DNA of 64,000 nt. Source: Pyronema omphalodes (taxonomy: Eukaryota > Ascomycota > Pezizomycetes > Pezizales > Pyronemataceae). The stretch covers positions 186,001 through 250,000 of the forward strand of contig JAJJXM010000074.1 in NCBI GenBank assembly GCA_024516155.1, given 5' to 3'. The notes under the pieces are model-generated. The model was not told where the DNA came from, searched no databases, and saw only the letters and a list, made by a program, of their open reading frames with translations. The position numbers were made by a program, and so were the translations under genes. This document shows positions 1-64,000 of this stretch, piece by piece (the first letter of the stretch is position 1; the number at the start of each line of letters is the position of its first letter).

Positions 1-2430
1 TGGGATGATGTTTGGTTGTGGATGTGGTAGTCGTCTTTTGCTTTCTTGTCATTACTGTTTTCGATTCACGAAGTTACGACTGTTTTCTAGTTTACTTCTA
101 CGACTATGTTTCTGACTTTTGAAGCTGCGTAGCTGTAATAGTTCCAGAAGAAATATTCTCTAAATCAAGGTGTTGAGACAACTACTGGAATCTGTCATCC
201 GCCACCCAAAGCAGTTGTTAAACATCCCACATATCAGTGTCGTACCGAGAGGTACTGGAGGATCCCTCGATTGGAACAAATAGCAGTGACATTCAAATGT
301 ATACTGGCTGAACCGATTGTTGTTCGGAACAGATGGAGGGTAATAACATTCCAAAGGCAGTATGTCTATATGTGTTTGAGACTCTGCGATATCGGCGATG
401 CATGATGATGTTTCGGCCAGCGGTAGAAGAAGAAGAAATGACACTCCCCGTCCACTAGAGGCTACAAATAAAATAAATATAGGTAGTATATACTTTATGC
501 TCTGCCGTTGTCCTTGAGGGCGACTTTGGTTCCTGAATCTGGGACTTCGATACGGACTTATTCTTGTCCGGCCGCTGAACACTCAATCAGGTAGTTGTGC
601 ATCAAGCTGATTTTCATCCATTCGAACTATAAGTATACGAAGCAGTCATAACGTACTTCCAAGACGGACGTGCATATGAGGAGGATAAAACAATGCACAA
701 AGGGCGCACAACCGGAACTACAACCCGGTCCCCAAGTATTCCTGAATGTGAGTGATGGATGATGAATAAACAACCATGCCATCCCCATTTTCAACCACAA
801 TGATCGACAGCTTTTGGTTTCGTCATATAAGACAGTTTTAGCATTTATAAAATATTCCGTTGTGGAGGTGAGCCCCACCCCAAACTTGAGCACGGTGAAT
901 GCAGACATCCGGCAGTGGATGCCGAACGTACGCTTACACACAGCCTAATGTATACCCTTATACACACCCAATTCACATACATAAAAAAGTATCATTTATT
1001 TTCCGAGTATCTTTTCTTTTTTATATATGTATAACACAACACAGATATCTCTGGTACGAGTGTGAAAGCATAGATGTGTGGATGGATTTGAAATCATCTA
1101 AATAGGATACTGACATATGGTGTAGCGATAAAACTCCACGGTCTTAACCCATAATCAAAATACTCGCGTGAAGTGCAGTATCCGGGTATCTGAGTATCTT
1201 CACATACGAACCAACCTCACCCCGCCCATAATCGGAATGTATCATTTGGCTGACCCAAAATCTCAAGCTATCTCGGTTATCTATATCGTTTATGTCATGT
1301 AACCGATGTCCAGTGCTCTGTGCTCTTTTCTCTGTGCCCTGTGTTTTTCTAACCGCTTATATATACCACTATATGAATTACTTGTAGTCTCAGATATATT
1401 GCGAACCAGTGCCTGAGCACAATGCATCCGCCATTATTCTCCGCCATCATTCACCGACACTGGTCTCCATTATTCTCCATTCGAGTGCATTCTCCGTTAC
1501 CACTCTCATCGATTTTTCGAGCCTGATTTGGGTCTCCTTAGTCTGTCATTATTCTCCATTATTCTCCCTTATTCTCCGCTGCTCACCATGATTCGTTATG
1601 CCTTCTCCGTTTTCAATCCAAATATTCACGAATAATCGCAGACGTTCCCGGAAATCATCTCTAATCACCTATACACGAAGTCTAACGAAGTCCATTCTCC
1701 TACTGATATTATTCCGCAGACCTCATACCTCATACCTCATCATACCGTAATCGGCTGACGGAGTAGTCTTCGCTTCCTTTAGTTTCCAGCATCCCTTCGC
1801 GCTCAATTCGCGCTCCCCTCCCCCTGCCAACCAACCAGGTTGCAATTTCTCGAACCATACCGATATCGGCTAAATTCAAAGTCCCACCAAATCAAGTCGA
1901 CCAAAGATCACATGACAACATTCTAGACCATCTTCCATCCATGTTGCGCTAACCACCATTAGCTTCTTAGCTCGCGTACCTGCATCATGCATCTAAAAGT
2001 GGAAGGTGTGGAGATGAAACGGGTCCGCGTCGCCTTCGCGTCGTTGCGGTGGCTTGATGGGGGATGAAGATGAAGATGCTGGGCAGGTGGGTAATTCTTG
2101 GAAGCCTGGGGAATGGGGGAAGGGGCGTGATTGTTTTATATGTGTAGGCGTGATGATTGTTGTGGATGTTGATTTTGATCTTTTTGTATGTTTTTGTGAT
2201 TTTTTGTTTTCGTGGCAAAACGCGGTCGCGGATACGGATGTGGGTGTAGGTTGCGGAGTGGCCGAGGAGAAATCTCTTTTTTTCGGATTTCGCGTGCTTC
2301 GCGTGGCGATAAAGCTAGCTCGGAAAGTACGAGCGTGCGGTGCGGTGCGGCGAGAATCATGAGAATCATGAGATCACGGGTTTGCGATTTTGCATCGATA
2401 AAATTCGCTGATCACTACATAAAATTTCGT
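1..2430. repeat. Left arm of a ~2.4-kb diverged inverted duplication
   Basis: Read in reverse complement, this tract matches 14355-16672 nearly throughout. Base 1 pairs with about 16672 and the inner end near 2430 pairs with about 14355. Landmarks seen in both arms are a GGATGTGGTAGTCGTC run, ACATCCGGCAGTGGATGCCG, the 'CTCATACC' repeats near 1730, and a GGATTTCGCGT run near 2296. Similarity is interrupted by indels, for example about 300-620. Open frames inside are not conserved between arms (the MPRK frames at 2218 and 14470 diverge after four residues), so I see no gene. The partner arm begins about 270 bp past the stop codon of NLR-1, so this arm should be the 3' flank of another NLR copy lying left of the window. 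Confidence 0.85.
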
Positions 2431-3166
2431 CAGTTATATGCAAATCTCATCCGTCGACAAAAAATCAAGCGATAAAATTGCTTCCCCCAATCGTCAATCT
2501 ATAGGTCAAAAGCAGATGAGATTACTAGTCAGGTACCCGCGACCGTGACCGCGAATGGTAATTGCATCTCGGTTAGCGACTGTTGTGAAACCTCGCCACC
2601 CCCCGGATAATTGGATTAAGTTGTTCATCAACGCAACGGCGCGAGATGTCTTGATTGTCGATATTAACTGCGAATTCAAGATGATGATTCATCTCATATC
2701 TGTGTCAATTGAGGAATTCATCCATATCATCAGTCATGAAATCCCAAGTCCACCGCTCAAAATGTCTTCATGAAAGCTGCTACAATTAGTTCTGGACCAA
2801 CCAACTCCCAACTTCCCGGCCGCCTCCTAAACCCCACATTTTGGCGCTTTCCTTCTCTCCCCCTCAACTTTTTTCCTCGGAACAAGCCGTTCCTGACCGC
2901 CAAGGGGTTCAGTAAACCTAGAACCAAGAACTTTTGTGCCTGCAACCTGCTGAATCTTCCCCCTTTTTTTCCGCAATAAAACTCTGGTGATCCCGCTGAA
3001 AAGTTTCATCTTTTCTGAGCTTCGAACTTCAGTCATTCTTTTGATTAATCACCCACAGGCTTCCGACCTCAGTCATTCCTTTCTGAACAGGCAAAAAAGC
3101 AACCAAAAACAACGCAAAAAATAAAAACAGCAGTAATACATCCATAGCACTCTATACGTTTTCAAT
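2431..3166. other. Intergenic / promoter region of the GPI protein gene
   Basis: No convincing gene. The last ~250 bases before the ATG are pyrimidine-rich and then A-rich, as is common in ascomycete promoters and 5' UTRs. Short open frames on both strands lack codon structure. Confidence 0.4.
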
Positions 3167-3858
3167 ATGCGTTTCACCACCATTTTCACCAGCGCCGCAG
3201 CAATGATGGCGGCCATCATCGCCCCCGTTCTCGCCGCCGAGACCACCACAAACCAAGCCAACCCCATCTCCGCACCTCTTTCCCAGGTGAAGCTTACCGC
3301 TGGAAAACCATTCACCATCGAGTGGCTTCCTACTGCTGGAAACCAGGTTACATTGGTGCTTCGTAAGGGAAAGGATGTCAAGTCGCTTGATACTCTTGAG
3401 GTTATTGCTAGTATGTCTCCCCCCCCAAAAAAACCCTTATCCATAGCACCATACCAGCTGTATATATCTGGAGATACCATACTAACAGCCCACTCACAGA
3501 GGACCTCCCCAACAACGGCGCCTTCATCTGGGTCCCCTCCCCGCAGTTGAAGGGAGACGTAGACTACGCCATCCAGATCTGGTCCAAAAACCCTGACACC
3601 TCAAACTACTCCGCACAGTTCGTGATCGACTCCAACGGACCTGGTATCCAGGGAACCACCGTTGTACCTTCAACCACCCGCGCTGTTGCTACTCCCACCA
3701 GGACTGGTGCCGTTCCTACTTATACTGGTGCTGAGACGACAGATATTCCCACTGCTGCTGCTGCCGCCGCGGCGAATGGAGGAATGGGAATGAAGGTGGT
3801 TGGAAAGGGAGCTTTGGTTGGTGGTGTTGCTGTCATGGCTGCCGCGTTGGTGTTGTAG
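3167..3858 (+). CDS. KRE9/KNH1-type GPI-anchored Ser/Thr-rich cell wall protein
   Basis: Two exons, 3167-3410 and 3500-3858, encode 200 residues. The 89-bp intron has a GTATGT donor and a CTCACAG acceptor, and joining restores the frame (phase 1). Residues 1-23 are a signal peptide ending at a VLAAE-type site. Residues ~30-115 resemble the KRE9/KNH N-terminal domain of PF10342 (PLSQVKLTAGKPFTIEW start, the WVPSP segment, YAIQIW). A Thr/Ser/Pro/Ala-rich stalk follows. The last ~20 residues are hydrophobic after a small-residue omega region (AANGG), which suits GPI attachment. The family is secreted to the plasma membrane or wall and linked to beta-1,6-glucan assembly; that role is inferred from the family. 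It sits inside the inverted-duplication loop and has no evident partner nearby. Confidence 0.85.
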
Positions 3859-4509
3859 AGAGAGGGATAGGGATAGAGGTGTTGCGTCGTGGTAAGATGG
3901 ATGGTTAATGTAAATGTTGTCGATGTGGTTGTAAATGTATTCGTAGTTGTAACTGTAACTGTATGTCGTTAATGGAGCTCGAGATCGATGGTAATGCAGT
4001 GCGCGGCGCGTTTTTGGTCTCGTGTCTGTGCGTAGCACTGCGAATCACGATACAGGCGTGTGGTGGAGATTCATGGTGAGACGCGGTCGATGCACCCATC
4101 GGTTATCTATTATCGATTGAAGATCAATTTAGTATACTTTGCATTGACCGAATTGAAGCTGCGGGCGCAAATTGAGCACGCGACTGAGTGGGCGGAACGC
4201 GACTTGCTTCAGTAAACAATCGCGTCGGGTTCGCGGGGTTTCGTGCATACCTGTCCGTATCGCCTGTTGATCATTGATCACCAATATATCCTTGGTTGAT
4301 TTCCGGTTGATTTACCACAAGGATTAAAGAAAACAGTTTTGTAATCGTAATCGTAATCCTTTGCGTCATTTGCTGTATGTGTGCTGTATTACGGTATGGG
4401 ACAAGAAGATTCAGAGGTGGATAAGTTGGGAGTGGAAGCGAGAATGGAATCATAATCACGGGAACTGAAAAAAGGTCATCATGCGAGCTGCAGAAACGCA
4501 CGAAGACAT
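3859..4509. other. Intergenic
   Basis: 3' flank of the GPI gene followed by AT-rich DNA leading into the degenerate Copia LTR. I see no gene; short minus-strand frames are antisense shadows of simple sequence. Confidence 0.4.
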
Positions 4510-6620
4510 GGATGTGATTTGCAACTGTGGCTGCGTATGTGGCTTGGCTATGCGCATTTATACCCTGTGCTGGTGAAAAGTTATTCTATTCATCGAATAA
4601 TAATCCTCCATCTCCACCTTCCATCACGAAGCACACCATTTCACCAGGTCACGAACGCCTTTTACTTCTAAGTCAAGTCAACTACGGCCTTATTCTTTCT
4701 CACCTGAAAATTATACTTCACAAGCTATCACTTCTTTCTCATTCCAACGAACCACGATACTACGATACTACAATATACAATGTCCTCCGTCAACGAATAT
4801 TACACACATCCCAAAGGCGCCAACTTCGCAAAACTGACGCTCAAAAATTACGTTCCATGGTCTAAGCACCTGCGCCTCCTCCTACGGGCGATCAATGCCT
4901 GGACCATAGTCTCCGGGGACGAACCTTGTCCCAATGGAAGCTCCGCAGATGCTCTGGCAGCTATTCTGGACTGGAATAATCGTAGCAGCAATGCAGCAGT
5001 GGTTATCTACGAGTCCTGTTCCGACGACATACAAGATTACCTCAACGACGACATGTCCGCGGCGTCCATGTGGAATGAACTGGCCGAGCGTATGCGACCC
5101 AAGAACGTCGGCGACAGGTTGGTTATACACAATTCTCTCTACCGCTGCTTACCAACACCTGGAAAGCCCATTACGGAGTGGATTGCCCGACTTAGGAAAC
5201 TTAGGAGGGAGATTTCTGTTACTCAAATTAATGATGACACTTTTGTTAATCACGTCTACATGGGTCTTCCCGCATCCTATTACTCTATAAAGACAATCAT
5301 GGATGATCAACCGGACCTCACGTTTTTGCAGGTGTGCGATATGTTAGGGACTTTCGACGAAAAAATGGCTATGTGGAAGAAAAAGGATAAAAACACCGGG
5401 ATAGGAGACGCAAGTAACTCATCCAGCAGCAAAAAAGCACGCACACCAGACTCTACCAATTAAGAAGAAAGAGAAGGGCGGCGATGGTCGTGTGTATGTG
5501 CCGGTAGATGTATATGACAGATCCGGCCTCTAACTACCCACTTCCTCACTGATAAGTTATGCGGCAGATATTCTCTCGACAACTGATGCTTCCTGCACGA
5601 TCTTTGCTGTGGGGCTACTCGATTCAGGTAACACATATCATCGCTCAAATAACAACAAGTACTGTCTTTCTGGTTCTCTAAAGGACTGTACTACCGTCAC
5701 AATTTGCCTCGGATAGGGGACAATTCACCTTTCTCTGCGACCTCCGAGGGCCTTATCTAATTTAGTCCTTTATACTGTCTTTCTGCTGTTCATGCTCCGT
5801 TCTTTTATGCTTCTCTGTTCTCAGTACCTTTTTTTCGATCAATAACGGTGGTCGACTTTAACATCTAATCATAATTTTGCCGGCGACGATGTTAATAATA
5901 ACAACACTATCACTTTATCAACTACAGATCGTCGATAATCTACATCGCTGGAAGACAGCCCCTGCCGGAATGCTTTCCAGATACCTTTCACTACTCACTC
6001 ACGCGACCAACCTTGAAATCCTTCATCCTACGCCATGCCGAATCGAAGCAGAACATTGCAGATTGACTGATGTACTTACCAAACTGCTGAATCCATAAGC
6101 GTAAATCATGGAAGATCCTATGGATCCAATAAAGCAGGTGTCTGTTTTCGTAAGATAAATGAGGGGCGGTAAGAGAGGAAACTGATGGAAATAATATAGC
6201 GGAAAGGGAGTGATATAATGTGTTTGTATTTACGTTGTTTTGCTACGAGATATGGGGGAGATATACTTGCCTTTGAATTTCAATTGGATATGTTTTAGGA
6301 GGAGGTGTTGTAATGTTTTCCGTTTTTTGATAGGGGATCCGGGATATGGGATATCATTTGCTTGGAATTTTATATGTCATAGTAGATTCTGAATTCACTG
6401 ATAAGTTACTTCCACCTACTCGAATCTCGAGGGTGTGTACTAGGTGCCGAACTGTGGTCATGGCTATGTATATGGCCTAGCTATGCACGTTTTTAATATC
6501 CATATACTGGTGAAACCACCTTCTGCTCTGTATATATAAACATTTAATAACAATACCGTCCATTTCCCCCCGCCCTGAAGTCATCACGATACAAAGCCAT
6601 AGCATTTCCGCAGCACCCAG
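4510..6620 (+). mobile_element. Decayed Ty1/Copia LTR retrotransposon with collapsed pol
   Basis: A gag-like ORF (4780-5463) is followed by a protease remnant near 5617, where an LLDSGNTYH frame resembles the Copia DSGATxH active site. A short pol-end-like frame lies at 5877-6098 (ending TDVLTKLLNP, like Copia 'DxLTKAL'). Integrase, reverse transcriptase and most of RNase H are missing. Degenerate direct repeats flank it: 4525-4640 and 6450-6600 share AACTGTGG, TGGCTATG, TAGCTATGC-like and ATACTGGTGAAA-like blocks. They are read as LTR remnants; exact ends and target duplications could not be fixed. Internal deletion and LTR divergence imply an old, immobile copy. Confidence 0.65.
4780..5463 (+). 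CDS. Copia-type Gag polyprotein (UBN2/DUF4219-like)
   Basis: A single 227-residue ORF without introns. The start segment (ANFAKLTLKNYVPWSKHLRLLL) and central region (AASMWNELAERM, TPGKPITEWIARLRKLR, YMGLPASYYSIKTIM) follow the usual Copia Gag plan: substrate-like N terminus, then the UBN2 helical capsid region. The C terminus is Lys/Ser-rich, and no CCHC zinc knuckle is visible before the stop, so the ORF probably ends early relative to a full gag-pol. Gag would form the virus-like particle of the retroelement. The frame is open although the rest of the element is ruined, so it may be drifting or may be retained. It has no reason to be a host gene beyond being intact. Confidence 0.7.
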   Translation: MSSVNEYYTHPKGANFAKLTLKNYVPWSKHLRLLLRAINAWTIVSGDEPCPNGSSADALAAILDWNNRSSNAAVVIYESCSDDIQDYLNDDMSAASMWNELAERMRPKNVGDRLVIHNSLYRCLPTPGKPITEWIARLRKLRREISVTQINDDTFVNHVYMGLPASYYSIKTIMDDQPDLTFLQVCDMLGTFDEKMAMWKKKDKNTGIGDASNSSSSKKARTPDSTN

Positions 6621-8457
6621 GGTATGACCAAGGAGCCATGAGCTAGATATATAGTACTTTTCCTTTTCCTTTTCTTTGTCTTTATTATGATTCATTTCCA
6701 AAAAGGTGGAAATTAATGAAGCATGAATATTTCGTTGGGAGAAAACATAGTTCTGTCTATTTGGCAGATAGAGATATTGAAGTTGCAAGACTGCGGAGGA
6801 TGGGTTTATTGGGGCTTTGGATATGTCCTTTAACACAAAACAGAAAAAAAAGATGGAAAAGAGGAAAAGATGCTGGAAAAGAGGAAAAGAGGATGGAAAA
6901 GAAAATGGAAAAAGATGCTGGAAAAGTTTGGAGTTTGGTTGAAGTTGATGTGAACTGTGGTTGTGGTGCGGTTGATGTGGAATTGTGGTTGTAGTGTGGA
7001 GTTTTGATGTTGCGACGTTACGACGTTGCGACGTTGCGATTTTGCGATTTTGCGATGCTGCGACGTTGCGGTTGTTGCGGTTGCTGCAACGCGAACGGAA
7101 ATGTTCTGTAGCCGGTAGCCGGTAGGAGGATACCCTCCATCACACGGAATCAGGCGATGGGGGGTTAAAAATAACGGCCGTGCACAGGGCCTTTTTTGCT
7201 GCAACTGTTGGGGTTTGGGGGCGGGGTGTTGTATAGTCTTTTCGGTATTATTATTTTTTTCACTGTTTTGTTGTTCTTCAACGTACACTGACGAATTTAT
7301 TGCTAGGGTTCGTGAATTTATAGTTTTCTGTAGCTAGAGTCTAGAGATTACATCACCGCTTCAAAAATACATACAAGCGAACATGGGAGCGAGACGCGTT
7401 GAACATTTTGACGTCTGAGGTCGCGATTTTTTAGTGTGTAGCCGTTAGCGCAGCGCGCGCTTTGCTAGGTCAAAAATACATACCAAGACTTTTGTCCGGT
7501 GTAAGAGGGCGCGGCTGCGTTCAGATTAAGCGAGAGGTGGATAGCTTAGCCTGGGCTAGTGTAGTCTACATAGTCCAGTCATCCACGTTTCAACTGCCAA
7601 GCCTTCCACCCCCCCCCCCCCCCCCTCCCCCACCCCCGGGCTTGTTGGTAAGTTTGAACTCTGAGGTATCATGATTCAGGAAATTTGACAAGGACAACAG
7701 GAAGTTGGGTAATGAATTCCACTTTCCTAACCAGTAACCAGTAACCAGTAACCAGTTTCTTCCCTAATTCCTACATTCCAGGACTAATTTATATATGTAT
7801 GATGTATGAGCACCAGTGCACCGCTTCTTAACAACATCACCAGCGTCACACAAATGTTCTCTTTCCTATATAGATATCAATTCAGTCGTGTAGTAATCAC
7901 TGTACGACTACATATATGCATACACCCATAATCCATGTCAGCGTGCATGCATCATCGTTGTCCATAGCCTGCCTGTTTATACCTATTCTGCAGTCATATA
8001 GGGCGGGTTTAATTACATTCTGGTGCCTATATGGTGCCCGATAATGCCTATATGGTTAACGGCAAGTAAATTTTTATCCTTTTGCGTTGCGACGAAGCTT
8101 GGTTCCTTGTTTTGGCTTCAACTGAAGTTGGTATGGATAGATTTTGGCTGCGAGGATCATAATGGTTGACAGAAGATTTGGGATAGGTGATGTGGTCGTT
8201 GTATTGGTTTAATCGGGGTTGAAGATCGGTAGAGATGGAGCCGATGATGCTGATATGGGAGCCGGTTATTGAGATATGTGATTGTGGTTTATGCCTATAT
8301 CCATAGTGTCAGGTATTTTGTATTGTATCTCAAGATCGTGGGGGAAAATCTTCGTTTCATCGCTTGGCACAATATACGGTTATTTATCCCCCGGTAGCGA
8401 ATATCAGGATCGAAAATCCTGCTTTTCTATCGTCTATCGATAGCTAGATAGATACTT
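6621..8457. other. Intergenic with simple repeats
   Basis: No gene supported. Contents include A/G-rich imperfect repeats of GGAAAAGA near 6850-6920, an interspersed TTGCGACG array near 7010-7080, a C-tract at 7608-7637, and a (CCAGTAA)n run near 7733-7755. The long open frame at 6830-7288 (minus) is the antisense of the GTTGTGG/TTGCGACG simple sequence and lacks protein-like composition. Confidence 0.5.
7608..7637. repeat. Poly(C) tract
   Basis: An almost pure run of C interrupted by T and CAC near its end. Likely length-polymorphic. Confidence 0.9.
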
Positions 8458-8463
8458 TATAAA
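8458..8463 (+). promoter_or_regulatory. Putative TATA box of the P450 gene
   Basis: TATAAA within CTTTATAAATC lies 55 bases before the P450 ATG. Leader sequence between them is CA-rich with short CATCA repeats, usual for an ascomycete 5' UTR. Position and sequence are the only evidence. Confidence 0.4.
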
Positions 8464-8518
8464 TCACATCACCCACTCGACCATCAGGGCATCAGATCAC
8501 CATCTCAATCCTGCAAAC

Positions 8519-10390
8519 ATGTCTATCAAAGTCAACAATCACCTTGTGCACAGCATCCTTGCACTAATATTCCACCGCTCAATTCTCTATCGCGAAGTCG
8601 ATTTCTACATCCTCCAACTCTCCGGTGTATTCCTCCTATTCTACAGCTGCATAGGCTACACCTTCCATCACATCAGCCACTACCCCCTTCAACTATCAAT
8701 CCTAAAATCCATCTCCCTAGCCTCAACCTTCATCACAACCCTCACCATCTCAATCCTTCTCCACCGCGCCTTCTTCCATCGTCTCCGTCACTACCCCGGT
8801 CCCTTCTGGGCCCGCATCACAAAATTCTACGCCGTCCGCAAAGCCTGGATATCACCCCGAAGCTATGAACAAACCGCTGAACTCCACGCGAAATACGGTC
8901 CCATAGTCCGCGTAGGACCCCGAGAACTATCCATCCTGGACGCAGCAGCAATCCCGGCTATCTACGGCTCCACATCCGCATGTATTCGTGGTCCTTTTCA
9001 TAACCTCACATCCCCAGAAGGAAAGGGTAATATCTTCAACACAAGGGATAAAGCAACTCATGCGGTGAAACGTCGCGCATGGGATCGTGCATTGAATACA
9101 ACGTCGGTGGCTTCTTATACTCCGAGGGTGGAGGCGCTGGTTTCGTTGTTGTTACGGAGATTGGCGGAGGCACAAGGGGAGCCGGTGGATTGGACCAGAT
9201 TGGCGAGGTTCTTGGCGTTTGATATTATTGGCGAGATTGGATTGGGGAGGTCGTTTGGGGGGTTGAAGGAAATGAGGGCGCATCCGGCCGTGGAGGAGTT
9301 GGAACGCTCGGTTTGGTGGTTTGGGGTACCCGGGTTGGTGCCGTGGTTGGTTAGAGCTATGGCGGATATTCCGGGGATGAATGGGAGTATGGGGGCGTTT
9401 AGGAAGTGGGCGGATGAGCAGATGCAGGATAAATTGAAGGTTAGTTTTCTCGGGGGGGGGTTATCGAATGTGGAATGGTGATAGGAATGCGTGATCTTGG
9501 GTGAGTGGGATAGTCGGGTTAATGTGGTGCATGGCATAGGCAGGGCTAAAGACGGATAAAGAGCACAAGGATATACTTAGTTGCTTGTTAAGTGATGAAG
9601 TATGCGGGTATGGTAAAATACCCCTCGAAGCTAGCTCTGATGATACGAGGTTGGTTGTTATCGCCGGAAGGTATTATCTCACATTTCCTATACCCTTATT
9701 CTTCCTCTAACTGTCATTAACCTCATGCTCACTAATCATACAGTGATACAACCTCTGCCGCCATCTCCTCGCTTTTCTTTTACCTCGCCCATCATCCTAC
9801 CGTTTACAACAAACTTTACACCGCACTCTCATCCACCTTCCCTTCCGGACAATGGAACCCCAACACACCCACTCCATATCTCGACGCAGTAATCAACGAA
9901 ACTCTACGTCTACAACCTCCCGTTCCCTCCGGTCTTGTCCGAACAACCCCCAAGGAAGGTCTAACATTCAACGGAACCTATATTCCCGGCGATATCCATG
10001 TTAGTGTTCCAACATGGAGTATTCATCGTGACCCACGGTACTGGGACCGAGCAAATGAATTCTGGCCGGAGAGATGGTTGGAAGGAAATACTAGTGAAGC
10101 AAGGAAGGCATGGATTCCATTTACGACAGGTATGCTTTGACTCTAGTCTCTTCTTGTCATTTTATTGTTTGTATGGGTGAAGTTCGGGCTGATTGTGGAT
10201 AGGGATTTATTCTTGCACTGGTAAGAATTTGGCATATTTGGAGATGCGGATGGTGGTGGCGAGAGTGGTGATGAGGTTCAAGTGTGAGATGACGCAGGAG
10301 ATGAGGGATGCGGATGCTTGGGAGGGAAAGATTCAGGATTTGTTTATGGGGCAGAATCCGAAGCTTTGGTTGAAGTTTCAGGAGCGATGA
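8519..10390 (+). CDS. Cytochrome P450 monooxygenase (fungal benzoate-4-hydroxylase-like class)
   Basis: Four exons (8519-9439, 9540-9670, 9744-10129, 10203-10390) encode 541 residues; all junction phases agree. The 100-bp first intron uses the TAG acceptor at 9537-9539; the nearby CAG at 9543 would put a stop in frame. The N terminus has two or three hydrophobic segments, suiting an ER membrane anchor, then the proline hinge HYPGPFWAR (~residues 90-98). Catalytic landmarks are all present: I-helix AGSDTT (349-354), ExxR as ETLR (403-406), FWPERW (PERF-like), and heme loop FTTGIYSCTG with the ligand Cys484. The enzyme should be a heme-thiolate monooxygenase fed by a CPR reductase. Substrate is unknown. 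No other biosynthetic gene adjoins it, so a secondary-metabolite cluster is not supported. Confidence 0.93.
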
Positions 10391-11628
10391 TGAATGGGTC
10401 AGAAGAGGTGTTTTGTGTGAGGATGTTTTGTTTATTATTTATTTATTTTGCACATAGGCAGAAATGGTCTCAAAAGACCATAAGGGATATAAGATATCAG
10501 CTCGTCCTAGTTGTTCAAACGTTTTATCCAGGCCCCCGATCTCTAACAGAAATCTGTACAACCCGGGTGTTGTTCATGCACAAGATGATATTCCATGATT
10601 CGAGACTTGGCGCCCAGAATGCAAAACCCATATCCTCAGCAAGATGTGCAGAATGCGCTGGAACTGTAAATATTGTTCTGGAACATAAACTGAGAGATAT
10701 TGGTGCCTACTCTAAGCGGTGAGCACAGACATTCTTGATTCTTTCCATACCATTGACGTAAACATTTGTCATATGGTAAATATCTCCACTAACCTAGTAC
10801 CGTCGCACAAACATTCCCACTGAACCTTATCGTAGCTCAAATATTTGAACCCCTATTCTATTATTTGTAAATACGCTGCAGGTTTGCCTTTTGATCCTTT
10901 TGCTGTTCTCTTGATTATAGTGAAATATATGGATTGAAGAAATCAAGATGTCGTATTATATGACACGATACAAAAATACAAACCTTACGAAATTCGACGT
11001 TTTCTATAATCTTGGATTCCGGTTATCATCCTCGATTGACAGAAATTGGAATATGGTAGTATTACTGTATGAGTTGATTGGTTGCGTTCATCCATACTCA
11101 ACTAACTAACACTCGACTCCTACGTGTGGTTACAACTCAGAAGTTACAGGCTTCGAGTGCTTTCATTATCGGCCTTCAAAAACTGGAAATTGGAATTAGA
11201 CAAGTTGATATGTTACATGTGCTGAACTCCTCAACACACTTGGTTTTTTTTATTGAATATATTCCCATTTCCAGCTGCAATGTTACCGGTTGTTAATAGC
11301 GGCTGGTATTCTTGAACTTGGATGATGATAAGAAACACCAGTGCTGGGTATGTTCAGTAGTATTCTATGAGCTTAGACGGAAGAATGTGATGTTTAGGTA
11401 TTTCATTAGTGATAAGAATAGGGTTCAGTTTATGTATTTGATTTCGTTATATGCAAAAAATAGAAAGAAGTAAAAACAACACCGCTGCCGTCACTACCAC
11501 CTTCGTGATCATCAACACCATTTTCTTCATCATCTTTTCCATCCCGTCCCATTTCTCGAAGCTTTTCTCTCCTATTGTTTTACACACGCATCTCTTCTAA
11601 CCTAAACAACTTTTTCTTCAATAACGAT
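10391..11628. other. Intergenic
   Basis: 3' flank of the P450 and AT-rich spacer. No domain or spliced frame was recognised on either strand. Confidence 0.4.
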
Positions 11629-12282
11629 TTACAAACCTCCACTTCGAACCACAATGTTCCAAGAACATTCCTCTTCCATCTCATCCCAAGCGTCCCGTGC
11701 CGTTTCCGATGTTCTCCAATTCGTTTCTCTCTGGAACAAAGACTTTTGATACCGAAACCTCCAGTAACCGGGGTTCTGAAGTTTCGATGATCCCCAAGTA
11801 ATCGGTACTGATCTATAAACATTACAGATCGGATATTCCTTTTCGAGTAGGTTATTATCTATCACCAAGCGTATTAGCCAATAAGAATTATAACACCAAA
11901 GTAAGAAAAAGAAACACTTACAACAATCCAACACCTCCTCATCACCGTTTACAACCAATCTCTCAAAATCCGGTTCCAAATTCGGTCTTCGTGATAGTCT
12001 TGTTCTGTAATGATATTCCCTCGGAAGCGGTGTCTGCGGTATCTTCCGAACAATGTTATGAGGTGGGACTCGGTTTAGTATACTCGGTCTGCCGCGTTGG
12101 TCTTTAATGATCTTGTGTTTTTTCTGGGGTTTAGACTTTTTGGTGGTGTTTTTGCGGGCCTTTTTCTTGGTGGGGACTTGGCGACGCGCTTTGGGGTCGG
12201 GGATGTAAGTTGTAGTAATGGGCATTCGGGAAGGTGTTTTGGGTTCGTAGGAAGTTTGGGGAATCGCGGTAATGCTGGCCAT
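11629..12282 (-). CDS. Small basic orphan protein, two exons
   Basis: Exon 1 is 12282-11922 and exon 2 is 11858-11629, giving 196 residues. The 63-bp intron is textbook: GTAAGT donor, CTAATAC branch, TAG acceptor about 15 bases later. The N-terminal half is highly basic, with a Lys-rich run (KKKARKNTTKKSKPQKKHK) at ~40-60 that could be a nuclear localisation signal. The C-terminal part is mixed and Trp-containing (RDAWDEMEEE). A second acceptor at 11813 (TTTATAG) would switch frame and give a different, basic C terminus ending at 11580. I recognise no family. Intron quality supports it as real; function is unknown and it could be lineage-restricted. Confidence 0.5.
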   Translation of the reverse strand: MASITAIPQTSYEPKTPSRMPITTTYIPDPKARRQVPTKKKARKNTTKKSKPQKKHKIIKDQRGRPSILNRVPPHNIVRKIPQTPLPREYHYRTRLSRRPNLEPDFERLVVNGDEEVLDCCKCFFFLLWCYNSYWLIRLVIDNNLLEKEYPICNVYRSVPITWGSSKLQNPGYWRFRYQKSLFQRETNWRTSETARDAWDEMEEECSWNIVVRSGGL

Positions 12283-13596
12283 TGCTTGCGTGTTTTGCGT
12301 CTGTTGATCGATTTGTTGATGTTGGGGATGTTAAAGGTTGAGGTATCTTAGCTTGACGATCAGATTTGCGGATTGCGATTCGCTGATCTAAAGACGAGAA
12401 CCCGAAGACGCGATAGGTATAGAAGTTGAGGTATAGGAGAAATAGGCTACCGTATTTAGTAGACAGTGATAAGGCTGATGTTCAATAGAGACTGGAACGG
12501 TTGTTGCGAAGGATATATTATTTGAATTAACGCCCACTGGCCATTGAGTCTGAATAAAGCACACAGGGATTCAGCGGCTATTGAGTCTGAAAATTTCACT
12601 GGGTTTTACTTAAGGGTCGAACCCTACGTGGGGGTCGTGATCTGCTTCTTGGTCTCTCCTTGGCTGTAGAGCTGGTGATTACTGCGCGAGTAACCAAGGA
12701 GTTCGTTTCTACTGGGTCAACTATATTAAAACTGAATATTCAATAGGGAACCACTGGACGTGGATATTAGGACGACTGGATTCAGTGGATATCCAGGCTA
12801 GCCGCTAAGCGGATCATGAGATATCACCTGAGGGTCAAGCGCCAGGCCGGTGGAGGGTCGCGGCTTGGCTTGCGTTTTCTGGCTTTGGACCATTTTCGAC
12901 AGTTTGAGTTGCAGGCAGCAATTATCACTGTATTAGATCTCCATTGACGCCGTAAGTATCGCAGTTAGCTGAAAGTGAGGCGTTACAGAGAGTCCTGCCA
13001 CTGGTAGAAGAAGATCCGCAGATTGGTAGCTTCAGGTGGTGTTAACTGATTGATAAGTAATCGTTCTATCCGATAAAAACACGTAATTATAATAAAATCC
13101 TCCAGACATTCCGAGACGGAATACCGACGATTCGTTCAGACAGCTCGTCCTCCGCCACTATGGCATTATTATATTGTCTATTCACGGTGCTCGGGGGGCT
13201 TTAACAGTCGAATAAGGACGGGTTACTTCTATTATGATGACTATATGCAGACAGATGATGGGAGTGTTAGTAAAGAGTCCCTGTCATCCAAAACTAGCGG
13301 CCGAACCGGACTCAGTGTTCCTCATGTTTCTTGCGGCCACGGAGATTGGTAAGCGTTATGAGTAGGCTGGGTTGGTGGGCCAGGAGCTTGGGACATGGGG
13401 AAATTTTCTGTTATTTTTTCTTACTGTCCTGTTTAGTTTTTTATGCGGCAGGGCTGTCACTGCTTAACTTGAGAGGTTGCTTGAGGTTGAACTTCACGAT
13501 GTTCGCTTTGCGCCGTTGTACAATGCTTTATCTTGTTCGTTTTTATTGTTTCCTTGCATTTTTCCCACGCGGGGGATATTGGGCACAGGGAAATCG
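12283..13596. other. Intergenic, possibly old repeat DNA
   Basis: No gene. Echoed phrases such as 'ATTGAGTCTGAA' (two copies 12545-12590) and 'ACTGG..GTGGATAT' (near 12750-12790) suggest decayed repeats that I cannot classify. The frame at 13331-13660 crosses into SINE-like sequence and is not credible as protein. Confidence 0.35.
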
Positions 13597-13722
13597 TGAC
13601 ACCTCAATAGGTGGTTTAAACCACGAGGATAGGAAAAACGGATATTTGGATCCCGCATAGGCCTTGAAGGCCTCAAACAGTCGGTGTATGATGAAAAATC
13701 AAAAACAATCAAATAAAAAACC
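13597..13722 (+). mobile_element. 3' fragment of the SINE-like family seen at 53771
   Basis: Matches the second half of 53771-54105. Shared blocks in the same order are ACCTCAATAGG-like/CCTCATGAGG, ACGAGGATAGGAAAAACGG/TCGAGGACAGGAAAAATGG, CCCGCATAGGCCTTGAAGGCCTC/CCCGCATAGGGCTTAAGGGCCTC, and GTGTATGATGAAA/CGTATGATTGAAA, then an A-rich tail. No tRNA-like head is visible here, so this is a 5'-truncated or decayed copy. Confidence 0.55.
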
Positions 13723-14354
13723 CTGTCTCCGTATATCTTGTCCTTAACCCCGTTCACTACCACCTGAGTTACTTTATGACACGGTAATTCTTCTTTGGTC
13801 CCCTGGATATTTATTCCGCAAGTCAAAGGCATTAAAAAAATAAGTCAAAGTCAGGAGCAAGTCGTAACAGAGTGTATGTAAAAAGAAGATCAGCGGATTC
13901 AACATACAGTTACTAACACAGCCGCCCTCGGCTCAGTCATTCAGCCAAACCTGAAAGTACTTGCAGTCTTTCGGATGCAGTTACCATACACTGGACCCCC
14001 CGTTACTGACCATAATATCGATTACCAATAGTCACGCACAATCAATCGTACCGCAACTTGAAACACCCAGCACGGATAATTTAGCATCTGTATTTCTCTC
14101 GGCTGAGTTGTAGGGTCTCCATGTGACCGTGGATATCATACATGTATATAGTAGCGAAAGACTGAGGGCTGAAACCAACCTACTTCCACTGTGCTCCCGA
14201 CATCATGACAAGCTAGCTGTCGGAAAGAGTCAAGTAGCCATAATACGCGCTCGAAAGGGTGATCTGTTGATCAAGAAACGCGTATAGCACCCTAGTTAAC
14301 TGGCTGTTTTCTAGGAAACCTGCGGTACAGTTCCCGTAGCTCGGGATAAAATCA
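13723..14354. other. Intergenic
   Basis: Unique-looking spacer between the SINE-like fragment and the right arm. Nothing recognised. Confidence 0.35.
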
Positions 14355-16672
14355 TGTAGTTATAAACAAATTCTATCCACGCAAAATCGCGAACCCTTTA
14401 TTCTGGATTCTCATGATTCGTCCCCGCGACTATGTACACGTCCCCGGACATAACCCTTAGCCCGTTCACGTGCCACGCAAAGACGCGAAATCCGCAGAGA
14501 GTTTTTCTTCACGGCCACCCCGTACCCAATGCATATCCGCATGTTGCCACGAAAGCATTAAAATAAATATGAAACCATCGCCATCTTTACCATCCACATC
14601 GCTCTTCCAAAAGCTCACTGTTGCCCAGCATCTCAGGCTTCATCTCATCTCCCTCAAGCCACGGACGCGACCAGTGACGCAGACCCCTTGCACCTCCGCA
14701 CCCGGGACATCTTCCTTGTTTACATGCAGGTACGCGACCTAAAAGCAACGAGCGCCACATGCATAAAAGATGGTCTACAATCTTATGTCATGTGATACGT
14801 ATTAGCCGATCTTGGTAAGATTCCTGATTAATCGCCTGGCAGGCTGCGTGAAGGGAAGCGCGAATGGAGCGCGAAGGGATGCTGGAAACTAAAGCGAAGC
14901 TAAGACTGTTCCGTCAGCCGATTACGGTATGATGCGGTATGGGGTATGAGGTCTGCGGAATAATATCTGTAGGAGAATGAGCTTGGTTAGACTTCGTGTC
15001 TAGGTGATTGGAGTGAATTTCCGGGAACGTCTGCGCTTATTCGTGGATATTTTGATTGAAAACGGAGAATGCATAACCAATCATGGTGAGCAGCGGAGGA
15101 TAATGGAGAATAATGACAAACTAAGAATATCCAAATCGGGCTCGACAGAATCGATAAGAGCGGTAATGAAGACCAGTCGTGGGGATTAATGGCGGAGAAT
15201 AGTGGCGGAGAATGATAGCGGATGCATTGTGCTCAGGCACTGGTGAGGAATATATATGAGACTACAAGTAATTCATATAGTTGTATACGGGGTTAGAGGA
15301 ACACAGAGCACAGAGCACCGGACATCGGTTCCATGACATGGACAATATAGATAACCGAGATGGTTTGAGATTTTGGGTCAGCCAAATGATACATTTCGAT
15401 TATGGGCGGGGTGAAGTTGGTTCATATGTCAAGATACGCTCAGATACCCGGATACTGCACTTCACGCGAGTATTTTGACTGTGGTTAGGATCGTGGAGTT
15501 TTATCGCTACACGGCCATGTATGTCAGTATACTATTTAAATGATTTGAAATCCACCCACACATCTATGCTTTCACACACGTACCAGGGATATCTGTGTGG
15601 TGCTATACATATATAGAAAAGACAAGATACTCGGGAAATAAGTGATACTTTTTTATGTACATGAATTGGGTGCATATGAACTGCGGGCATATGAATTGGG
15701 TGTGTATAAGGGTATACATGAGGGTGTGTGTGGGCGTACGTCCGGCATCCACTGCCGGATGTCTGCATTCACCGTGCTAAAGTTTAGGGTAGAGCTCGCC
15801 TCTACAACTGAATATTTTATAAATGCTAAAACTGTCTTCTATGAAGAAACTAATACCTTTCGATCATTACGGTTGAAGGTGGGTATGGCATGGTTGTAGA
15901 TTCATAATTGATCACTCATATGAAGGAATACTTGGGAGCCGGGTTGTAGTTCCGGTTGTGCTGTTCTGTCTGAATTGCAGATATGCGCGCGGGCCGCCTA
16001 ATGCATCCGGGTCACCTGATTAACGAGATATTCTTATTTTTCGAACAGTCATGGGGAGCTGCTGTGAATATATAAATGGAGATATGAGACTAGTCGAGTA
16101 ATCATGTACACGCGCGTGAAAAAGACACTGTTGGTTTGACAATCCCTTGCTGTCTTCGATACATTTAAAAAATATCCAAAAAAGTGATACATGTAATCTG
16201 ATGATTTCTTAGATACAGAACCACCGCACGCATTTACAACGTGTTTTCTTAGATCTCATGTTCTATATGAAGGACTTCGAAAGTATACCATATGCTGTGT
16301 TGCGCTATTGCAGCTGGCTTACGAATATGAGAGTCTACAGGATAGAATGCCAGAATACATTATGACTCATATTACGAGAATTTATTGTTGTTCTGATTGA
16401 AAGATCCTCCAATACCTCTCAGTTGGTCACAGATATGTGGGATGTAGAAGAACTGCTTTGTGCGACGGATGACGGATTCTGGTAGCTGTCTTAACAACTG
16501 GAGTCAGAGAATATTTCTTCTGGAACTATTACAGCAACGCGGCTTTCAAATTCAGAAATGCAGTCGTAGAAATAAACTAGAAAACAGTCATAAATTCGTT
16601 AATGGAAAACAGTAATGAAAAGAAAGCAAAAGACGACTACCACATCCACAACCAAAAATCATCCCATCACAA
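14355..16672. repeat. Right arm of the inverted duplication
   Basis: Inverted partner of 1-2430, separated from it by ~11.9 kb. Its outer end lies about 270 bp beyond the stop codon of NLR-1 (16944). The part nearest NLR-1 (about 16560-16672) also resembles 36283-36350, the 3' flank of NLR-2, so all three sites share an NLR downstream sequence. The middle part has an indel relative to the left arm (about 16000-16380). No gene. Confidence 0.85.
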
Positions 16673-16999
16673 CCAGCGAAGCACCAAATGACATCCTTGA
16701 TACTATGGATCTGTCAATAACCCCAAGTACATTCTTCCCTGCCAATAGCTATCCTCATACATATTTCTGCAAGGATTCTCGCAACGACAAATACCCGTGT
16801 TCACCAAAAGAAAGACCAAGATATAAATGAACAATAAGAAAAAGAGAAACAAAGAAAAAAAAACGGAGTAATTCTAAGCCTTCCAGGTATTGCATTCACT
16901 GACACCATTATATCCTCGCATGAGCAAACGATCGGTTTTTCGGTCAGTTGTTCATAATCTGTTGGACCTCACCGGGCAGTATGGAGTTGTCGTGGTGAA

Positions 17000-18117
17000 C
17001 AATAGCTCCAGCAGCAAGGAGTAGTTGCGCAGTCGACTCATTACGTTTCCGATATGCCAGAGACAAAGCGGTAAGCCCCTCATTGTCTATTGAGTTGATA
17101 TCGATACCATCAGCCTGGAGAAGCAGCTTCACAACTGAATTACGACCATTTTGGCATGCCCATGATAATGCAGTTTGGCCGTTCCTGTCCTGGGAGTTGA
17201 TGTCAATACCATCAGTATCGAGCAGCAGCTTCACAACTGAATCATGGCCCCGTTCGGATGCCCACGATAATGCAGTTTGGCCATACCATCTGTCCTTGGA
17301 GTTGATGTCAATACCATCAGCATCGAGGAGCACCTTCACAACTGAATCATATCCACGTCGGGATGCCCATGATAATGCAGTTTGGCCGTTCCTGTCCTTG
17401 GAGTTGATTTCGATACCATCAGCCTCGAGAAGCAGCTTCACAACTGAATCATGGCCATATTCGGATGCCCATGATAATGCGGTTTGGCCGTTCCTGTCCT
17501 GGGAGTTGACGTCGATACCATCAGCCTCGAGAAGCAGCTCCACAACGGAATCATGGCCATTCTGGGATGCCCCTGCTAATGCAGTTCGGCCATAAACCCT
17601 GTCCTTGGAGTTGAGATCGATACCACCCGTATCGAGGAGCAGCTTCACAACAGAATCATGGCCATTTTCGGATGGCAATGATAATGCGGTTTGGCCGTAA
17701 CTGTCCTGGTAGTTGATATCGATACCATCAGCATTGAGGAGCAGCTTCACAACTGAATCATGGCCCTTTTGGGATGCCCATAATAATGCAGTTAGGCCAT
17801 ATTTATCGTCCTTGGAGTCGATGTCGATACCATCAGCATCGAGGAGCAGCTTCACAACTGAATCATGGCCATTTGCGGATGCCGATGATAATGCGGTTTG
17901 GCCATAGTAATAGTCCTTGGAGTTGATGTCGATGCCATCAGCCTTGAGAAGCAGCTTCACAACGGCATCATGGCCATTTTCGGATGCCCATGATAATGCA
18001 GTGCGGTGCGCGAAATCACCCAGATTAACATTGACCCCTCTCTTCAATAGAACTTGCACAATCCCATCATTGCCAACCAACGATGCCTGTAGAAGCATTG
18101 TACTGCCACCCAACGCG
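17000..18117 (-). repeat. Coding ankyrin minisatellite of NLR-1 (11 repeats)
   Basis: Repeats of 34 or 35 codons (102/105 bp) are nearly identical outside a few positions. The core is TALSWASxxGHDSVVKLLLxADGIDINSKD. Variation is concentrated in the helix-1 tail (EN, AN, QK, EY, RR, ER) and the beta-hairpin tip (YYYG, DKYG, SYG, RVYG, RNG, RWYG). High DNA identity between units suggests recent unequal exchange or gene conversion. Confidence 0.85.
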
Positions 18118-20347
18118 AAATCATGATCGATGTTTGGGTTAGATACGTCGAGAAGGATGGTGACGGCATTTTCTAAGCCACAGCTAATGGCAAACTGTAA
18201 ACGAAGATGTATCTGGCTTGTCGGAATGTATTCGTGTTGTTCGTGATACCAGGCACTTCGGTAGTGACGGAACGGAGATAAGAAGTCCGAGCGAAATCCA
18301 GTCGAAATTCGGTTTGGGTTAATGCTATCTGGAAAAAAGGCACAGATCATATCAGGTGTGCAGCTACTCTGGTCGCGTAAGTGGTGCCGAAAGCTTTTGG
18401 CTGCATAATCCAGAAGGCGGTACTTGTCCAGGCGTTTGCGCTTGATGGCCTCAGTGATGTTCGGTTCTGAAGAGTCGATTTCAGATTCATAATCGTTGTA
18501 GGACATGTATTGTAGGCAGGTATATGCCATCTCAGTGTGGCCGTTCCGGAATATTTCGCCGTTGGCATGTAATTGTGTCAGGTGGTCGTGCAGCGATTTA
18601 TGAACAAGACGGGCAGTAGACGTCTCTTCATCTATAACAATCAAACCAAGGCACCAATCTATGATTGATTTCTCGGAGGGGAAGTTTCTCCAGTCGACCG
18701 TCTTATCGTGCAAGATTGTCAGATTTCCAGGTTGCATTGTGCTCGGATCGATCGGGACGGAGAGTGCATGCCGTAGCTCGATCATCGTCAATGGACGCTT
18801 CGCGAGAAACACCCACTTGAGAACGTCCATGGCTTGTTTTGATCTCTGGGATTTCTGGTTCATGATCCTGGTGATTGTACCCTCGAATGCGGCTTCAAGT
18901 TTCTCGGGCATATTACGGAGCGCGTTGCTTCGCATGGTGATAGTTGCCTCGTCCAATACCGTCTGTATCTGCAGCGAGGCCAGTAGGAACCTGCAGTGGA
19001 TGAAAGTATCAGCTGTGCTCCATACCCATCATTCAAAACAACCAACGTCGTTAGTGAAATCACTATCAGCATTTCGGTATCAGTTGAACATTTGAAACGT
19101 ACATTCCGTCAGAATTAGTCACAATCGTATCCAGAATTTCTTTCCTGAGCTCGTCGTCCATACACTCCTTGTTCTTGTCGTGCTCAATCTCATGCGCAAT
19201 ATACATGCGTAAATCCTCTGGGCGTGCCTTCAAACATATGTGGTCCAGAGAGCCGATTCCTTGATTACCAATCATAAGTTCCTCCCACTTGATGTGCGGT
19301 CTTGTCGTAAAGAATATCCGGATTGCATGGAGTTGGCTGCAGTTGCTTGATAACTTTCCGAGTGCTTGTATGAACGTTTCCCGGTGCCCCTCGTCACACT
19401 CATCCAAGGCATCAATGCAGATATAAAACCTTCGAAGCTGCTTGACTGTCTCGCCTAACAATCGACATCCTTCCTCCAAACCAATATGTTTCTGCGCATT
19501 GAGATGCTTCTTCAACGTTGAGATGGTATCTGTGTCTAATAGCCTTGACGAGTTGAGTTGCAGGATGACCTGCTTCAACAGCACGCCAATCATGTTTACC
19601 GGAGTTTGAATCTCATTATTCTGGTAATCACAGTAAAGGCAGGCTACACAAGTTCCTTCTTCGGAGAGAAATCGCTTCTCGAGATAATCGAACACAAGGG
19701 AACTGCGTAATGCAATGTCGGTGAGTTTCGATCCGTAAAAGTCACAGAAATGGCAACATACCAGATGACAGACTTTCCTGCTCCAGGGTCTCCAGAGCCT
19801 GCTAAAACAGGATTGATATTGATATCATGCGATTCGCCTTCGCTCCATTTTCGGAATGCCGGTTCAACGAGAAACCAATTACCTGTACCTTCAAGGCGTT
19901 TCTGGCGGATGTCTTCATGTCTTTTGTGGATTTCTAGCGGCGATATCAATGGCATTATCTCCCGAATCTCAATATCTGTAATCAATTAGTCGGTAGCGCG
20001 GACACTGATTTCTGTGGAGTCACCTTGTAATGTCCCTTGAACGTCACTCACACCGAGTGACATATTGTGGACTTCTTTGACGTTGAGTTGAGCGAGTTCA
20101 GTGACCAGCTTTTTGATCTCCGATATCTCAGCCATTTGCTTTTTCAAATCTTCCGGTACGGAAATGGAGATCCTCTCAAGCGCACTAGCCAGCTTCTCTT
20201 TCTCTTGCCGATTTCCGTCGAGTTGCGAAAGAACGGCTGACGATGTTTGGGACAAAAGCTCACTGTTATGCGTTAGAGCCGGGATGCTTCGCTTGCATTC
20301 CACGTGAATAGACATACTAATTCTTGGTTACCATCGAGAACTGAAAT

Positions 20348-21336
20348 ACACAGACGGGTCATCGAAGGAAGATCAAACAGGGGCTGGAGTCTACATTCCT
20401 CATGGACTCCCGCAAATAATCAAAACCACAATACCGATGGGAGAAACAAGTGAGGTCTATGATGCAGAACTTCGAGCGATACTTGAAGGCCTCGAGAAGG
20501 CTGCATCATTTATCAAGCGACACAAGGCATCCAATCGACATATCTACATCTTTAGTGACAACCAGTCAGCGATCCGTAGGATAAGACACCTCCAAAGGGG
20601 ACCCGGCCAAGATATTGCCCGAAACATCCATGAAATTACGAAAACCCTGATGAAATTCAACACTGAAATAACAATCTCATGGGTACCGGGACACACACAA
20701 ATCCAAGGAAATGAGATAGCAGATGACCTCGCCAAAGCTGCAACCTCTCAGAAACCGGACCGCACACCTGTGGTATCCATCTCCTGGCTGAAAAGACAAA
20801 CCCGAGGCCAGAAACTGAAGGAGTGGAAGGAATGGTACGAACAACAAAAACAGCCAAAAACATACAAATCACCTCATTCAAGACAGCTAGACATTGCATA
20901 CACAAATACCACCCGCAAAATCTCATCAGCCATCCTAGGCCTGAGAACTGGTCATGGATATTTTCTGGATTACCTATCAAAGACGAACTCCGAAAAATAT
21001 CCTTCACCCAGATGCACCTGTCCAATGCAACCCCCACAAACACCCAAACACCTCATCCTAGGCTGCCCAAAATACCAAGTACAGAGGAATAAACTCCGCC
21101 GCGAACTGAAACTTCACAGGAACCACCCTGCACCACTCCAAGTGATACTCCACTCTCCCGATGGAACCAAGGCCCTTACCACTATGATCTCTACTACCAA
21201 GATTGCCACCGCAGAGTGGATACAGGCACAGGTAAGTAATGCTCCCGCTCTGGAAGATGACCCGGAAGGAAGGAGAACAGGCTGGGGAACACTGATCGAA
21301 TCTGAGAACGAGCACGAAGCGGTTCGGAGCGAATAA
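20348..21336 (+). CDS. LINE RNase H domain with C-terminal CCHC knuckle (5'-truncated)
   Basis: The frame is open from the insertion junction to a stop at 21336 (first Met at 20437). Residues that bind metal in RNase H are all present: TDGS, AELRAILEG, FSDNQSAI and the GHTQIQGNEIADDLAKA segment with its His and Asp. A CxC-x9-H-x4-C knuckle (CTCPMQPPQTPKHLILGC) follows, as in Tad1/I-clade ORF2 tails. The coding frame is intact despite truncation, another sign of youth. The fragment lacks reverse transcriptase and endonuclease, so it cannot mobilise on its own. Confidence 0.85.
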
Positions 21337-21348
21337 GACGAATAATGC

Positions 21349-21395
<47 letters not shown>

Positions 21396-21514
21396 CTGAA
21401 GACAGATACATAATTATGTACATAGAGAGCCGAAGAACAGCAAGAGCAAGAAATGGTAGCGCGCGGGAAAGGCAAAAGAGAAGAAGTGAGAGGAAGAAGA
21501 GGACCAGTGTAATT

Positions 21515-21890
21515 GAGCAGAGAAGAGAGGAGAAGAGAGGAGAGGAGCAGAGAGGATTGAAGTAGAGAGGCGAGGAGAGTAGAGGAGAGGCGAGGAGAGA
21601 AGAGGAGCGGCGAGGAGAGAAGAGGAGAGAAGAGGAGAGAAGAGGAGAGAAAAGGAGAGAAGAGGAGAGGCGAGGAGAGAAGAGGAGAGGCGAGGAAGAA
21701 GAGGAGAGGCGAGGAGAGAAGAGGAGAGGCGAGGAGAGAAGAGGAGAGGCGAGGAGAGAAGAGGAGAGGCGAGGAGAGAAGAGGAGAGGCGAGGAGAGAA
21801 GAGGAGAGGCGAGGAGAGAAGAGGAGAGGCGAGGAGAGAAGAGGAGAGGCGAAGAGAGAAGAGGAGAGTTAAGGAGAGCATAGGAAGGCA
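21515..21890. repeat. Purine-rich 20-bp minisatellite in the LINE tail
   Basis: About 15 or more tandem units related to GAGGAGAGGCGAGGAGAGAA; the 21700-21850 part is almost perfect. One strand is pure purine except for the C in GGC, so triplex or polymerase slippage is plausible. It generates long Ser/Leu-Ser-Pro antisense frames that are not genes. Confidence 0.95.
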
Positions 21891-22573
21891 GAGGAGAGCA
21901 GAAGAGAGCAAAGAGAGGGTACGAACAACGAAGTGAGAGGGTAGAGTGAGAGTGCCGGGAGGGAAAAGAGCAAACAGGGCTCCAAAATGTAACGACGAGA
22001 ATGAAAACCAGCAGAAGGAAGAGAGGTGGCAACAGGCCCAAGAAATGAAGTACGCTCTGGGGCGGATCCCAGCGAGACTCCAAGGTAACAGCTGGAGCCT
22101 CGAAATGTAAATAGACTGTAGCATACGTCATAACCTTAAGGTTGGGAACGTTCAAGAAAATCAAATCAAATCAAAATCGAGAACTGAAAAATATGCGTAA
22201 AACGCTGTAGTGCAAATATCGTCTGCTGAACATCGTCCTTCTTGAGCGGCCACCCCATCCGTTTGGCCCATTCTTGCAACTTCCCCTTAGAGAAGGCTTT
22301 CGAAAGATCTGCAAGTTTACCATCAAGTGCCTTCAGTTGGTAGCCACAAGATTCCACTGCATTGAAAAGTACACAGTCTCCATGAAGATCATCCTTCACG
22401 AACTGCGCAAAATTCTCAAGGACCTGGCTCAATGCTTTGACTTCCAGATAAAGGCTCTTTACTTCGCTGGGGGCTGATCGAACACTATCGACGTAGGCTT
22501 TGAGTGTCGTAGCAATCTGACCGGTGAGACTGAGAAAGCCAGCAACGGCCGCCGTGATGCTGAGCGGATCCAT

Positions 22574-23882
22574 AACGCCTCGACAGTGCCGGCAATGTGA
22601 CCAGCCGGAACACCGTAGATGAAGAATACTGATATAAATGATCAACAATGGTCGTTGGTAACGACGGAGAGAGTGAGATGGTAGACCCAAAAAAGCGGGC
22701 GCTACCCCGCATGAACGAAATTCCCAATCCCTGCTGAGGCTCTGCATATACTTATGCAAGTCATGTACGACGGTGTTGGCATATATACGTATCGAACACC
22801 TTCTCGATGCAACAACATACGTGACAACCCCAAAATTTTATCAATTCCACAATAACAAATACACAGGCATATTCCAACTTGACCCTGGATATCTTTAGAT
22901 ACTCGCTTCTAAATGAAGCATCCCATTTTTCTCTTCTATTTGTGTTGTCAATTCGAGTAGCGTACGAGCTGTTTGGTATCGTTCATATATCTTGGTGGCC
23001 TTCCTTGAAACTCCGAACCCAACGACCACCAAGAAAATGGGAAATAGTGCCGTCTGGATCAAAAGACAAAGAGGATGTAATGAATGGTAGCAGGTGCAAA
23101 TCACGCAAAATGCCCGATCATGAGGAGCAGTAGCCGGTGAAGGAAACGGGTTTTTTTTCGCAGTGGGTTAGGGTTTGCCTCGAGTATGGTCTCCAACTCG
23201 ACCGGTTTCGGTACACCGTCAGTGGTGGTCCGTGTACCCTTAAAGTTTCCTTTCAGTACATGATCGTATTCAACAACCGGTGTTTACCCGAGTACGTGTT
23301 GGATGTATGAAATCTGTATCTCGGAATAAGAAAGGTAAAGAGTACTTCCTGCAGCCACGGGTTGTACTCTTGTCTTCATATTCGTAGAATGGCTGGTGTT
23401 GCTATATATAGAATATATACATGTACTGGCATGGGGAACTTTCCAAGTGTCTATGGGGGGTAATAGAACAACGTCAGCATCACTTCTGCGAGAGCAATAC
23501 AAAATCTGAACAAATAAGGGAGTACGTACCCCCTGACAATCCCAGCGCTCCATTCACCTTCTATAGAAAATAGTTTTGCGTAGGAAAATCGGCACTCCCC
23601 TCCATTTCTATGGAGCTACGAAACGTTCAGAAATGATTGATACTTTTTTCATGTATGATGTATGCGAGTCTCCTGCTCTAGGCGTTTGTGCGCTCATTCA
23701 ACTACTAGATACCAAGAGACCTGTCTACAATGAAGCAATAGAGATCTTTGTCAATTATGGCTAACATTGGTGGCCATGGGGATATTTTTCTATTACTCTT
23801 GCTTGTGATACTTCATGTATGCAAACGAAAGAAACCTATACCAGCTTCTGCGTTCTACACATACATCTGCATTCCATATACG
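22574..23882. other. Upstream region of NLR-1
   Basis: The ~15 bases before the NLR-1 ATG match those before NLR-2 (CTGTCGA...GTTATGGATCCGCTCAGC in both), beyond which similarity fades. No other gene; small frames at 22879 and 23576 have no supporting features. Confidence 0.45.
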
Positions 23883-23976
23883 GTACCGTGACAAAAGTGA
23901 CCGTCACTTTTCTGTGCTAAGCGCCGCGCGGGGTGACGGTCACTTTTGTCCAGCACCTCGTACAGTACAAAAAAGT
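23883..23976. mobile_element. Fold-back element copy 1
   Basis: Near-palindrome: GACAAAAGTGACCGTCAC on the left pairs with GTGACGGTCACTTTTGTC on the right around the loop TTTTCTGTGCTAAGCGCCG. The right outer part (CCAGCACCTCGTAC) has lost its left counterpart relative to copy 2. Same orientation and loop as 26256-26342. Confidence 0.8.
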
Positions 23977-24118
23977 TCCATTACATCCCCAAACTCCCAA
24001 CATCAGCTATTAACGTGACCAAAATACTCCCTCTTATAATTTTTCAACCCCCGATACTCGGTTGAAAAAAATCTGTTTGCCTTTTGAATCTTCCTGCATA
24101 TACTTCCTGCAGCATTCT

Positions 24119-24586
24119 ATGCCATCCCATCCCTCTGCATGTCCCTTCCTCCATTTCCATCCTCGCGGTTTACACATCCTCTTCGCAACCACCACCAGCA
24201 GCTACCACGAATATCCAGCATACACTCCTCCGACCTACGTACCTGCAGAGTATTCAACACTCTTCAGCCTACACATAAGAACGTCGCACAAACACCACAA
24301 CGACATCCCACAACCACCACAACCACCACATCCTACAATCACCACAGACCTCGTCCAAGCACCCGCCACACTCGATTGGAGAATGTGCACCAAAACCGCG
24401 CACCTAATGCTCTGTGGCCACTACGAGTACCGTATGAACCTCGACTACCCCTGCCGTATCCGTGGAGCATCGAGAACAAAGGAATGTGAGAATTCTACGA
24501 TTCTTAGAAAAGTTGGCATTACTCGAGAGTGGTTTCATTGCCATGCTTGTAGATGCAGGATTATTGGACCGCCACCGTTTCCTTGA
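24119..24586 (+). CDS. Small Cys/His-containing orphan protein
   Basis: An open frame of 155 residues. The C-terminal 67 residues, from an internal Met at 24383 (MCTKTAHLMLCGHYEYRMN), look like real protein: Cys and His spaced as CxxxxHLMLCGH..C......C.....HCHACRC, reminiscent of small fungal proteins with MCxKxxHxxxCGH starts and possible zinc binding. The N-terminal part is Pro/His/Thr-rich and could be leader DNA; a TATAATTT element near 24034 would suit the upstream start. If 24383 is the true start the product is 67 residues. Function unknown. Confidence 0.45.
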   Translation: MPSHPSACPFLHFHPRGLHILFATTTSSYHEYPAYTPPTYVPAEYSTLFSLHIRTSHKHHNDIPQPPQPPHPTITTDLVQAPATLDWRMCTKTAHLMLCGHYEYRMNLDYPCRIRGASRTKECENSTILRKVGITREWFHCHACRCRIIGPPPFP

Positions 24587-26255
24587 GAGAAGGGGGGGGG
24601 GGGGGGGGGGTTGGAGCGGGGGAATGCCGGGAATACAAATGTGGGACCTTCTAGGGTTCAATTTGGGTTGATTTGATGTTGGTTCATTTTGTTGATGGAA
24701 GTGGTCAGAATCTGATTGTTGGTTGATTGTTGGTGTGTTTGATGGAATGTTTATTTGTTTGCACTGCCGAAAATACGGTTCAAAACGTGATGAGAATTCA
24801 TTTTCTTGACCGCTCCTGTGATATCTCATAACCATATACTGTGTTTTCTCAAGAAACCTCATCTTGCGCCCAGGTGCTACCAAAGATGCGCTTTTGGTGT
24901 TGAGGCCAAGCAGCGTACTCCCCCCTCCCTCCTCCCCCCTACCCCAACCCCGGCGCTGGGATCACATGTAATCACTCACACCGCATCTCTCTCTCCCCCT
25001 CTGTCTTTTTTTCTTCTTTTTTTTATTCATTTTTTATAATGAGAATGGTTTGCTTATCAGTATAAACGCCCCTCAGGTACTGAAATACTGTGATAGACAG
25101 TTTAGCCTATGTGTAGAATTCTTATGCCGCATATTTTGCTACTCTAAACACTCAATTGGGGTCATACAACTGAAATACAATGGTGCTGTATATCCTAGCG
25201 CCATCTGTGAGTAAACCTAGTACTCAAACATCTCATCGCTACAGAGCTTCACTTGACAGTCATCATGCATGAGGGTTGTGTGCCGTAATGTTTTCTAGCT
25301 CTGAGTAATAGATATCATAGTGAGACATGCAACCACTCAGGTTCCTTCTGTAAAAAATGGGAATTAGTCGAGAAATGTACAGTCTTTTCCACGTTTCCGG
25401 ATTCCAATGTAACAACAAAATGCCGCTTGATCAGAAACTAAAATGTACATTCAGAAATGAGAAAGGTCTCATGAAGTATGAATGAGCGACTTTAAATCAC
25501 CGGAAGCACTCCATTCGGTGGAATCCCCTGTATAGTGACGACTTATTAATGCTATTACGATCATCTACTGAGTTAATGATGTACTCGACAGCAAGCTGTA
25601 ACGCTTTGATTGACAGTACTAGCTGCAAGTATTGCGCATTGTATATAAGACGCTTCAGCCTTTACCTATGTGGGAATTGAAAGGACGGAACCTAGCTTCT
25701 AATATATTATATAGGTGCCTGAATAGTTCGTGATATGTGTTTCGGGTGGAAGTGTTCCCCAGTAGCGTCAGCTCGAGTGATGTATAAAAGAACTGTATAA
25801 AACGTGATGCATCAATTGCAATGATTAAATGAGTAATGTCAGAAAGCCGATACTAATACAAGAAACCTCTTGATATATCATTTCTATGTTTCTCGAAGTG
25901 ACAGTGGTATTTTAACCGTGGTCAATCCAGCACACGCTGAAGAAATAAACCCGACAACATAACAAAGTTCAAATCAACTGCAGGTAATAAGACTATTGAT
26001 TCCCAGACCCTAAGTAGAAGCCATCACAGTATAATTTCCTTGTTACGTTTCTTTAATAATACTGACCGAGCCGACATCTGGTTCCAAAAAAAGAAGAAAA
26101 AGAAAACTTAACACACCAAGTTGGCAATTCCAAATTTTCAACAAATACACTCCACACCATCAAATAAACCCCATTTCTAGTATCTCATTTCATTTCCGCA
26201 AATATAAGAACCAAAGCACAAAAGAAAAGTTACAATTTCCACATATTATATACCC
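24587..26255. other. AT-rich intergenic DNA
   Basis: A G-tract at about 24592-24610, then a pyrimidine-rich stretch near 24910-25030 and ~1.2 kb of AT-rich sequence. No coding potential seen. Confidence 0.45.
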
Positions 26256-26342
26256 GTACGAGGTTCTGGACAAAAGTGACCGTCACTTTTCTGTGCTAAG
26301 CGCCGGGCGGGGTGACGATGACTTTTGTCCAGAACCTCGTAC
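26256..26342. mobile_element. Fold-back element copy 2 (complete, 87 bp)
   Basis: Begins GTACGAGGTTCTGGACAAAAG and ends with its exact inverted complement, giving a ~21-bp perfect terminal inverted repeat. Inner arms GTGACCGTCAC / GTGACGATGAC continue the pairing around the same loop as copy 1. At 87 bp it is almost all hairpin. No target duplication could be defined, and the superfamily is unknown. Confidence 0.8.
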
Positions 26343-26641
26343 ACCCACTTCATTTCTTCTAAGAAAACCGTCAAATCAAAACCGTACCCAGAATCAACCT
26401 TGCCGCAGCAAATAAAATCAGCTCCATATTCGCATCCACATCCCAATCACCACATCCGCCATATCACCATACTATCCCCCATATCGGCAGGTTTCCAACG
26501 CCACATCCCCGCATCGCCACATCCCCGTATCGCGTTAATCTCCCCCACATCGGCAGGCTTTTATACGCCACCCGCACCCGCACCATGTATGCATAACACA
26601 TGCGCCATACCCGAGATCATATCAAGATTTCGCTTATGTAT

Positions 26642-26867
26642 ATGCGTAACTGGAGGACTTCCCATCGCTCTATAGCAACGAATGGGAGAGCCTATTTCGC
26701 CACAAAAAAATATTTTCTATAGAACGCGAATACAGCACTAGGATAGACAGGGGGGTAGGTACCCCCCTGTCTATTCGGATTTTCTATTGCTATCGTATAT
26801 ATAGGTGAAGTTGGGGTTTTTCTATCCGCCCCCCTAATAGAGCGATGGGAGGTCCTCCACTACGCAT
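26642..26867. mobile_element. 226-bp inverted-repeat element (MITE)
   Basis: Terminal inverted repeats of ~30 bp: ATGCGTAACTGGAGGACTTC at the left and, inverted at the right, ATGCGTAGTGGAGGACCTCC, both running on into CCATCGCTCTAT. The centre has a perfect palindrome GACAGGGGGGTA|GGTACCCCCCTGTC (about 26748-26773). If the outer TA is the target duplication, the element is 26649-26860 and Tc1/mariner-like; this is not certain. No ORF. Confidence 0.7.
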
Positions 26868-27584
26868 CAAAGCTGAATATCTATACTGCACTACAAATAC
26901 ACCTATATACACTCATCTACACCACCTCCACATGCTAAACATTTGCTCTGTTCTGTTCTGCTCCGGTCGTGTTGGGTCGGGTTGGGTGCACTGTTTCAAT
27001 CTCTAGTTTTTACATAGTGATCCGGAAATGCTAGGCGAACCATGGCGATCTGGGGTAAGTGTCTTATACATAGTGTCCCTAGTTTGAAATTGGTGCACTC
27101 GGCAAAAGAGGTGGGTGTGCGTATGCAGGTATATAAATATATATACAACCGTTAGATGACAATGCCGATCCACATATGTCAAGACAAAAAAGGGGGAGGT
27201 CTAGGCGTTCCGAGTTCGGGTGGATTACTCTTATTCCGGGTGTGAGGGAGTTGAGTAAGTAAAGTAATCATTTTAGAAAAGCACAACTCCGGGAGAACGG
27301 GATTTACAGAGAGGGACATATAGAGATAGAGAGGGAATGTAATTTTTGAAAATAAACTTGATTAGTTATTATTGATTATTATTATTCTTTCCTCGTTCTT
27401 GACATACGGTAAGTTCCAAGGGAGCATCAAAATCATCGCTCAAAACGCCGTTGAACTTTTTCAAGCATACATGCAACTACAAAGTGGGTATCTTTAAAGT
27501 ATCTACAACATCGCAGCCATCCATCTCTGGATAGCAGTGACTGAAAAAATCACATCCCAAACTTAATACAATCAAGTATCAAGC
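26868..27584. other. Intergenic
   Basis: 3' flank of the minus-strand secreted-protein gene. AT-rich, no gene seen. Confidence 0.4.
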
Positions 27585-28676
27585 TTACGCCTTCTTGATC
27601 TCCCATCCACAAGTTCCCGGTCCAGCCATGGAGTCGACATCCGCAGAACCACTGGTAATGGTAACACTGGGCTTATCCTTGACACACTCCTTGCTTCTGG
27701 CGGGGTTAACAATAATCATACAAGCATCTGCGAATCTCCAGAAACCACATCCCATTCCGGACTCGGCACACTTGTTGCAGCAGTCAATGGGGGAAGAAAT
27801 ATCCCAATCAATGACATATGCATCCTGACCAACGGGGTGAGAGAACTTGTACTGCTCAACTGAGGTGGCAATGTCTCCCTGGCCGGTGAAGTCACGGCAC
27901 AAAGCATTACCAGTGGTCAACTTCTGACCGGCAACAAAAGTGTGGTCGGTGGCGTTACGGCGAGTGAGAGAAGGGGAGGACTGCTCCTCAAGCTCGGGCT
28001 GAGACTGGGGCTCGACAGCAGCGGACATGGTTCCCTCGTCGGAGGAGGCAGAACCGGATCCGGAGGAGGGAGTAGGAGTGACGGTTGTGGTGACAGTGAC
28101 GACTGTGGGGACGGTAACAGTGGTAGTAGCAACACCTTGCGTAATGGTCTTCGCAGGACGGGTCAAGGTGCTGGTCACGGTGGTGACGGAGGAACGCTCC
28201 TTGACGAGGGTGCGACAGGCCTCGCGGATGAGTCCTTCAGCGAATTCCTTAAGGTAGTCGGGGCGCTCAGGGTGCTCAAGAACCGTCGCATAATCGTCGT
28301 CGTCTTCCATACCAGTAATATTGGCGTCCAAGGGGTCCCATTCGCGGCGGCGGAGCTTGGGAGCGGCGGTGATAGTGGCAGTGACAGTTGAAGTCGAGGG
28401 GATCTCAATGGTGCGGGTGGAACGGTTGACGGTGGTGGTGGGGCCGTCGATGAGGGAGGTCTTGATGCGGGTGCGGATTACAGGGGGAAGGTAGTTGCGG
28501 CACCAGCGCTCATCATCGTTATCCCAAATTAACTGAGCAACTTTGTCAACTGGAGGAGAGTATTAGTTATCTGCTTCTTCAAAATGTGTAAACGGACACG
28601 AACCATCATCAAGTTGGGAGGTCGCGGCTGCAAAACCGGAAATAGCGAGCGTTGATAGTAGGTAGATGAAACGCAT
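27585..28676 (-). CDS. Secreted Thr-rich protein with a PAN/Apple-like Cys domain
   Basis: Exon 1 is 28676-28604 and exon 2 is 28549-27585; the 54-bp intron (GTTCGT donor, CTAATAC branch, CCAG acceptor) joins in frame to give 345 residues. Residues 1-20 are a signal peptide (MRFIYLLSTLAISGFAAATS). The middle holds two Thr/Val/Ser-rich blocks (TVTSTLTRPAK, VTVTTTVTPT) likely O-glycosylated. The C-terminal ~110 residues carry eight Cys in a pattern (C...CCNKC...GCGFWRF..ACMI...C...C) like PAN/Apple modules, which bind carbohydrate or protein. No GPI signal or transmembrane segment follows, so it should be extracellular or wall-trapped. Similar Thr-rich/PAN-like secreted proteins occur in many ascomycetes; the precise role is unknown. 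Confidence 0.85.
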
Positions 28677-31364
28677 ATTGATTGAAGAGCGTTAAAAGAG
28701 TGTGTATATCCGTAAAAGAGTGTATATGATAATGTGGCTGAGTTGATGGGGTGAAGCACCTGAACAGCGAAACTCGGGATGTGGCTGGCTACTTATTTCA
28801 TGGACATGGCGGACTGAGCGTTTTGGCGAATGCTTGTTTGTTCTCGGACATTGAGGGGAGGTTCGAGAATAGTAGAGAATTGGGGTGGTGGAGTCTTTGG
28901 ATAGTTGAGGTTGTTTGTTCCGGCGTCCATCATGGGGATGGAGTGTTTGGGGTGAGTCCCCGAGCGAGCCGGCGCGCCTAGTTCAAGACTCCTCAGTCTC
29001 TTGGAGGAGGCCCAAACTTTGATTACTCGCGTCAGCCAACTTGGCGCGAACGCCGTGCTGTTGCGTGCGCATCCATCTGGTACCAGGTTTCCAATGAGCA
29101 GTAACTGAAAATATGTGCCGAAATATAGAAACTTCTTTAATACTCGTGAGTTTTTAATCAGCATGGGTTTGCAGAGGCTGGATGCATGTATACAGCCCCC
29201 GTATTTCACCTGACATTCTCCCCAGAAGACAAGGGGTAAGGTCTGTGCTACCCATCCAGCAAGCTCGGATCTCTCATGGCACCGGCCCGGTGTTGAGAGG
29301 TCTCAGTAAGATTATGGGATGCCAGAAACGTGTGGTGATCACCCGTGAACACGCGCAGAACGCACAGAGGGACGCGTCGGGTACCTGGTTAGCGTAACGT
29401 CTCGGTGGATCCCGAAAATAGGAGCACACGTGTGGGATGACATTGTAGCATCGACAGGACCAGATCGACAGTGTAGAAGAAGTGATTATCGTTGATGAAG
29501 AGAAGCTGTCAAGAACTTGGCTCAGGACGATTGCGCAATGGAAACGCTGAAGTTTGTGGCGATGGCGAAAGGAGGTGGAGGTCCCTTTCACTTGGCAGGG
29601 ATTTGTGCGCTATTTCTGAATTAGGTATTTCAGGGCTGATCTGGTAAGTGGGGCCGGCGCCAATCGCGTGTCCGCCCGCCATCCGCTAAAGTCGCTGCAA
29701 GCAGAGCGTCACTTTCCATCTTTACTATCTAATCTAATCTGATTAATCAGTTCTCGCTTCCTCCCCGCGTCTGAACCTGAAGTTACGACTGCACCCACGT
29801 GCACGCCTCGAGTTTTTCAACTCTGTCATATTCAAGCTTATAGTTCTTTTTTAAGCCAATAAGTATTTATATCTCGTTCGAATCATAGCAGAATGTACTG
29901 ACATCTTACGATTAGCAATCTCCACAATCCGAGCGCGCCGTAGATCGATAAAAAATCGCCGGCACTGATCTCCGCGACGAAATGCGAACTGTCCCTGCCC
30001 ACCATTCTAGACTGACCGGTGATATGCTTGTAACTCACACTATCCATTGCATTGGAGATCGTTGACTGTCCGTATGAGACAGAGAACGAAGCTAAACGCT
30101 GAGATTGAGTCATCTTGGTAAGTACTCTATTCTACCACCGCTTTATTAGGCATCAAATCGTATCTCGTTAGGTGTTCCTTCAAGTATAAGGGCTAGAATG
30201 ATACAATGAATGTTTTGAAGTTACCGTGAGGTTCTCGGCTACCTCAATCTAGTTTGTATGAGAGTGATATGGCATGGTTCGCCAGCTTGCTAGCACTGAG
30301 GTTCGGTCTTTTTTACTCAGCTCGCCAGGTCTACCACCTTAAACAGAACGCATTCAACACTTCATTAATAATATTGGTTATCATTATTGGTATTTCAAAT
30401 TCCTCATGCTTTGTTATTAAACGGTAATGTTTTGCGCATTGAATTCTTTTACTGTGCTCATTCTTCTAATAACCATCCGCACAGTCTATTCAATATCGCT
30501 TTTCCACATTCTTTCGAATGAATTTCATCTCTAATACACCGCTTTACCGAGACAAGAGGCGAATGTTCCGAAATTCCTGGAACATGTATAGTCCCTAAGT
30601 CTGGGGGACTGCAACCCAACGATAACCCATGAAATTTGACGCCGGCTTTTCACCAAAATTGATGAAAGCGCGCATCTAGTAGAAAGAGACCCTCCACTTG
30701 CTGGACTGTACGATTTTCTACCGTAATAACGCAAGACTATTGCCATATCTAGCAAAAGAATTCGTCACTACCTTATAACTTTCAAAACATTCGTAGCTCG
30801 ACTACTAAGTTGATCCAGAATGCAGTGCCGCTAAGCTCTATAAAGCATTAATAATGGTAATTATGGTTAAAAGGCAACCAAGCGAAAGTATATACTGGCA
30901 GGGGTGTGCTTTTTTTCTATGGCCGTGTGGATGGCTTGGCTCTGTCTGTCATATTCCATGCACGTGAATGGTTTCTTCCAGAGATTGAATATGAAAGATT
31001 GAATATGATCACCATTCTCCACCTCCACAGCGTTCATTTTTCAACGGAAATGACAACGTTTGTCTCTGTACGACATGAGGTTTTTCCTAGCTCCTTGTTG
31101 TCGTGAAACTGACGGATATGGGACTTGTCACACAACAGTACACTGCTTTGTCGACATTGTTTCACACGACATGCATAAACCACAGAGCCTCACCGGAGAT
31201 CAGCAACGTGGACATGCGGGGTTGCGCCCGCTCTTTAAGGTCTAACATCGCGCCATTTCTTTGGTTACCGGACGACTACCATCGTCTTCCGCTGCAATAT
31301 CGATATTCTTGATATCCACGGTGTTTCTTGTCTACCGCTGCACCCGAACTGTCGACGATTTGTT
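28677..31364. other. Gene-free interval between the secreted protein and NLR-2
   Basis: About 2.7 kb with no recognisable gene. The 28.9-29.7 kb part is more GC-rich than its surroundings and the rest is AT-rich. Short frames at 29182, 29274 and 31060 lack domains, splice logic or composition typical of protein. Confidence 0.45.
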
Positions 31365-34300
31365 ATGGATCCGCTCAGCATCGCTGCGGCCGTCGCTGGC
31401 TTTCTTAGCCTTGCCGACCAAATCGCTACGACATTAAAAGAATACGCCGATGAAGTTAAATCAGCCCCCGCCGAAGTTCAAAGCCTTCATCAGGAAGTCA
31501 TAGCCTTGCGCCAAGTCCTTGAGGATTTTGTGGGGTTCTTACGGGAGACTAACCTTTCGGGATGCAAATTTGAGAGCTCATCTGCGCTTTTCAAGGCAGT
31601 TGAAGCTTGTCAATACCAGCTGAAGAAGCTTTGGGGAAGACTGGCAGATATTTCAGAGGCCTGCTCGAGTAAAAAGTTGTCAGGATTGGTTACCCGAGTG
31701 AGATGGCCGCTGAAGAAGGACGAGGTCCAACAGACGATAGTTACGGTACAGCGTTTCGCGCAGATATTTCAATTACGATGGTGATCAAGAACTAGTATGT
31801 GCATACACATCGAACTGACTCGAAAGGACACGCTTCTGACACTTAGTAGCCAGCTCATGTTCCGAACATCCTCAGACGTGATTTTGCAGCTCAACGAGAA
31901 CCGACAAGAAATAGAGATTTTCGTCACTAAACTCAACGCCCTGTCGTTTCAAGTGCCTGTAGAGTTGCATCAGAAAATTACCAATGTATTGGAGATTAGT
32001 ACTGTGGTTGCCGAACTGGCCCAATTCAACATAGAAGAAGTCCACAGGATCTCACTCGGTATGAGCGGGTTTCAAGAAAGAATACTAGGTGGCTCCACCG
32101 CAACCATGGACCGTGCTACCGACTAACAGGATGCAGATAATGAGATTCGACAGATAATGCCTTTAATATCACAGCTAGAGCCGCATCAAAGACATCAAGA
32201 TATCCGGCAAAAACGACTGGCAGGCACGGGTAACTGGTTTCTACACCAACCGTCATTCCAGACATGGAGCAAAGGTGAATCGCATGATGTTGGTATGAAT
32301 GCTGTTCTTGCATGCTCTGGAATTCCTGGTGCCGGCAAGTCTGTCATCTGGTGCGTTGTTAGTCCGGTGCGTTTCACGGATAAAAACTTACCGACATTCC
32401 GTTACGCAGTTCCCTCGTGTTTGATTATCTCGAGACACAATTTCTCTCCGACGCAACAGTTTGTGTAGCCTGCCTCTACTGTGACTACCAAAACGATAAA
32501 AACCAAACTCCCGTGAACATGATTGGCGTGCTTCTGAAGCAGGTCATCTTGAAACTCAACAAATCGAGGTTTTTACATGCAGATACCATCTCAACACTGA
32601 AAGAGCATCTTAACGCAAACAGAAGAATTGATCTTGAGGAGGGGTGTCGATTGTTAGGGGAGACCGTCAAGCAGCTGCAAAAGTTCTATATTTGCATTGA
32701 TGCGTTTGACGAGAGCAACGAACGGCACCGGGAAGTTTTCATACAAGCCCTAGCAAAGATATCCCAGGAATGTAGCCAACCGAACAAAGTCCGCATATTC
32801 ATCACGGGTAGACCGCACATGAAGTGGAAGGAACTTGTGAAGCGTAATCCAGGAATCGGCTCTCTGGACCACATGTGTTTGAAAGCACACCCCGATGATA
32901 TAAGGATATATATTACCCATGAGATTGCCGTTGATGACAATAGCGAGTGTATGGATGAAGAGCTCAGGAGCGAAATTCTGGATACGATTGTGGCTAATTC
33001 CGACGGGATGTGAGTTTCCAAGCCCCTTAGTAACGCCGAGGTTTCAGTCACGGACGCATTGAATGCCATTGATTATCTTGAATGATCGTTATACAAGTCA
33101 GCTGACACCGTTGTTCAATGCAGGTTTCTACTGGCTGCACTGCAAATACAAACGGTGTTAGACGAGACAACCATCAGCACACGAAGCAACGCCCTCCATA
33201 ATATGCCCACGAAACTTGAAACTGCTTTTGAGAGCACAATCATCAGGATTCGAAACCAAAAATTTCAGAGATCTAAGCAAGCAATGGATGTCCTCAAATG
33301 GGTATTCCTCTCAAGACGCCCATTAACGATTACTGAGCTACGCCATGCCCTCTCAGTTACCATTGAGCCCAACAAACTTCAAACTGGACCGCTTCCCCTT
33401 TCGTACGATAAGACAGTCAACTGGAGAAATTTTCCTTCAGAAAAATCACTGATAGATTGGTGCCTGGGCCTCGTCATTATTGACGAAGAGACGTCTACTG
33501 TCCGTCTTGTTCATAAATCACTACACGAATACCTAACGCAGTTACATGAGGATGGCATGATATTCCTTGACGGCCACAGTGAGATAGCGTACACGTGTCT
33601 ACAATATATGTGCTTCAACGATGATCGAACTCAAATACGTGCGACAGCATCAAAAGTGACTAAGGATATCATAGATATACGCCGAGAGAGGTTCTGTCTT
33701 CTGGATTATGCAGTCACAAACTTCGAAAACCACTTATACGACGAGAATAGCTGCACGGCTGATATGATATCTGGTTTATTCCGAGATCTAATTAATCCGA
33801 ATCGTATTTCGACTGGATTGCGTTCAACGTTTTTATCCCCGTTTGGTGGCATGTTCATGAATCCCCGCGGTGATAAACATGAGTACATTTCTGCAAGCCA
33901 GATTTATCTTCGCTTACAGTTTGCTATCAGCTGTGGTTTCGAAAACACTTTCAGAAGGCTCCTTACAGGATTAGACCGGACCATTGATTATAACACCGAA
34001 TTAGGCGGTAGTACAATGCTGTTACAGGCGTCCAGGGTTGGGAAGGAAGGAATTGTGGATATTCTGCTGCAGGCTAGCATTAATGTTAACCTAGCTGATG
34101 CTAGGCGACGGACCGCGTTATCATGGGCGTCCCTATACGGACATGATTCTGTCGTGAAGCTCCTCCTCCATGCCGATGGTATCGACATCAACTCGAGGGA
34201 CGATTACGGCCAGACTGCTTTGTCTTGGGCATACCGCAAAAGCCACCATTCAGTGATGAGGCTGCTCATACAGGCTGATGGCATGGACATCAACTCAAGG

Positions 34301-35953
34301 GACGATTACGGCGAGACTGCCCTGTCATTGGCATCCAAAAATGGCCACGACTCAGTTGTAAGGCTGCTGCTTCAGGCGCGCGGTATTGACATCAACCTGA
34401 AAGACGAATCTGGCAAGACTCCGTTGTTATGGGCATCACGGTACGGCCACGATTTGGTTGTAAAGCAACTCCTCCAGGCTGAGAGTATCGACATCAATTT
34501 GAAGGACAACAGCAGCCGCACTGCTTTACTAATGGCATACGAAAATGGACACAATTCAGTTATGGAGCTCCTTGTCCGGGATGATGGCTTTGACATTCAC
34601 TCAAATCACGGTGACAGTCAAATAGTGTTGTCATGGGCATCCCGATACGGCCACGATTCGGTTGTGAAGCGATTCCTCCTGGCTAAGGGTGTCGACATCA
34701 ACTGGCAGGACAAAGATGGTCAGACTGCGTTATTGTGGGCATCTCAAAACGGGCACTATTCAATTGTGCAGCGGCTTCTAAAGACTGATGGTATCGACCT
34801 CAACTCGAAGGACAGACATGGTAACACTGCTTTGTTGTGGGCATCCAGAAAAGCTCATGATCCGGTTGTTCAGCTGCTCCTCCAGGCTGACGGAATTGAC
34901 ATTAACTGCAAGGATGAGTACGGCCGCACTGCTCTTGCATGGGCATCGTACAACGGCCGGGGTTTTCTTGTGGAGCTCTTCCTCCGAGCTCATGGTATCG
35001 AAATCAACTCGAAGGACAAGTATGGCCGCACCGCGTTGTCGTGGGCATCCTATAACGGCCGCGATTCAGTTGTGGAGCTGCTCATCCAGGCTAGTGATAT
35101 CGACATCAATTCCAAGGACTGTACCGGTCTAACAGCATTCTCGTCGGCAGCCAAGAACGGACACGATTCGGTTGTGAAGCAACTCCTACATACCAACGGT
35201 ATTGACGTCAACACGAAAGACAAAAATGGTCTGTCGGCGTTATCAAGGGCATCCGTTAACGGCCGTACTTCAGTCGTGAAGCTGCTTCTTGGAGCTCGTG
35301 ATGTCGACATCAATTTGACTGACGAATATGGACGCATTGCCTTGTTATGGGCGTCTAAAGAAGGATTCGAACCAGTTGTGCGACTTCTCCTCCAGGCCAA
35401 CGGTATCAACATTAACTCGAAGGACTATAATGGCCGTAGTGCGTTGATATGGGCATCGAAAGAGGGGTTTGATCCAGTTGTGCAACTGCTCATCGAGGCT
35501 GATGGTATCGATATCAACTCGAAGGATAATGATGGTCGCAGTGCGTTGCTGTGGGCATCGGAAGAAGGTTACGGTCAAGTCGTAGAGCTGCTCCTCCAGA
35601 CTCATGATATCGATATCAACCTGCAAGACAAACATGGTCGCACTGCGTTACTATGGGCATCCAGGTACTGCCGCAAGTCAGTTGTAAAGCTTCTCCTACA
35701 GGCTGATCATATTGACATCAACTTGAGGGATACCAATGACCGCACTGCCCTACTATGGGCATCCCGATACGGCCACGATTCAGTTGTTAAGATGCTCCTC
35801 CAGGCTAATGGTATCGACATTAATGCCAAGGACAAAAGTGGACGAACTTCATTGTCACTGGCTTTACAAGAAAGTCATGACAGCATTGCTCAACTACTCC
35901 TCGCTGCTGGGGCTACCGGCGGACACCAGAAGAAGGTTAAAGGGACCGGTTAA
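31365..35953 (+). CDS. NLR-2: HeLo-like/NACHT/ankyrin STAND receptor (possible frameshift)
   Basis: Exons 31365-31780, 31847-32088, 32137-32350, 32410-33009, 33124-35953 give 1433 residues. Exons 3 and 4 have exactly the lengths of those in NLR-1 (214 and 600 bp). Order: HeLo-like domain (1-138), linker helices, NACHT with Walker A GIPGAGKS (~283-289) and Walker B FYICIDAFDE (~383-393), winged-helix-like region, 19 ankyrin repeats (~784-1423). Compared with NLR-1 one base is missing near 31775. The donor conserved in both genes (TAGTATGT at 31793) is therefore out of frame and behind a TGA at 31782. The model survives only by using GTGATC at 31781. Several other donors are weak too (GTGGCT, GTGCGT). 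It is either functional with an altered junction or an early pseudogene. The likely role is non-self recognition and cell death, inferred from family. Confidence 0.82.
34003..35920 (+). repeat. Coding ankyrin array of NLR-2 (19 repeats)
   Basis: Nineteen 34-codon (102-bp) units of the form TALLWASxxGHDSVVKLLLQADGIDINxKDxxG. They are more diverged from each other than those of NLR-1, with some degenerate units (repeat 6, DIHSNHGDSQIVLSWA). All units stay exactly 34 codons, whereas NLR-1 alternates 34 and 35. Confidence 0.85.
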
Positions 35954-36865
35954 ACTGGATATCGACGGCTGATCTGATCGCGGAGGATTTTCTTATCGGA
36001 GGATTGAATGATATTTGCAAAAGAAAACCTACGCGGATGGAACGTGTTCCTCAACTTTCTCTTGCTGCACACCGTTTTTTTTTCTCTTTATTCATATCTT
36101 GGTCGTTTTTATGTTGGACAACCTTATTTTATTGTTTTTAAAGTGTTGAAGAAATTCACTATACGTGACGGAGAAGAACCTAAGGGTTGGTTACAGAATG
36201 TTTTGTTTTTCTCAGTTAGTGCGTAAATGAGGATGGCTTTCTGCTGGCTGTGGGTGCAAAATATGTCTCGTACATTGTTTTTCTTATTTCTTTCGATTTA
36301 CGACGCGATGATTGTTTTCTAGTTTACTTTTATGACATAGTATTTTTGCATTTCCAAGTGGTATTATTCAAACAGGTTCTGGATTGATTCTCTCTTAATC
36401 GGGGCCTGTCGCCAAAATATATATGTTTTTTTTTTTCCATATTATCACCTGCGGTTTCTCTTCAATACCGTAGGCTGTTCCGGATGTTACGTATTAAATT
36501 TCATAACAGCTCCTGAAGTACCGATAAAGAAAAAGAAAAAAATACAACAGACTCCACTTGGACCCGAATACCCTCAACCGCGTGAAGGCCGCGAAATTGA
36601 TTTCAGTGTTATAACCTAATGTTCTTTTGCTATAACACCAAGCGTATGTGAAGATTTCCCAATTAGCACAGGCATCAGCAGTATCAGCATTGTGACGGAG
36701 CGATCACTGATCAGACCCCAACCACAGCATACCGTAGCCGGTAGTGATTTCTATATTAGGCACTTTATAAATCTCCTTATAACCCTATAACCCTCTATTC
36801 CATACCCTCAATTTATCCCCCGTCCCTGTCTCGTCATCAGTATTCGTTCATCAGTCATCCTCATC
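35954..36865. other. 3' flank of NLR-2
   Basis: AT-rich. 36283-36350 resembles the start of the inverted-duplication arms (TTTCGATT, GATTGTTTTCTAGTTTACTT), the sequence also found downstream of NLR-1. No gene. Confidence 0.5.
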
Positions 36866-37970
36866 CAGACCTCCCAATCGTACAAACCAGTTTAAAATGA
36901 CGGCCAAAACGGACTGTACGGACTGTTGGAATATGATAACTGTACGGCGACCCAGTTCAGTTTATTGTCACTAATATAAACTGGTTAAACTGCGAAAACC
37001 AGTTAACTGAATGCAAGGCTTGGCAAACCAGGTGAACTGTTTAAAACTGCCAAAACTGGTTTGTCCAGAGGAACTGATTTATGAGGGGGCAATAAATATT
37101 GTTAAGTGCATACATAACAAAATCCGATCCTAATTTGGTCCCGAGAAATAACAACTGACGCCTACGATTGAAGCTCTTGAGCCCCTCAATGCCCTCCAGA
37201 GTGTCTGCCTGCATCGAATGAAGGTCCGATATAATGATTTTCTTGCATTCGAAAAGCAGCCGCTCGGGCTCGGCGCTCATTGCGGGAATAGACAGCAGTA
37301 CTTCAACAGCCGTTTTGCAAATTTTGGGGAACCTGGCCCGCTGCCGGGGCTCACACCACCACTCAATGGCAGAAGGACCATCCCCAAGTGCTGCCTCCAG
37401 TCTCAGCGCACAGTAATCAACATACTCGTCTGGCTGCATGGGGCTGCCTGTTGCCGTATCTTCAGAGCCTTGTTGGGGTTCTAGCGGGGTATTGAAGCTA
37501 GGTGGTATAGAGGAGAGGCCGCTGGTAACGGAACTCATTGTAGGTGGTTGGAGAGGAATGGCAGTGTAAGATATGGTTGAGTTCTGTAGGTCAAGAGAAA
37601 ATAGTCTAGGCGAGATATATAGGAGAATCCAGGGCAGCAGAGGTGCGTTCAAACGAGGTTTCGGTACAATATTTGCATCGGTTTGGCTGTCTATGATCCT
37701 CCATGCATGGGTTTGGCTGTTTATTCTTCTGCGCAGTAGTCAACGAGGTGGTTAAACTGGTTTGTATTTGCCAACCAGTAAACTGTTTACCGAGTCAGTT
37801 CAATCAGTTCAATCAGTGCAGTGCAGTTACCTGGTTCTATGGAACCCTCAAAACTGAACCAACTGCGTATCCGGGACACCAAAACTGCACCAACTAACTG
37901 TGAATTATCAGTTCAGTTTACCTGGTTTACGATTTTACCCGGTAAACTGGCTATACGGTTGGGAGGTCTG
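36866..37970 (-). mobile_element. hAT-type deletion derivative, 1105 bp, with perfect 8-bp target duplication
   Basis: Terminal inverted repeats start CAGACCTCCCAAtCGTA and, at the other end, CAGACCTCCCAAcCGTA (then AGCCAGTTTA / AACCAGTTTA). The flanks are an identical TCCTCATC at 36858-36865 and 37971-37978, the 8-bp duplication typical of hAT elements. Many subterminal AACCAGTT/AACTGGTT motifs lie near both ends, as expected of transposase binding sites. Only the C-terminal part of a transposase remains inside, so the copy needs help to move. Confidence 0.92.
37041..37538 (-). CDS. hAT transposase C-terminal (dimerisation) fragment
   Basis: A 165-residue frame starting MSSVTSG (an upstream in-frame Met at 37652 would give 203). 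The segment WWCEPRQRARFPKICKTAVE...LSIPAMSAEPERLLFECKKII is the conserved hATC dimerisation region (usual 'W..n...yp.l...a.d.Lsipassa.sERvFS'). The DDE catalytic domain and BED zinc finger are absent, leaving an orphan dimerisation module behind a Ser/Pro/Gln-rich leader. If expressed it might heterodimerise with full-length hAT transposases. More simply, it is a remnant of internal deletion. Confidence 0.7.
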   Translation of the reverse strand: MSSVTSGLSSIPPSFNTPLEPQQGSEDTATGSPMQPDEYVDYCALRLEAALGDGPSAIEWWCEPRQRARFPKICKTAVEVLLSIPAMSAEPERLLFECKKIIISDLHSMQADTLEGIEGLKSFNRRRQLLFLGTKLGSDFVMYALNNIYCPLINQFLWTNQFWQF

Positions 37971-38621
37971 TCCTCATCCTCATACTCCATGACTCATGAC
38001 TCATGACTCATGCATCATCACTCATCCATAACACTTCATCATCCATCACTCATTACCCATAATGACCTACCGGGGAAGTCATGTTTCGGTATGGTTTTTT
38101 CCGATTTTTGTTAAACATTGTATTGTTCCTAGTATACGGTATGCAAAAGTAGAGTTTTTTTCTCAATCTAGTGATTCTAATCCATTATGTGGATGCTGGC
38201 TTTCTGCCGACGCGGGCAGGAATTAGGTGGTATACCGTATTTATTATAGATTTATAATCGGATTGTATAGGGATTATACGCATGGTATACAGATTTCATG
38301 ATGTGTAAAGTACATAGAAATCATGGAATGAAAACTACATAGATAGTTGAGAATAAAAAAAAACATTACTATATTCAAGAAAAACGAGAAAGAAAAAAAA
38401 AACCCCACGCTTCACACCGTATATCGATCCATTCCTCTTCTCAAGCAGAAAGAGATAAAATGGAAAAAAATAAAAAAAGACAGAAATGGAAACCTAGCAG
38501 CTCCGGGGATACAAAAACCCTGGATACTCCACATTGCAGACTTCAGATATCTCTCTGTTACTTTATTTTCTATTGCCTCCTACTTTATTCCCCAACCATC
38601 TCCCGTTATTACTTTTCGCTC

Positions 38622-38775
38622 ATCACTCATCACTCATCACTCATCACTCATCACTCATCATTCATCACTCATCACTCATCACTCATCACTCATCACTCAT
38701 CACCCATCACTCATCACCCATCACCTATGTCTCGTGACTCATTATCTACCACTCATCACTCATCACTCATCATCA
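38622..38775. repeat. (CATCACT)n heptamer microsatellite
   Basis: About 15 nearly perfect tandem units followed by degenerate ones (CATCACCCATCAC). Confidence 0.95.
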
Positions 38776-39034
38776 CCTGTCGGGGTTATAATCCTTCACA
38801 ATACTTTTCCTCTTTCATTAAAAAACGTATCAAGTCTCCATATACAATATACCCCACTTAACCCAGTAATTCTAATCCACCATCCGTACGCAGACTATGT
38901 AATCACGCTGCGGCATACCGTCCATCCCCCCCACCCCCCAACAAACCACCACTACAACAACCAGCATCCCATTCCTCCGCAGTGCATTCACCTCCACCAC
39001 CTCCACCACCTGAGCACCTCCACAAACCAATAAT

Positions 39035-39090
39035 CCACCCCACCCCACCCCACCCCACCCCACCCCACCCCACCCCACCCCACCCCACCC
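39035..39090. repeat. (CACCC)n pentamer microsatellite
   Basis: About 11 tandem units of CACCC, strongly strand-asymmetric; the complement is G-rich (GGGTG), so a G-quadruplex is conceivable. Confidence 0.95.
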
Positions 39091-39679
39091 GACCCGACCC
39101 GGCACGAGGAGGGGACCAATCAACCCACTATATCGGCCATCACAATCTATATTCTTCCGTACTTCATAAATCATACTCTTCATGCCGTTCGGTCCGATTA
39201 TGTTCCCGAGTGTAGGGGTGGCGGGGGGTGGTGTAGGAGATGGTATGTCAGGAAGTCAGGAAGTATAAGTATGACTCACAGGGGGGGGGATTGATATACC
39301 CACCACCACTTCCCATCACCATCTCGCAACATGGCTTACGATCTCCTCTTACGACTTACGAGTTACGACTATACTTCTTTGTATGTGGATGCTCTACAGA
39401 GCACCTCATCATTCCGAATCATCGAATCATCGAATCAGCACATCAGCGACACACAAACACCATCAGCATCATAAACCGACATTCATAACATCAAGACATT
39501 ATTATTGATTGCTATTCAGCGCACCGTAACCCTTAAACCAAAGCCAAAGGGCCGGGGGGATTCAATCAACCTATCTATGTGATAGGATACGTCCATCATT
39601 CCACATCCATCATTCCCAGACAATAAGGAAACAATATATCGCATCAGCAACACCATGCCGTGATCCGATCCCCCACGCC

Positions 39680-41811
39680 TTAAGCATGCGGATCGTTCAA
39701 CGACACCTCCTTAACCCTGCCATTGAAATCCGACTGCGGCAACATGTTCAACGCATCCTCCTCCTTATCAATCCTCCTATTCTGCATCCAGAAAGCAATA
39801 CCTCCAAGGAACGCAATGACCGCAACAACTCCATAGTTCCAGATCAACAGCGGGTCTTCAGCAAGAGTAACAAGTGCTTGGCCTAGTGCTGAACTAATAG
39901 CTGACATGAACAAAAAGATGGCGGTAACAAGAGATCGCATGTTACGGGGTGCTTTGGTGAAGGCGTATTCGAGGCCGGTAATGGAGGCGAAGATCTCCGA
40001 GAAGGCGATCAAAACTGACGGAGTTAGCTGCAAGGCTCGGCAGGATTATATAGCGTCGCGAGGTACGATGGACGTGACCCAGGGAAGGATAACTTACTGT
40101 ATGCTCCAGTCTGCACCCACACGTTGATTGGCGCTGGTTGGTCTTTACATTTGTTTGCATGATCACCACAAGGGTTCTTTTTGTAAACATAGTACTGAGT
40201 AACGCAGGCCCAAATCATCGCCAAACAACCCATCATGAATCCCATTGTAATTCTCTTGAGGGGGGTAAAGTTGATCTTGGCCTTGCGAAGGGCAGGGTAA
40301 ATCCACTGATCAACGATGGGGATAAAGATGATGAGTGATAGAGGGTTGAGGTTGGAGAGAATGTCATTGGGAATTCCGTGGAGCTCCATAGTTGCAGCCT
40401 GAGAGGTCAAGTTGTTGGTCATTTGGTTGTATGCAAGCCCTATTACAATTGGTAAGTTATATCTTCTCGTTATAAATATCATATACGCAAACTTACAGTA
40501 AAGAGGATACCACAAAAATACTTTGCATGCGTACAAACCACGACGGACTTGGTCAACCCACTCATCGTCGAAGGTCATCCAAGCGGGTCTTTCCGCAGCA
40601 GGGATATTGCTAGGCTTTACACGCTCCCAGAAATCATCGGCGTGCATGTTGTGGTAAGTGGTAACGGGGTTGATAGACCAGCGGCCACGCATTGCCATTC
40701 CCCAGAGCTTCATTGACTTGGTAGTCACGGAACCAGTCGGGGGCGATTTCTCGTACTTGTTGCGACAGATGTACATGATCATTGGGCAGAAGAGGAAAAG
40801 AAGAGTTGGCAGAGTGTAGGAGAGCCAGAAACCAACGTATTTCTGTAGGAATCGCAAGTCAACAAAAATTCTTACACCGAGAAACAACAAAACTTACCTC
40901 GGCGTAAACCATTCCTACGGATCCGCATAAAGCGCCAATATTAATCATCATGTAGAAATACATGTAAATTCTTGAGACGGTCAAAGTTGGGTCCAAAATA
41001 ACTCTCTCCCCAGAAGGCAAAGTCTTGACTTGCAGAGTAACCTGCTTGTACTGCTCTGCGATCAACGGGGAGATGTTGGATTTGAAACCTCCGACACCAA
41101 TACCCATGATTACCAAACCGATGGAAAAGCAGGTAATTGAATTTGTGGGATGAGTAATAATGGACGGAATTGCGGAAAGGATCAGGATGATGTGTCCGAC
41201 GATGGCGACACCGATGGCTACCATGATGGTCTTGTAACGACCCCAGTATTCGTCAGCCATGTAGGCTCCGAGCAATGGCATGACATATGCCCAGAAGGCA
41301 TTGACTGGTGGATTGTGAGTACAGTACTACAGAATACGAGTAGATAGACTTACAGGTAGTTAGACCAGTCGAAGCTCTTTGACCCATTCCGAGAGCTCCA
41401 GATTGATTCTCGAATCCCGCTCCAGTTCTAGATCCATCCGGAAGTGGTTGCTGAATAAAGTTGACGACTATTCACATCCACATCAGTCTCATTCTCTCTC
41501 CACAGCTTGTCGGACAGGCGCAACTTACAAACCGCGGTAGTTCCATAGTACGAGAATCGCTCACACAACTCGACTACTGCAACAGTATATGCCGTCCACG
41601 GAACCTTTCCAGAAACCCTTCTCAATGTTTGAAGTTCAACTTCCGTAGGTTGTTCATCACTGATATTGCCATCGCTTCCCGTCTTCTGGTATGCCGGTAG
41701 ATGCTCCTCGCGCTGGATCTTCTCGGCCAATAGTTCCTTCTCTTTATCCACGACTGGTGGATCGTGGGCTTTGGCGACCTCGACGGCCTCGACAACGCCT
41801 CCTGTGTTCAT
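39680..41811 (-). CDS. PTR2: PTR2-type proton-coupled di-/tripeptide transporter
   Basis: Six exons (41811-41529, 41467-41354, 41304-40898, 40842-40497, 40439-40098, 40014-39680) give 608 residues; every junction closes in phase with GTAAGT-type donors. POT/PTR hallmarks are present: ExxER as ELCERFSYYG (~82-91), which couples proton to substrate; FVNFIQQPLP; the signature AYMADEYWGRYKTI; YFYMMINIGAL; and AFSEIFASITGLEYAFTKAP near the end. About 12 hydrophobic segments fit a plasma-membrane major-facilitator fold. The first ~75 residues are hydrophilic and acidic, the usual cytosolic N terminus. An upstream in-frame Met at 41865 would add 18 residues; 41811 (MNTGGVVEAVEVAKA) is preferred as more typical. 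The protein imports small peptides as nitrogen source. It looks fully intact. Confidence 0.94.
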
Positions 41812-44800
41812 GATTTGCTGCTGGTGGGTCCGTCCCGTGTGATGGAGGAGGTGGAGGATGATCACAACGAAGAGTGGAAGAACGACACTTAAGCGATTTC
41901 AGTTTGCGGGGATGGAGGGGTGGCGGGAGGTCGGGGGGTGCAGACGACAGCTTTACAGCTTTTTACATACATCCCAGAAGCCCAGGATATCTCGTACATA
42001 CATGCCTTCTGGAAACAAATCTGTACGAAGTTTGATTTGCACAACACAAATCCGTGATCACACACCCAGTCGCCATCACTATCACCATCACCTTATATTC
42101 CGGCTATTTGGGTAAATCTTTATTTTTCATTGATTGCAGCCTATCGCACCCTTTATTGCCCTGGAAAAGAAGGTGTTTCACTAAGCACTTTATCGAACTA
42201 TACCCGGTCAGTCTAATACCCCTGCTGCAGGTTGCATTGGTTAGGTCGAATATTGCTTGGCGAACTTGATATGGTGATATCATTGAAATATATACACAGC
42301 ATATGATATCGTGTAGGTAAATACCCGCGTTGAAAGGAGGTGTGTAAGGGCGGAAAGATTATGCATTCCGGAGGGAGGTGAACGAACATGGTACCTGGTC
42401 CTGGTTCTGCTGGTCAGACGGGAGGCACCGATAGCGCCACCGGTATCGTATCGTGTCGTTGGGTATGTAGTAACCATGGATAAGCTTCAAGCTTCGAGCT
42501 CCAATAATACCTACTCTGATACCTAGATACCGAGGCACGAGATCCATCCAGGGCAGCGCCGCAGCGTCGCAGCGGTTATGTACATACAACCATACAAAGG
42601 CAAAAACAAAAGCCAGAATGACAAGACTTTTTTTTCTACCACCACCACCACACCGGCAAATAGAATTCTATTCCAAAATTCAACTCGGAGATGACGAGAT
42701 GCTTTCCTTTCTTATCTCATTGGTTTCCTTGGGATGTAATATAGGTCAGGCCATTGATGATTTGCCTCATATGTCTTGTGCCTCGCTTGGTTTCGCTTGG
42801 TCTCGGGCTCAGGCGGCGTTACATTCCGCTATGATTCTAGATGATTGGATTTTCGGATCACTAAGATTCCTTGAAACCAGAATACACACCAATAACCGCG
42901 GCGAGCACCGGAAGCCACTAAAACAATTCACTAAACAACCCCGTAAGCGCCGTTTAAAAAAACCTTTACAGCGGTGATACGACAGATTACTGGATTGATG
43001 ATTGATGATTGAGACCCTGCTTGATGCCTGTTTTTACCGAAGGCGAGTCATATGCTCGACTCGTATCCAATGTCAGGTACCGAGTTTTCCAATTTTCTAG
43101 CTTGTGATGTAAGTATCCATCCATCTCTATCCGCATTCTAATACTGTACATGATATTTTTCATTATCGGATACATATGTAATCAAAGCAGGAATGTTTTT
43201 AGGTTGGTGATAATATAGTTTATGTGCTCTTTATACGACAGTTGGAGGAAGATGTGTAGGTTACATCGGATCGGACACACCGGGTGTAATGAAAGATGCA
43301 AATAAAATCCAAACATTATTTCAATCAAGTAGGCGGGACGTTATTGGAACCTGGGATTCTAGATATCCAGACACGGAACTTAGATTAACCTCACCCGCAT
43401 TCATTTCCTTCAATTTCCCCGGAATCTTTACGAACTCTCTTCACGATTGGTTTATCTTGCCTTATTATATACGCAATATCACCATCTTTGCACGAAAATT
43501 TACAGTCCGTATCATACAGCTCGCGCGACACCAACCCTTGCTTAAAATCCGGGGGGAGGGGGGTGCATACATACTTGCAGAAATAAAAACGGCGATGCAT
43601 ACCATATCCGGATGTTAGCACCGGTCGAGCTAGCTACTGCATGTTATGGGGTGGGGAGATGGTGATTCTTCCGGTGAATGTGATACAGAATGTGATACGG
43701 AATGTGACACAAAACGTGCAGGCCAGGTTAGGGTTCTTTTTCATTTCGAGGTTTATGAGGTTCGAGGGCTGAATTCTGGATTGGATGCTGTATGCTGGAT
43801 GTACCAAAAAAAAAAAATCGGAGGGTCCGGTGGTTGTGGTAAAGCATGGGTTGGTTGTGAAATTAACATATTCCCAGGTTTTCCGTATCTAAAATCATAA
43901 AAACAAAATACATAGCATCGTATCGCATACCACCGGAGCCGGAGTCGATCCAATCCCAAGCCCCGGGGATTCGAAATCTGTCATCAGCGATATGTACATG
44001 CAGTAGATATCGGAGGTATCCGACCGACCTGCACGACCGATCTTACGTAATCCTGCGATAGTTTGCAACTAACATACATACATAACAACCAATCCAAGGG
44101 CAAATCCTCCCGCCAATATCGCACCGCTTATAAGCGAGCTGCGTATACTTCTGCTGCCGGTGAATAATCGTATGGATCCGAGTATACGCGGGCGTACATA
44201 GCAAGAGTCGGGGTAGCTGGGGTAGCTGGGGTAGCTGGGGTAGCTGTGTGGGTAGGGCAGGATACACCATGATTCACATCTGTACTCGTACATAGCAACG
44301 GTTGCTAATGTCAGAGGTATCAATCGTGACCGAACAGCGATTCTCAGCCGACCGAACTATGAACGGGCTACGAGCTACGGGCACACGACCGGGGTCAGTT
44401 TAAATGTTAGGGCCCTTAATTGTTGATTATTAATTGTTAATTGTCGATGCCCTGTCTTTATGGTACCGTGTATAGGTTTTTTTTGAGTTTGTAGTTGGTA
44501 GTTTATTGTAGTTTAATCTTGGTGATGTTTCGTTTCTTAAGGAATGTCGGGAATGTTTTATGCAACAGTGGCAGCAGACAGACAGTACATAGACAGTTTA
44601 AGCTTCGACTAGCCACTCGCGCTGCTTGCACTACTTAAGCTCCAGTTTAAGCTTCGACCCATACATAGCTACTGTACATACTTGCTACTCGCGCTACTGA
44701 ATCTCCAGTTTTACCGGCACATCACCGGCACTAGCACATCACCAGCACATCACCAGCACTTAAGCCGAAGCCGAAGTCAACGCCGAAGCCAGCAACGCCA

Positions 44801-46998
44801 TTCCATTCCATTCCATTTGTTCTTTTTCTTTTCTCTATTCTCTTCTCTTCATGTCTTTTTTCTTATCTTTTTTCCTATATACTTTCTTTAATTTTTCACT
44901 TTCTCCTCATGTCTTTTTTAGTTTCTTTGTTTGAATATCGCATCGCTGTATATATATATTTTTTTTTCCGTGCTTTCGCCACAGTACTGTATACGACTGT
45001 GACTTGAAAATCTCCATCGACTGTTTCGCTTTGAAGATTTCGATATTTCGATGATTGATGGATGATGTGTAGATGATGCGTAGATAGATAGATGAATGAT
45101 GTTGTATAGATGGACAAAAGAATGAATAGACTCTGTTGCGAAGGCATGGTGATCTGTAAGCAGCTGCGGTAAGCAGCCACGGTAACCACTTACGGTCATC
45201 GGATCATAGATTTCGGGGTATCCGGAGTGTGTCTGAGCATCTCTAATATTCCACAGCGGGGGTTCCCGAGTCTTCCCAAGTCTCTGCGAGTTTTCGCACA
45301 TTTTGCGAGACAATCGGGGGTTTCCGGGGAGCCTGATTTTTTTTTTCGCGAGCAATGCCGGTGAGCGTACATACATAGCCGAGTGATGCGGGGGGAGGGG
45401 GGGGGGGGTGCACGGAGTTCCCGATTTTACGCGAGTTTTCGCAGCGCGAGACATCTGGTATGATGGTTTTGCTACGAACCTGGTGTTTCGTGGGGTTATG
45501 ATTTCGCGGGTATCCGGGCAACCCTGGAGTTTTGCGGCAAGCCTATGTACATACGTACCATTTCCTGGGGACTCCGGAGTTTCCCGGTGGATTTGACGTT
45601 GCGTGTGTAGTCTGGTATGTTGCGGGGGTTTGTGGGGTTGTGGGGTAAGCTAGCGTTTTTTTTTATTTATGGGATTATGGGATTGCAATGGGATTACCGA
45701 TATGCTACTTCGTACCTCGTACCTCGCGTAAAGTTCCATCGCGCTTGCCAGCTCTAGTTGCGAGGAATACGAGTGAAGGATATGAAGTGAAGGACGGGAA
45801 TACGAAGAATAAGAATACGAAAATACGAAGATACGAAACGAAGGATCAAGAACGCAACGATGATGCGACGAGTTGATGATGCCGGGATGGTTTGGGAAAT
45901 CTGGGGAAGGTAGAAAATCTGGGGAATAAGAGGAATCTGGGGAATGTAGATAATCAAGTCAAAGCGGCCACTTACAACTAAGCGGCTAAAGGCCTCACGT
46001 TTGTACTTCAACTTTGAAGAAAAAAACGTGTGGAACAAATCAACGTCATTGCGGCCGGTGCGGCCGCATGGAACTCAGGGAGGGGTATATTGCATAAACA
46101 ATATTTTCAAGATTATTTAAATATTCGGGGGAGGCATCCAGCATAATTGTCGAGGCCTTTATTTATTTCTCGACATGAAACATACGATGAAGGAGAGGAA
46201 TGGAACGATCCAATAGAAATATCCAATCATGATATATCACACAGCTCCGGTATCAAAAGCCGATATCGATAAACCAATGCAACGCTGCCGACCAAGGGTG
46301 ATGACGCCAATCATCATTGACAGGTGTCACAGGGTAATGCAACCCATTCTAATTCAGTGATATCAGACAACCAAGCCACTGAAACTATCACCAACCGCCT
46401 TCTCTCCACCAGAAATCTTACTATATCTAGAAGCCTCTATCTGTAACCCATCTTCTCTGAAACATCGTTTTCGGTCGAAATCAATAGCCCTCTCTCTTCA
46501 GCTTCGTTTTCTTCACCTTCGTATCCATCGCCACAGTTCATCTCCCTATTAACAGCTACAACCTCCACAAACATCTTTCAAAATCGTTGCTGTTGTAGGC
46601 TAGAGAAGCTGTACGCTACCAGGACTAATCAAAACATCCTCCCTCTAACATTGAATTCGCAGACGGGGCATTGCTTTTATTCATGCTGAGCCCTGAGTTA
46701 GTGCGCGAGGATCATAAGTACCGAAGTCAGGAGTGTGTATTTTGCGAAGGACCGGAGAATTTTAATAAGCAGCAAAAACTCTATTCGGGCTTCAACCGGG
46801 CGATTCAGACCCCTTCCAAGTTTCCAACGACGGTGGAGATACCCCTTATGGGTGTATTGTAATCTAATACCCTCAAGCGAATTCTTTTCTATCATATTGT
46901 AGTTAGAACCCAGGTCAACAATGCTGCCCAATCAGTGAAGCCCTTCGCTGAGTTTCTCAAATACTGCCGCTGCAGTGGCATCGTCAGAGCAGTAACCT
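41812..46998. other. Long gene-poor interval with simple repeats
   Basis: Over 5 kb without a supported gene. Noted: an imperfect GAATGTGATACG repeat near 43675-43710, an A-tract near 43806, a (GGTAGCTGGG)n run at 44213-44245, duplicated 'TTTAAGCTTCGAC' blocks near 44600-44660, echoing GAGTTTTCGCA phrases at 45285-45440, and short GAATACGAA and GGGGAATCT repeats at 45760-45950. The frame at 42618-42977 has no recognisable domain. From about 46900 the sequence resembles the 275-bp repeat described at 47786. Confidence 0.5.
44213..44245. repeat. (GGTAGCTGGG)n minisatellite
   Basis: About three and a half direct copies of GGTAGCTGGG. Confidence 0.9.
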
Positions 46999-47006
46999 AT
47001 CATAGT

Positions 47007-47607
47007 CAGCGTTCCCCGTGGCCCATCCCGTCCAGTCCTAGCTGTGGACCAGTCTGGACCGCATATAACAGTCCGGTCCAGTGCTCGGACCAGGACTGAT
47101 AGTCTTTTCTGCAGCCATAGGTGACCGCGGATGACTATGTGGTCACCGACCATCACTCGAAGGTGACCAGGTGACTGAAGGTCATGTGAAGAAATTTTCG
47201 ATGCTAGGAAGGGTGTATTCAAGACGGGGCGGCATTGGAGATATTTTAAACCTCCGGAGTGAGCCACATATCCGGAGCCATCAATCCTGAAAGACCGACA
47301 GGCGATAACGAAATCAAAAACTCAGCACTGGTCGAGGTGATGGCTTCTCCCTTTGGCAGTGCGGCAAGCGGACACTCTGAGGTTGAGCGAGTTGCATCAG
47401 GAGCGGGTACCGCTAATTACCGGCTTGTGTGGCTTAGCGAGAAACCCGTGCACGGTTCCGCCGTCACCTACGGTCCCAACTGGTCTTTTTGTTCCGAAGA
47501 CTGGACTGGACCACATACCAGCAGTCCATGCCAGCTCTAGAATGGACGGCGCCATCACGTGTGGTCCAGTCCGGTTCGCAGTTTTGGACGGATCGTGGGC
47601 AACTCTG
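47007..47607. mobile_element. hAT-like MITE copy A, 601 bp
   Basis: Ends are inverted: CAGCGTTCCCCGTGGCCC at the left, and CAGAGTTGCCCACGATCC read inward from the right, followed in both by CGTCCA. Flanking octamers ATCATAGT (46999-47006) and ATTATGGT (47608-47615) match at six of eight bases, both differences being transitions, so a mutated 8-bp target duplication is likely. Interior is rich in GGTCCAGTCC/GGACTGGACC blocks in both orientations. No transposase. It appears to have landed inside a diverged copy of the 275-bp repeat. Confidence 0.8.
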
Positions 47608-47785
47608 ATTATGGTTAGTGGTCGGCGTTGACACATCCCATGCATTTATGTCTTAAGATTGTCAGAGCGGTAAAGGGAGTAGCATCAATGGTATACAAGC
47701 GTAAGCTGTGTGTTTCGTAATGTGGTTGGTTCCAGTTGTAAATAATACAGTAAGAAACTTTAACCTTGAATCATGTTCCTCAACA

Positions 47786-48600
47786 TGAATGACCATCGGG
47801 AGGGGCAACAATATTCGTAGCTACATCTTCAAGCGAAGTATCAAAGTCGTATTGTATTATGGGCCCAGGTTTACTGCCACCGTCAAATCAGGGAGACTCT
47901 TTGCTAACTTTTCCACCGCCTGCCTCCATATCGGCATCGTCAGAGCAGTGACCCGTCATGTTCGGTGGCTGATCTTCCCAAGCGCCATGTTGAGACGTTT
48001 TGACATTGCTCTGATTGTAGAGTACAATATGAATGGGATTGTCTCATAAACATGAATGAATAATCGTCGAGAGGGTATACCATTCCTCAGTGCTACTAGC
48101 TACTCGAGCGAAGTATCAAAGTCGTATCGTATTATGGGCCCAGGTTGATTGCCACCGTCGAATCAGGGAGACTCTTTGCTAACTTTTCCACCGCCTGCCT
48201 CCATATCGGCATCGTCAGAGCAGTGACCCGTCATGTTCGGTGGCTGATCTTCCCAAGCGCCATGTTGAGACGTTTTGACATTGCTCTGATTGTAGAGTAC
48301 AATATGAATGGGATTGTCTCATAAACATGAATGAATAATCGTCGAGAGGGTATACCATTCCTCAGTGCTACTAGCTACTCGAGCGAAGTATCAAAGTCGT
48401 ATCGTATTATGGGCCCAGGTTGATTGCCACCGTCGAATCAGGGAGACTCTTTGCTAACTTTTCCACCGCCTGCCTCCATATCGGCATCGTCAGAGCAGTG
48501 ACCCGTCATGTTCGGTGGCTGATCTTCCCAAGCGCCATGTTGAGACGTTTTGACATTGCTCTGATTGTAGAGTACAATATGAGTGTGGTTACCTCCATGT
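47786..48600. repeat. 275-bp tandem repeat, three copies
   Basis: The phrase GCCACCGTC(A/G)AATCAGGG recurs at 47876, 48151 and 48426, exactly 275 bases apart. Copies 2 and 3 are almost identical; copy 1 differs more at its left end. Each unit contains an identical short frame (ANFSTACLHIGIVRAVTRH), which is a product of the repeat and not of selection that I can show. A fourth, diverged copy seems to be split by the MITE at 47007-47607 (GGCATCGTCAGAGCAGTAACC on its left flank). Confidence 0.92.
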
Positions 48601-48639
48601 GTTTTGCAAAGCCTCGGGCTGTCTGTAGGGATTGTTAGT

Positions 48640-50239
48640 ATCGCAATTTCAAATTGTAGAGAGGGGTTGAAAACTATCAAGTAGTGTATCATGGAAGAAT
48701 GAACGCCAATGATTAGACACAACCGTCAGATGCCAATAGTGGAGGAAAGGTGGAGTTTTGTACATCCAAGGGTGCACAGAGATATTCTTCTGACAGCCTA
48801 GTTGAGGGTGTAGTTGTACGTATGGCCCGGCGCTCCGGCTAGGTTTTCTCAACGAGCAAGGGTCTACAATGCCCGTCTCTTGGCGCATCGTGTTTCTAAA
48901 TGCCTGACCGGTCTACAGTGCCCGCAATCGCTGCACAAAAAATGACTAAAGGCATATCTGTGGCGAAGAATGCTCATCACCAAGGCCTCTGTGCGCACGT
49001 CTCCCGACCAGCACGTTTACCTCCATATTGACAGCCACTTTGTCCTCCGCCCCTCTTTAAACCCTATGGTACATGTCTGCCATACAAATTGCATATGTTA
49101 TAACCATGCCCCACCAAAATCTTTATGCACCGGGCAGGTTATTCAAGGTTTAATCCATCACAGTTATAAAGCCAGAAGATATAACGGCCTGTTGCATAAA
49201 AACTCTCGGCATTCGGCAAATGGTCCCATCCATTGTAAATGATGTTAATTTAAACCGACCATACAAGGAGGCTTCGGTGAATTCTACATTGCATTCCATC
49301 AAATGGACGGAATGTCGCCCTGAGACAAAAACAAAAAAAAAAATGGCCATGGGTTATCATATTAATTTTGCAATTTGAACGTGACATGAAATAAAACAAA
49401 TCCTCATGATAATCATTTGCCTGCTCACCAAGCCGCACCTGTATTACTTAACAAATATCGGTGCTCATTGCAAACAAAAAAGCCCACAAATTCTTGTATA
49501 GAAGTATATCGATTTTTTTCCGTGAGTCATTCAGAACCACCTCATAGAAAACTTTTACTTCCTCCGGCATTTCCCCTTTTATTTCGTCCGACATACAGCA
49601 TTATCAGCTATGCAGGGTAAGAGTATAGGGAATGTGATCGCAACAGCTAGTTATCTCCCTGGGTAGGTGAGCGCAGGGGAGCAGTGTAGGACTGGAATTG
49701 ATGGAGATTAGCTTGTATGGAAAATCTGAGGTTGGCAAGGAAGGAGAACCGGGAATTCCATTCCGGTGGAGTCCAGGAAGACGGAGTGGGGGGACACTAT
49801 GGTATACTAGCTTGCATTTTAGCGCCTTTTCGACCTTGAAAATGTCCAGCCTAGTCCAGATTTTTCGCTGAAGACAGGCTTTCAGATTCTCAACAGGCTC
49901 CCTATATCTTCAGCATTCGCTCAATTCCTCACGAATTCCCATCCTGAGTTCGCAGATGCGAACCCGCCATCTATTGAAAATACACAACCATTGCAGATTT
50001 CTATCGTTGAAGCTGTGAAAGACTGATCAATGAGGTTTGTAAGGCGAAATATTGACAGAGAGAACAGAACAATGCTGATTGATATAGGCTGTTCCGAAAG
50101 GCTTCGGATCCTGCTGACTTAGTGAGTTCTCATTCCTGTTCGACTTACCTCACAGAAATTGATGAAATTCCTTATTATCAATGATCCTCGTCTGTAAATC
50201 AAACTACAGTTATTTTGCCAGTTTATCTTGGAGTATAAA
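48640..50239. other. Intergenic
   Basis: No gene or repeat family recognised apart from edges of neighbours. Confidence 0.4.
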
Positions 50240-51962
50240 CCCTATGGTACAAGAAAACGAGTGAGAGTGGTTTAGTTCAAACACCTTCGTGGTTTAGCTA
50301 AACACCGAAAGTGTTTAGTTAAACACCCTAAACACCAAAGTTGTTTAGTCTGATTTAAGGTGTTTAGCTAAACCACCCATCGTTGTTTAAAGGTGTTTAG
50401 TTAAACACCCCTAAACACCGAAGTTGTTTAGTGTGATTTACGGTGTTTAGCTAAACCACCCAGCGTTGTTTAGTTAAACAACTACCTTGATTTTTTTTTT
50501 CGAGGGGTTTATTTAAACACCCTAGGGGTGTTTAAATAAACACCTTCTTTTTCGCTTATTCTTCGGTGTTTATTTAAACATCCTAGGGGTGTTTAAGGAT
50601 GTTTAAATAAACACCTTCTTTTGTGCTTATTTTTCGGTGTTTAGATAAACACCCTAGGGGTGTTTAAGGATGTTTAAATAAACACCTTCTTTTTTACATA
50701 TTCTTTGGGGTTTATTTAAACACCCTAGGGGTGTTTAAATAAATACCTTCTTCTTCGCCTATTCTTCGGGGTTTATTTGAACTATCCTCTGACGTTTAAA
50801 TAAACATCTACAGTCCACTTCCTAGGGATGGCGTTTCCATGGTTCATATAAACCACCCTGCAGTGTTCTACTGAACATTCAGTTTTAACCTGTAGAGCTG
50901 TGTTCTGTTTTTGTTTGTTGATGGAAGTGGATATTGCCTTAGTGCGCATCCCTTCCTTATGTTCTGTTCGTTCTGCCGTTGTTGTTCCTCGTTCTTCATC
51001 CATTTCATTCACTTGTTTCTCCACCTCCATCTTTCCGTCTTGTTTGACTGTAAGTTTTTCCTCATGTCAAATGTTTGTCCCTCTACAGAATTTGCTAGTT
51101 CATACACCATACGCCACCGGAGGGACAAAAGGGAGAGAGGGGTGGGGGGGGATATGAACTTCTAGATACTCGCTGAGTCAAGTACTGCAAACCAACCCCA
51201 CAAATATCTACAATGCTAACCACACAAACAGGATGCTCAGAAAACCTAAGTCTATTTATTGAAGCGATCCATGATTCCAGCATATGTAAGGGTCAATTAA
51301 AACAGGCACAAAGCGAATGGTACAACACAGAGAGGAGGAGCAGGAGTAGGAGGGGTGAGGAGGGAGGTGGGAGGTTCCTGTATGTATAGATAGAGGACCT
51401 GGCAATAGCTAGAGACATGTTATATAATGAGCGAGTGGTTTAGTAATTAATTTAAAACATTTGAAAAATATCTGAGGTGCTTGATCAAACCACTATTGTG
51501 CAAGGTGTTTAAATCGGTGTTTAAAGGTGTTTAGTAGGTGTTTAGATCGGTGTTTAAAGGTGTTTAAAGGTGTTTAAATCGGTGTTTAAATCGTTGTTTA
51601 AAGGTGTTTAGTAGGTGTTTAAAGGTGTTTAGTAGGTGTTTAAAGAGGTGTTTAGTAGGTGTTTAAAGGTGTTTAGTAGGTGTTTAAAGAGGTGTTTAGT
51701 AGGTGTTTAAAGGTGTTTAGTAGGTGTTTAAAGAGGTGTTTAGTAGGTGTTTAAAGGTGTTTAGTAGGTGTTTAAAGAGGTGTTTAGTAGGTGTTTAAAG
51801 GTGTTTAGTAGGTGTTTAAAGAGGTGTTTAGTAGGTGTTTAAAGGTGTTTAGTAGGTGTTTAAAGAGGTGTTTAGTAAATGAATTTTGCGGGTGTTTGAA
51901 TTAAACACCTTTTGTGGTTTAAAGTGTGGTTTGATTAAACACCTTTTTTTTGTACCACAGGG
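50240..51962. mobile_element. Inverted-repeat element packed with GTGTTTA motifs
   Basis: Outer ends CCCTATGGTACAAGAAAA and, inverted, CCCTGTGGTACAAAAAAAA form a short terminal inverted repeat. Just inside, both sides carry dozens of GTGTTTA/TAAACAC motifs. On the left (50270-50810) they are paired as short palindromes such as GTGTTTAAATAAACACC; on the right (51500-51880) they are all in one direction. The central ~600 bp (50870-51460) is unique, without transposase. Target duplication not determined. The architecture suggests a non-autonomous DNA transposon with amplified subterminal binding sites, but the superfamily is unknown. Confidence 0.6.
51500..51882. repeat. Higher-order GGTGTTTA array
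   Basis: Units of 10-12 bp (GGTGTTTAGTA, GGTGTTTAAA, GGTGTTTAGTA, GGTGTTTAAAGA) are arranged in a repeating ~44-bp block, about six times. It thus has two levels of periodicity. Confidence 0.92.
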
Positions 51963-52745
51963 TAAACATTAACACCACTCAATAAACTTGCTAGATTATT
52001 TTGCAGTGTATGGGGGTATTACAGAATGCAAGGTGTGGAGTAAATAGTCGCGTAAACAATAGAAGAAGAGATTGTAGACAACAACAAAAGAAATCGTAAA
52101 CAATGACAAAACAAATCGTAAATGACCTGTAAATAGGAGTTGTAAACAATGAAAAAACAAATTGTAAATGACTTGTGAATGGCAGTTATAAATAATGAAT
52201 AAACAAATTGTAAATGACGTTTAAGTGGGGTTGTAAATAATAAATAAACAAATTGTAAATGACGTTTAAGTGGGGTTGTAAATAATAAATAAACAAATTG
52301 TAAGTGGGGTTGTAAATAATACATAAACAAATTGTAAGTGGGGTTGTAAATAATACATAAACAAATTGTAAGTGAGGTTGTAAATAATAAATAAACAAAT
52401 TGTAAGTGGGGTTGTAAATAAAATGTAAACGAGGATTAAATAGGTTGTAAGAAATACCCAATAAGATTGTAAACAGGTAATAAACCTAGATTATGATTTG
52501 GTGGGGAAATTTCGAGATTTATACATGATTTATGCACCAATTTTATAACCATTTCATGAACCATAGGGAAAGCAAACCGCGAGGCCGACCAGAAAGGGTA
52601 CAGAGAACGATGAAGGGGGGGGGGGGGGGGGGGGCAGCATACCCGCTGGGTCAAGTTTATGGGCACACTGGAATGACTCTGTTGGGTATAACGCGTGGTG
52701 TTCTTGCTTCAGAAGCGACGGCCACCATGTGCGCAAGGTTCGGTT

Positions 52746-52787
<42 letters not shown>

Positions 52788-53770
52788 TTAAAAAAAAGTT
52801 AGAGCCGAAATTTCAAATTTCTTAACTGATCACGTTGCAATTATTGGCATCGAGATTTTACATTTAATCGCCTCTTCATTCGCGTGTGTTCTCCTTACGC
52901 GCGTGCTTCCCATCCTCGCGTACTTCCACGGGGGTTGCCGTTGTACTTTTTTTGTGTTTTTTTTTAGGCTGTAAAATTTTGAATTTTACATTTAATTACA
53001 CTGTGATTAATTCAAATATCGAGATTTTCCGTCCCCACTCTTGTGTGTTATTCATTCGCGCGTCAGCCTCTTCTCTTGCTACAAGTGGGCCGGAGTCAAC
53101 TTTTCTTGTGCAGGGGTAACGGGCATTGTAGACCTTCGCTCGATAGATATAGCTTGTTTGGATTACCCAGGGGGTAGAGAGAGATAACAAAGAATTTTTT
53201 TTGGTGTTGGACGTTAGCGGTTGAGGATATGGAGATGATTATTCGGGATACCTTGGATTCACAAACTCGAGTGTATATATAGTGAAGCAGAGATTATAGT
53301 TATGTGATTGAAACCACGCTGGGGCTGATGGTATATATATAAACGAGAGTAAACTGTAAAAATTTGGGGTATGTAAATATAAGTGTAGGAATATTTCCGA
53401 GTGATTTATAAGGCACACGCGTAAGTTGTAACATTTTACGATCCACATGGCCATCATTATCAGTGTGTAAATAAAATGCTTGGCACAACCTTTTCCCAGA
53501 TTCCGGAAAATTTTGCACGCATGAATCAGATAATGATACAGTACAAGGAGGCAGTTCGGCGGATATATCAAAAGCTGGTCAATACCTGCATTTTGCAGTT
53601 TTGAAGTAAGCAACGCAGAGTTCATATAAAGCAGCAATACAGACAATAAGGAAGCCTTGGTACGAGAAGCATGGGAAACAGAAACTTTAATATTACAGTC
53701 ATACTCATGCACTCGTACCCGTTGATATAGGCCGCGGTGGAGTTGAAGTGGGTGTTGATGGTTGGGGGGC
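51963..53770. other. Intergenic with minisatellite and homopolymers
   Basis: Contains the minisatellite at 52190-52430, a G-tract at about 52614-52634, an A-tract at about 52750-52783, and otherwise AT-rich sequence. Long minus-strand frames (for example 52186-52461) are translations of the minisatellite. The frame at 53239-53712 is AT-rich and shows no domain. Confidence 0.5.
52190..52430. repeat. 34/46-bp minisatellite
   Basis: Direct copies of a unit containing AAATAAACAAATTGTAA, GTGGGGTTGTAAATAAT. The first copies include an extra 12-bp ATGACGTTTA insert (about 46 bp), later ones lack it (about 34 bp). Weaker copies extend left to about 52090. Confidence 0.9.
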
Positions 53771-54105
53771 GGTCCCAGTAGTGTAGTGGTATAACGCCCT
53801 GCAACTGCGCAAATACAATGGGCTTGGATCCTGTGTCGCTTCCACAGGTATTGCTTGGTTACCGGTGTTTGTCCTCAGGGAGGTTTACCCGGTGCTCAGG
53901 ATAAGTAGTCACGCTTGCCTGATTTATGCCTCCTTAGGTGCAGACAAGTGTTGGTGAAATGGTTGGGTAAATGGGTGTAGGAGATTAGGGTCCCTCATGA
54001 GGAGACTTCGGTCTCGAGGACAGGAAAAATGGCTGTACATATTGCTTTTACCCGCATAGGGCTTAAGGGCCTCGATAGGACGTATGATTGAAATAAATGA
54101 ATAAG
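53771..54105 (+). mobile_element. Candidate tRNA-derived SINE
   Basis: The first ~70 bases look like a tRNA gene: GGTCCCAGTAGTGTAGTGG fits the pol III A box (TAGTGTAGTGG) and GGCTTGGATCC fits a B box at 8 of 11 positions, about 40 bases downstream. A ~200-bp unrelated body follows, then a 3' part shared with 13597-13722, and an A/T-rich tail (GAAATAAATGAATAAG). Length ~335 bp, no ORF. Target duplications not identified. The head lacks convincing acceptor-stem pairing, so it is not a functional tRNA. Confidence 0.55.
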
Positions 54106-54773
54106 TGGGTGGTGATGGGTAAAATGGCGGCAGGTGCACAAATTCTGGAGGAGGGTGTCTGAAGCTTGGTATAAAAAGTTCTCCATCACTATTTCCATGC
54201 GGCGGTAACCTCTGTGTATTGGAACTTTTCAGCGGTCCTGACTGTTTTGTATGGGAAATAACGGTATTTTGTGCTGTAACAATATAGTGCGAAAAACTTG
54301 CAGGGTATCGTTATTAAAAGGTGAAGCGGAAGGTGTTTTTGGCGCTACGAGGGGTACTCCTGACGCTAAACAGAGTGTAGAGGTTGATGAGCGTACTTCC
54401 GCCCTCAGCGCTCTGTGTCTCAAGCCATCACTAGCGTCACGCTAGCATTCATACAATTATTTCCTGTGAATACCATTACATTTGCCAGTCCGGACCCTAT
54501 TGTTATAGACAGGTTTTATTGTAGTGAAATTGGGCTTCTATCTGTGTACGCAAGATGGTGTGACACTGGACGTCCGACTGCAGCCTGTGCATTAAGTTTG
54601 CAGCGGGTCAGTCAAATATCTTAAAGATGCGCTGGATAGTAGAGACATTCTGCAGTGGGACATCCGACTGATGTATAATTTTCTGTTGATATGGAAGGGT
54701 TTCATTGCAAATCGAAAGTGATGGCCGTATGATTAACATTTGCGGTGGAACCGAGCTGTCACAAAATATCACT
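54106..54773. other. Intergenic
   Basis: No gene; short plus-strand frames at 54251 and 54415 are unsupported. Confidence 0.4.
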
Positions 54774-54781
54774 CATTTCGG

Positions 54782-55363
54782 CAGAGCTCTCCACGGTCCG
54801 TCCGGTCCAGTTCTGGCTACAAGCCAAACTGGACTACATACCACAGTCTGGTCCGGTTCTTGGACTGGGACTGGCAGTCTTTTTTACATGGTGGACTGGA
54901 CCGCCTGTGGGTGACTGTAATGACCATGGGGTCACGCAAAATCACTTGCAGGTGACGGAAAATTGTGAGCTGTTGAGTTCCATCAGTCTCAAAGAAAATA
55001 AAATAGAAATGGGGTGCGCGGGGGCGATATACTCACTGGTGGACGCAAACACGCGTCAAGAAAGATCTTTTGCAGTGGACGATGCTATATAGCTCCAACC
55101 TTGTTGCGCGGCAAGCGGCCTTTCTGGGGCCCAGCTTGTTTTGTCAGCGGCGGTTGCTACTCCCCACCCACTAGTGCTTAGAGATTGGCGAGAAACCCGC
55201 AGTCCCGCAGTCCCGCAGTCACCTGCAGTCCGGTGCAGTCTTATTTTTCTTGAGACTGGGACCGGACCACATGGTTACGGTCCTTGAGAATTTCAGACTG
55301 GACTGGACTACATCATGTAGTCCGGTCCAGTCCACAGTCACGGACGAACCATGGGGAGTTTCG
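54782..55363. mobile_element. hAT-like MITE copy B, 582 bp
   Basis: Left end CAGAGCTCTCCACGGTCCGTCC; right end, inverted, CGAAACTCCCCATGGTTCGTCC. A perfect 8-bp target duplication CATTTCGG flanks it (54774-54781 and 55364-55371). Termini and internal GGTCCAGTCC/GGACTGGAC blocks show it belongs with copy A at 47007-47607. The right terminus has drifted from CAG. No transposase. Confidence 0.85.
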
Positions 55364-55663
55364 CATTTCGGCTTTGCAATGCGCATTATGTGGTTTAGAT
55401 AATATGAAACAGATGTATAAGTAATCTACAAGAATAAATGCCGTGATATATACAATAACTAATGATACTCCAACACCTAACGCCAATACCCAGATGCCCT
55501 TATTATCTTTGTTATTTCCTTGTTCGGTTTACCCACTTGCCCACCCACTCAAACCCATCACCTGCTCCTCCAAAACTCCCGTTCACTCACGCCCCCCCGC
55601 GCGCTCACAAGTTTAAATTAAAGTATCCCCGATCTAGGAAAACGAAATATGCCGCAGTTTATG

Positions 55664-56947
55664 TCAAACATGATCTGTAATATCCATTTCACTTGACCCC
55701 GTTGTTCCTGTCGTCTGCATAGTTTCCAGCGAATGCACACCCTGAACCGTAACAAAATGCCAATCACTAGGCGGAGTACTAGTTCCCTGCCTCGAGCTCC
55801 TAGCACTCCATGCCTTTCGAATTGGATTTAAACTTGGAATACTACTAGCCACTATGCCCACAGCAAGTTCAACTCTGCATAATATTAGCAAAATTCATCA
55901 ACCATCATTCTCATCATCATCATCATCATAATCATTATTAAAAAAAAAAAAACGTTCACTGCGGCGTTGAGAAAAAATTGAATAGAAGGGTAATACTAAC
56001 ACTGTCCAAACACACATCCTAACAGCATCCCAACTAACCGTCTGCCATCTAAACCCCCAATTCCCCTCCGGCACCCTCATCGCCGCTGCAAAACAAGCCA
56101 ACAACCCAATCCCCAACAAACCGCTCAGCTGAAACTTCTGTCTTAAACTCAAACATTTCATCCTAGCCACCATCACCACGGGTACCAACCAAGCCATAAC
56201 GTCCAATACCATATTTATCATCGGTACCAATAAAAACGGCGTAGAATCCCTAGACCAACATTTCGTTCCTGGTGGTCTTGCGTACGGTACAATCCAGAAT
56301 GATGATATGGGTGTGCAACGGAATAGGATTATGCATTCGGATACTATTACTCCGGTTATGTTTAGGAAGATGAAGAAATGCGTGGCGTAGAAAACAAATT
56401 GATGGGGTGAGAGACGTCGCATGAACTGATGGATTGAGATACGGATTAACGCCGCCGAAGGGGGGTAGATTAATCGAACTCCGACTCCGATGGGCCACAG
56501 ACGAGAGAGCTTGGTATGCGAGACTGAGGGAAGTCCGAACCCGAGAGTGGTCATGTAGGTGTGCGTTATTACTATTGCTATTAGACCAATCTGGTGATAT
56601 GTTAGTTGAATATTGAAATGGTTTTATTAACTAATGGAAGAAGGAGACAGGGTTGAAGGGAGGAGGGGTAGAAAAATATAGACGTTGATGGTAATACATA
56701 AGCTAAAAACAAAACAAGCTTTGATAGGCTTAGTGGAAGTGTGGTAAGGGAAAAAAAAAAGAGAAAAGTGATATCAAACTTTTATTAAACATGAACTTAC
56801 CAAAGCGAAGAAGATTGTCCAGTCCTCAGCACCAAGACCGAATGCAATTCGAGTTCGAGAATAAAATCGACAGCAGATGATAAGAATTGTCACTGTTAGT
56901 AAAGTATATTCTATGCTGAGCATGAAGGCGATTCGTGAGTGTCCCAT
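55664..56947 (-). CDS. SAT4/Pth11-like rhodopsin-fold integral membrane protein
   Basis: Three exons (56947-56801, 56590-56001, 55874-55664) encode 315 residues with matching phases. The second intron needs the GTTAGT donor at 56000, giving the family-typical VWTVVELAVGIVASSIPSL join; reading through would end in an Asp/Asn run. Family marks of the fungal 'rhodopsin domain' group (PF20684) are seen: RFYSRTRIAFGLGAEDW after the first helix, a long loop with paired Cys (CTPISSFW, TKCWSRDS), six or seven hydrophobic segments, and a Ser/Thr-rich cytosolic tail. Relatives such as Pth11 act as membrane sensors, but most have no known ligand. The N terminus is short (first helix at residue ~10), so the true start could be further upstream. 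No neighbour suggests its role. Confidence 0.82.
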
Positions 56948-59239
56948 CCTTGGGATTGGTTTTTTTGTTTTTTTTTTCTTTTATTTTTTCTGATGTCTTT
57001 CTCTTTGGTCGGTGATATATAATGGGTTACAGGAAATCTGTACGCGCGTCCGGGGTTGAAGGTTGAATACACTATACAGTATACACAAGTGAGATTGAGT
57101 GAGAAAAAAAATAACACGCCACCGTTGTACAGAAATGATGGGAGCAGATGGTTATATCTAACTTGGTAGGGTGTTCAAGTATTTTTCTTTCATTTGTTTT
57201 TTTTTTGTGTTCTTCTTTTCTTTTCTTTTTTCTTTTTCTTTTTCGAGGATCCACGCGAAGGCACCTCCAATAGAAAGATCACCTGGGCCGTCATCGATAG
57301 TTGCACTGGGCGTAAAATCAACTGCCATTAGCCGCCCAGAATGCAATGTGGATATGATCATAATGTGATTTATGAATTGGGAACCTGAAATTGTTACATA
57401 CTTACACGGAACGTGGGGTTCAGATGTTACCGCTTTTGTCAACCCCGTATCTTGGTGTTCGGGACATTGAGAATAATGTTCGGTTTTTTACCAACATTTT
57501 GGGTTTGTGGCTTGATGGCGATGATCAAGCGTAATGCATTGTTGACATACATAATTACTCGTTAGTTGTGGAGATGATGGCATCCCGCGTCGCTTAAAGA
57601 GATTACAACGGTCACGTTTTATCGCAGTAACAATTAGACACACATTAGGTTTGTCGTAACTTTTACCTACAGTCAGTCGCTGGAAACCAATCAAAATCCA
57701 TCTATCTGCCACTGCTTATCAACTTTCATTGTGTTTTTCAAGCGAACTGAGACTTTTAAGAAAGTGCCAGTTTTTAATTACCTCTTCTCTGTAAAAGACT
57801 TTCCCAGAGGACAAAAGAACGAGAAAAACCCAATGCTTATCCGCATTGACAACTGAGCGTGTTTTACCTTTCTGCACTTTTGCCAGACCATCCATCGTTG
57901 GGTATACTGTGCAAACTTAAGCTCTTACAATTAACGAATCGTCATTGGACGGAATTTTTATCCGTCACATGCGTCAAATGATCCCAAGAAATGGAAAACG
58001 AGCGGGATGTCCCAAGCGAGATTTGACGACCGCGCTTTCGGATGCGCGTGCACGGACCGTTTTTTTTGAGGCGGGATGCCATGCGGTTATCTGTATCTAA
58101 AACCGCACTAAGTGAAACTTGAAAAGCGAAGCCTTTTCGCTTGTATGGAATGTTATGTTAAGTCGTTTTAAATATCACGGTTGACGTGGAACACCGAGAA
58201 TACTCAACTCCACTATATGCGAAAATGAAGTCGAATTTAAAAGCCCCATACGTGACGATAAGTACCACTAATGCATGCCGCTGTCATTAATAATCAACAG
58301 ATGAAAGACAGTGTAGACAGCAGTCGAAATGTCTTAGAATAGATGATTTATGATATCAGTTCTTGGATTTTCGGTGCTTGCGATGATGGAAGAAATTCGG
58401 ACTGTGGATACACCATGCATGTACTCTATTGATGATTCCGGTAATCAGAGAGAAGAGAAAGACAAACCGCGACACGACCGCTTTGATGGTTTTTTTTTTG
58501 TATCGCGATAGTCTTAAGCGCCCGCATGCAACTACTTCACAGGGCGGATCTAGGATAGTCCGGTGGAGATCAGCGGGGGGGTGGCGGAGTTAGGCGAGCC
58601 GCAGTTATTCGTTTATTCATACTCGCTTGCAACTGTAACATAATTATGGCGTTGTTTGCAGAAGAAACACGATTCTTGAATTGAGCACCACTGGAATCAC
58701 CTAGACTATATCCAGAAAACCGCGACCTTTCTTTTAGGCCCGAAACTCTTTGTCGTTTTCTGTTCGTTCTGTAAAAGTCGTCATTTCCCAGCGCTTTGGT
58801 TGCGCTCGGGCCAGCCGCATAAAGCGGCGGCAGGGTTGAGAAAAGCGGCGCGTAGGGCTTAGGGCCTGGGCAATGTTTGGCGATGGACAATGGGCTCGCA
58901 CCACATGTAACGCTTGCAGTAATACCCGCGACAATGCGTCAGTCAGTGAGAGAAATTATCCGCGTAGGCGGGTAAATTGAAATTTCGTACATTCAAACGC
59001 GCGGCTTAGCGCGGTGTGTCCAGGTGTGTCGGAAAGTAAATTAGGCCGATGTTCCGACATGAACCTTGGCACATCTTCACTCGTGTTGCTACATCTTGCT
59101 CCACCAACACCAATCAGCCCGTTGTCTCTTCGCATTGTCAATCGATCAGTATTCAAAACCACCAAAATTCCACCTGATCTTGCGGTTCTTTCTCTAAAGG
59201 CTGCACATAGCTCTCGATCTACCCATCTGCGTCGGTACA
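56948..59239. other. Intergenic
   Basis: About 2.3 kb without a supported gene. A minus-strand piece at 57260-57480 has protein-like phrases (AVDFTPSATIDDGPGDLSIGGAFAW) next to a GTAAGT, so a decayed or unrecognised exon is possible, but I cannot build a model. 57170-57245 is a T/C tract. Confidence 0.4.
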
Positions 59240-60390
59240 ATGACTCAAGAAGACGCTGTCGACCATCCGTCTCCGATGGAACATTCTGCCCAAAACCCAA
59301 TTACAGAGGTTTCCCCCACATTTCTCCCCGCGGAAGGGTAAGCTGATATTCTTGGAGCATGTTGAGATTGCTTGATTGTGGACTAACATCCCTCCAGAGA
59401 CGTCGTTTCTGTCATCACGCGGCACAACATTCGGTAAGACCCACACAATTCTCCTATCTTTCCAATAAAAAATAACACAATATAACTTACACTATGAGAG
59501 ATACCATGGTACTGTTCATGATGCTGTCACTGTGGAGGGGACTAGTTTAATTCGGAATGAAAGACAACCAGTACCAGACATCGAAAAAATCCTCCTCGAG
59601 CTCAAAAATGCAGTTTCCTACGGAACTGAACACCGGGACTGGCGTGAACTCAAACAACCGGTTCTTGCAACACCCGAAAATGTGTACCTCCGACTAATGC
59701 TAAAATGGGAACATATAATTGAGATCACATACGAGAAGTATTCTTGGGCCGACGGTACAACCTCAGGGAACCTTAGAAGCAGAACTAGCTCGGCTAGCGA
59801 TCTCAGTGCAATCCAGAAAGATAAATCTATGGATGATCGACATAATACTCTCGGAGAGGTTCGTGCAGTGCCATGCAAGACGTGCAAGGATGGAATCGCT
59901 TGGGATCATCCTAGTAACAAGGTTCGTAAATGCATGACACTGTGGAAAGACGAGTTTGAATTATTTTTTAACCGTTACATAGCCGCCATGGAGCACCGGT
60001 ATATGCGGGAACTGCAGATATGATCAAGCGGTAAATGATCTACCATCGTGTTACGCAAATCTTTCCCCAGACGCGGAGCCTATAAAGCAGAAGGAAGCAG
60101 AAGAAACTCCCTCATCGACAGAAGACATGAAACAGCAAATAGTAGAAGAGACTAGACCATCTTCGATTACCCCTCCCCCAGTGACGGAGACAACGGGCCA
60201 GCAAAAAATGGTAGAAGAGAGCGGATCATCTTCCAACAACGCTCCCCCGGAAGCAGCGGTTATGAAACAGCAAGCAGCAGATGACTCCGATTCATCTTCC
60301 GCTACTCTCCGCCGAAAATCTGAGTCTAGCAGCAAAACATCACCGCCAAAGAAAAAGAATAAGAAGAAGGGAAAGAAGAGGAGCTGGTAA
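59240..60390 (+). CDS. Orphan protein with CxxC knuckles and a Lys-rich tail
   Basis: Four exons (59240-59337, 59398-59433, 59501-59921, 59983-60390) give 320 residues, all in phase. The last intron (61 bp; GTTCGT donor, TTAACC branch, CATAG acceptor) is needed to join the C-terminal tail and brings two CxxC pairs together: CKTC (170-173) and CGNC (193-196), with Cys208 after. This spacing is like zinc-knuckle segments in many poorly characterised filamentous-fungal proteins. A predicted helical middle (NERQPVPDIEKILLELKNAV) precedes. The tail is Glu/Ser/Gln repeats (MKQQ..., three imperfect copies) ending in a strongly basic KKKNKKKGKKR, a likely nuclear signal. A nucleic-acid or chromatin role is only a guess. 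Confidence 0.7.
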
Positions 60391-61797
60391 ATCATCAAAT
60401 AATTAAGCATGTGATCTTGTATGTCTTTACCTGGGGTATTACTACAGAAGGTTAACTTCGTGACAGAAGCCTATATTGAGGGCCTTGTGTAAGTATGGAA
60501 CTCTCTCACCCACGCATGAAGCTGATGATCTCTAACACCTTTTATCTACAGGTACAAGTGTTTTGGCTTTTGCTATTGATGCATGCTCTTTCAAGTGGCA
60601 CCACGACCTCATGCTTTTTGTAGGAATTATACAATGATTAATAAATGAAAAATATGATGTAGTGTTACTAATCTCAGCCTCTTGTTCGAATCTCGTGAAG
60701 TAATCCAGTAACACCTATAATTGCAGCGATATCGGGCCCTATCTTTGAAGCTACATATATGCGTTATTTATCACCCTGGTTTTGCTGCCGAGTCCGCAGT
60801 GGGGGCTTACCTTGGCACTTCCTAGCAAACGTAAGGAACCATATCCATTAGTAATCGGCAATATCCGAGTGATTTCACATGCACGCACCACCGACACCTC
60901 CGCTACCTCCGGATCTCCCAACTGCACTGTAAATATACTCTCTTACAAATTCAACCAACTTCCGTACTATTCCGTCTGGTGTACGCATTCCGATCAGCGA
61001 TTGGGTTGCTATGTGGCATTTTGGTCCGAGCGGGCGAGGGGCTGGGGTTATCTTGAGCACACAGGCTAGGAGACTGGAGTACTTACTCCGACACCATACC
61101 ACAACATCATTGTCCCAACAGTGCCCTAGATGTCCAAAACAATTGTCAGTTACTACAGGATCTACCGCTCTGCCCTCAACACCCCGTGGGTGCTACAAAA
61201 TGCGGGTTTCACAGGTCATGGAAGTGATTATTATGGAAAATATGGAAGAGAAAAAAAAAAGAAGAAAAGGATAAGAAAAATAAAGAAAAAGCATAAGAAA
61301 AAAAAGGGATGAGAAAGGAAAAACAAATGAAAAAACAAATTGTGGGAATGGGGCTGAGGATAAGGTTGGTTCGACGTGATGTTCCATATATCTGATGCCG
61401 GGAGTCAGTATGTTGCTGTAGAGACAAACGCCCTCTCCGGCTGAAGGAAAGCGCAACTCGCAATTTCATGAATGTGGTGGTATTGTGGTTCAGCTTTAGT
61501 GGTGGTGAAGATAGATGTCACCGGTTCACGAAGAATGATCATAAAAATATATCTGTGGAAATCTAGGACATGTCACGGAAGACGAATATTATATACTTAG
61601 TCCATGTTACAAGCAGTGATTTTATTAACTAACCAAACAAACATTTATAGCATAATCAATATAAAAGAGTGTTCACAAAGCATTCCCTCTATACAAGCGA
61701 TTTATACAAGCGATTTAAAGTAAAAAAACATTTAGTGATACAAAATACTCTCAGTGTAATAACCAGTCCGCTTTTCTTTATAACCTCGGTTACTCAA
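60391..61797. other. Intergenic
   Basis: AT-rich, with an A/G-rich stretch at 61240-61340. No gene. Confidence 0.45.
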
Positions 61798-63892
61798 TTA
61801 CCACACGGAGACTTTCTTCATCGTCTCCGTCGCCTCCTTAAGACTCCCGACCACAGTCCAATTATCAATTCTTACCATCAACGCGCCCCATTTATGACTC
61901 TTCATCGCCTCCGCAACACCTTCTTCCATCCACCATGCAATCTCAACCAAATGCGACCAAACATTGCTATCAAGCACCTTCACTTCGAAATTGGTGTAAA
62001 AGTAAGCATCGTCAACACCCTGGCCCTGCGAAAGTAACTTGTGTAATCTCCCCCATTCTTGCCCGCGAGTAGTTGCATTCCTCGCAAGAATAAATGAAAA
62101 AATATTCATCATAGTGGTGGGGCCTACTCCCAAGTCTAGTTCCATGTTTATAGTGTATTTCGTTACTTCTGAGCGTAAAGGAAGTGGCGTGAGAAGATGG
62201 AACGGTAGTAACAGTTGGTATCGAGTCAATAGCGACTTTAGCTCTGGGATGAAGGCAGCAACTTTGAAGTCTTTGATTTGTCCGTGATTCTTCTTGTTGG
62301 AGTTAATGTACGTAACTTCGTACAATTCCTGGGGAAGGTGAGCAGGCGGCCGAGCGGATGTCCGTATCGATCCCATCAGAAGTTTGTCCACAACATCGCT
62401 GATCCAATGTGCCGGTATGCGTCGAACATCTACCAAATATATACAGAGGCGAACAAAGGTCGCCAGAGTGAGGGGTTGGCAGACAGTTGCTCCTGAAAAG
62501 GGTATTACGATCTTCAGAAAGACATGGATAAGCCATCTTCCGAATAGTTCCTTCTGAGGCTTGATGTCCATTCTTTTCTTCAAGCTCCAGAAACTGATTG
62601 AAAAGTCAGGAGGCCCAGTATCTTCCTCCGATTTCTCCTCTGTCAGCGCGGGTTCAAGCTTCCTCAGTCCTAGAAAGCATTCGGCCTGCTCAACGGATGG
62701 TAGACAAAAGTATTCAGCCATTGTGTGGCGAATATTATAAAAGAAGCCTTGTGTTTCCGGCATGCTGCTCTGGACGAATGCGGATTGTATACCATCCTTC
62801 AGGGACGGAATAGCATGAACGAGCATTGCCAAGTGACCACCGTAATATTCGCTGGTTCCAACCAGTTAATTGCATTTTCAAAGTTCAAAGACTAATGGGT
62901 ACTCACGCTGAATTGCCCAGATAGATAACGTCAAATTCCATCTCTTTCTCGCCCTCTATTCCCCACCGATAGCGGTCAAGTTGAGACAGCGTATCGCCAA
63001 CACCGATTGTGACTTTCAAATTTATCTGCTGCAAAGCATTACTGCACGATAAAAAAAACGGTGCGATGGCGTCGACAATTCCGAAAGGCACTGTTTCAGC
63101 CGAGCGTTGTGTAACGAGGTTGATGATATCGTTTTTACCATTTTCGGATATACCTTTCAAGAGTAAATCCAGCAGCTCAATCGTATCCCAGGACTCAATC
63201 CACGTCGTCTGACTGTGGAGAAGTTAATTAATCAGTAATGCCATGTGGAGGGAACGAATCACTTACTTCTGATCATAATATTGCGTAGCCTGCCACAGCG
63301 TGAAATTACTGTTCCAATTTTTTGCCGCGTATTCCCTTAACATGCTTGCTCGGGTCTCTGGGGATTCTGTTTCAAGTTCTTTGAGCAGCCGGTGGAGTTC
63401 TGGCTCCTTTGCCTTCGTCAACATTCGCGATGGATAAACCATACGGCTCTCCTTATATTGCGACCACTCCTTCTCTAACTGCAGAACGCCTCCCATGAGC
63501 CCTGTCTGAATCAGTTCTTCATGGACCGCAAACCGGCGAATACCAACAACGGCTTGGGCATAACCAACATCAAAAATCTCGGTAAGATAGTTGGCCTGCG
63601 ATACCCAACCGATGAAGACCTGCTGGATAGCCTTATATGTACCCGGTGTACACTTCAACCATGAAATGCCGAAGTTTTCATCGCCGTCTATCAATGAATC
63701 AATGATTTCCACAAGTGCCCTGTGAATATATGACGGCATAATATCGCATCCATATACATACCAAATTGTCGACAGAATCTGTTCACGCTGAACCTCAACT
63801 TGATCATTACTGAAGCGCTTTTCTACGCTAGACAAATCATGGAGAAGTCGCAGGATAATAACAGTTCGAGCCATAGTGTATGCACTCTCATC
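61798..63892 (-). CDS. DUF4470-like fungal protein, 5' end beyond the window
   Basis: Three exons are visible (63892-63267, 63212-62907, 62851-61798), together 661 residues ending at a true stop; phases agree (GTAAGT and GTGAGT donors, CACAG and CCAG acceptors). The first visible exon opens right after a CCTTACAG acceptor, so at least one more exon lies past 64000; the Met at 63904 sits in that intron. Its opening (DESAYTMARTVIILRLL) resembles the 'ND.d..vaRn.ilL.l' end of the DUF4470 domain. Near 102 residues into exon 2 and on into exon 3, FDVIYLGNSAEYYGGHLAMLVHAIP resembles the 'FDVIdtSNLaDhlGllnlL' motif of the same MYND/DUF4470 group. A MYND finger is not seen in this part. Function unknown; soluble, probably cytosolic. 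Confidence 0.7.
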
Positions 63893-64000
63893 CTGTAAGG
63901 CCATGAAAAAAGAATCATTGTTGTCCCTTGAAGGTGGTAGTCCGTAAGTCGGTCGAAGTCGGTTGTAGCAATCTAGGTGGTGGAGTTGTTGATAGAAAGA

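Follow-up and report, generated by a model that had tools for sequence, protein, structure and literature searches.

Why should two neighbouring NLR genes of a fungus both be broken close to the end of their first exon, while everything downstream of the break can still be read in either gene? The question is raised by genes M and P of Pyronema omphalodes (Table 1), which lie in the window analysed here, that is, the whole 64,000-nucleotide stretch of DNA, corresponding to C205:186001-250000 in our contig numbering. The initial annotation described two divergent receptors of HeLo-like/NACHT/ankyrin build some 8.8 kb apart, and this description holds: the genes start at 22573 and 31365, and the domains are matched in both. 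At the N-terminus, PF17111 (called HeLo-like in PMC9815663 and PigL_N in the Pfam copy that we used) scores 39.1 bits in M and 30.3 bits in P (cut-off 27.2). It is followed by a NACHT-type NTPase, matched by NPHP3_N (PF24883, cut-off 24.8) at 100 bits in M and 105.7 bits in P, with the Walker A motifs GDPGAGKS and GIPGAGKS, respectively, and by C-terminal repeats matched by Ank_2 at 322 bits in M and, over the first 918 aa of exons 2-5, at 182 bits in P. As had also been claimed, the introns (four in each gene) occupy identical positions, and they share their phases, and exons 2-5 of both M and P are open as far as the final stop. We propose that birth-and-death turnover of a large, diversifying fungal NLR cluster probably explains both losses.

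Table 1. Features of genes M and P and of the contig around them. Positions are those of the window, except for the partial NACHT copies, which are given in positions of contig C205.
Feature	Position	Strand	Remarks
Gene M, HeLo-like/NACHT/ankyrin NLR, five exons	16944..22573	-	LINE splits exon 1; from ORFs, splice sites and Pfam PF17111, PF24883, Ank
M exon 1, left piece	22176..22573	-	HeLo-like domain; open frame of 135 aa ending three codons past the LINE junction
M exon 1, right piece	20318..20346	-	the other target-duplication copy and the 15 nt between it and the donor
M exon 2	20024..20262	-	
M exon 3	19762..19975	-	contains the GDPGAGKS P-loop
M exon 4	19103..19702	-	NACHT
M exon 5	16944..18990	-	9 similar ankyrin repeats of 34/35 aa, degenerate first unit, cap
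M upstream region	22590..23243	-	homologous to DNA upstream of seven other array genes
LINE, 5'-truncated	20347..22175	+	about 1.8 kb; RNase H end of pol frame (to 21336; RNase_H PF00075), A-run, GAGA-rich stretch, TCAAA tail
Target-site duplication	20333-20346 and 22176-22189	.	two identical 14-mers flanking the LINE
Gene P, HeLo-like/NACHT/ankyrin NLR, five exons	31365..35953	+	exon 1 short by one base
P exon 1	31365..31794	+	frame break near 31774/31775, stop at 31782-31784, open frame of 139 aa
P exon 2	31847..32088	+	
P exon 3	32137..32350	+	contains the GIPGAGKS P-loop
P exon 4	32410..33009	+	NACHT
P exon 5	33124..35953	+	17 ankyrin repeats, less alike than those of the array genes, and cap
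Partial NACHT copies, C205	93389-93832, 106336-106665, 109062-109223, 121103-121273, 132277-132735, 166278-166721, 179115-179576		

The break in M is, as originally read, the work of a LINE, which sits between the two copies of a 14-bp target duplication; the duplicated target corresponds to the nucleotides 15-28 nt 5' of the exon 1 donor. The insert is a 5'-truncated element, since a longer genomic copy (L010) runs on upstream into a reverse transcriptase domain, with RVT_1 ahead of RNase_H in the same frame. In this arrangement, and in its 5' truncation, target-site duplication and short-repeat tail, the element resembles non-LTR retrotransposons that combine a reverse transcriptase with a C-terminal RNase H, and it may be Tad1/I-like. 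Its 3' region (window 21352-22130) passes from a long A-run through a GAGA-rich stretch to the TCAAA tail, a layout shared by L010; the GAGA-rich region may be unusual. The element has at least 50 matches in the genome, counted as matches and not as genes. Over its first 1000 bases it differs at one position from each of two copies (L010 and L011), and over its 229-base tail at none, and such near-identical copies point to recent activity. Given this near-identity and a Ks of 0.122 between M and its sister L043, the loss of M is very recent relative to the history of the gene. Changes private to M ahead of the ankyrins number 44 replacement and 20 silent, against 39 and 26 in L043, when L047 serves as outgroup; with L044 instead, the counts are 47 and 23 for M and 31 and 21 for L043. 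The counts with L044 tend to show more replacement change in M, which we do not take as a sign of long relaxation.

For P, the initial annotation had placed the loss of a base at the exon-1 splice donor. The gap lies instead about 20 nt upstream (the alignment fixes its place to within a base or two), and the donor itself (GTATGT at 31795) is intact, so that splice donor loss is rejected in favour of a break of the reading frame shortly before exon 1 ends. The conserved length at this site is kept by all 22 relatives that were fetched and by the right-hand piece of M, and the break is private to P among the 24 members compared. It is conceivable that the base is missing only through an error of assembly or sequencing, or that its lack is bypassed through alternative splicing, in which case only M would truly be broken. 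Such an explanation is in keeping with a single private base in a gene that is otherwise open, and a native, if weak, GT...AG pair (GT at 31781) could hold the frame in some transcripts. Nonetheless we regard it as distinctly unlikely, as the gap site is no homopolymer and exon phases agree in 22 of 22 fetched members, from which P differs solely by the missing base; 21 of these 22 are stop-free in exons 1-4, the exception being L058 with a stop in exon 3 (compensating indels would be missed in this count). Exons 2-5 are free of any further lesion in M and in P, and neutral change since the loss is thereby limited to at most about 0.4-1.2%, depending on the indel rates assumed. The youth of the LINE, the private break in P and the lack of further damage to these exons bear out the claim of recent, independent loss, best supported for M.

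M and P had further been regarded as a paralogous head-to-head pair. They are indeed divergent neighbours of one family, but they are not closest relatives, and contig C205 carries seven more full-length genes of the family besides them, nine in all. In a tree of 24 members (built from exons 2-4 together with the first part of exon 5, stops being entered as X, and with 200 bootstrap trees), L043 is the sister of M (96/93) within a group of eight C205 genes (100/100), and P falls outside the clade made up of these eight genes and L053 (100/99). The exact position of P beyond that clade is weakly supported (85/80), all nine C205 genes are recovered as one group in 0% of the 200 bootstrap trees, and L059, which is out of frame past its break, forms a long branch. 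The Ks between M and P is 0.948. Since the sister of M is L043 and P is distant by both Ks and tree, the two genes are neighbours and not a recent duplicate pair. The DNA upstream of M has its match ahead of the seven other genes of the array and, on other contigs, ahead of some further members of the family; the DNA before P holds no match to it, and a shared bidirectional promoter is rejected on this ground. A functional head-to-head pair of M and P is thus not supported, to judge from the phylogeny and from the upstream DNA of M. The head-to-head NLR pairs described from plants and from fungi are likewise divergent neighbours, but M and P differ from them in lying 8.8 kb apart, in not being sisters and in that the upstream DNA of M is common to the array. 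Such pairs are rare in a survey of Sordariales, which counts 13 of them among 225 two-gene clusters (PMC12258605).

The DNA around the two genes holds several other features. A 325-codon open frame between M and P (window 27585-28562) has no Pfam match. A short palindromic, MITE-like element lies at window 23880-23965, with a diverged copy at about 26260-26340. Among the best 40 of 141 candidate copies, the window's own copy included, identity is 100% throughout the 84-86 bp aligned, which is striking given their spread across many contigs. A Copia-type gag frame (window 4708-5460) and a frame with a hAT dimerisation domain (37044-37739) are further pieces of mobile elements around the array, and other frames of the window carry cytochrome P450 (8444-9478), PTR2 transporter (40027-40893) and fungal rhodopsin (55901-56623) domains.

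M belongs to an array, and the array to a large family. Across the genome (60.8 Mb in 232 contigs), at least 144 matches to M exon 5, at least 83 to P exon 1 and at least 98 to P exon 4 were found, these being matches rather than genes and lower bounds throughout. The nine full-length family genes of C205 comprise M, P and seven genes on the plus strand (L043-L049), and these seven are open, leaving M and P as the only broken ones. The same contig holds at least seven partial NACHT matches, four of them with an in-frame TGA. Each of six partial copies precedes the NACHT exon of a full-length array gene by about 3.6-4.8 kb, a layout that looks as if the duplicating unit were a relic plus a gene. 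Nine full-length genes exceed the clusters of three to five NLRs, 47 in number, that are the largest reported in the Sordariales survey (PMC12258605), although that survey, unlike our count, takes account of the non-NLR genes lying in between. The gene models are independently backed, as spliced models of L046 (990 aa), L051 (1007 aa) and L054 (737 aa) match annotated P. omphalodes BZA77DRAFT proteins at 100%; the L052 model matches a BZA77 protein (P0044) at 97% over 491 aa, and we attribute this difference to another way of modelling the gene. Among the matches listed, the nearest proteins of P. domesticum show 64-66% identity. Very similar family members are also seen about 9-20 kb from the contig start on C6, C77, C119, C136 and C140, and these members near contig ends are perhaps subtelomeric or unresolved duplicates.

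Broken copies are not confined to M and P. The 22 other members were fetched as strong exon-1 matches and are not a random sample; members outside this set include C206:99529, C206:42526, C200:598715 and copies on C77, C119 and C136. The natural end is reached in 18 of the 22. L058, L059 and L064 are broken earlier than the last repeat, and L051 has a stop within its last repeat, beyond which half a repeat is legible and at which the annotated protein ends too. This brings the lesions to 4 of 22 or, with M and P, to 6 of 24, one of them very late. The downstream search for ankyrins covered 137-900 nt per gene and missed the half repeat past the L051 stop. L065 has matches for exons 1-2 and for ankyrins, and no NACHT match within the 3 kb read. 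Among the unfetched members, the NACHT match on C119 is in two pieces, and C200:598715 carries an in-frame TAG in its exon-1 match, so the true broken share may be higher; given the sampling, our figure is probably too low.

The sensor repeats of the array change quickly. L044, L045, L046 and L049 differ by a Ks of only 0.00-0.009 before the ankyrins, yet they carry 9, 5, 4 and 5 full repeats, respectively. One 87-nt repeat is identical between M and L044, and another between L043 and L046. The ankyrin repeats of the array diversify at three positions: at positions 9, 10 and 21, pN is 0.42 and pS 0.14, against 0.08 and 0.21 at the other positions (64 different repeats of eight array genes, cut automatically, with the degenerate first unit and the last unit left out). 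This agrees with an earlier report that ankyrin repeats in fungal NLRs evolve under positive selection (PMC4986451). The array genes resemble the ANK-repeat NLRs of high internal conservation (Dyrka et al., 2014, PMC4986451) in their tripartite order and conserved repeats. By our own measure (29 residues per repeat), the mean amino-acid identity between repeats is 0.74-0.84 in the array genes, which is near but below the mark of 85% over at least 100 aa used there, and it is 0.54 in P. An identity of 85% is reached by some pairs of repeats in the array genes, with 2 of 45 in M, and by 0 of 153 pairs in P. The repeats of P being less alike, homogenisation of the array type is not seen in P.

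Turnover of the cluster would account for these observations as follows. Members of the family combine an effector (HeLo-like, with four predicted helices), a switch (NACHT) and a sensor (the ankyrin array). By analogy with the HeLo and HeLo-like NLRs already known, binding of a ligand by the ankyrins would make the NACHT domain oligomerise and release a membrane-attacking effector, leading to cell death. The sensor repeats of the array shift rapidly in number and sequence; the array itself would duplicate, and copies that are surplus or harmful would die. M is a member that a young LINE broke very recently, and P is an older, separate lineage adjoining the array that lost one base in exon 1. 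No special selection for loss would presumably be needed. We favour turnover because nine full-length genes and at least seven partial NACHT matches share one contig, because lesions (a stop or a broken frame) affect 4 of the 22 members read besides M and P, and because near-identical array genes differ in repeat number and their repeat positions diversify. RIP was rejected as a cause of the breaks, as the composite RIP indices are negative for M, P and the LINE; little RIP was found in P. confluens (PMC3778014).

The initial annotation had considered a balanced allorecognition locus, at which M and/or P would be kept in the population as functional and as null alleles. The LINE is young enough to segregate, and the diversifying change in the sensor repeats of the array would suit such a locus. 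Even so, this scenario is unlikely: M has open close sisters in the array, so that its loss does not make a strain null for the family, and loss is common, as is evident from relics and from the other broken members. Turnover is better supported than balanced null alleles. Turnover has difficulties of its own. M and P are the only broken genes among the nine full-length ones on C205, and two adjacent breaks in one 14-nt homologous stretch are unlikely to arise by chance.

Both breaks fall within this single stretch, which is the 14-nt LINE target in M and its homologue in P, directly past the fourth predicted helix of the effector domain. A second random break would come to lie within 5-10 nt of the first with a probability of about 0.003-0.006, a post hoc figure that assumes 3600 coding bases. 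A preferred LINE target was rejected as the cause of both breaks, since the flanks of the other copies listed share no recognisable motif; one group of copies has a common flank, which stems from later duplication. The predicted model of the 139-aa exon-1 frame of P (pLDDT 72.7) contains four helices (3-30, 36-61, 74-101 and 118-138). Plant CC domains and the executioner domain of MLKL are among the structures that match it best, but unrelated bundles score equally high; HET-S and other fungal HeLo structures are absent among the best 50 matches listed. By analogy with the HeLo-like family, the PF17111 domain may kill by membrane attack. One could imagine selection to silence a self-harming receptor, with the copies being autoactive or mismatched and their loss favoured. 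A death-type effector domain, as judged from the family, and two recent losses in neighbouring genes at the boundary of effector and switch would be in line with this. We nevertheless hold it to be very improbable, because the seven other full-length copies of C205 stay open and because M and P have different sensors and an old split.

The site of the breaks also invites the thought that they make effector-only genes, and that the family may use, and repeatedly fix, a receptor-free form of the executioner or a decoy. The short HeLo-like frames left by the breaks resemble the product that most members would yield on retention of intron 1, since in 14 of the 22 fetched relatives such retention would bring a stop exactly at the junction. 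The short proteins of 135 aa (M) and 139 aa (P) are entries in the protein collection that we searched (P0148 and P0151), where some similar short entries look like unspliced predictions. We give this proposal very little chance of being right.

Turnover of the kind favoured here has a counterpart in the NWD/HNWD genes of Podospora anserina (het-d, het-e, hnwd and nwdp), which likewise carry near-identical sensor repeats, variable in number, on NACHT receptors and show repeat exchange and diversifying selection at a few repeat positions (PMC1805685, PMC12222747). Active and pseudogene members occur together there as well (PMC1805685), and one pseudogene of the reference strain lacks stops in other strains (PMC1805685, PMC12222747). 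The systems differ in that the Podospora genes have WD40 in place of ankyrin repeats and, in the HNWD genes, a HET effector. They also differ in that two of the Podospora pseudogenes were made by RIP, whereas in Pyronema a LINE insertion makes up one of the breaks and the indices for RIP are negative. Our literature search found no paper that joins Pyronema with NLRs; for Pyronema together with NACHT and ankyrin, the sole Pyronema paper among the matches listed was the 2013 genome paper, which discusses HET-domain genes. If the proposal of effector-only genes were true, the breaks would show receptor and executioner parting company. On the reading that we prefer, turnover of the cluster, the locus would present an NLR array of a Pezizomycete in which duplication, fast change of sensor repeats and fresh gene death are seen side by side.
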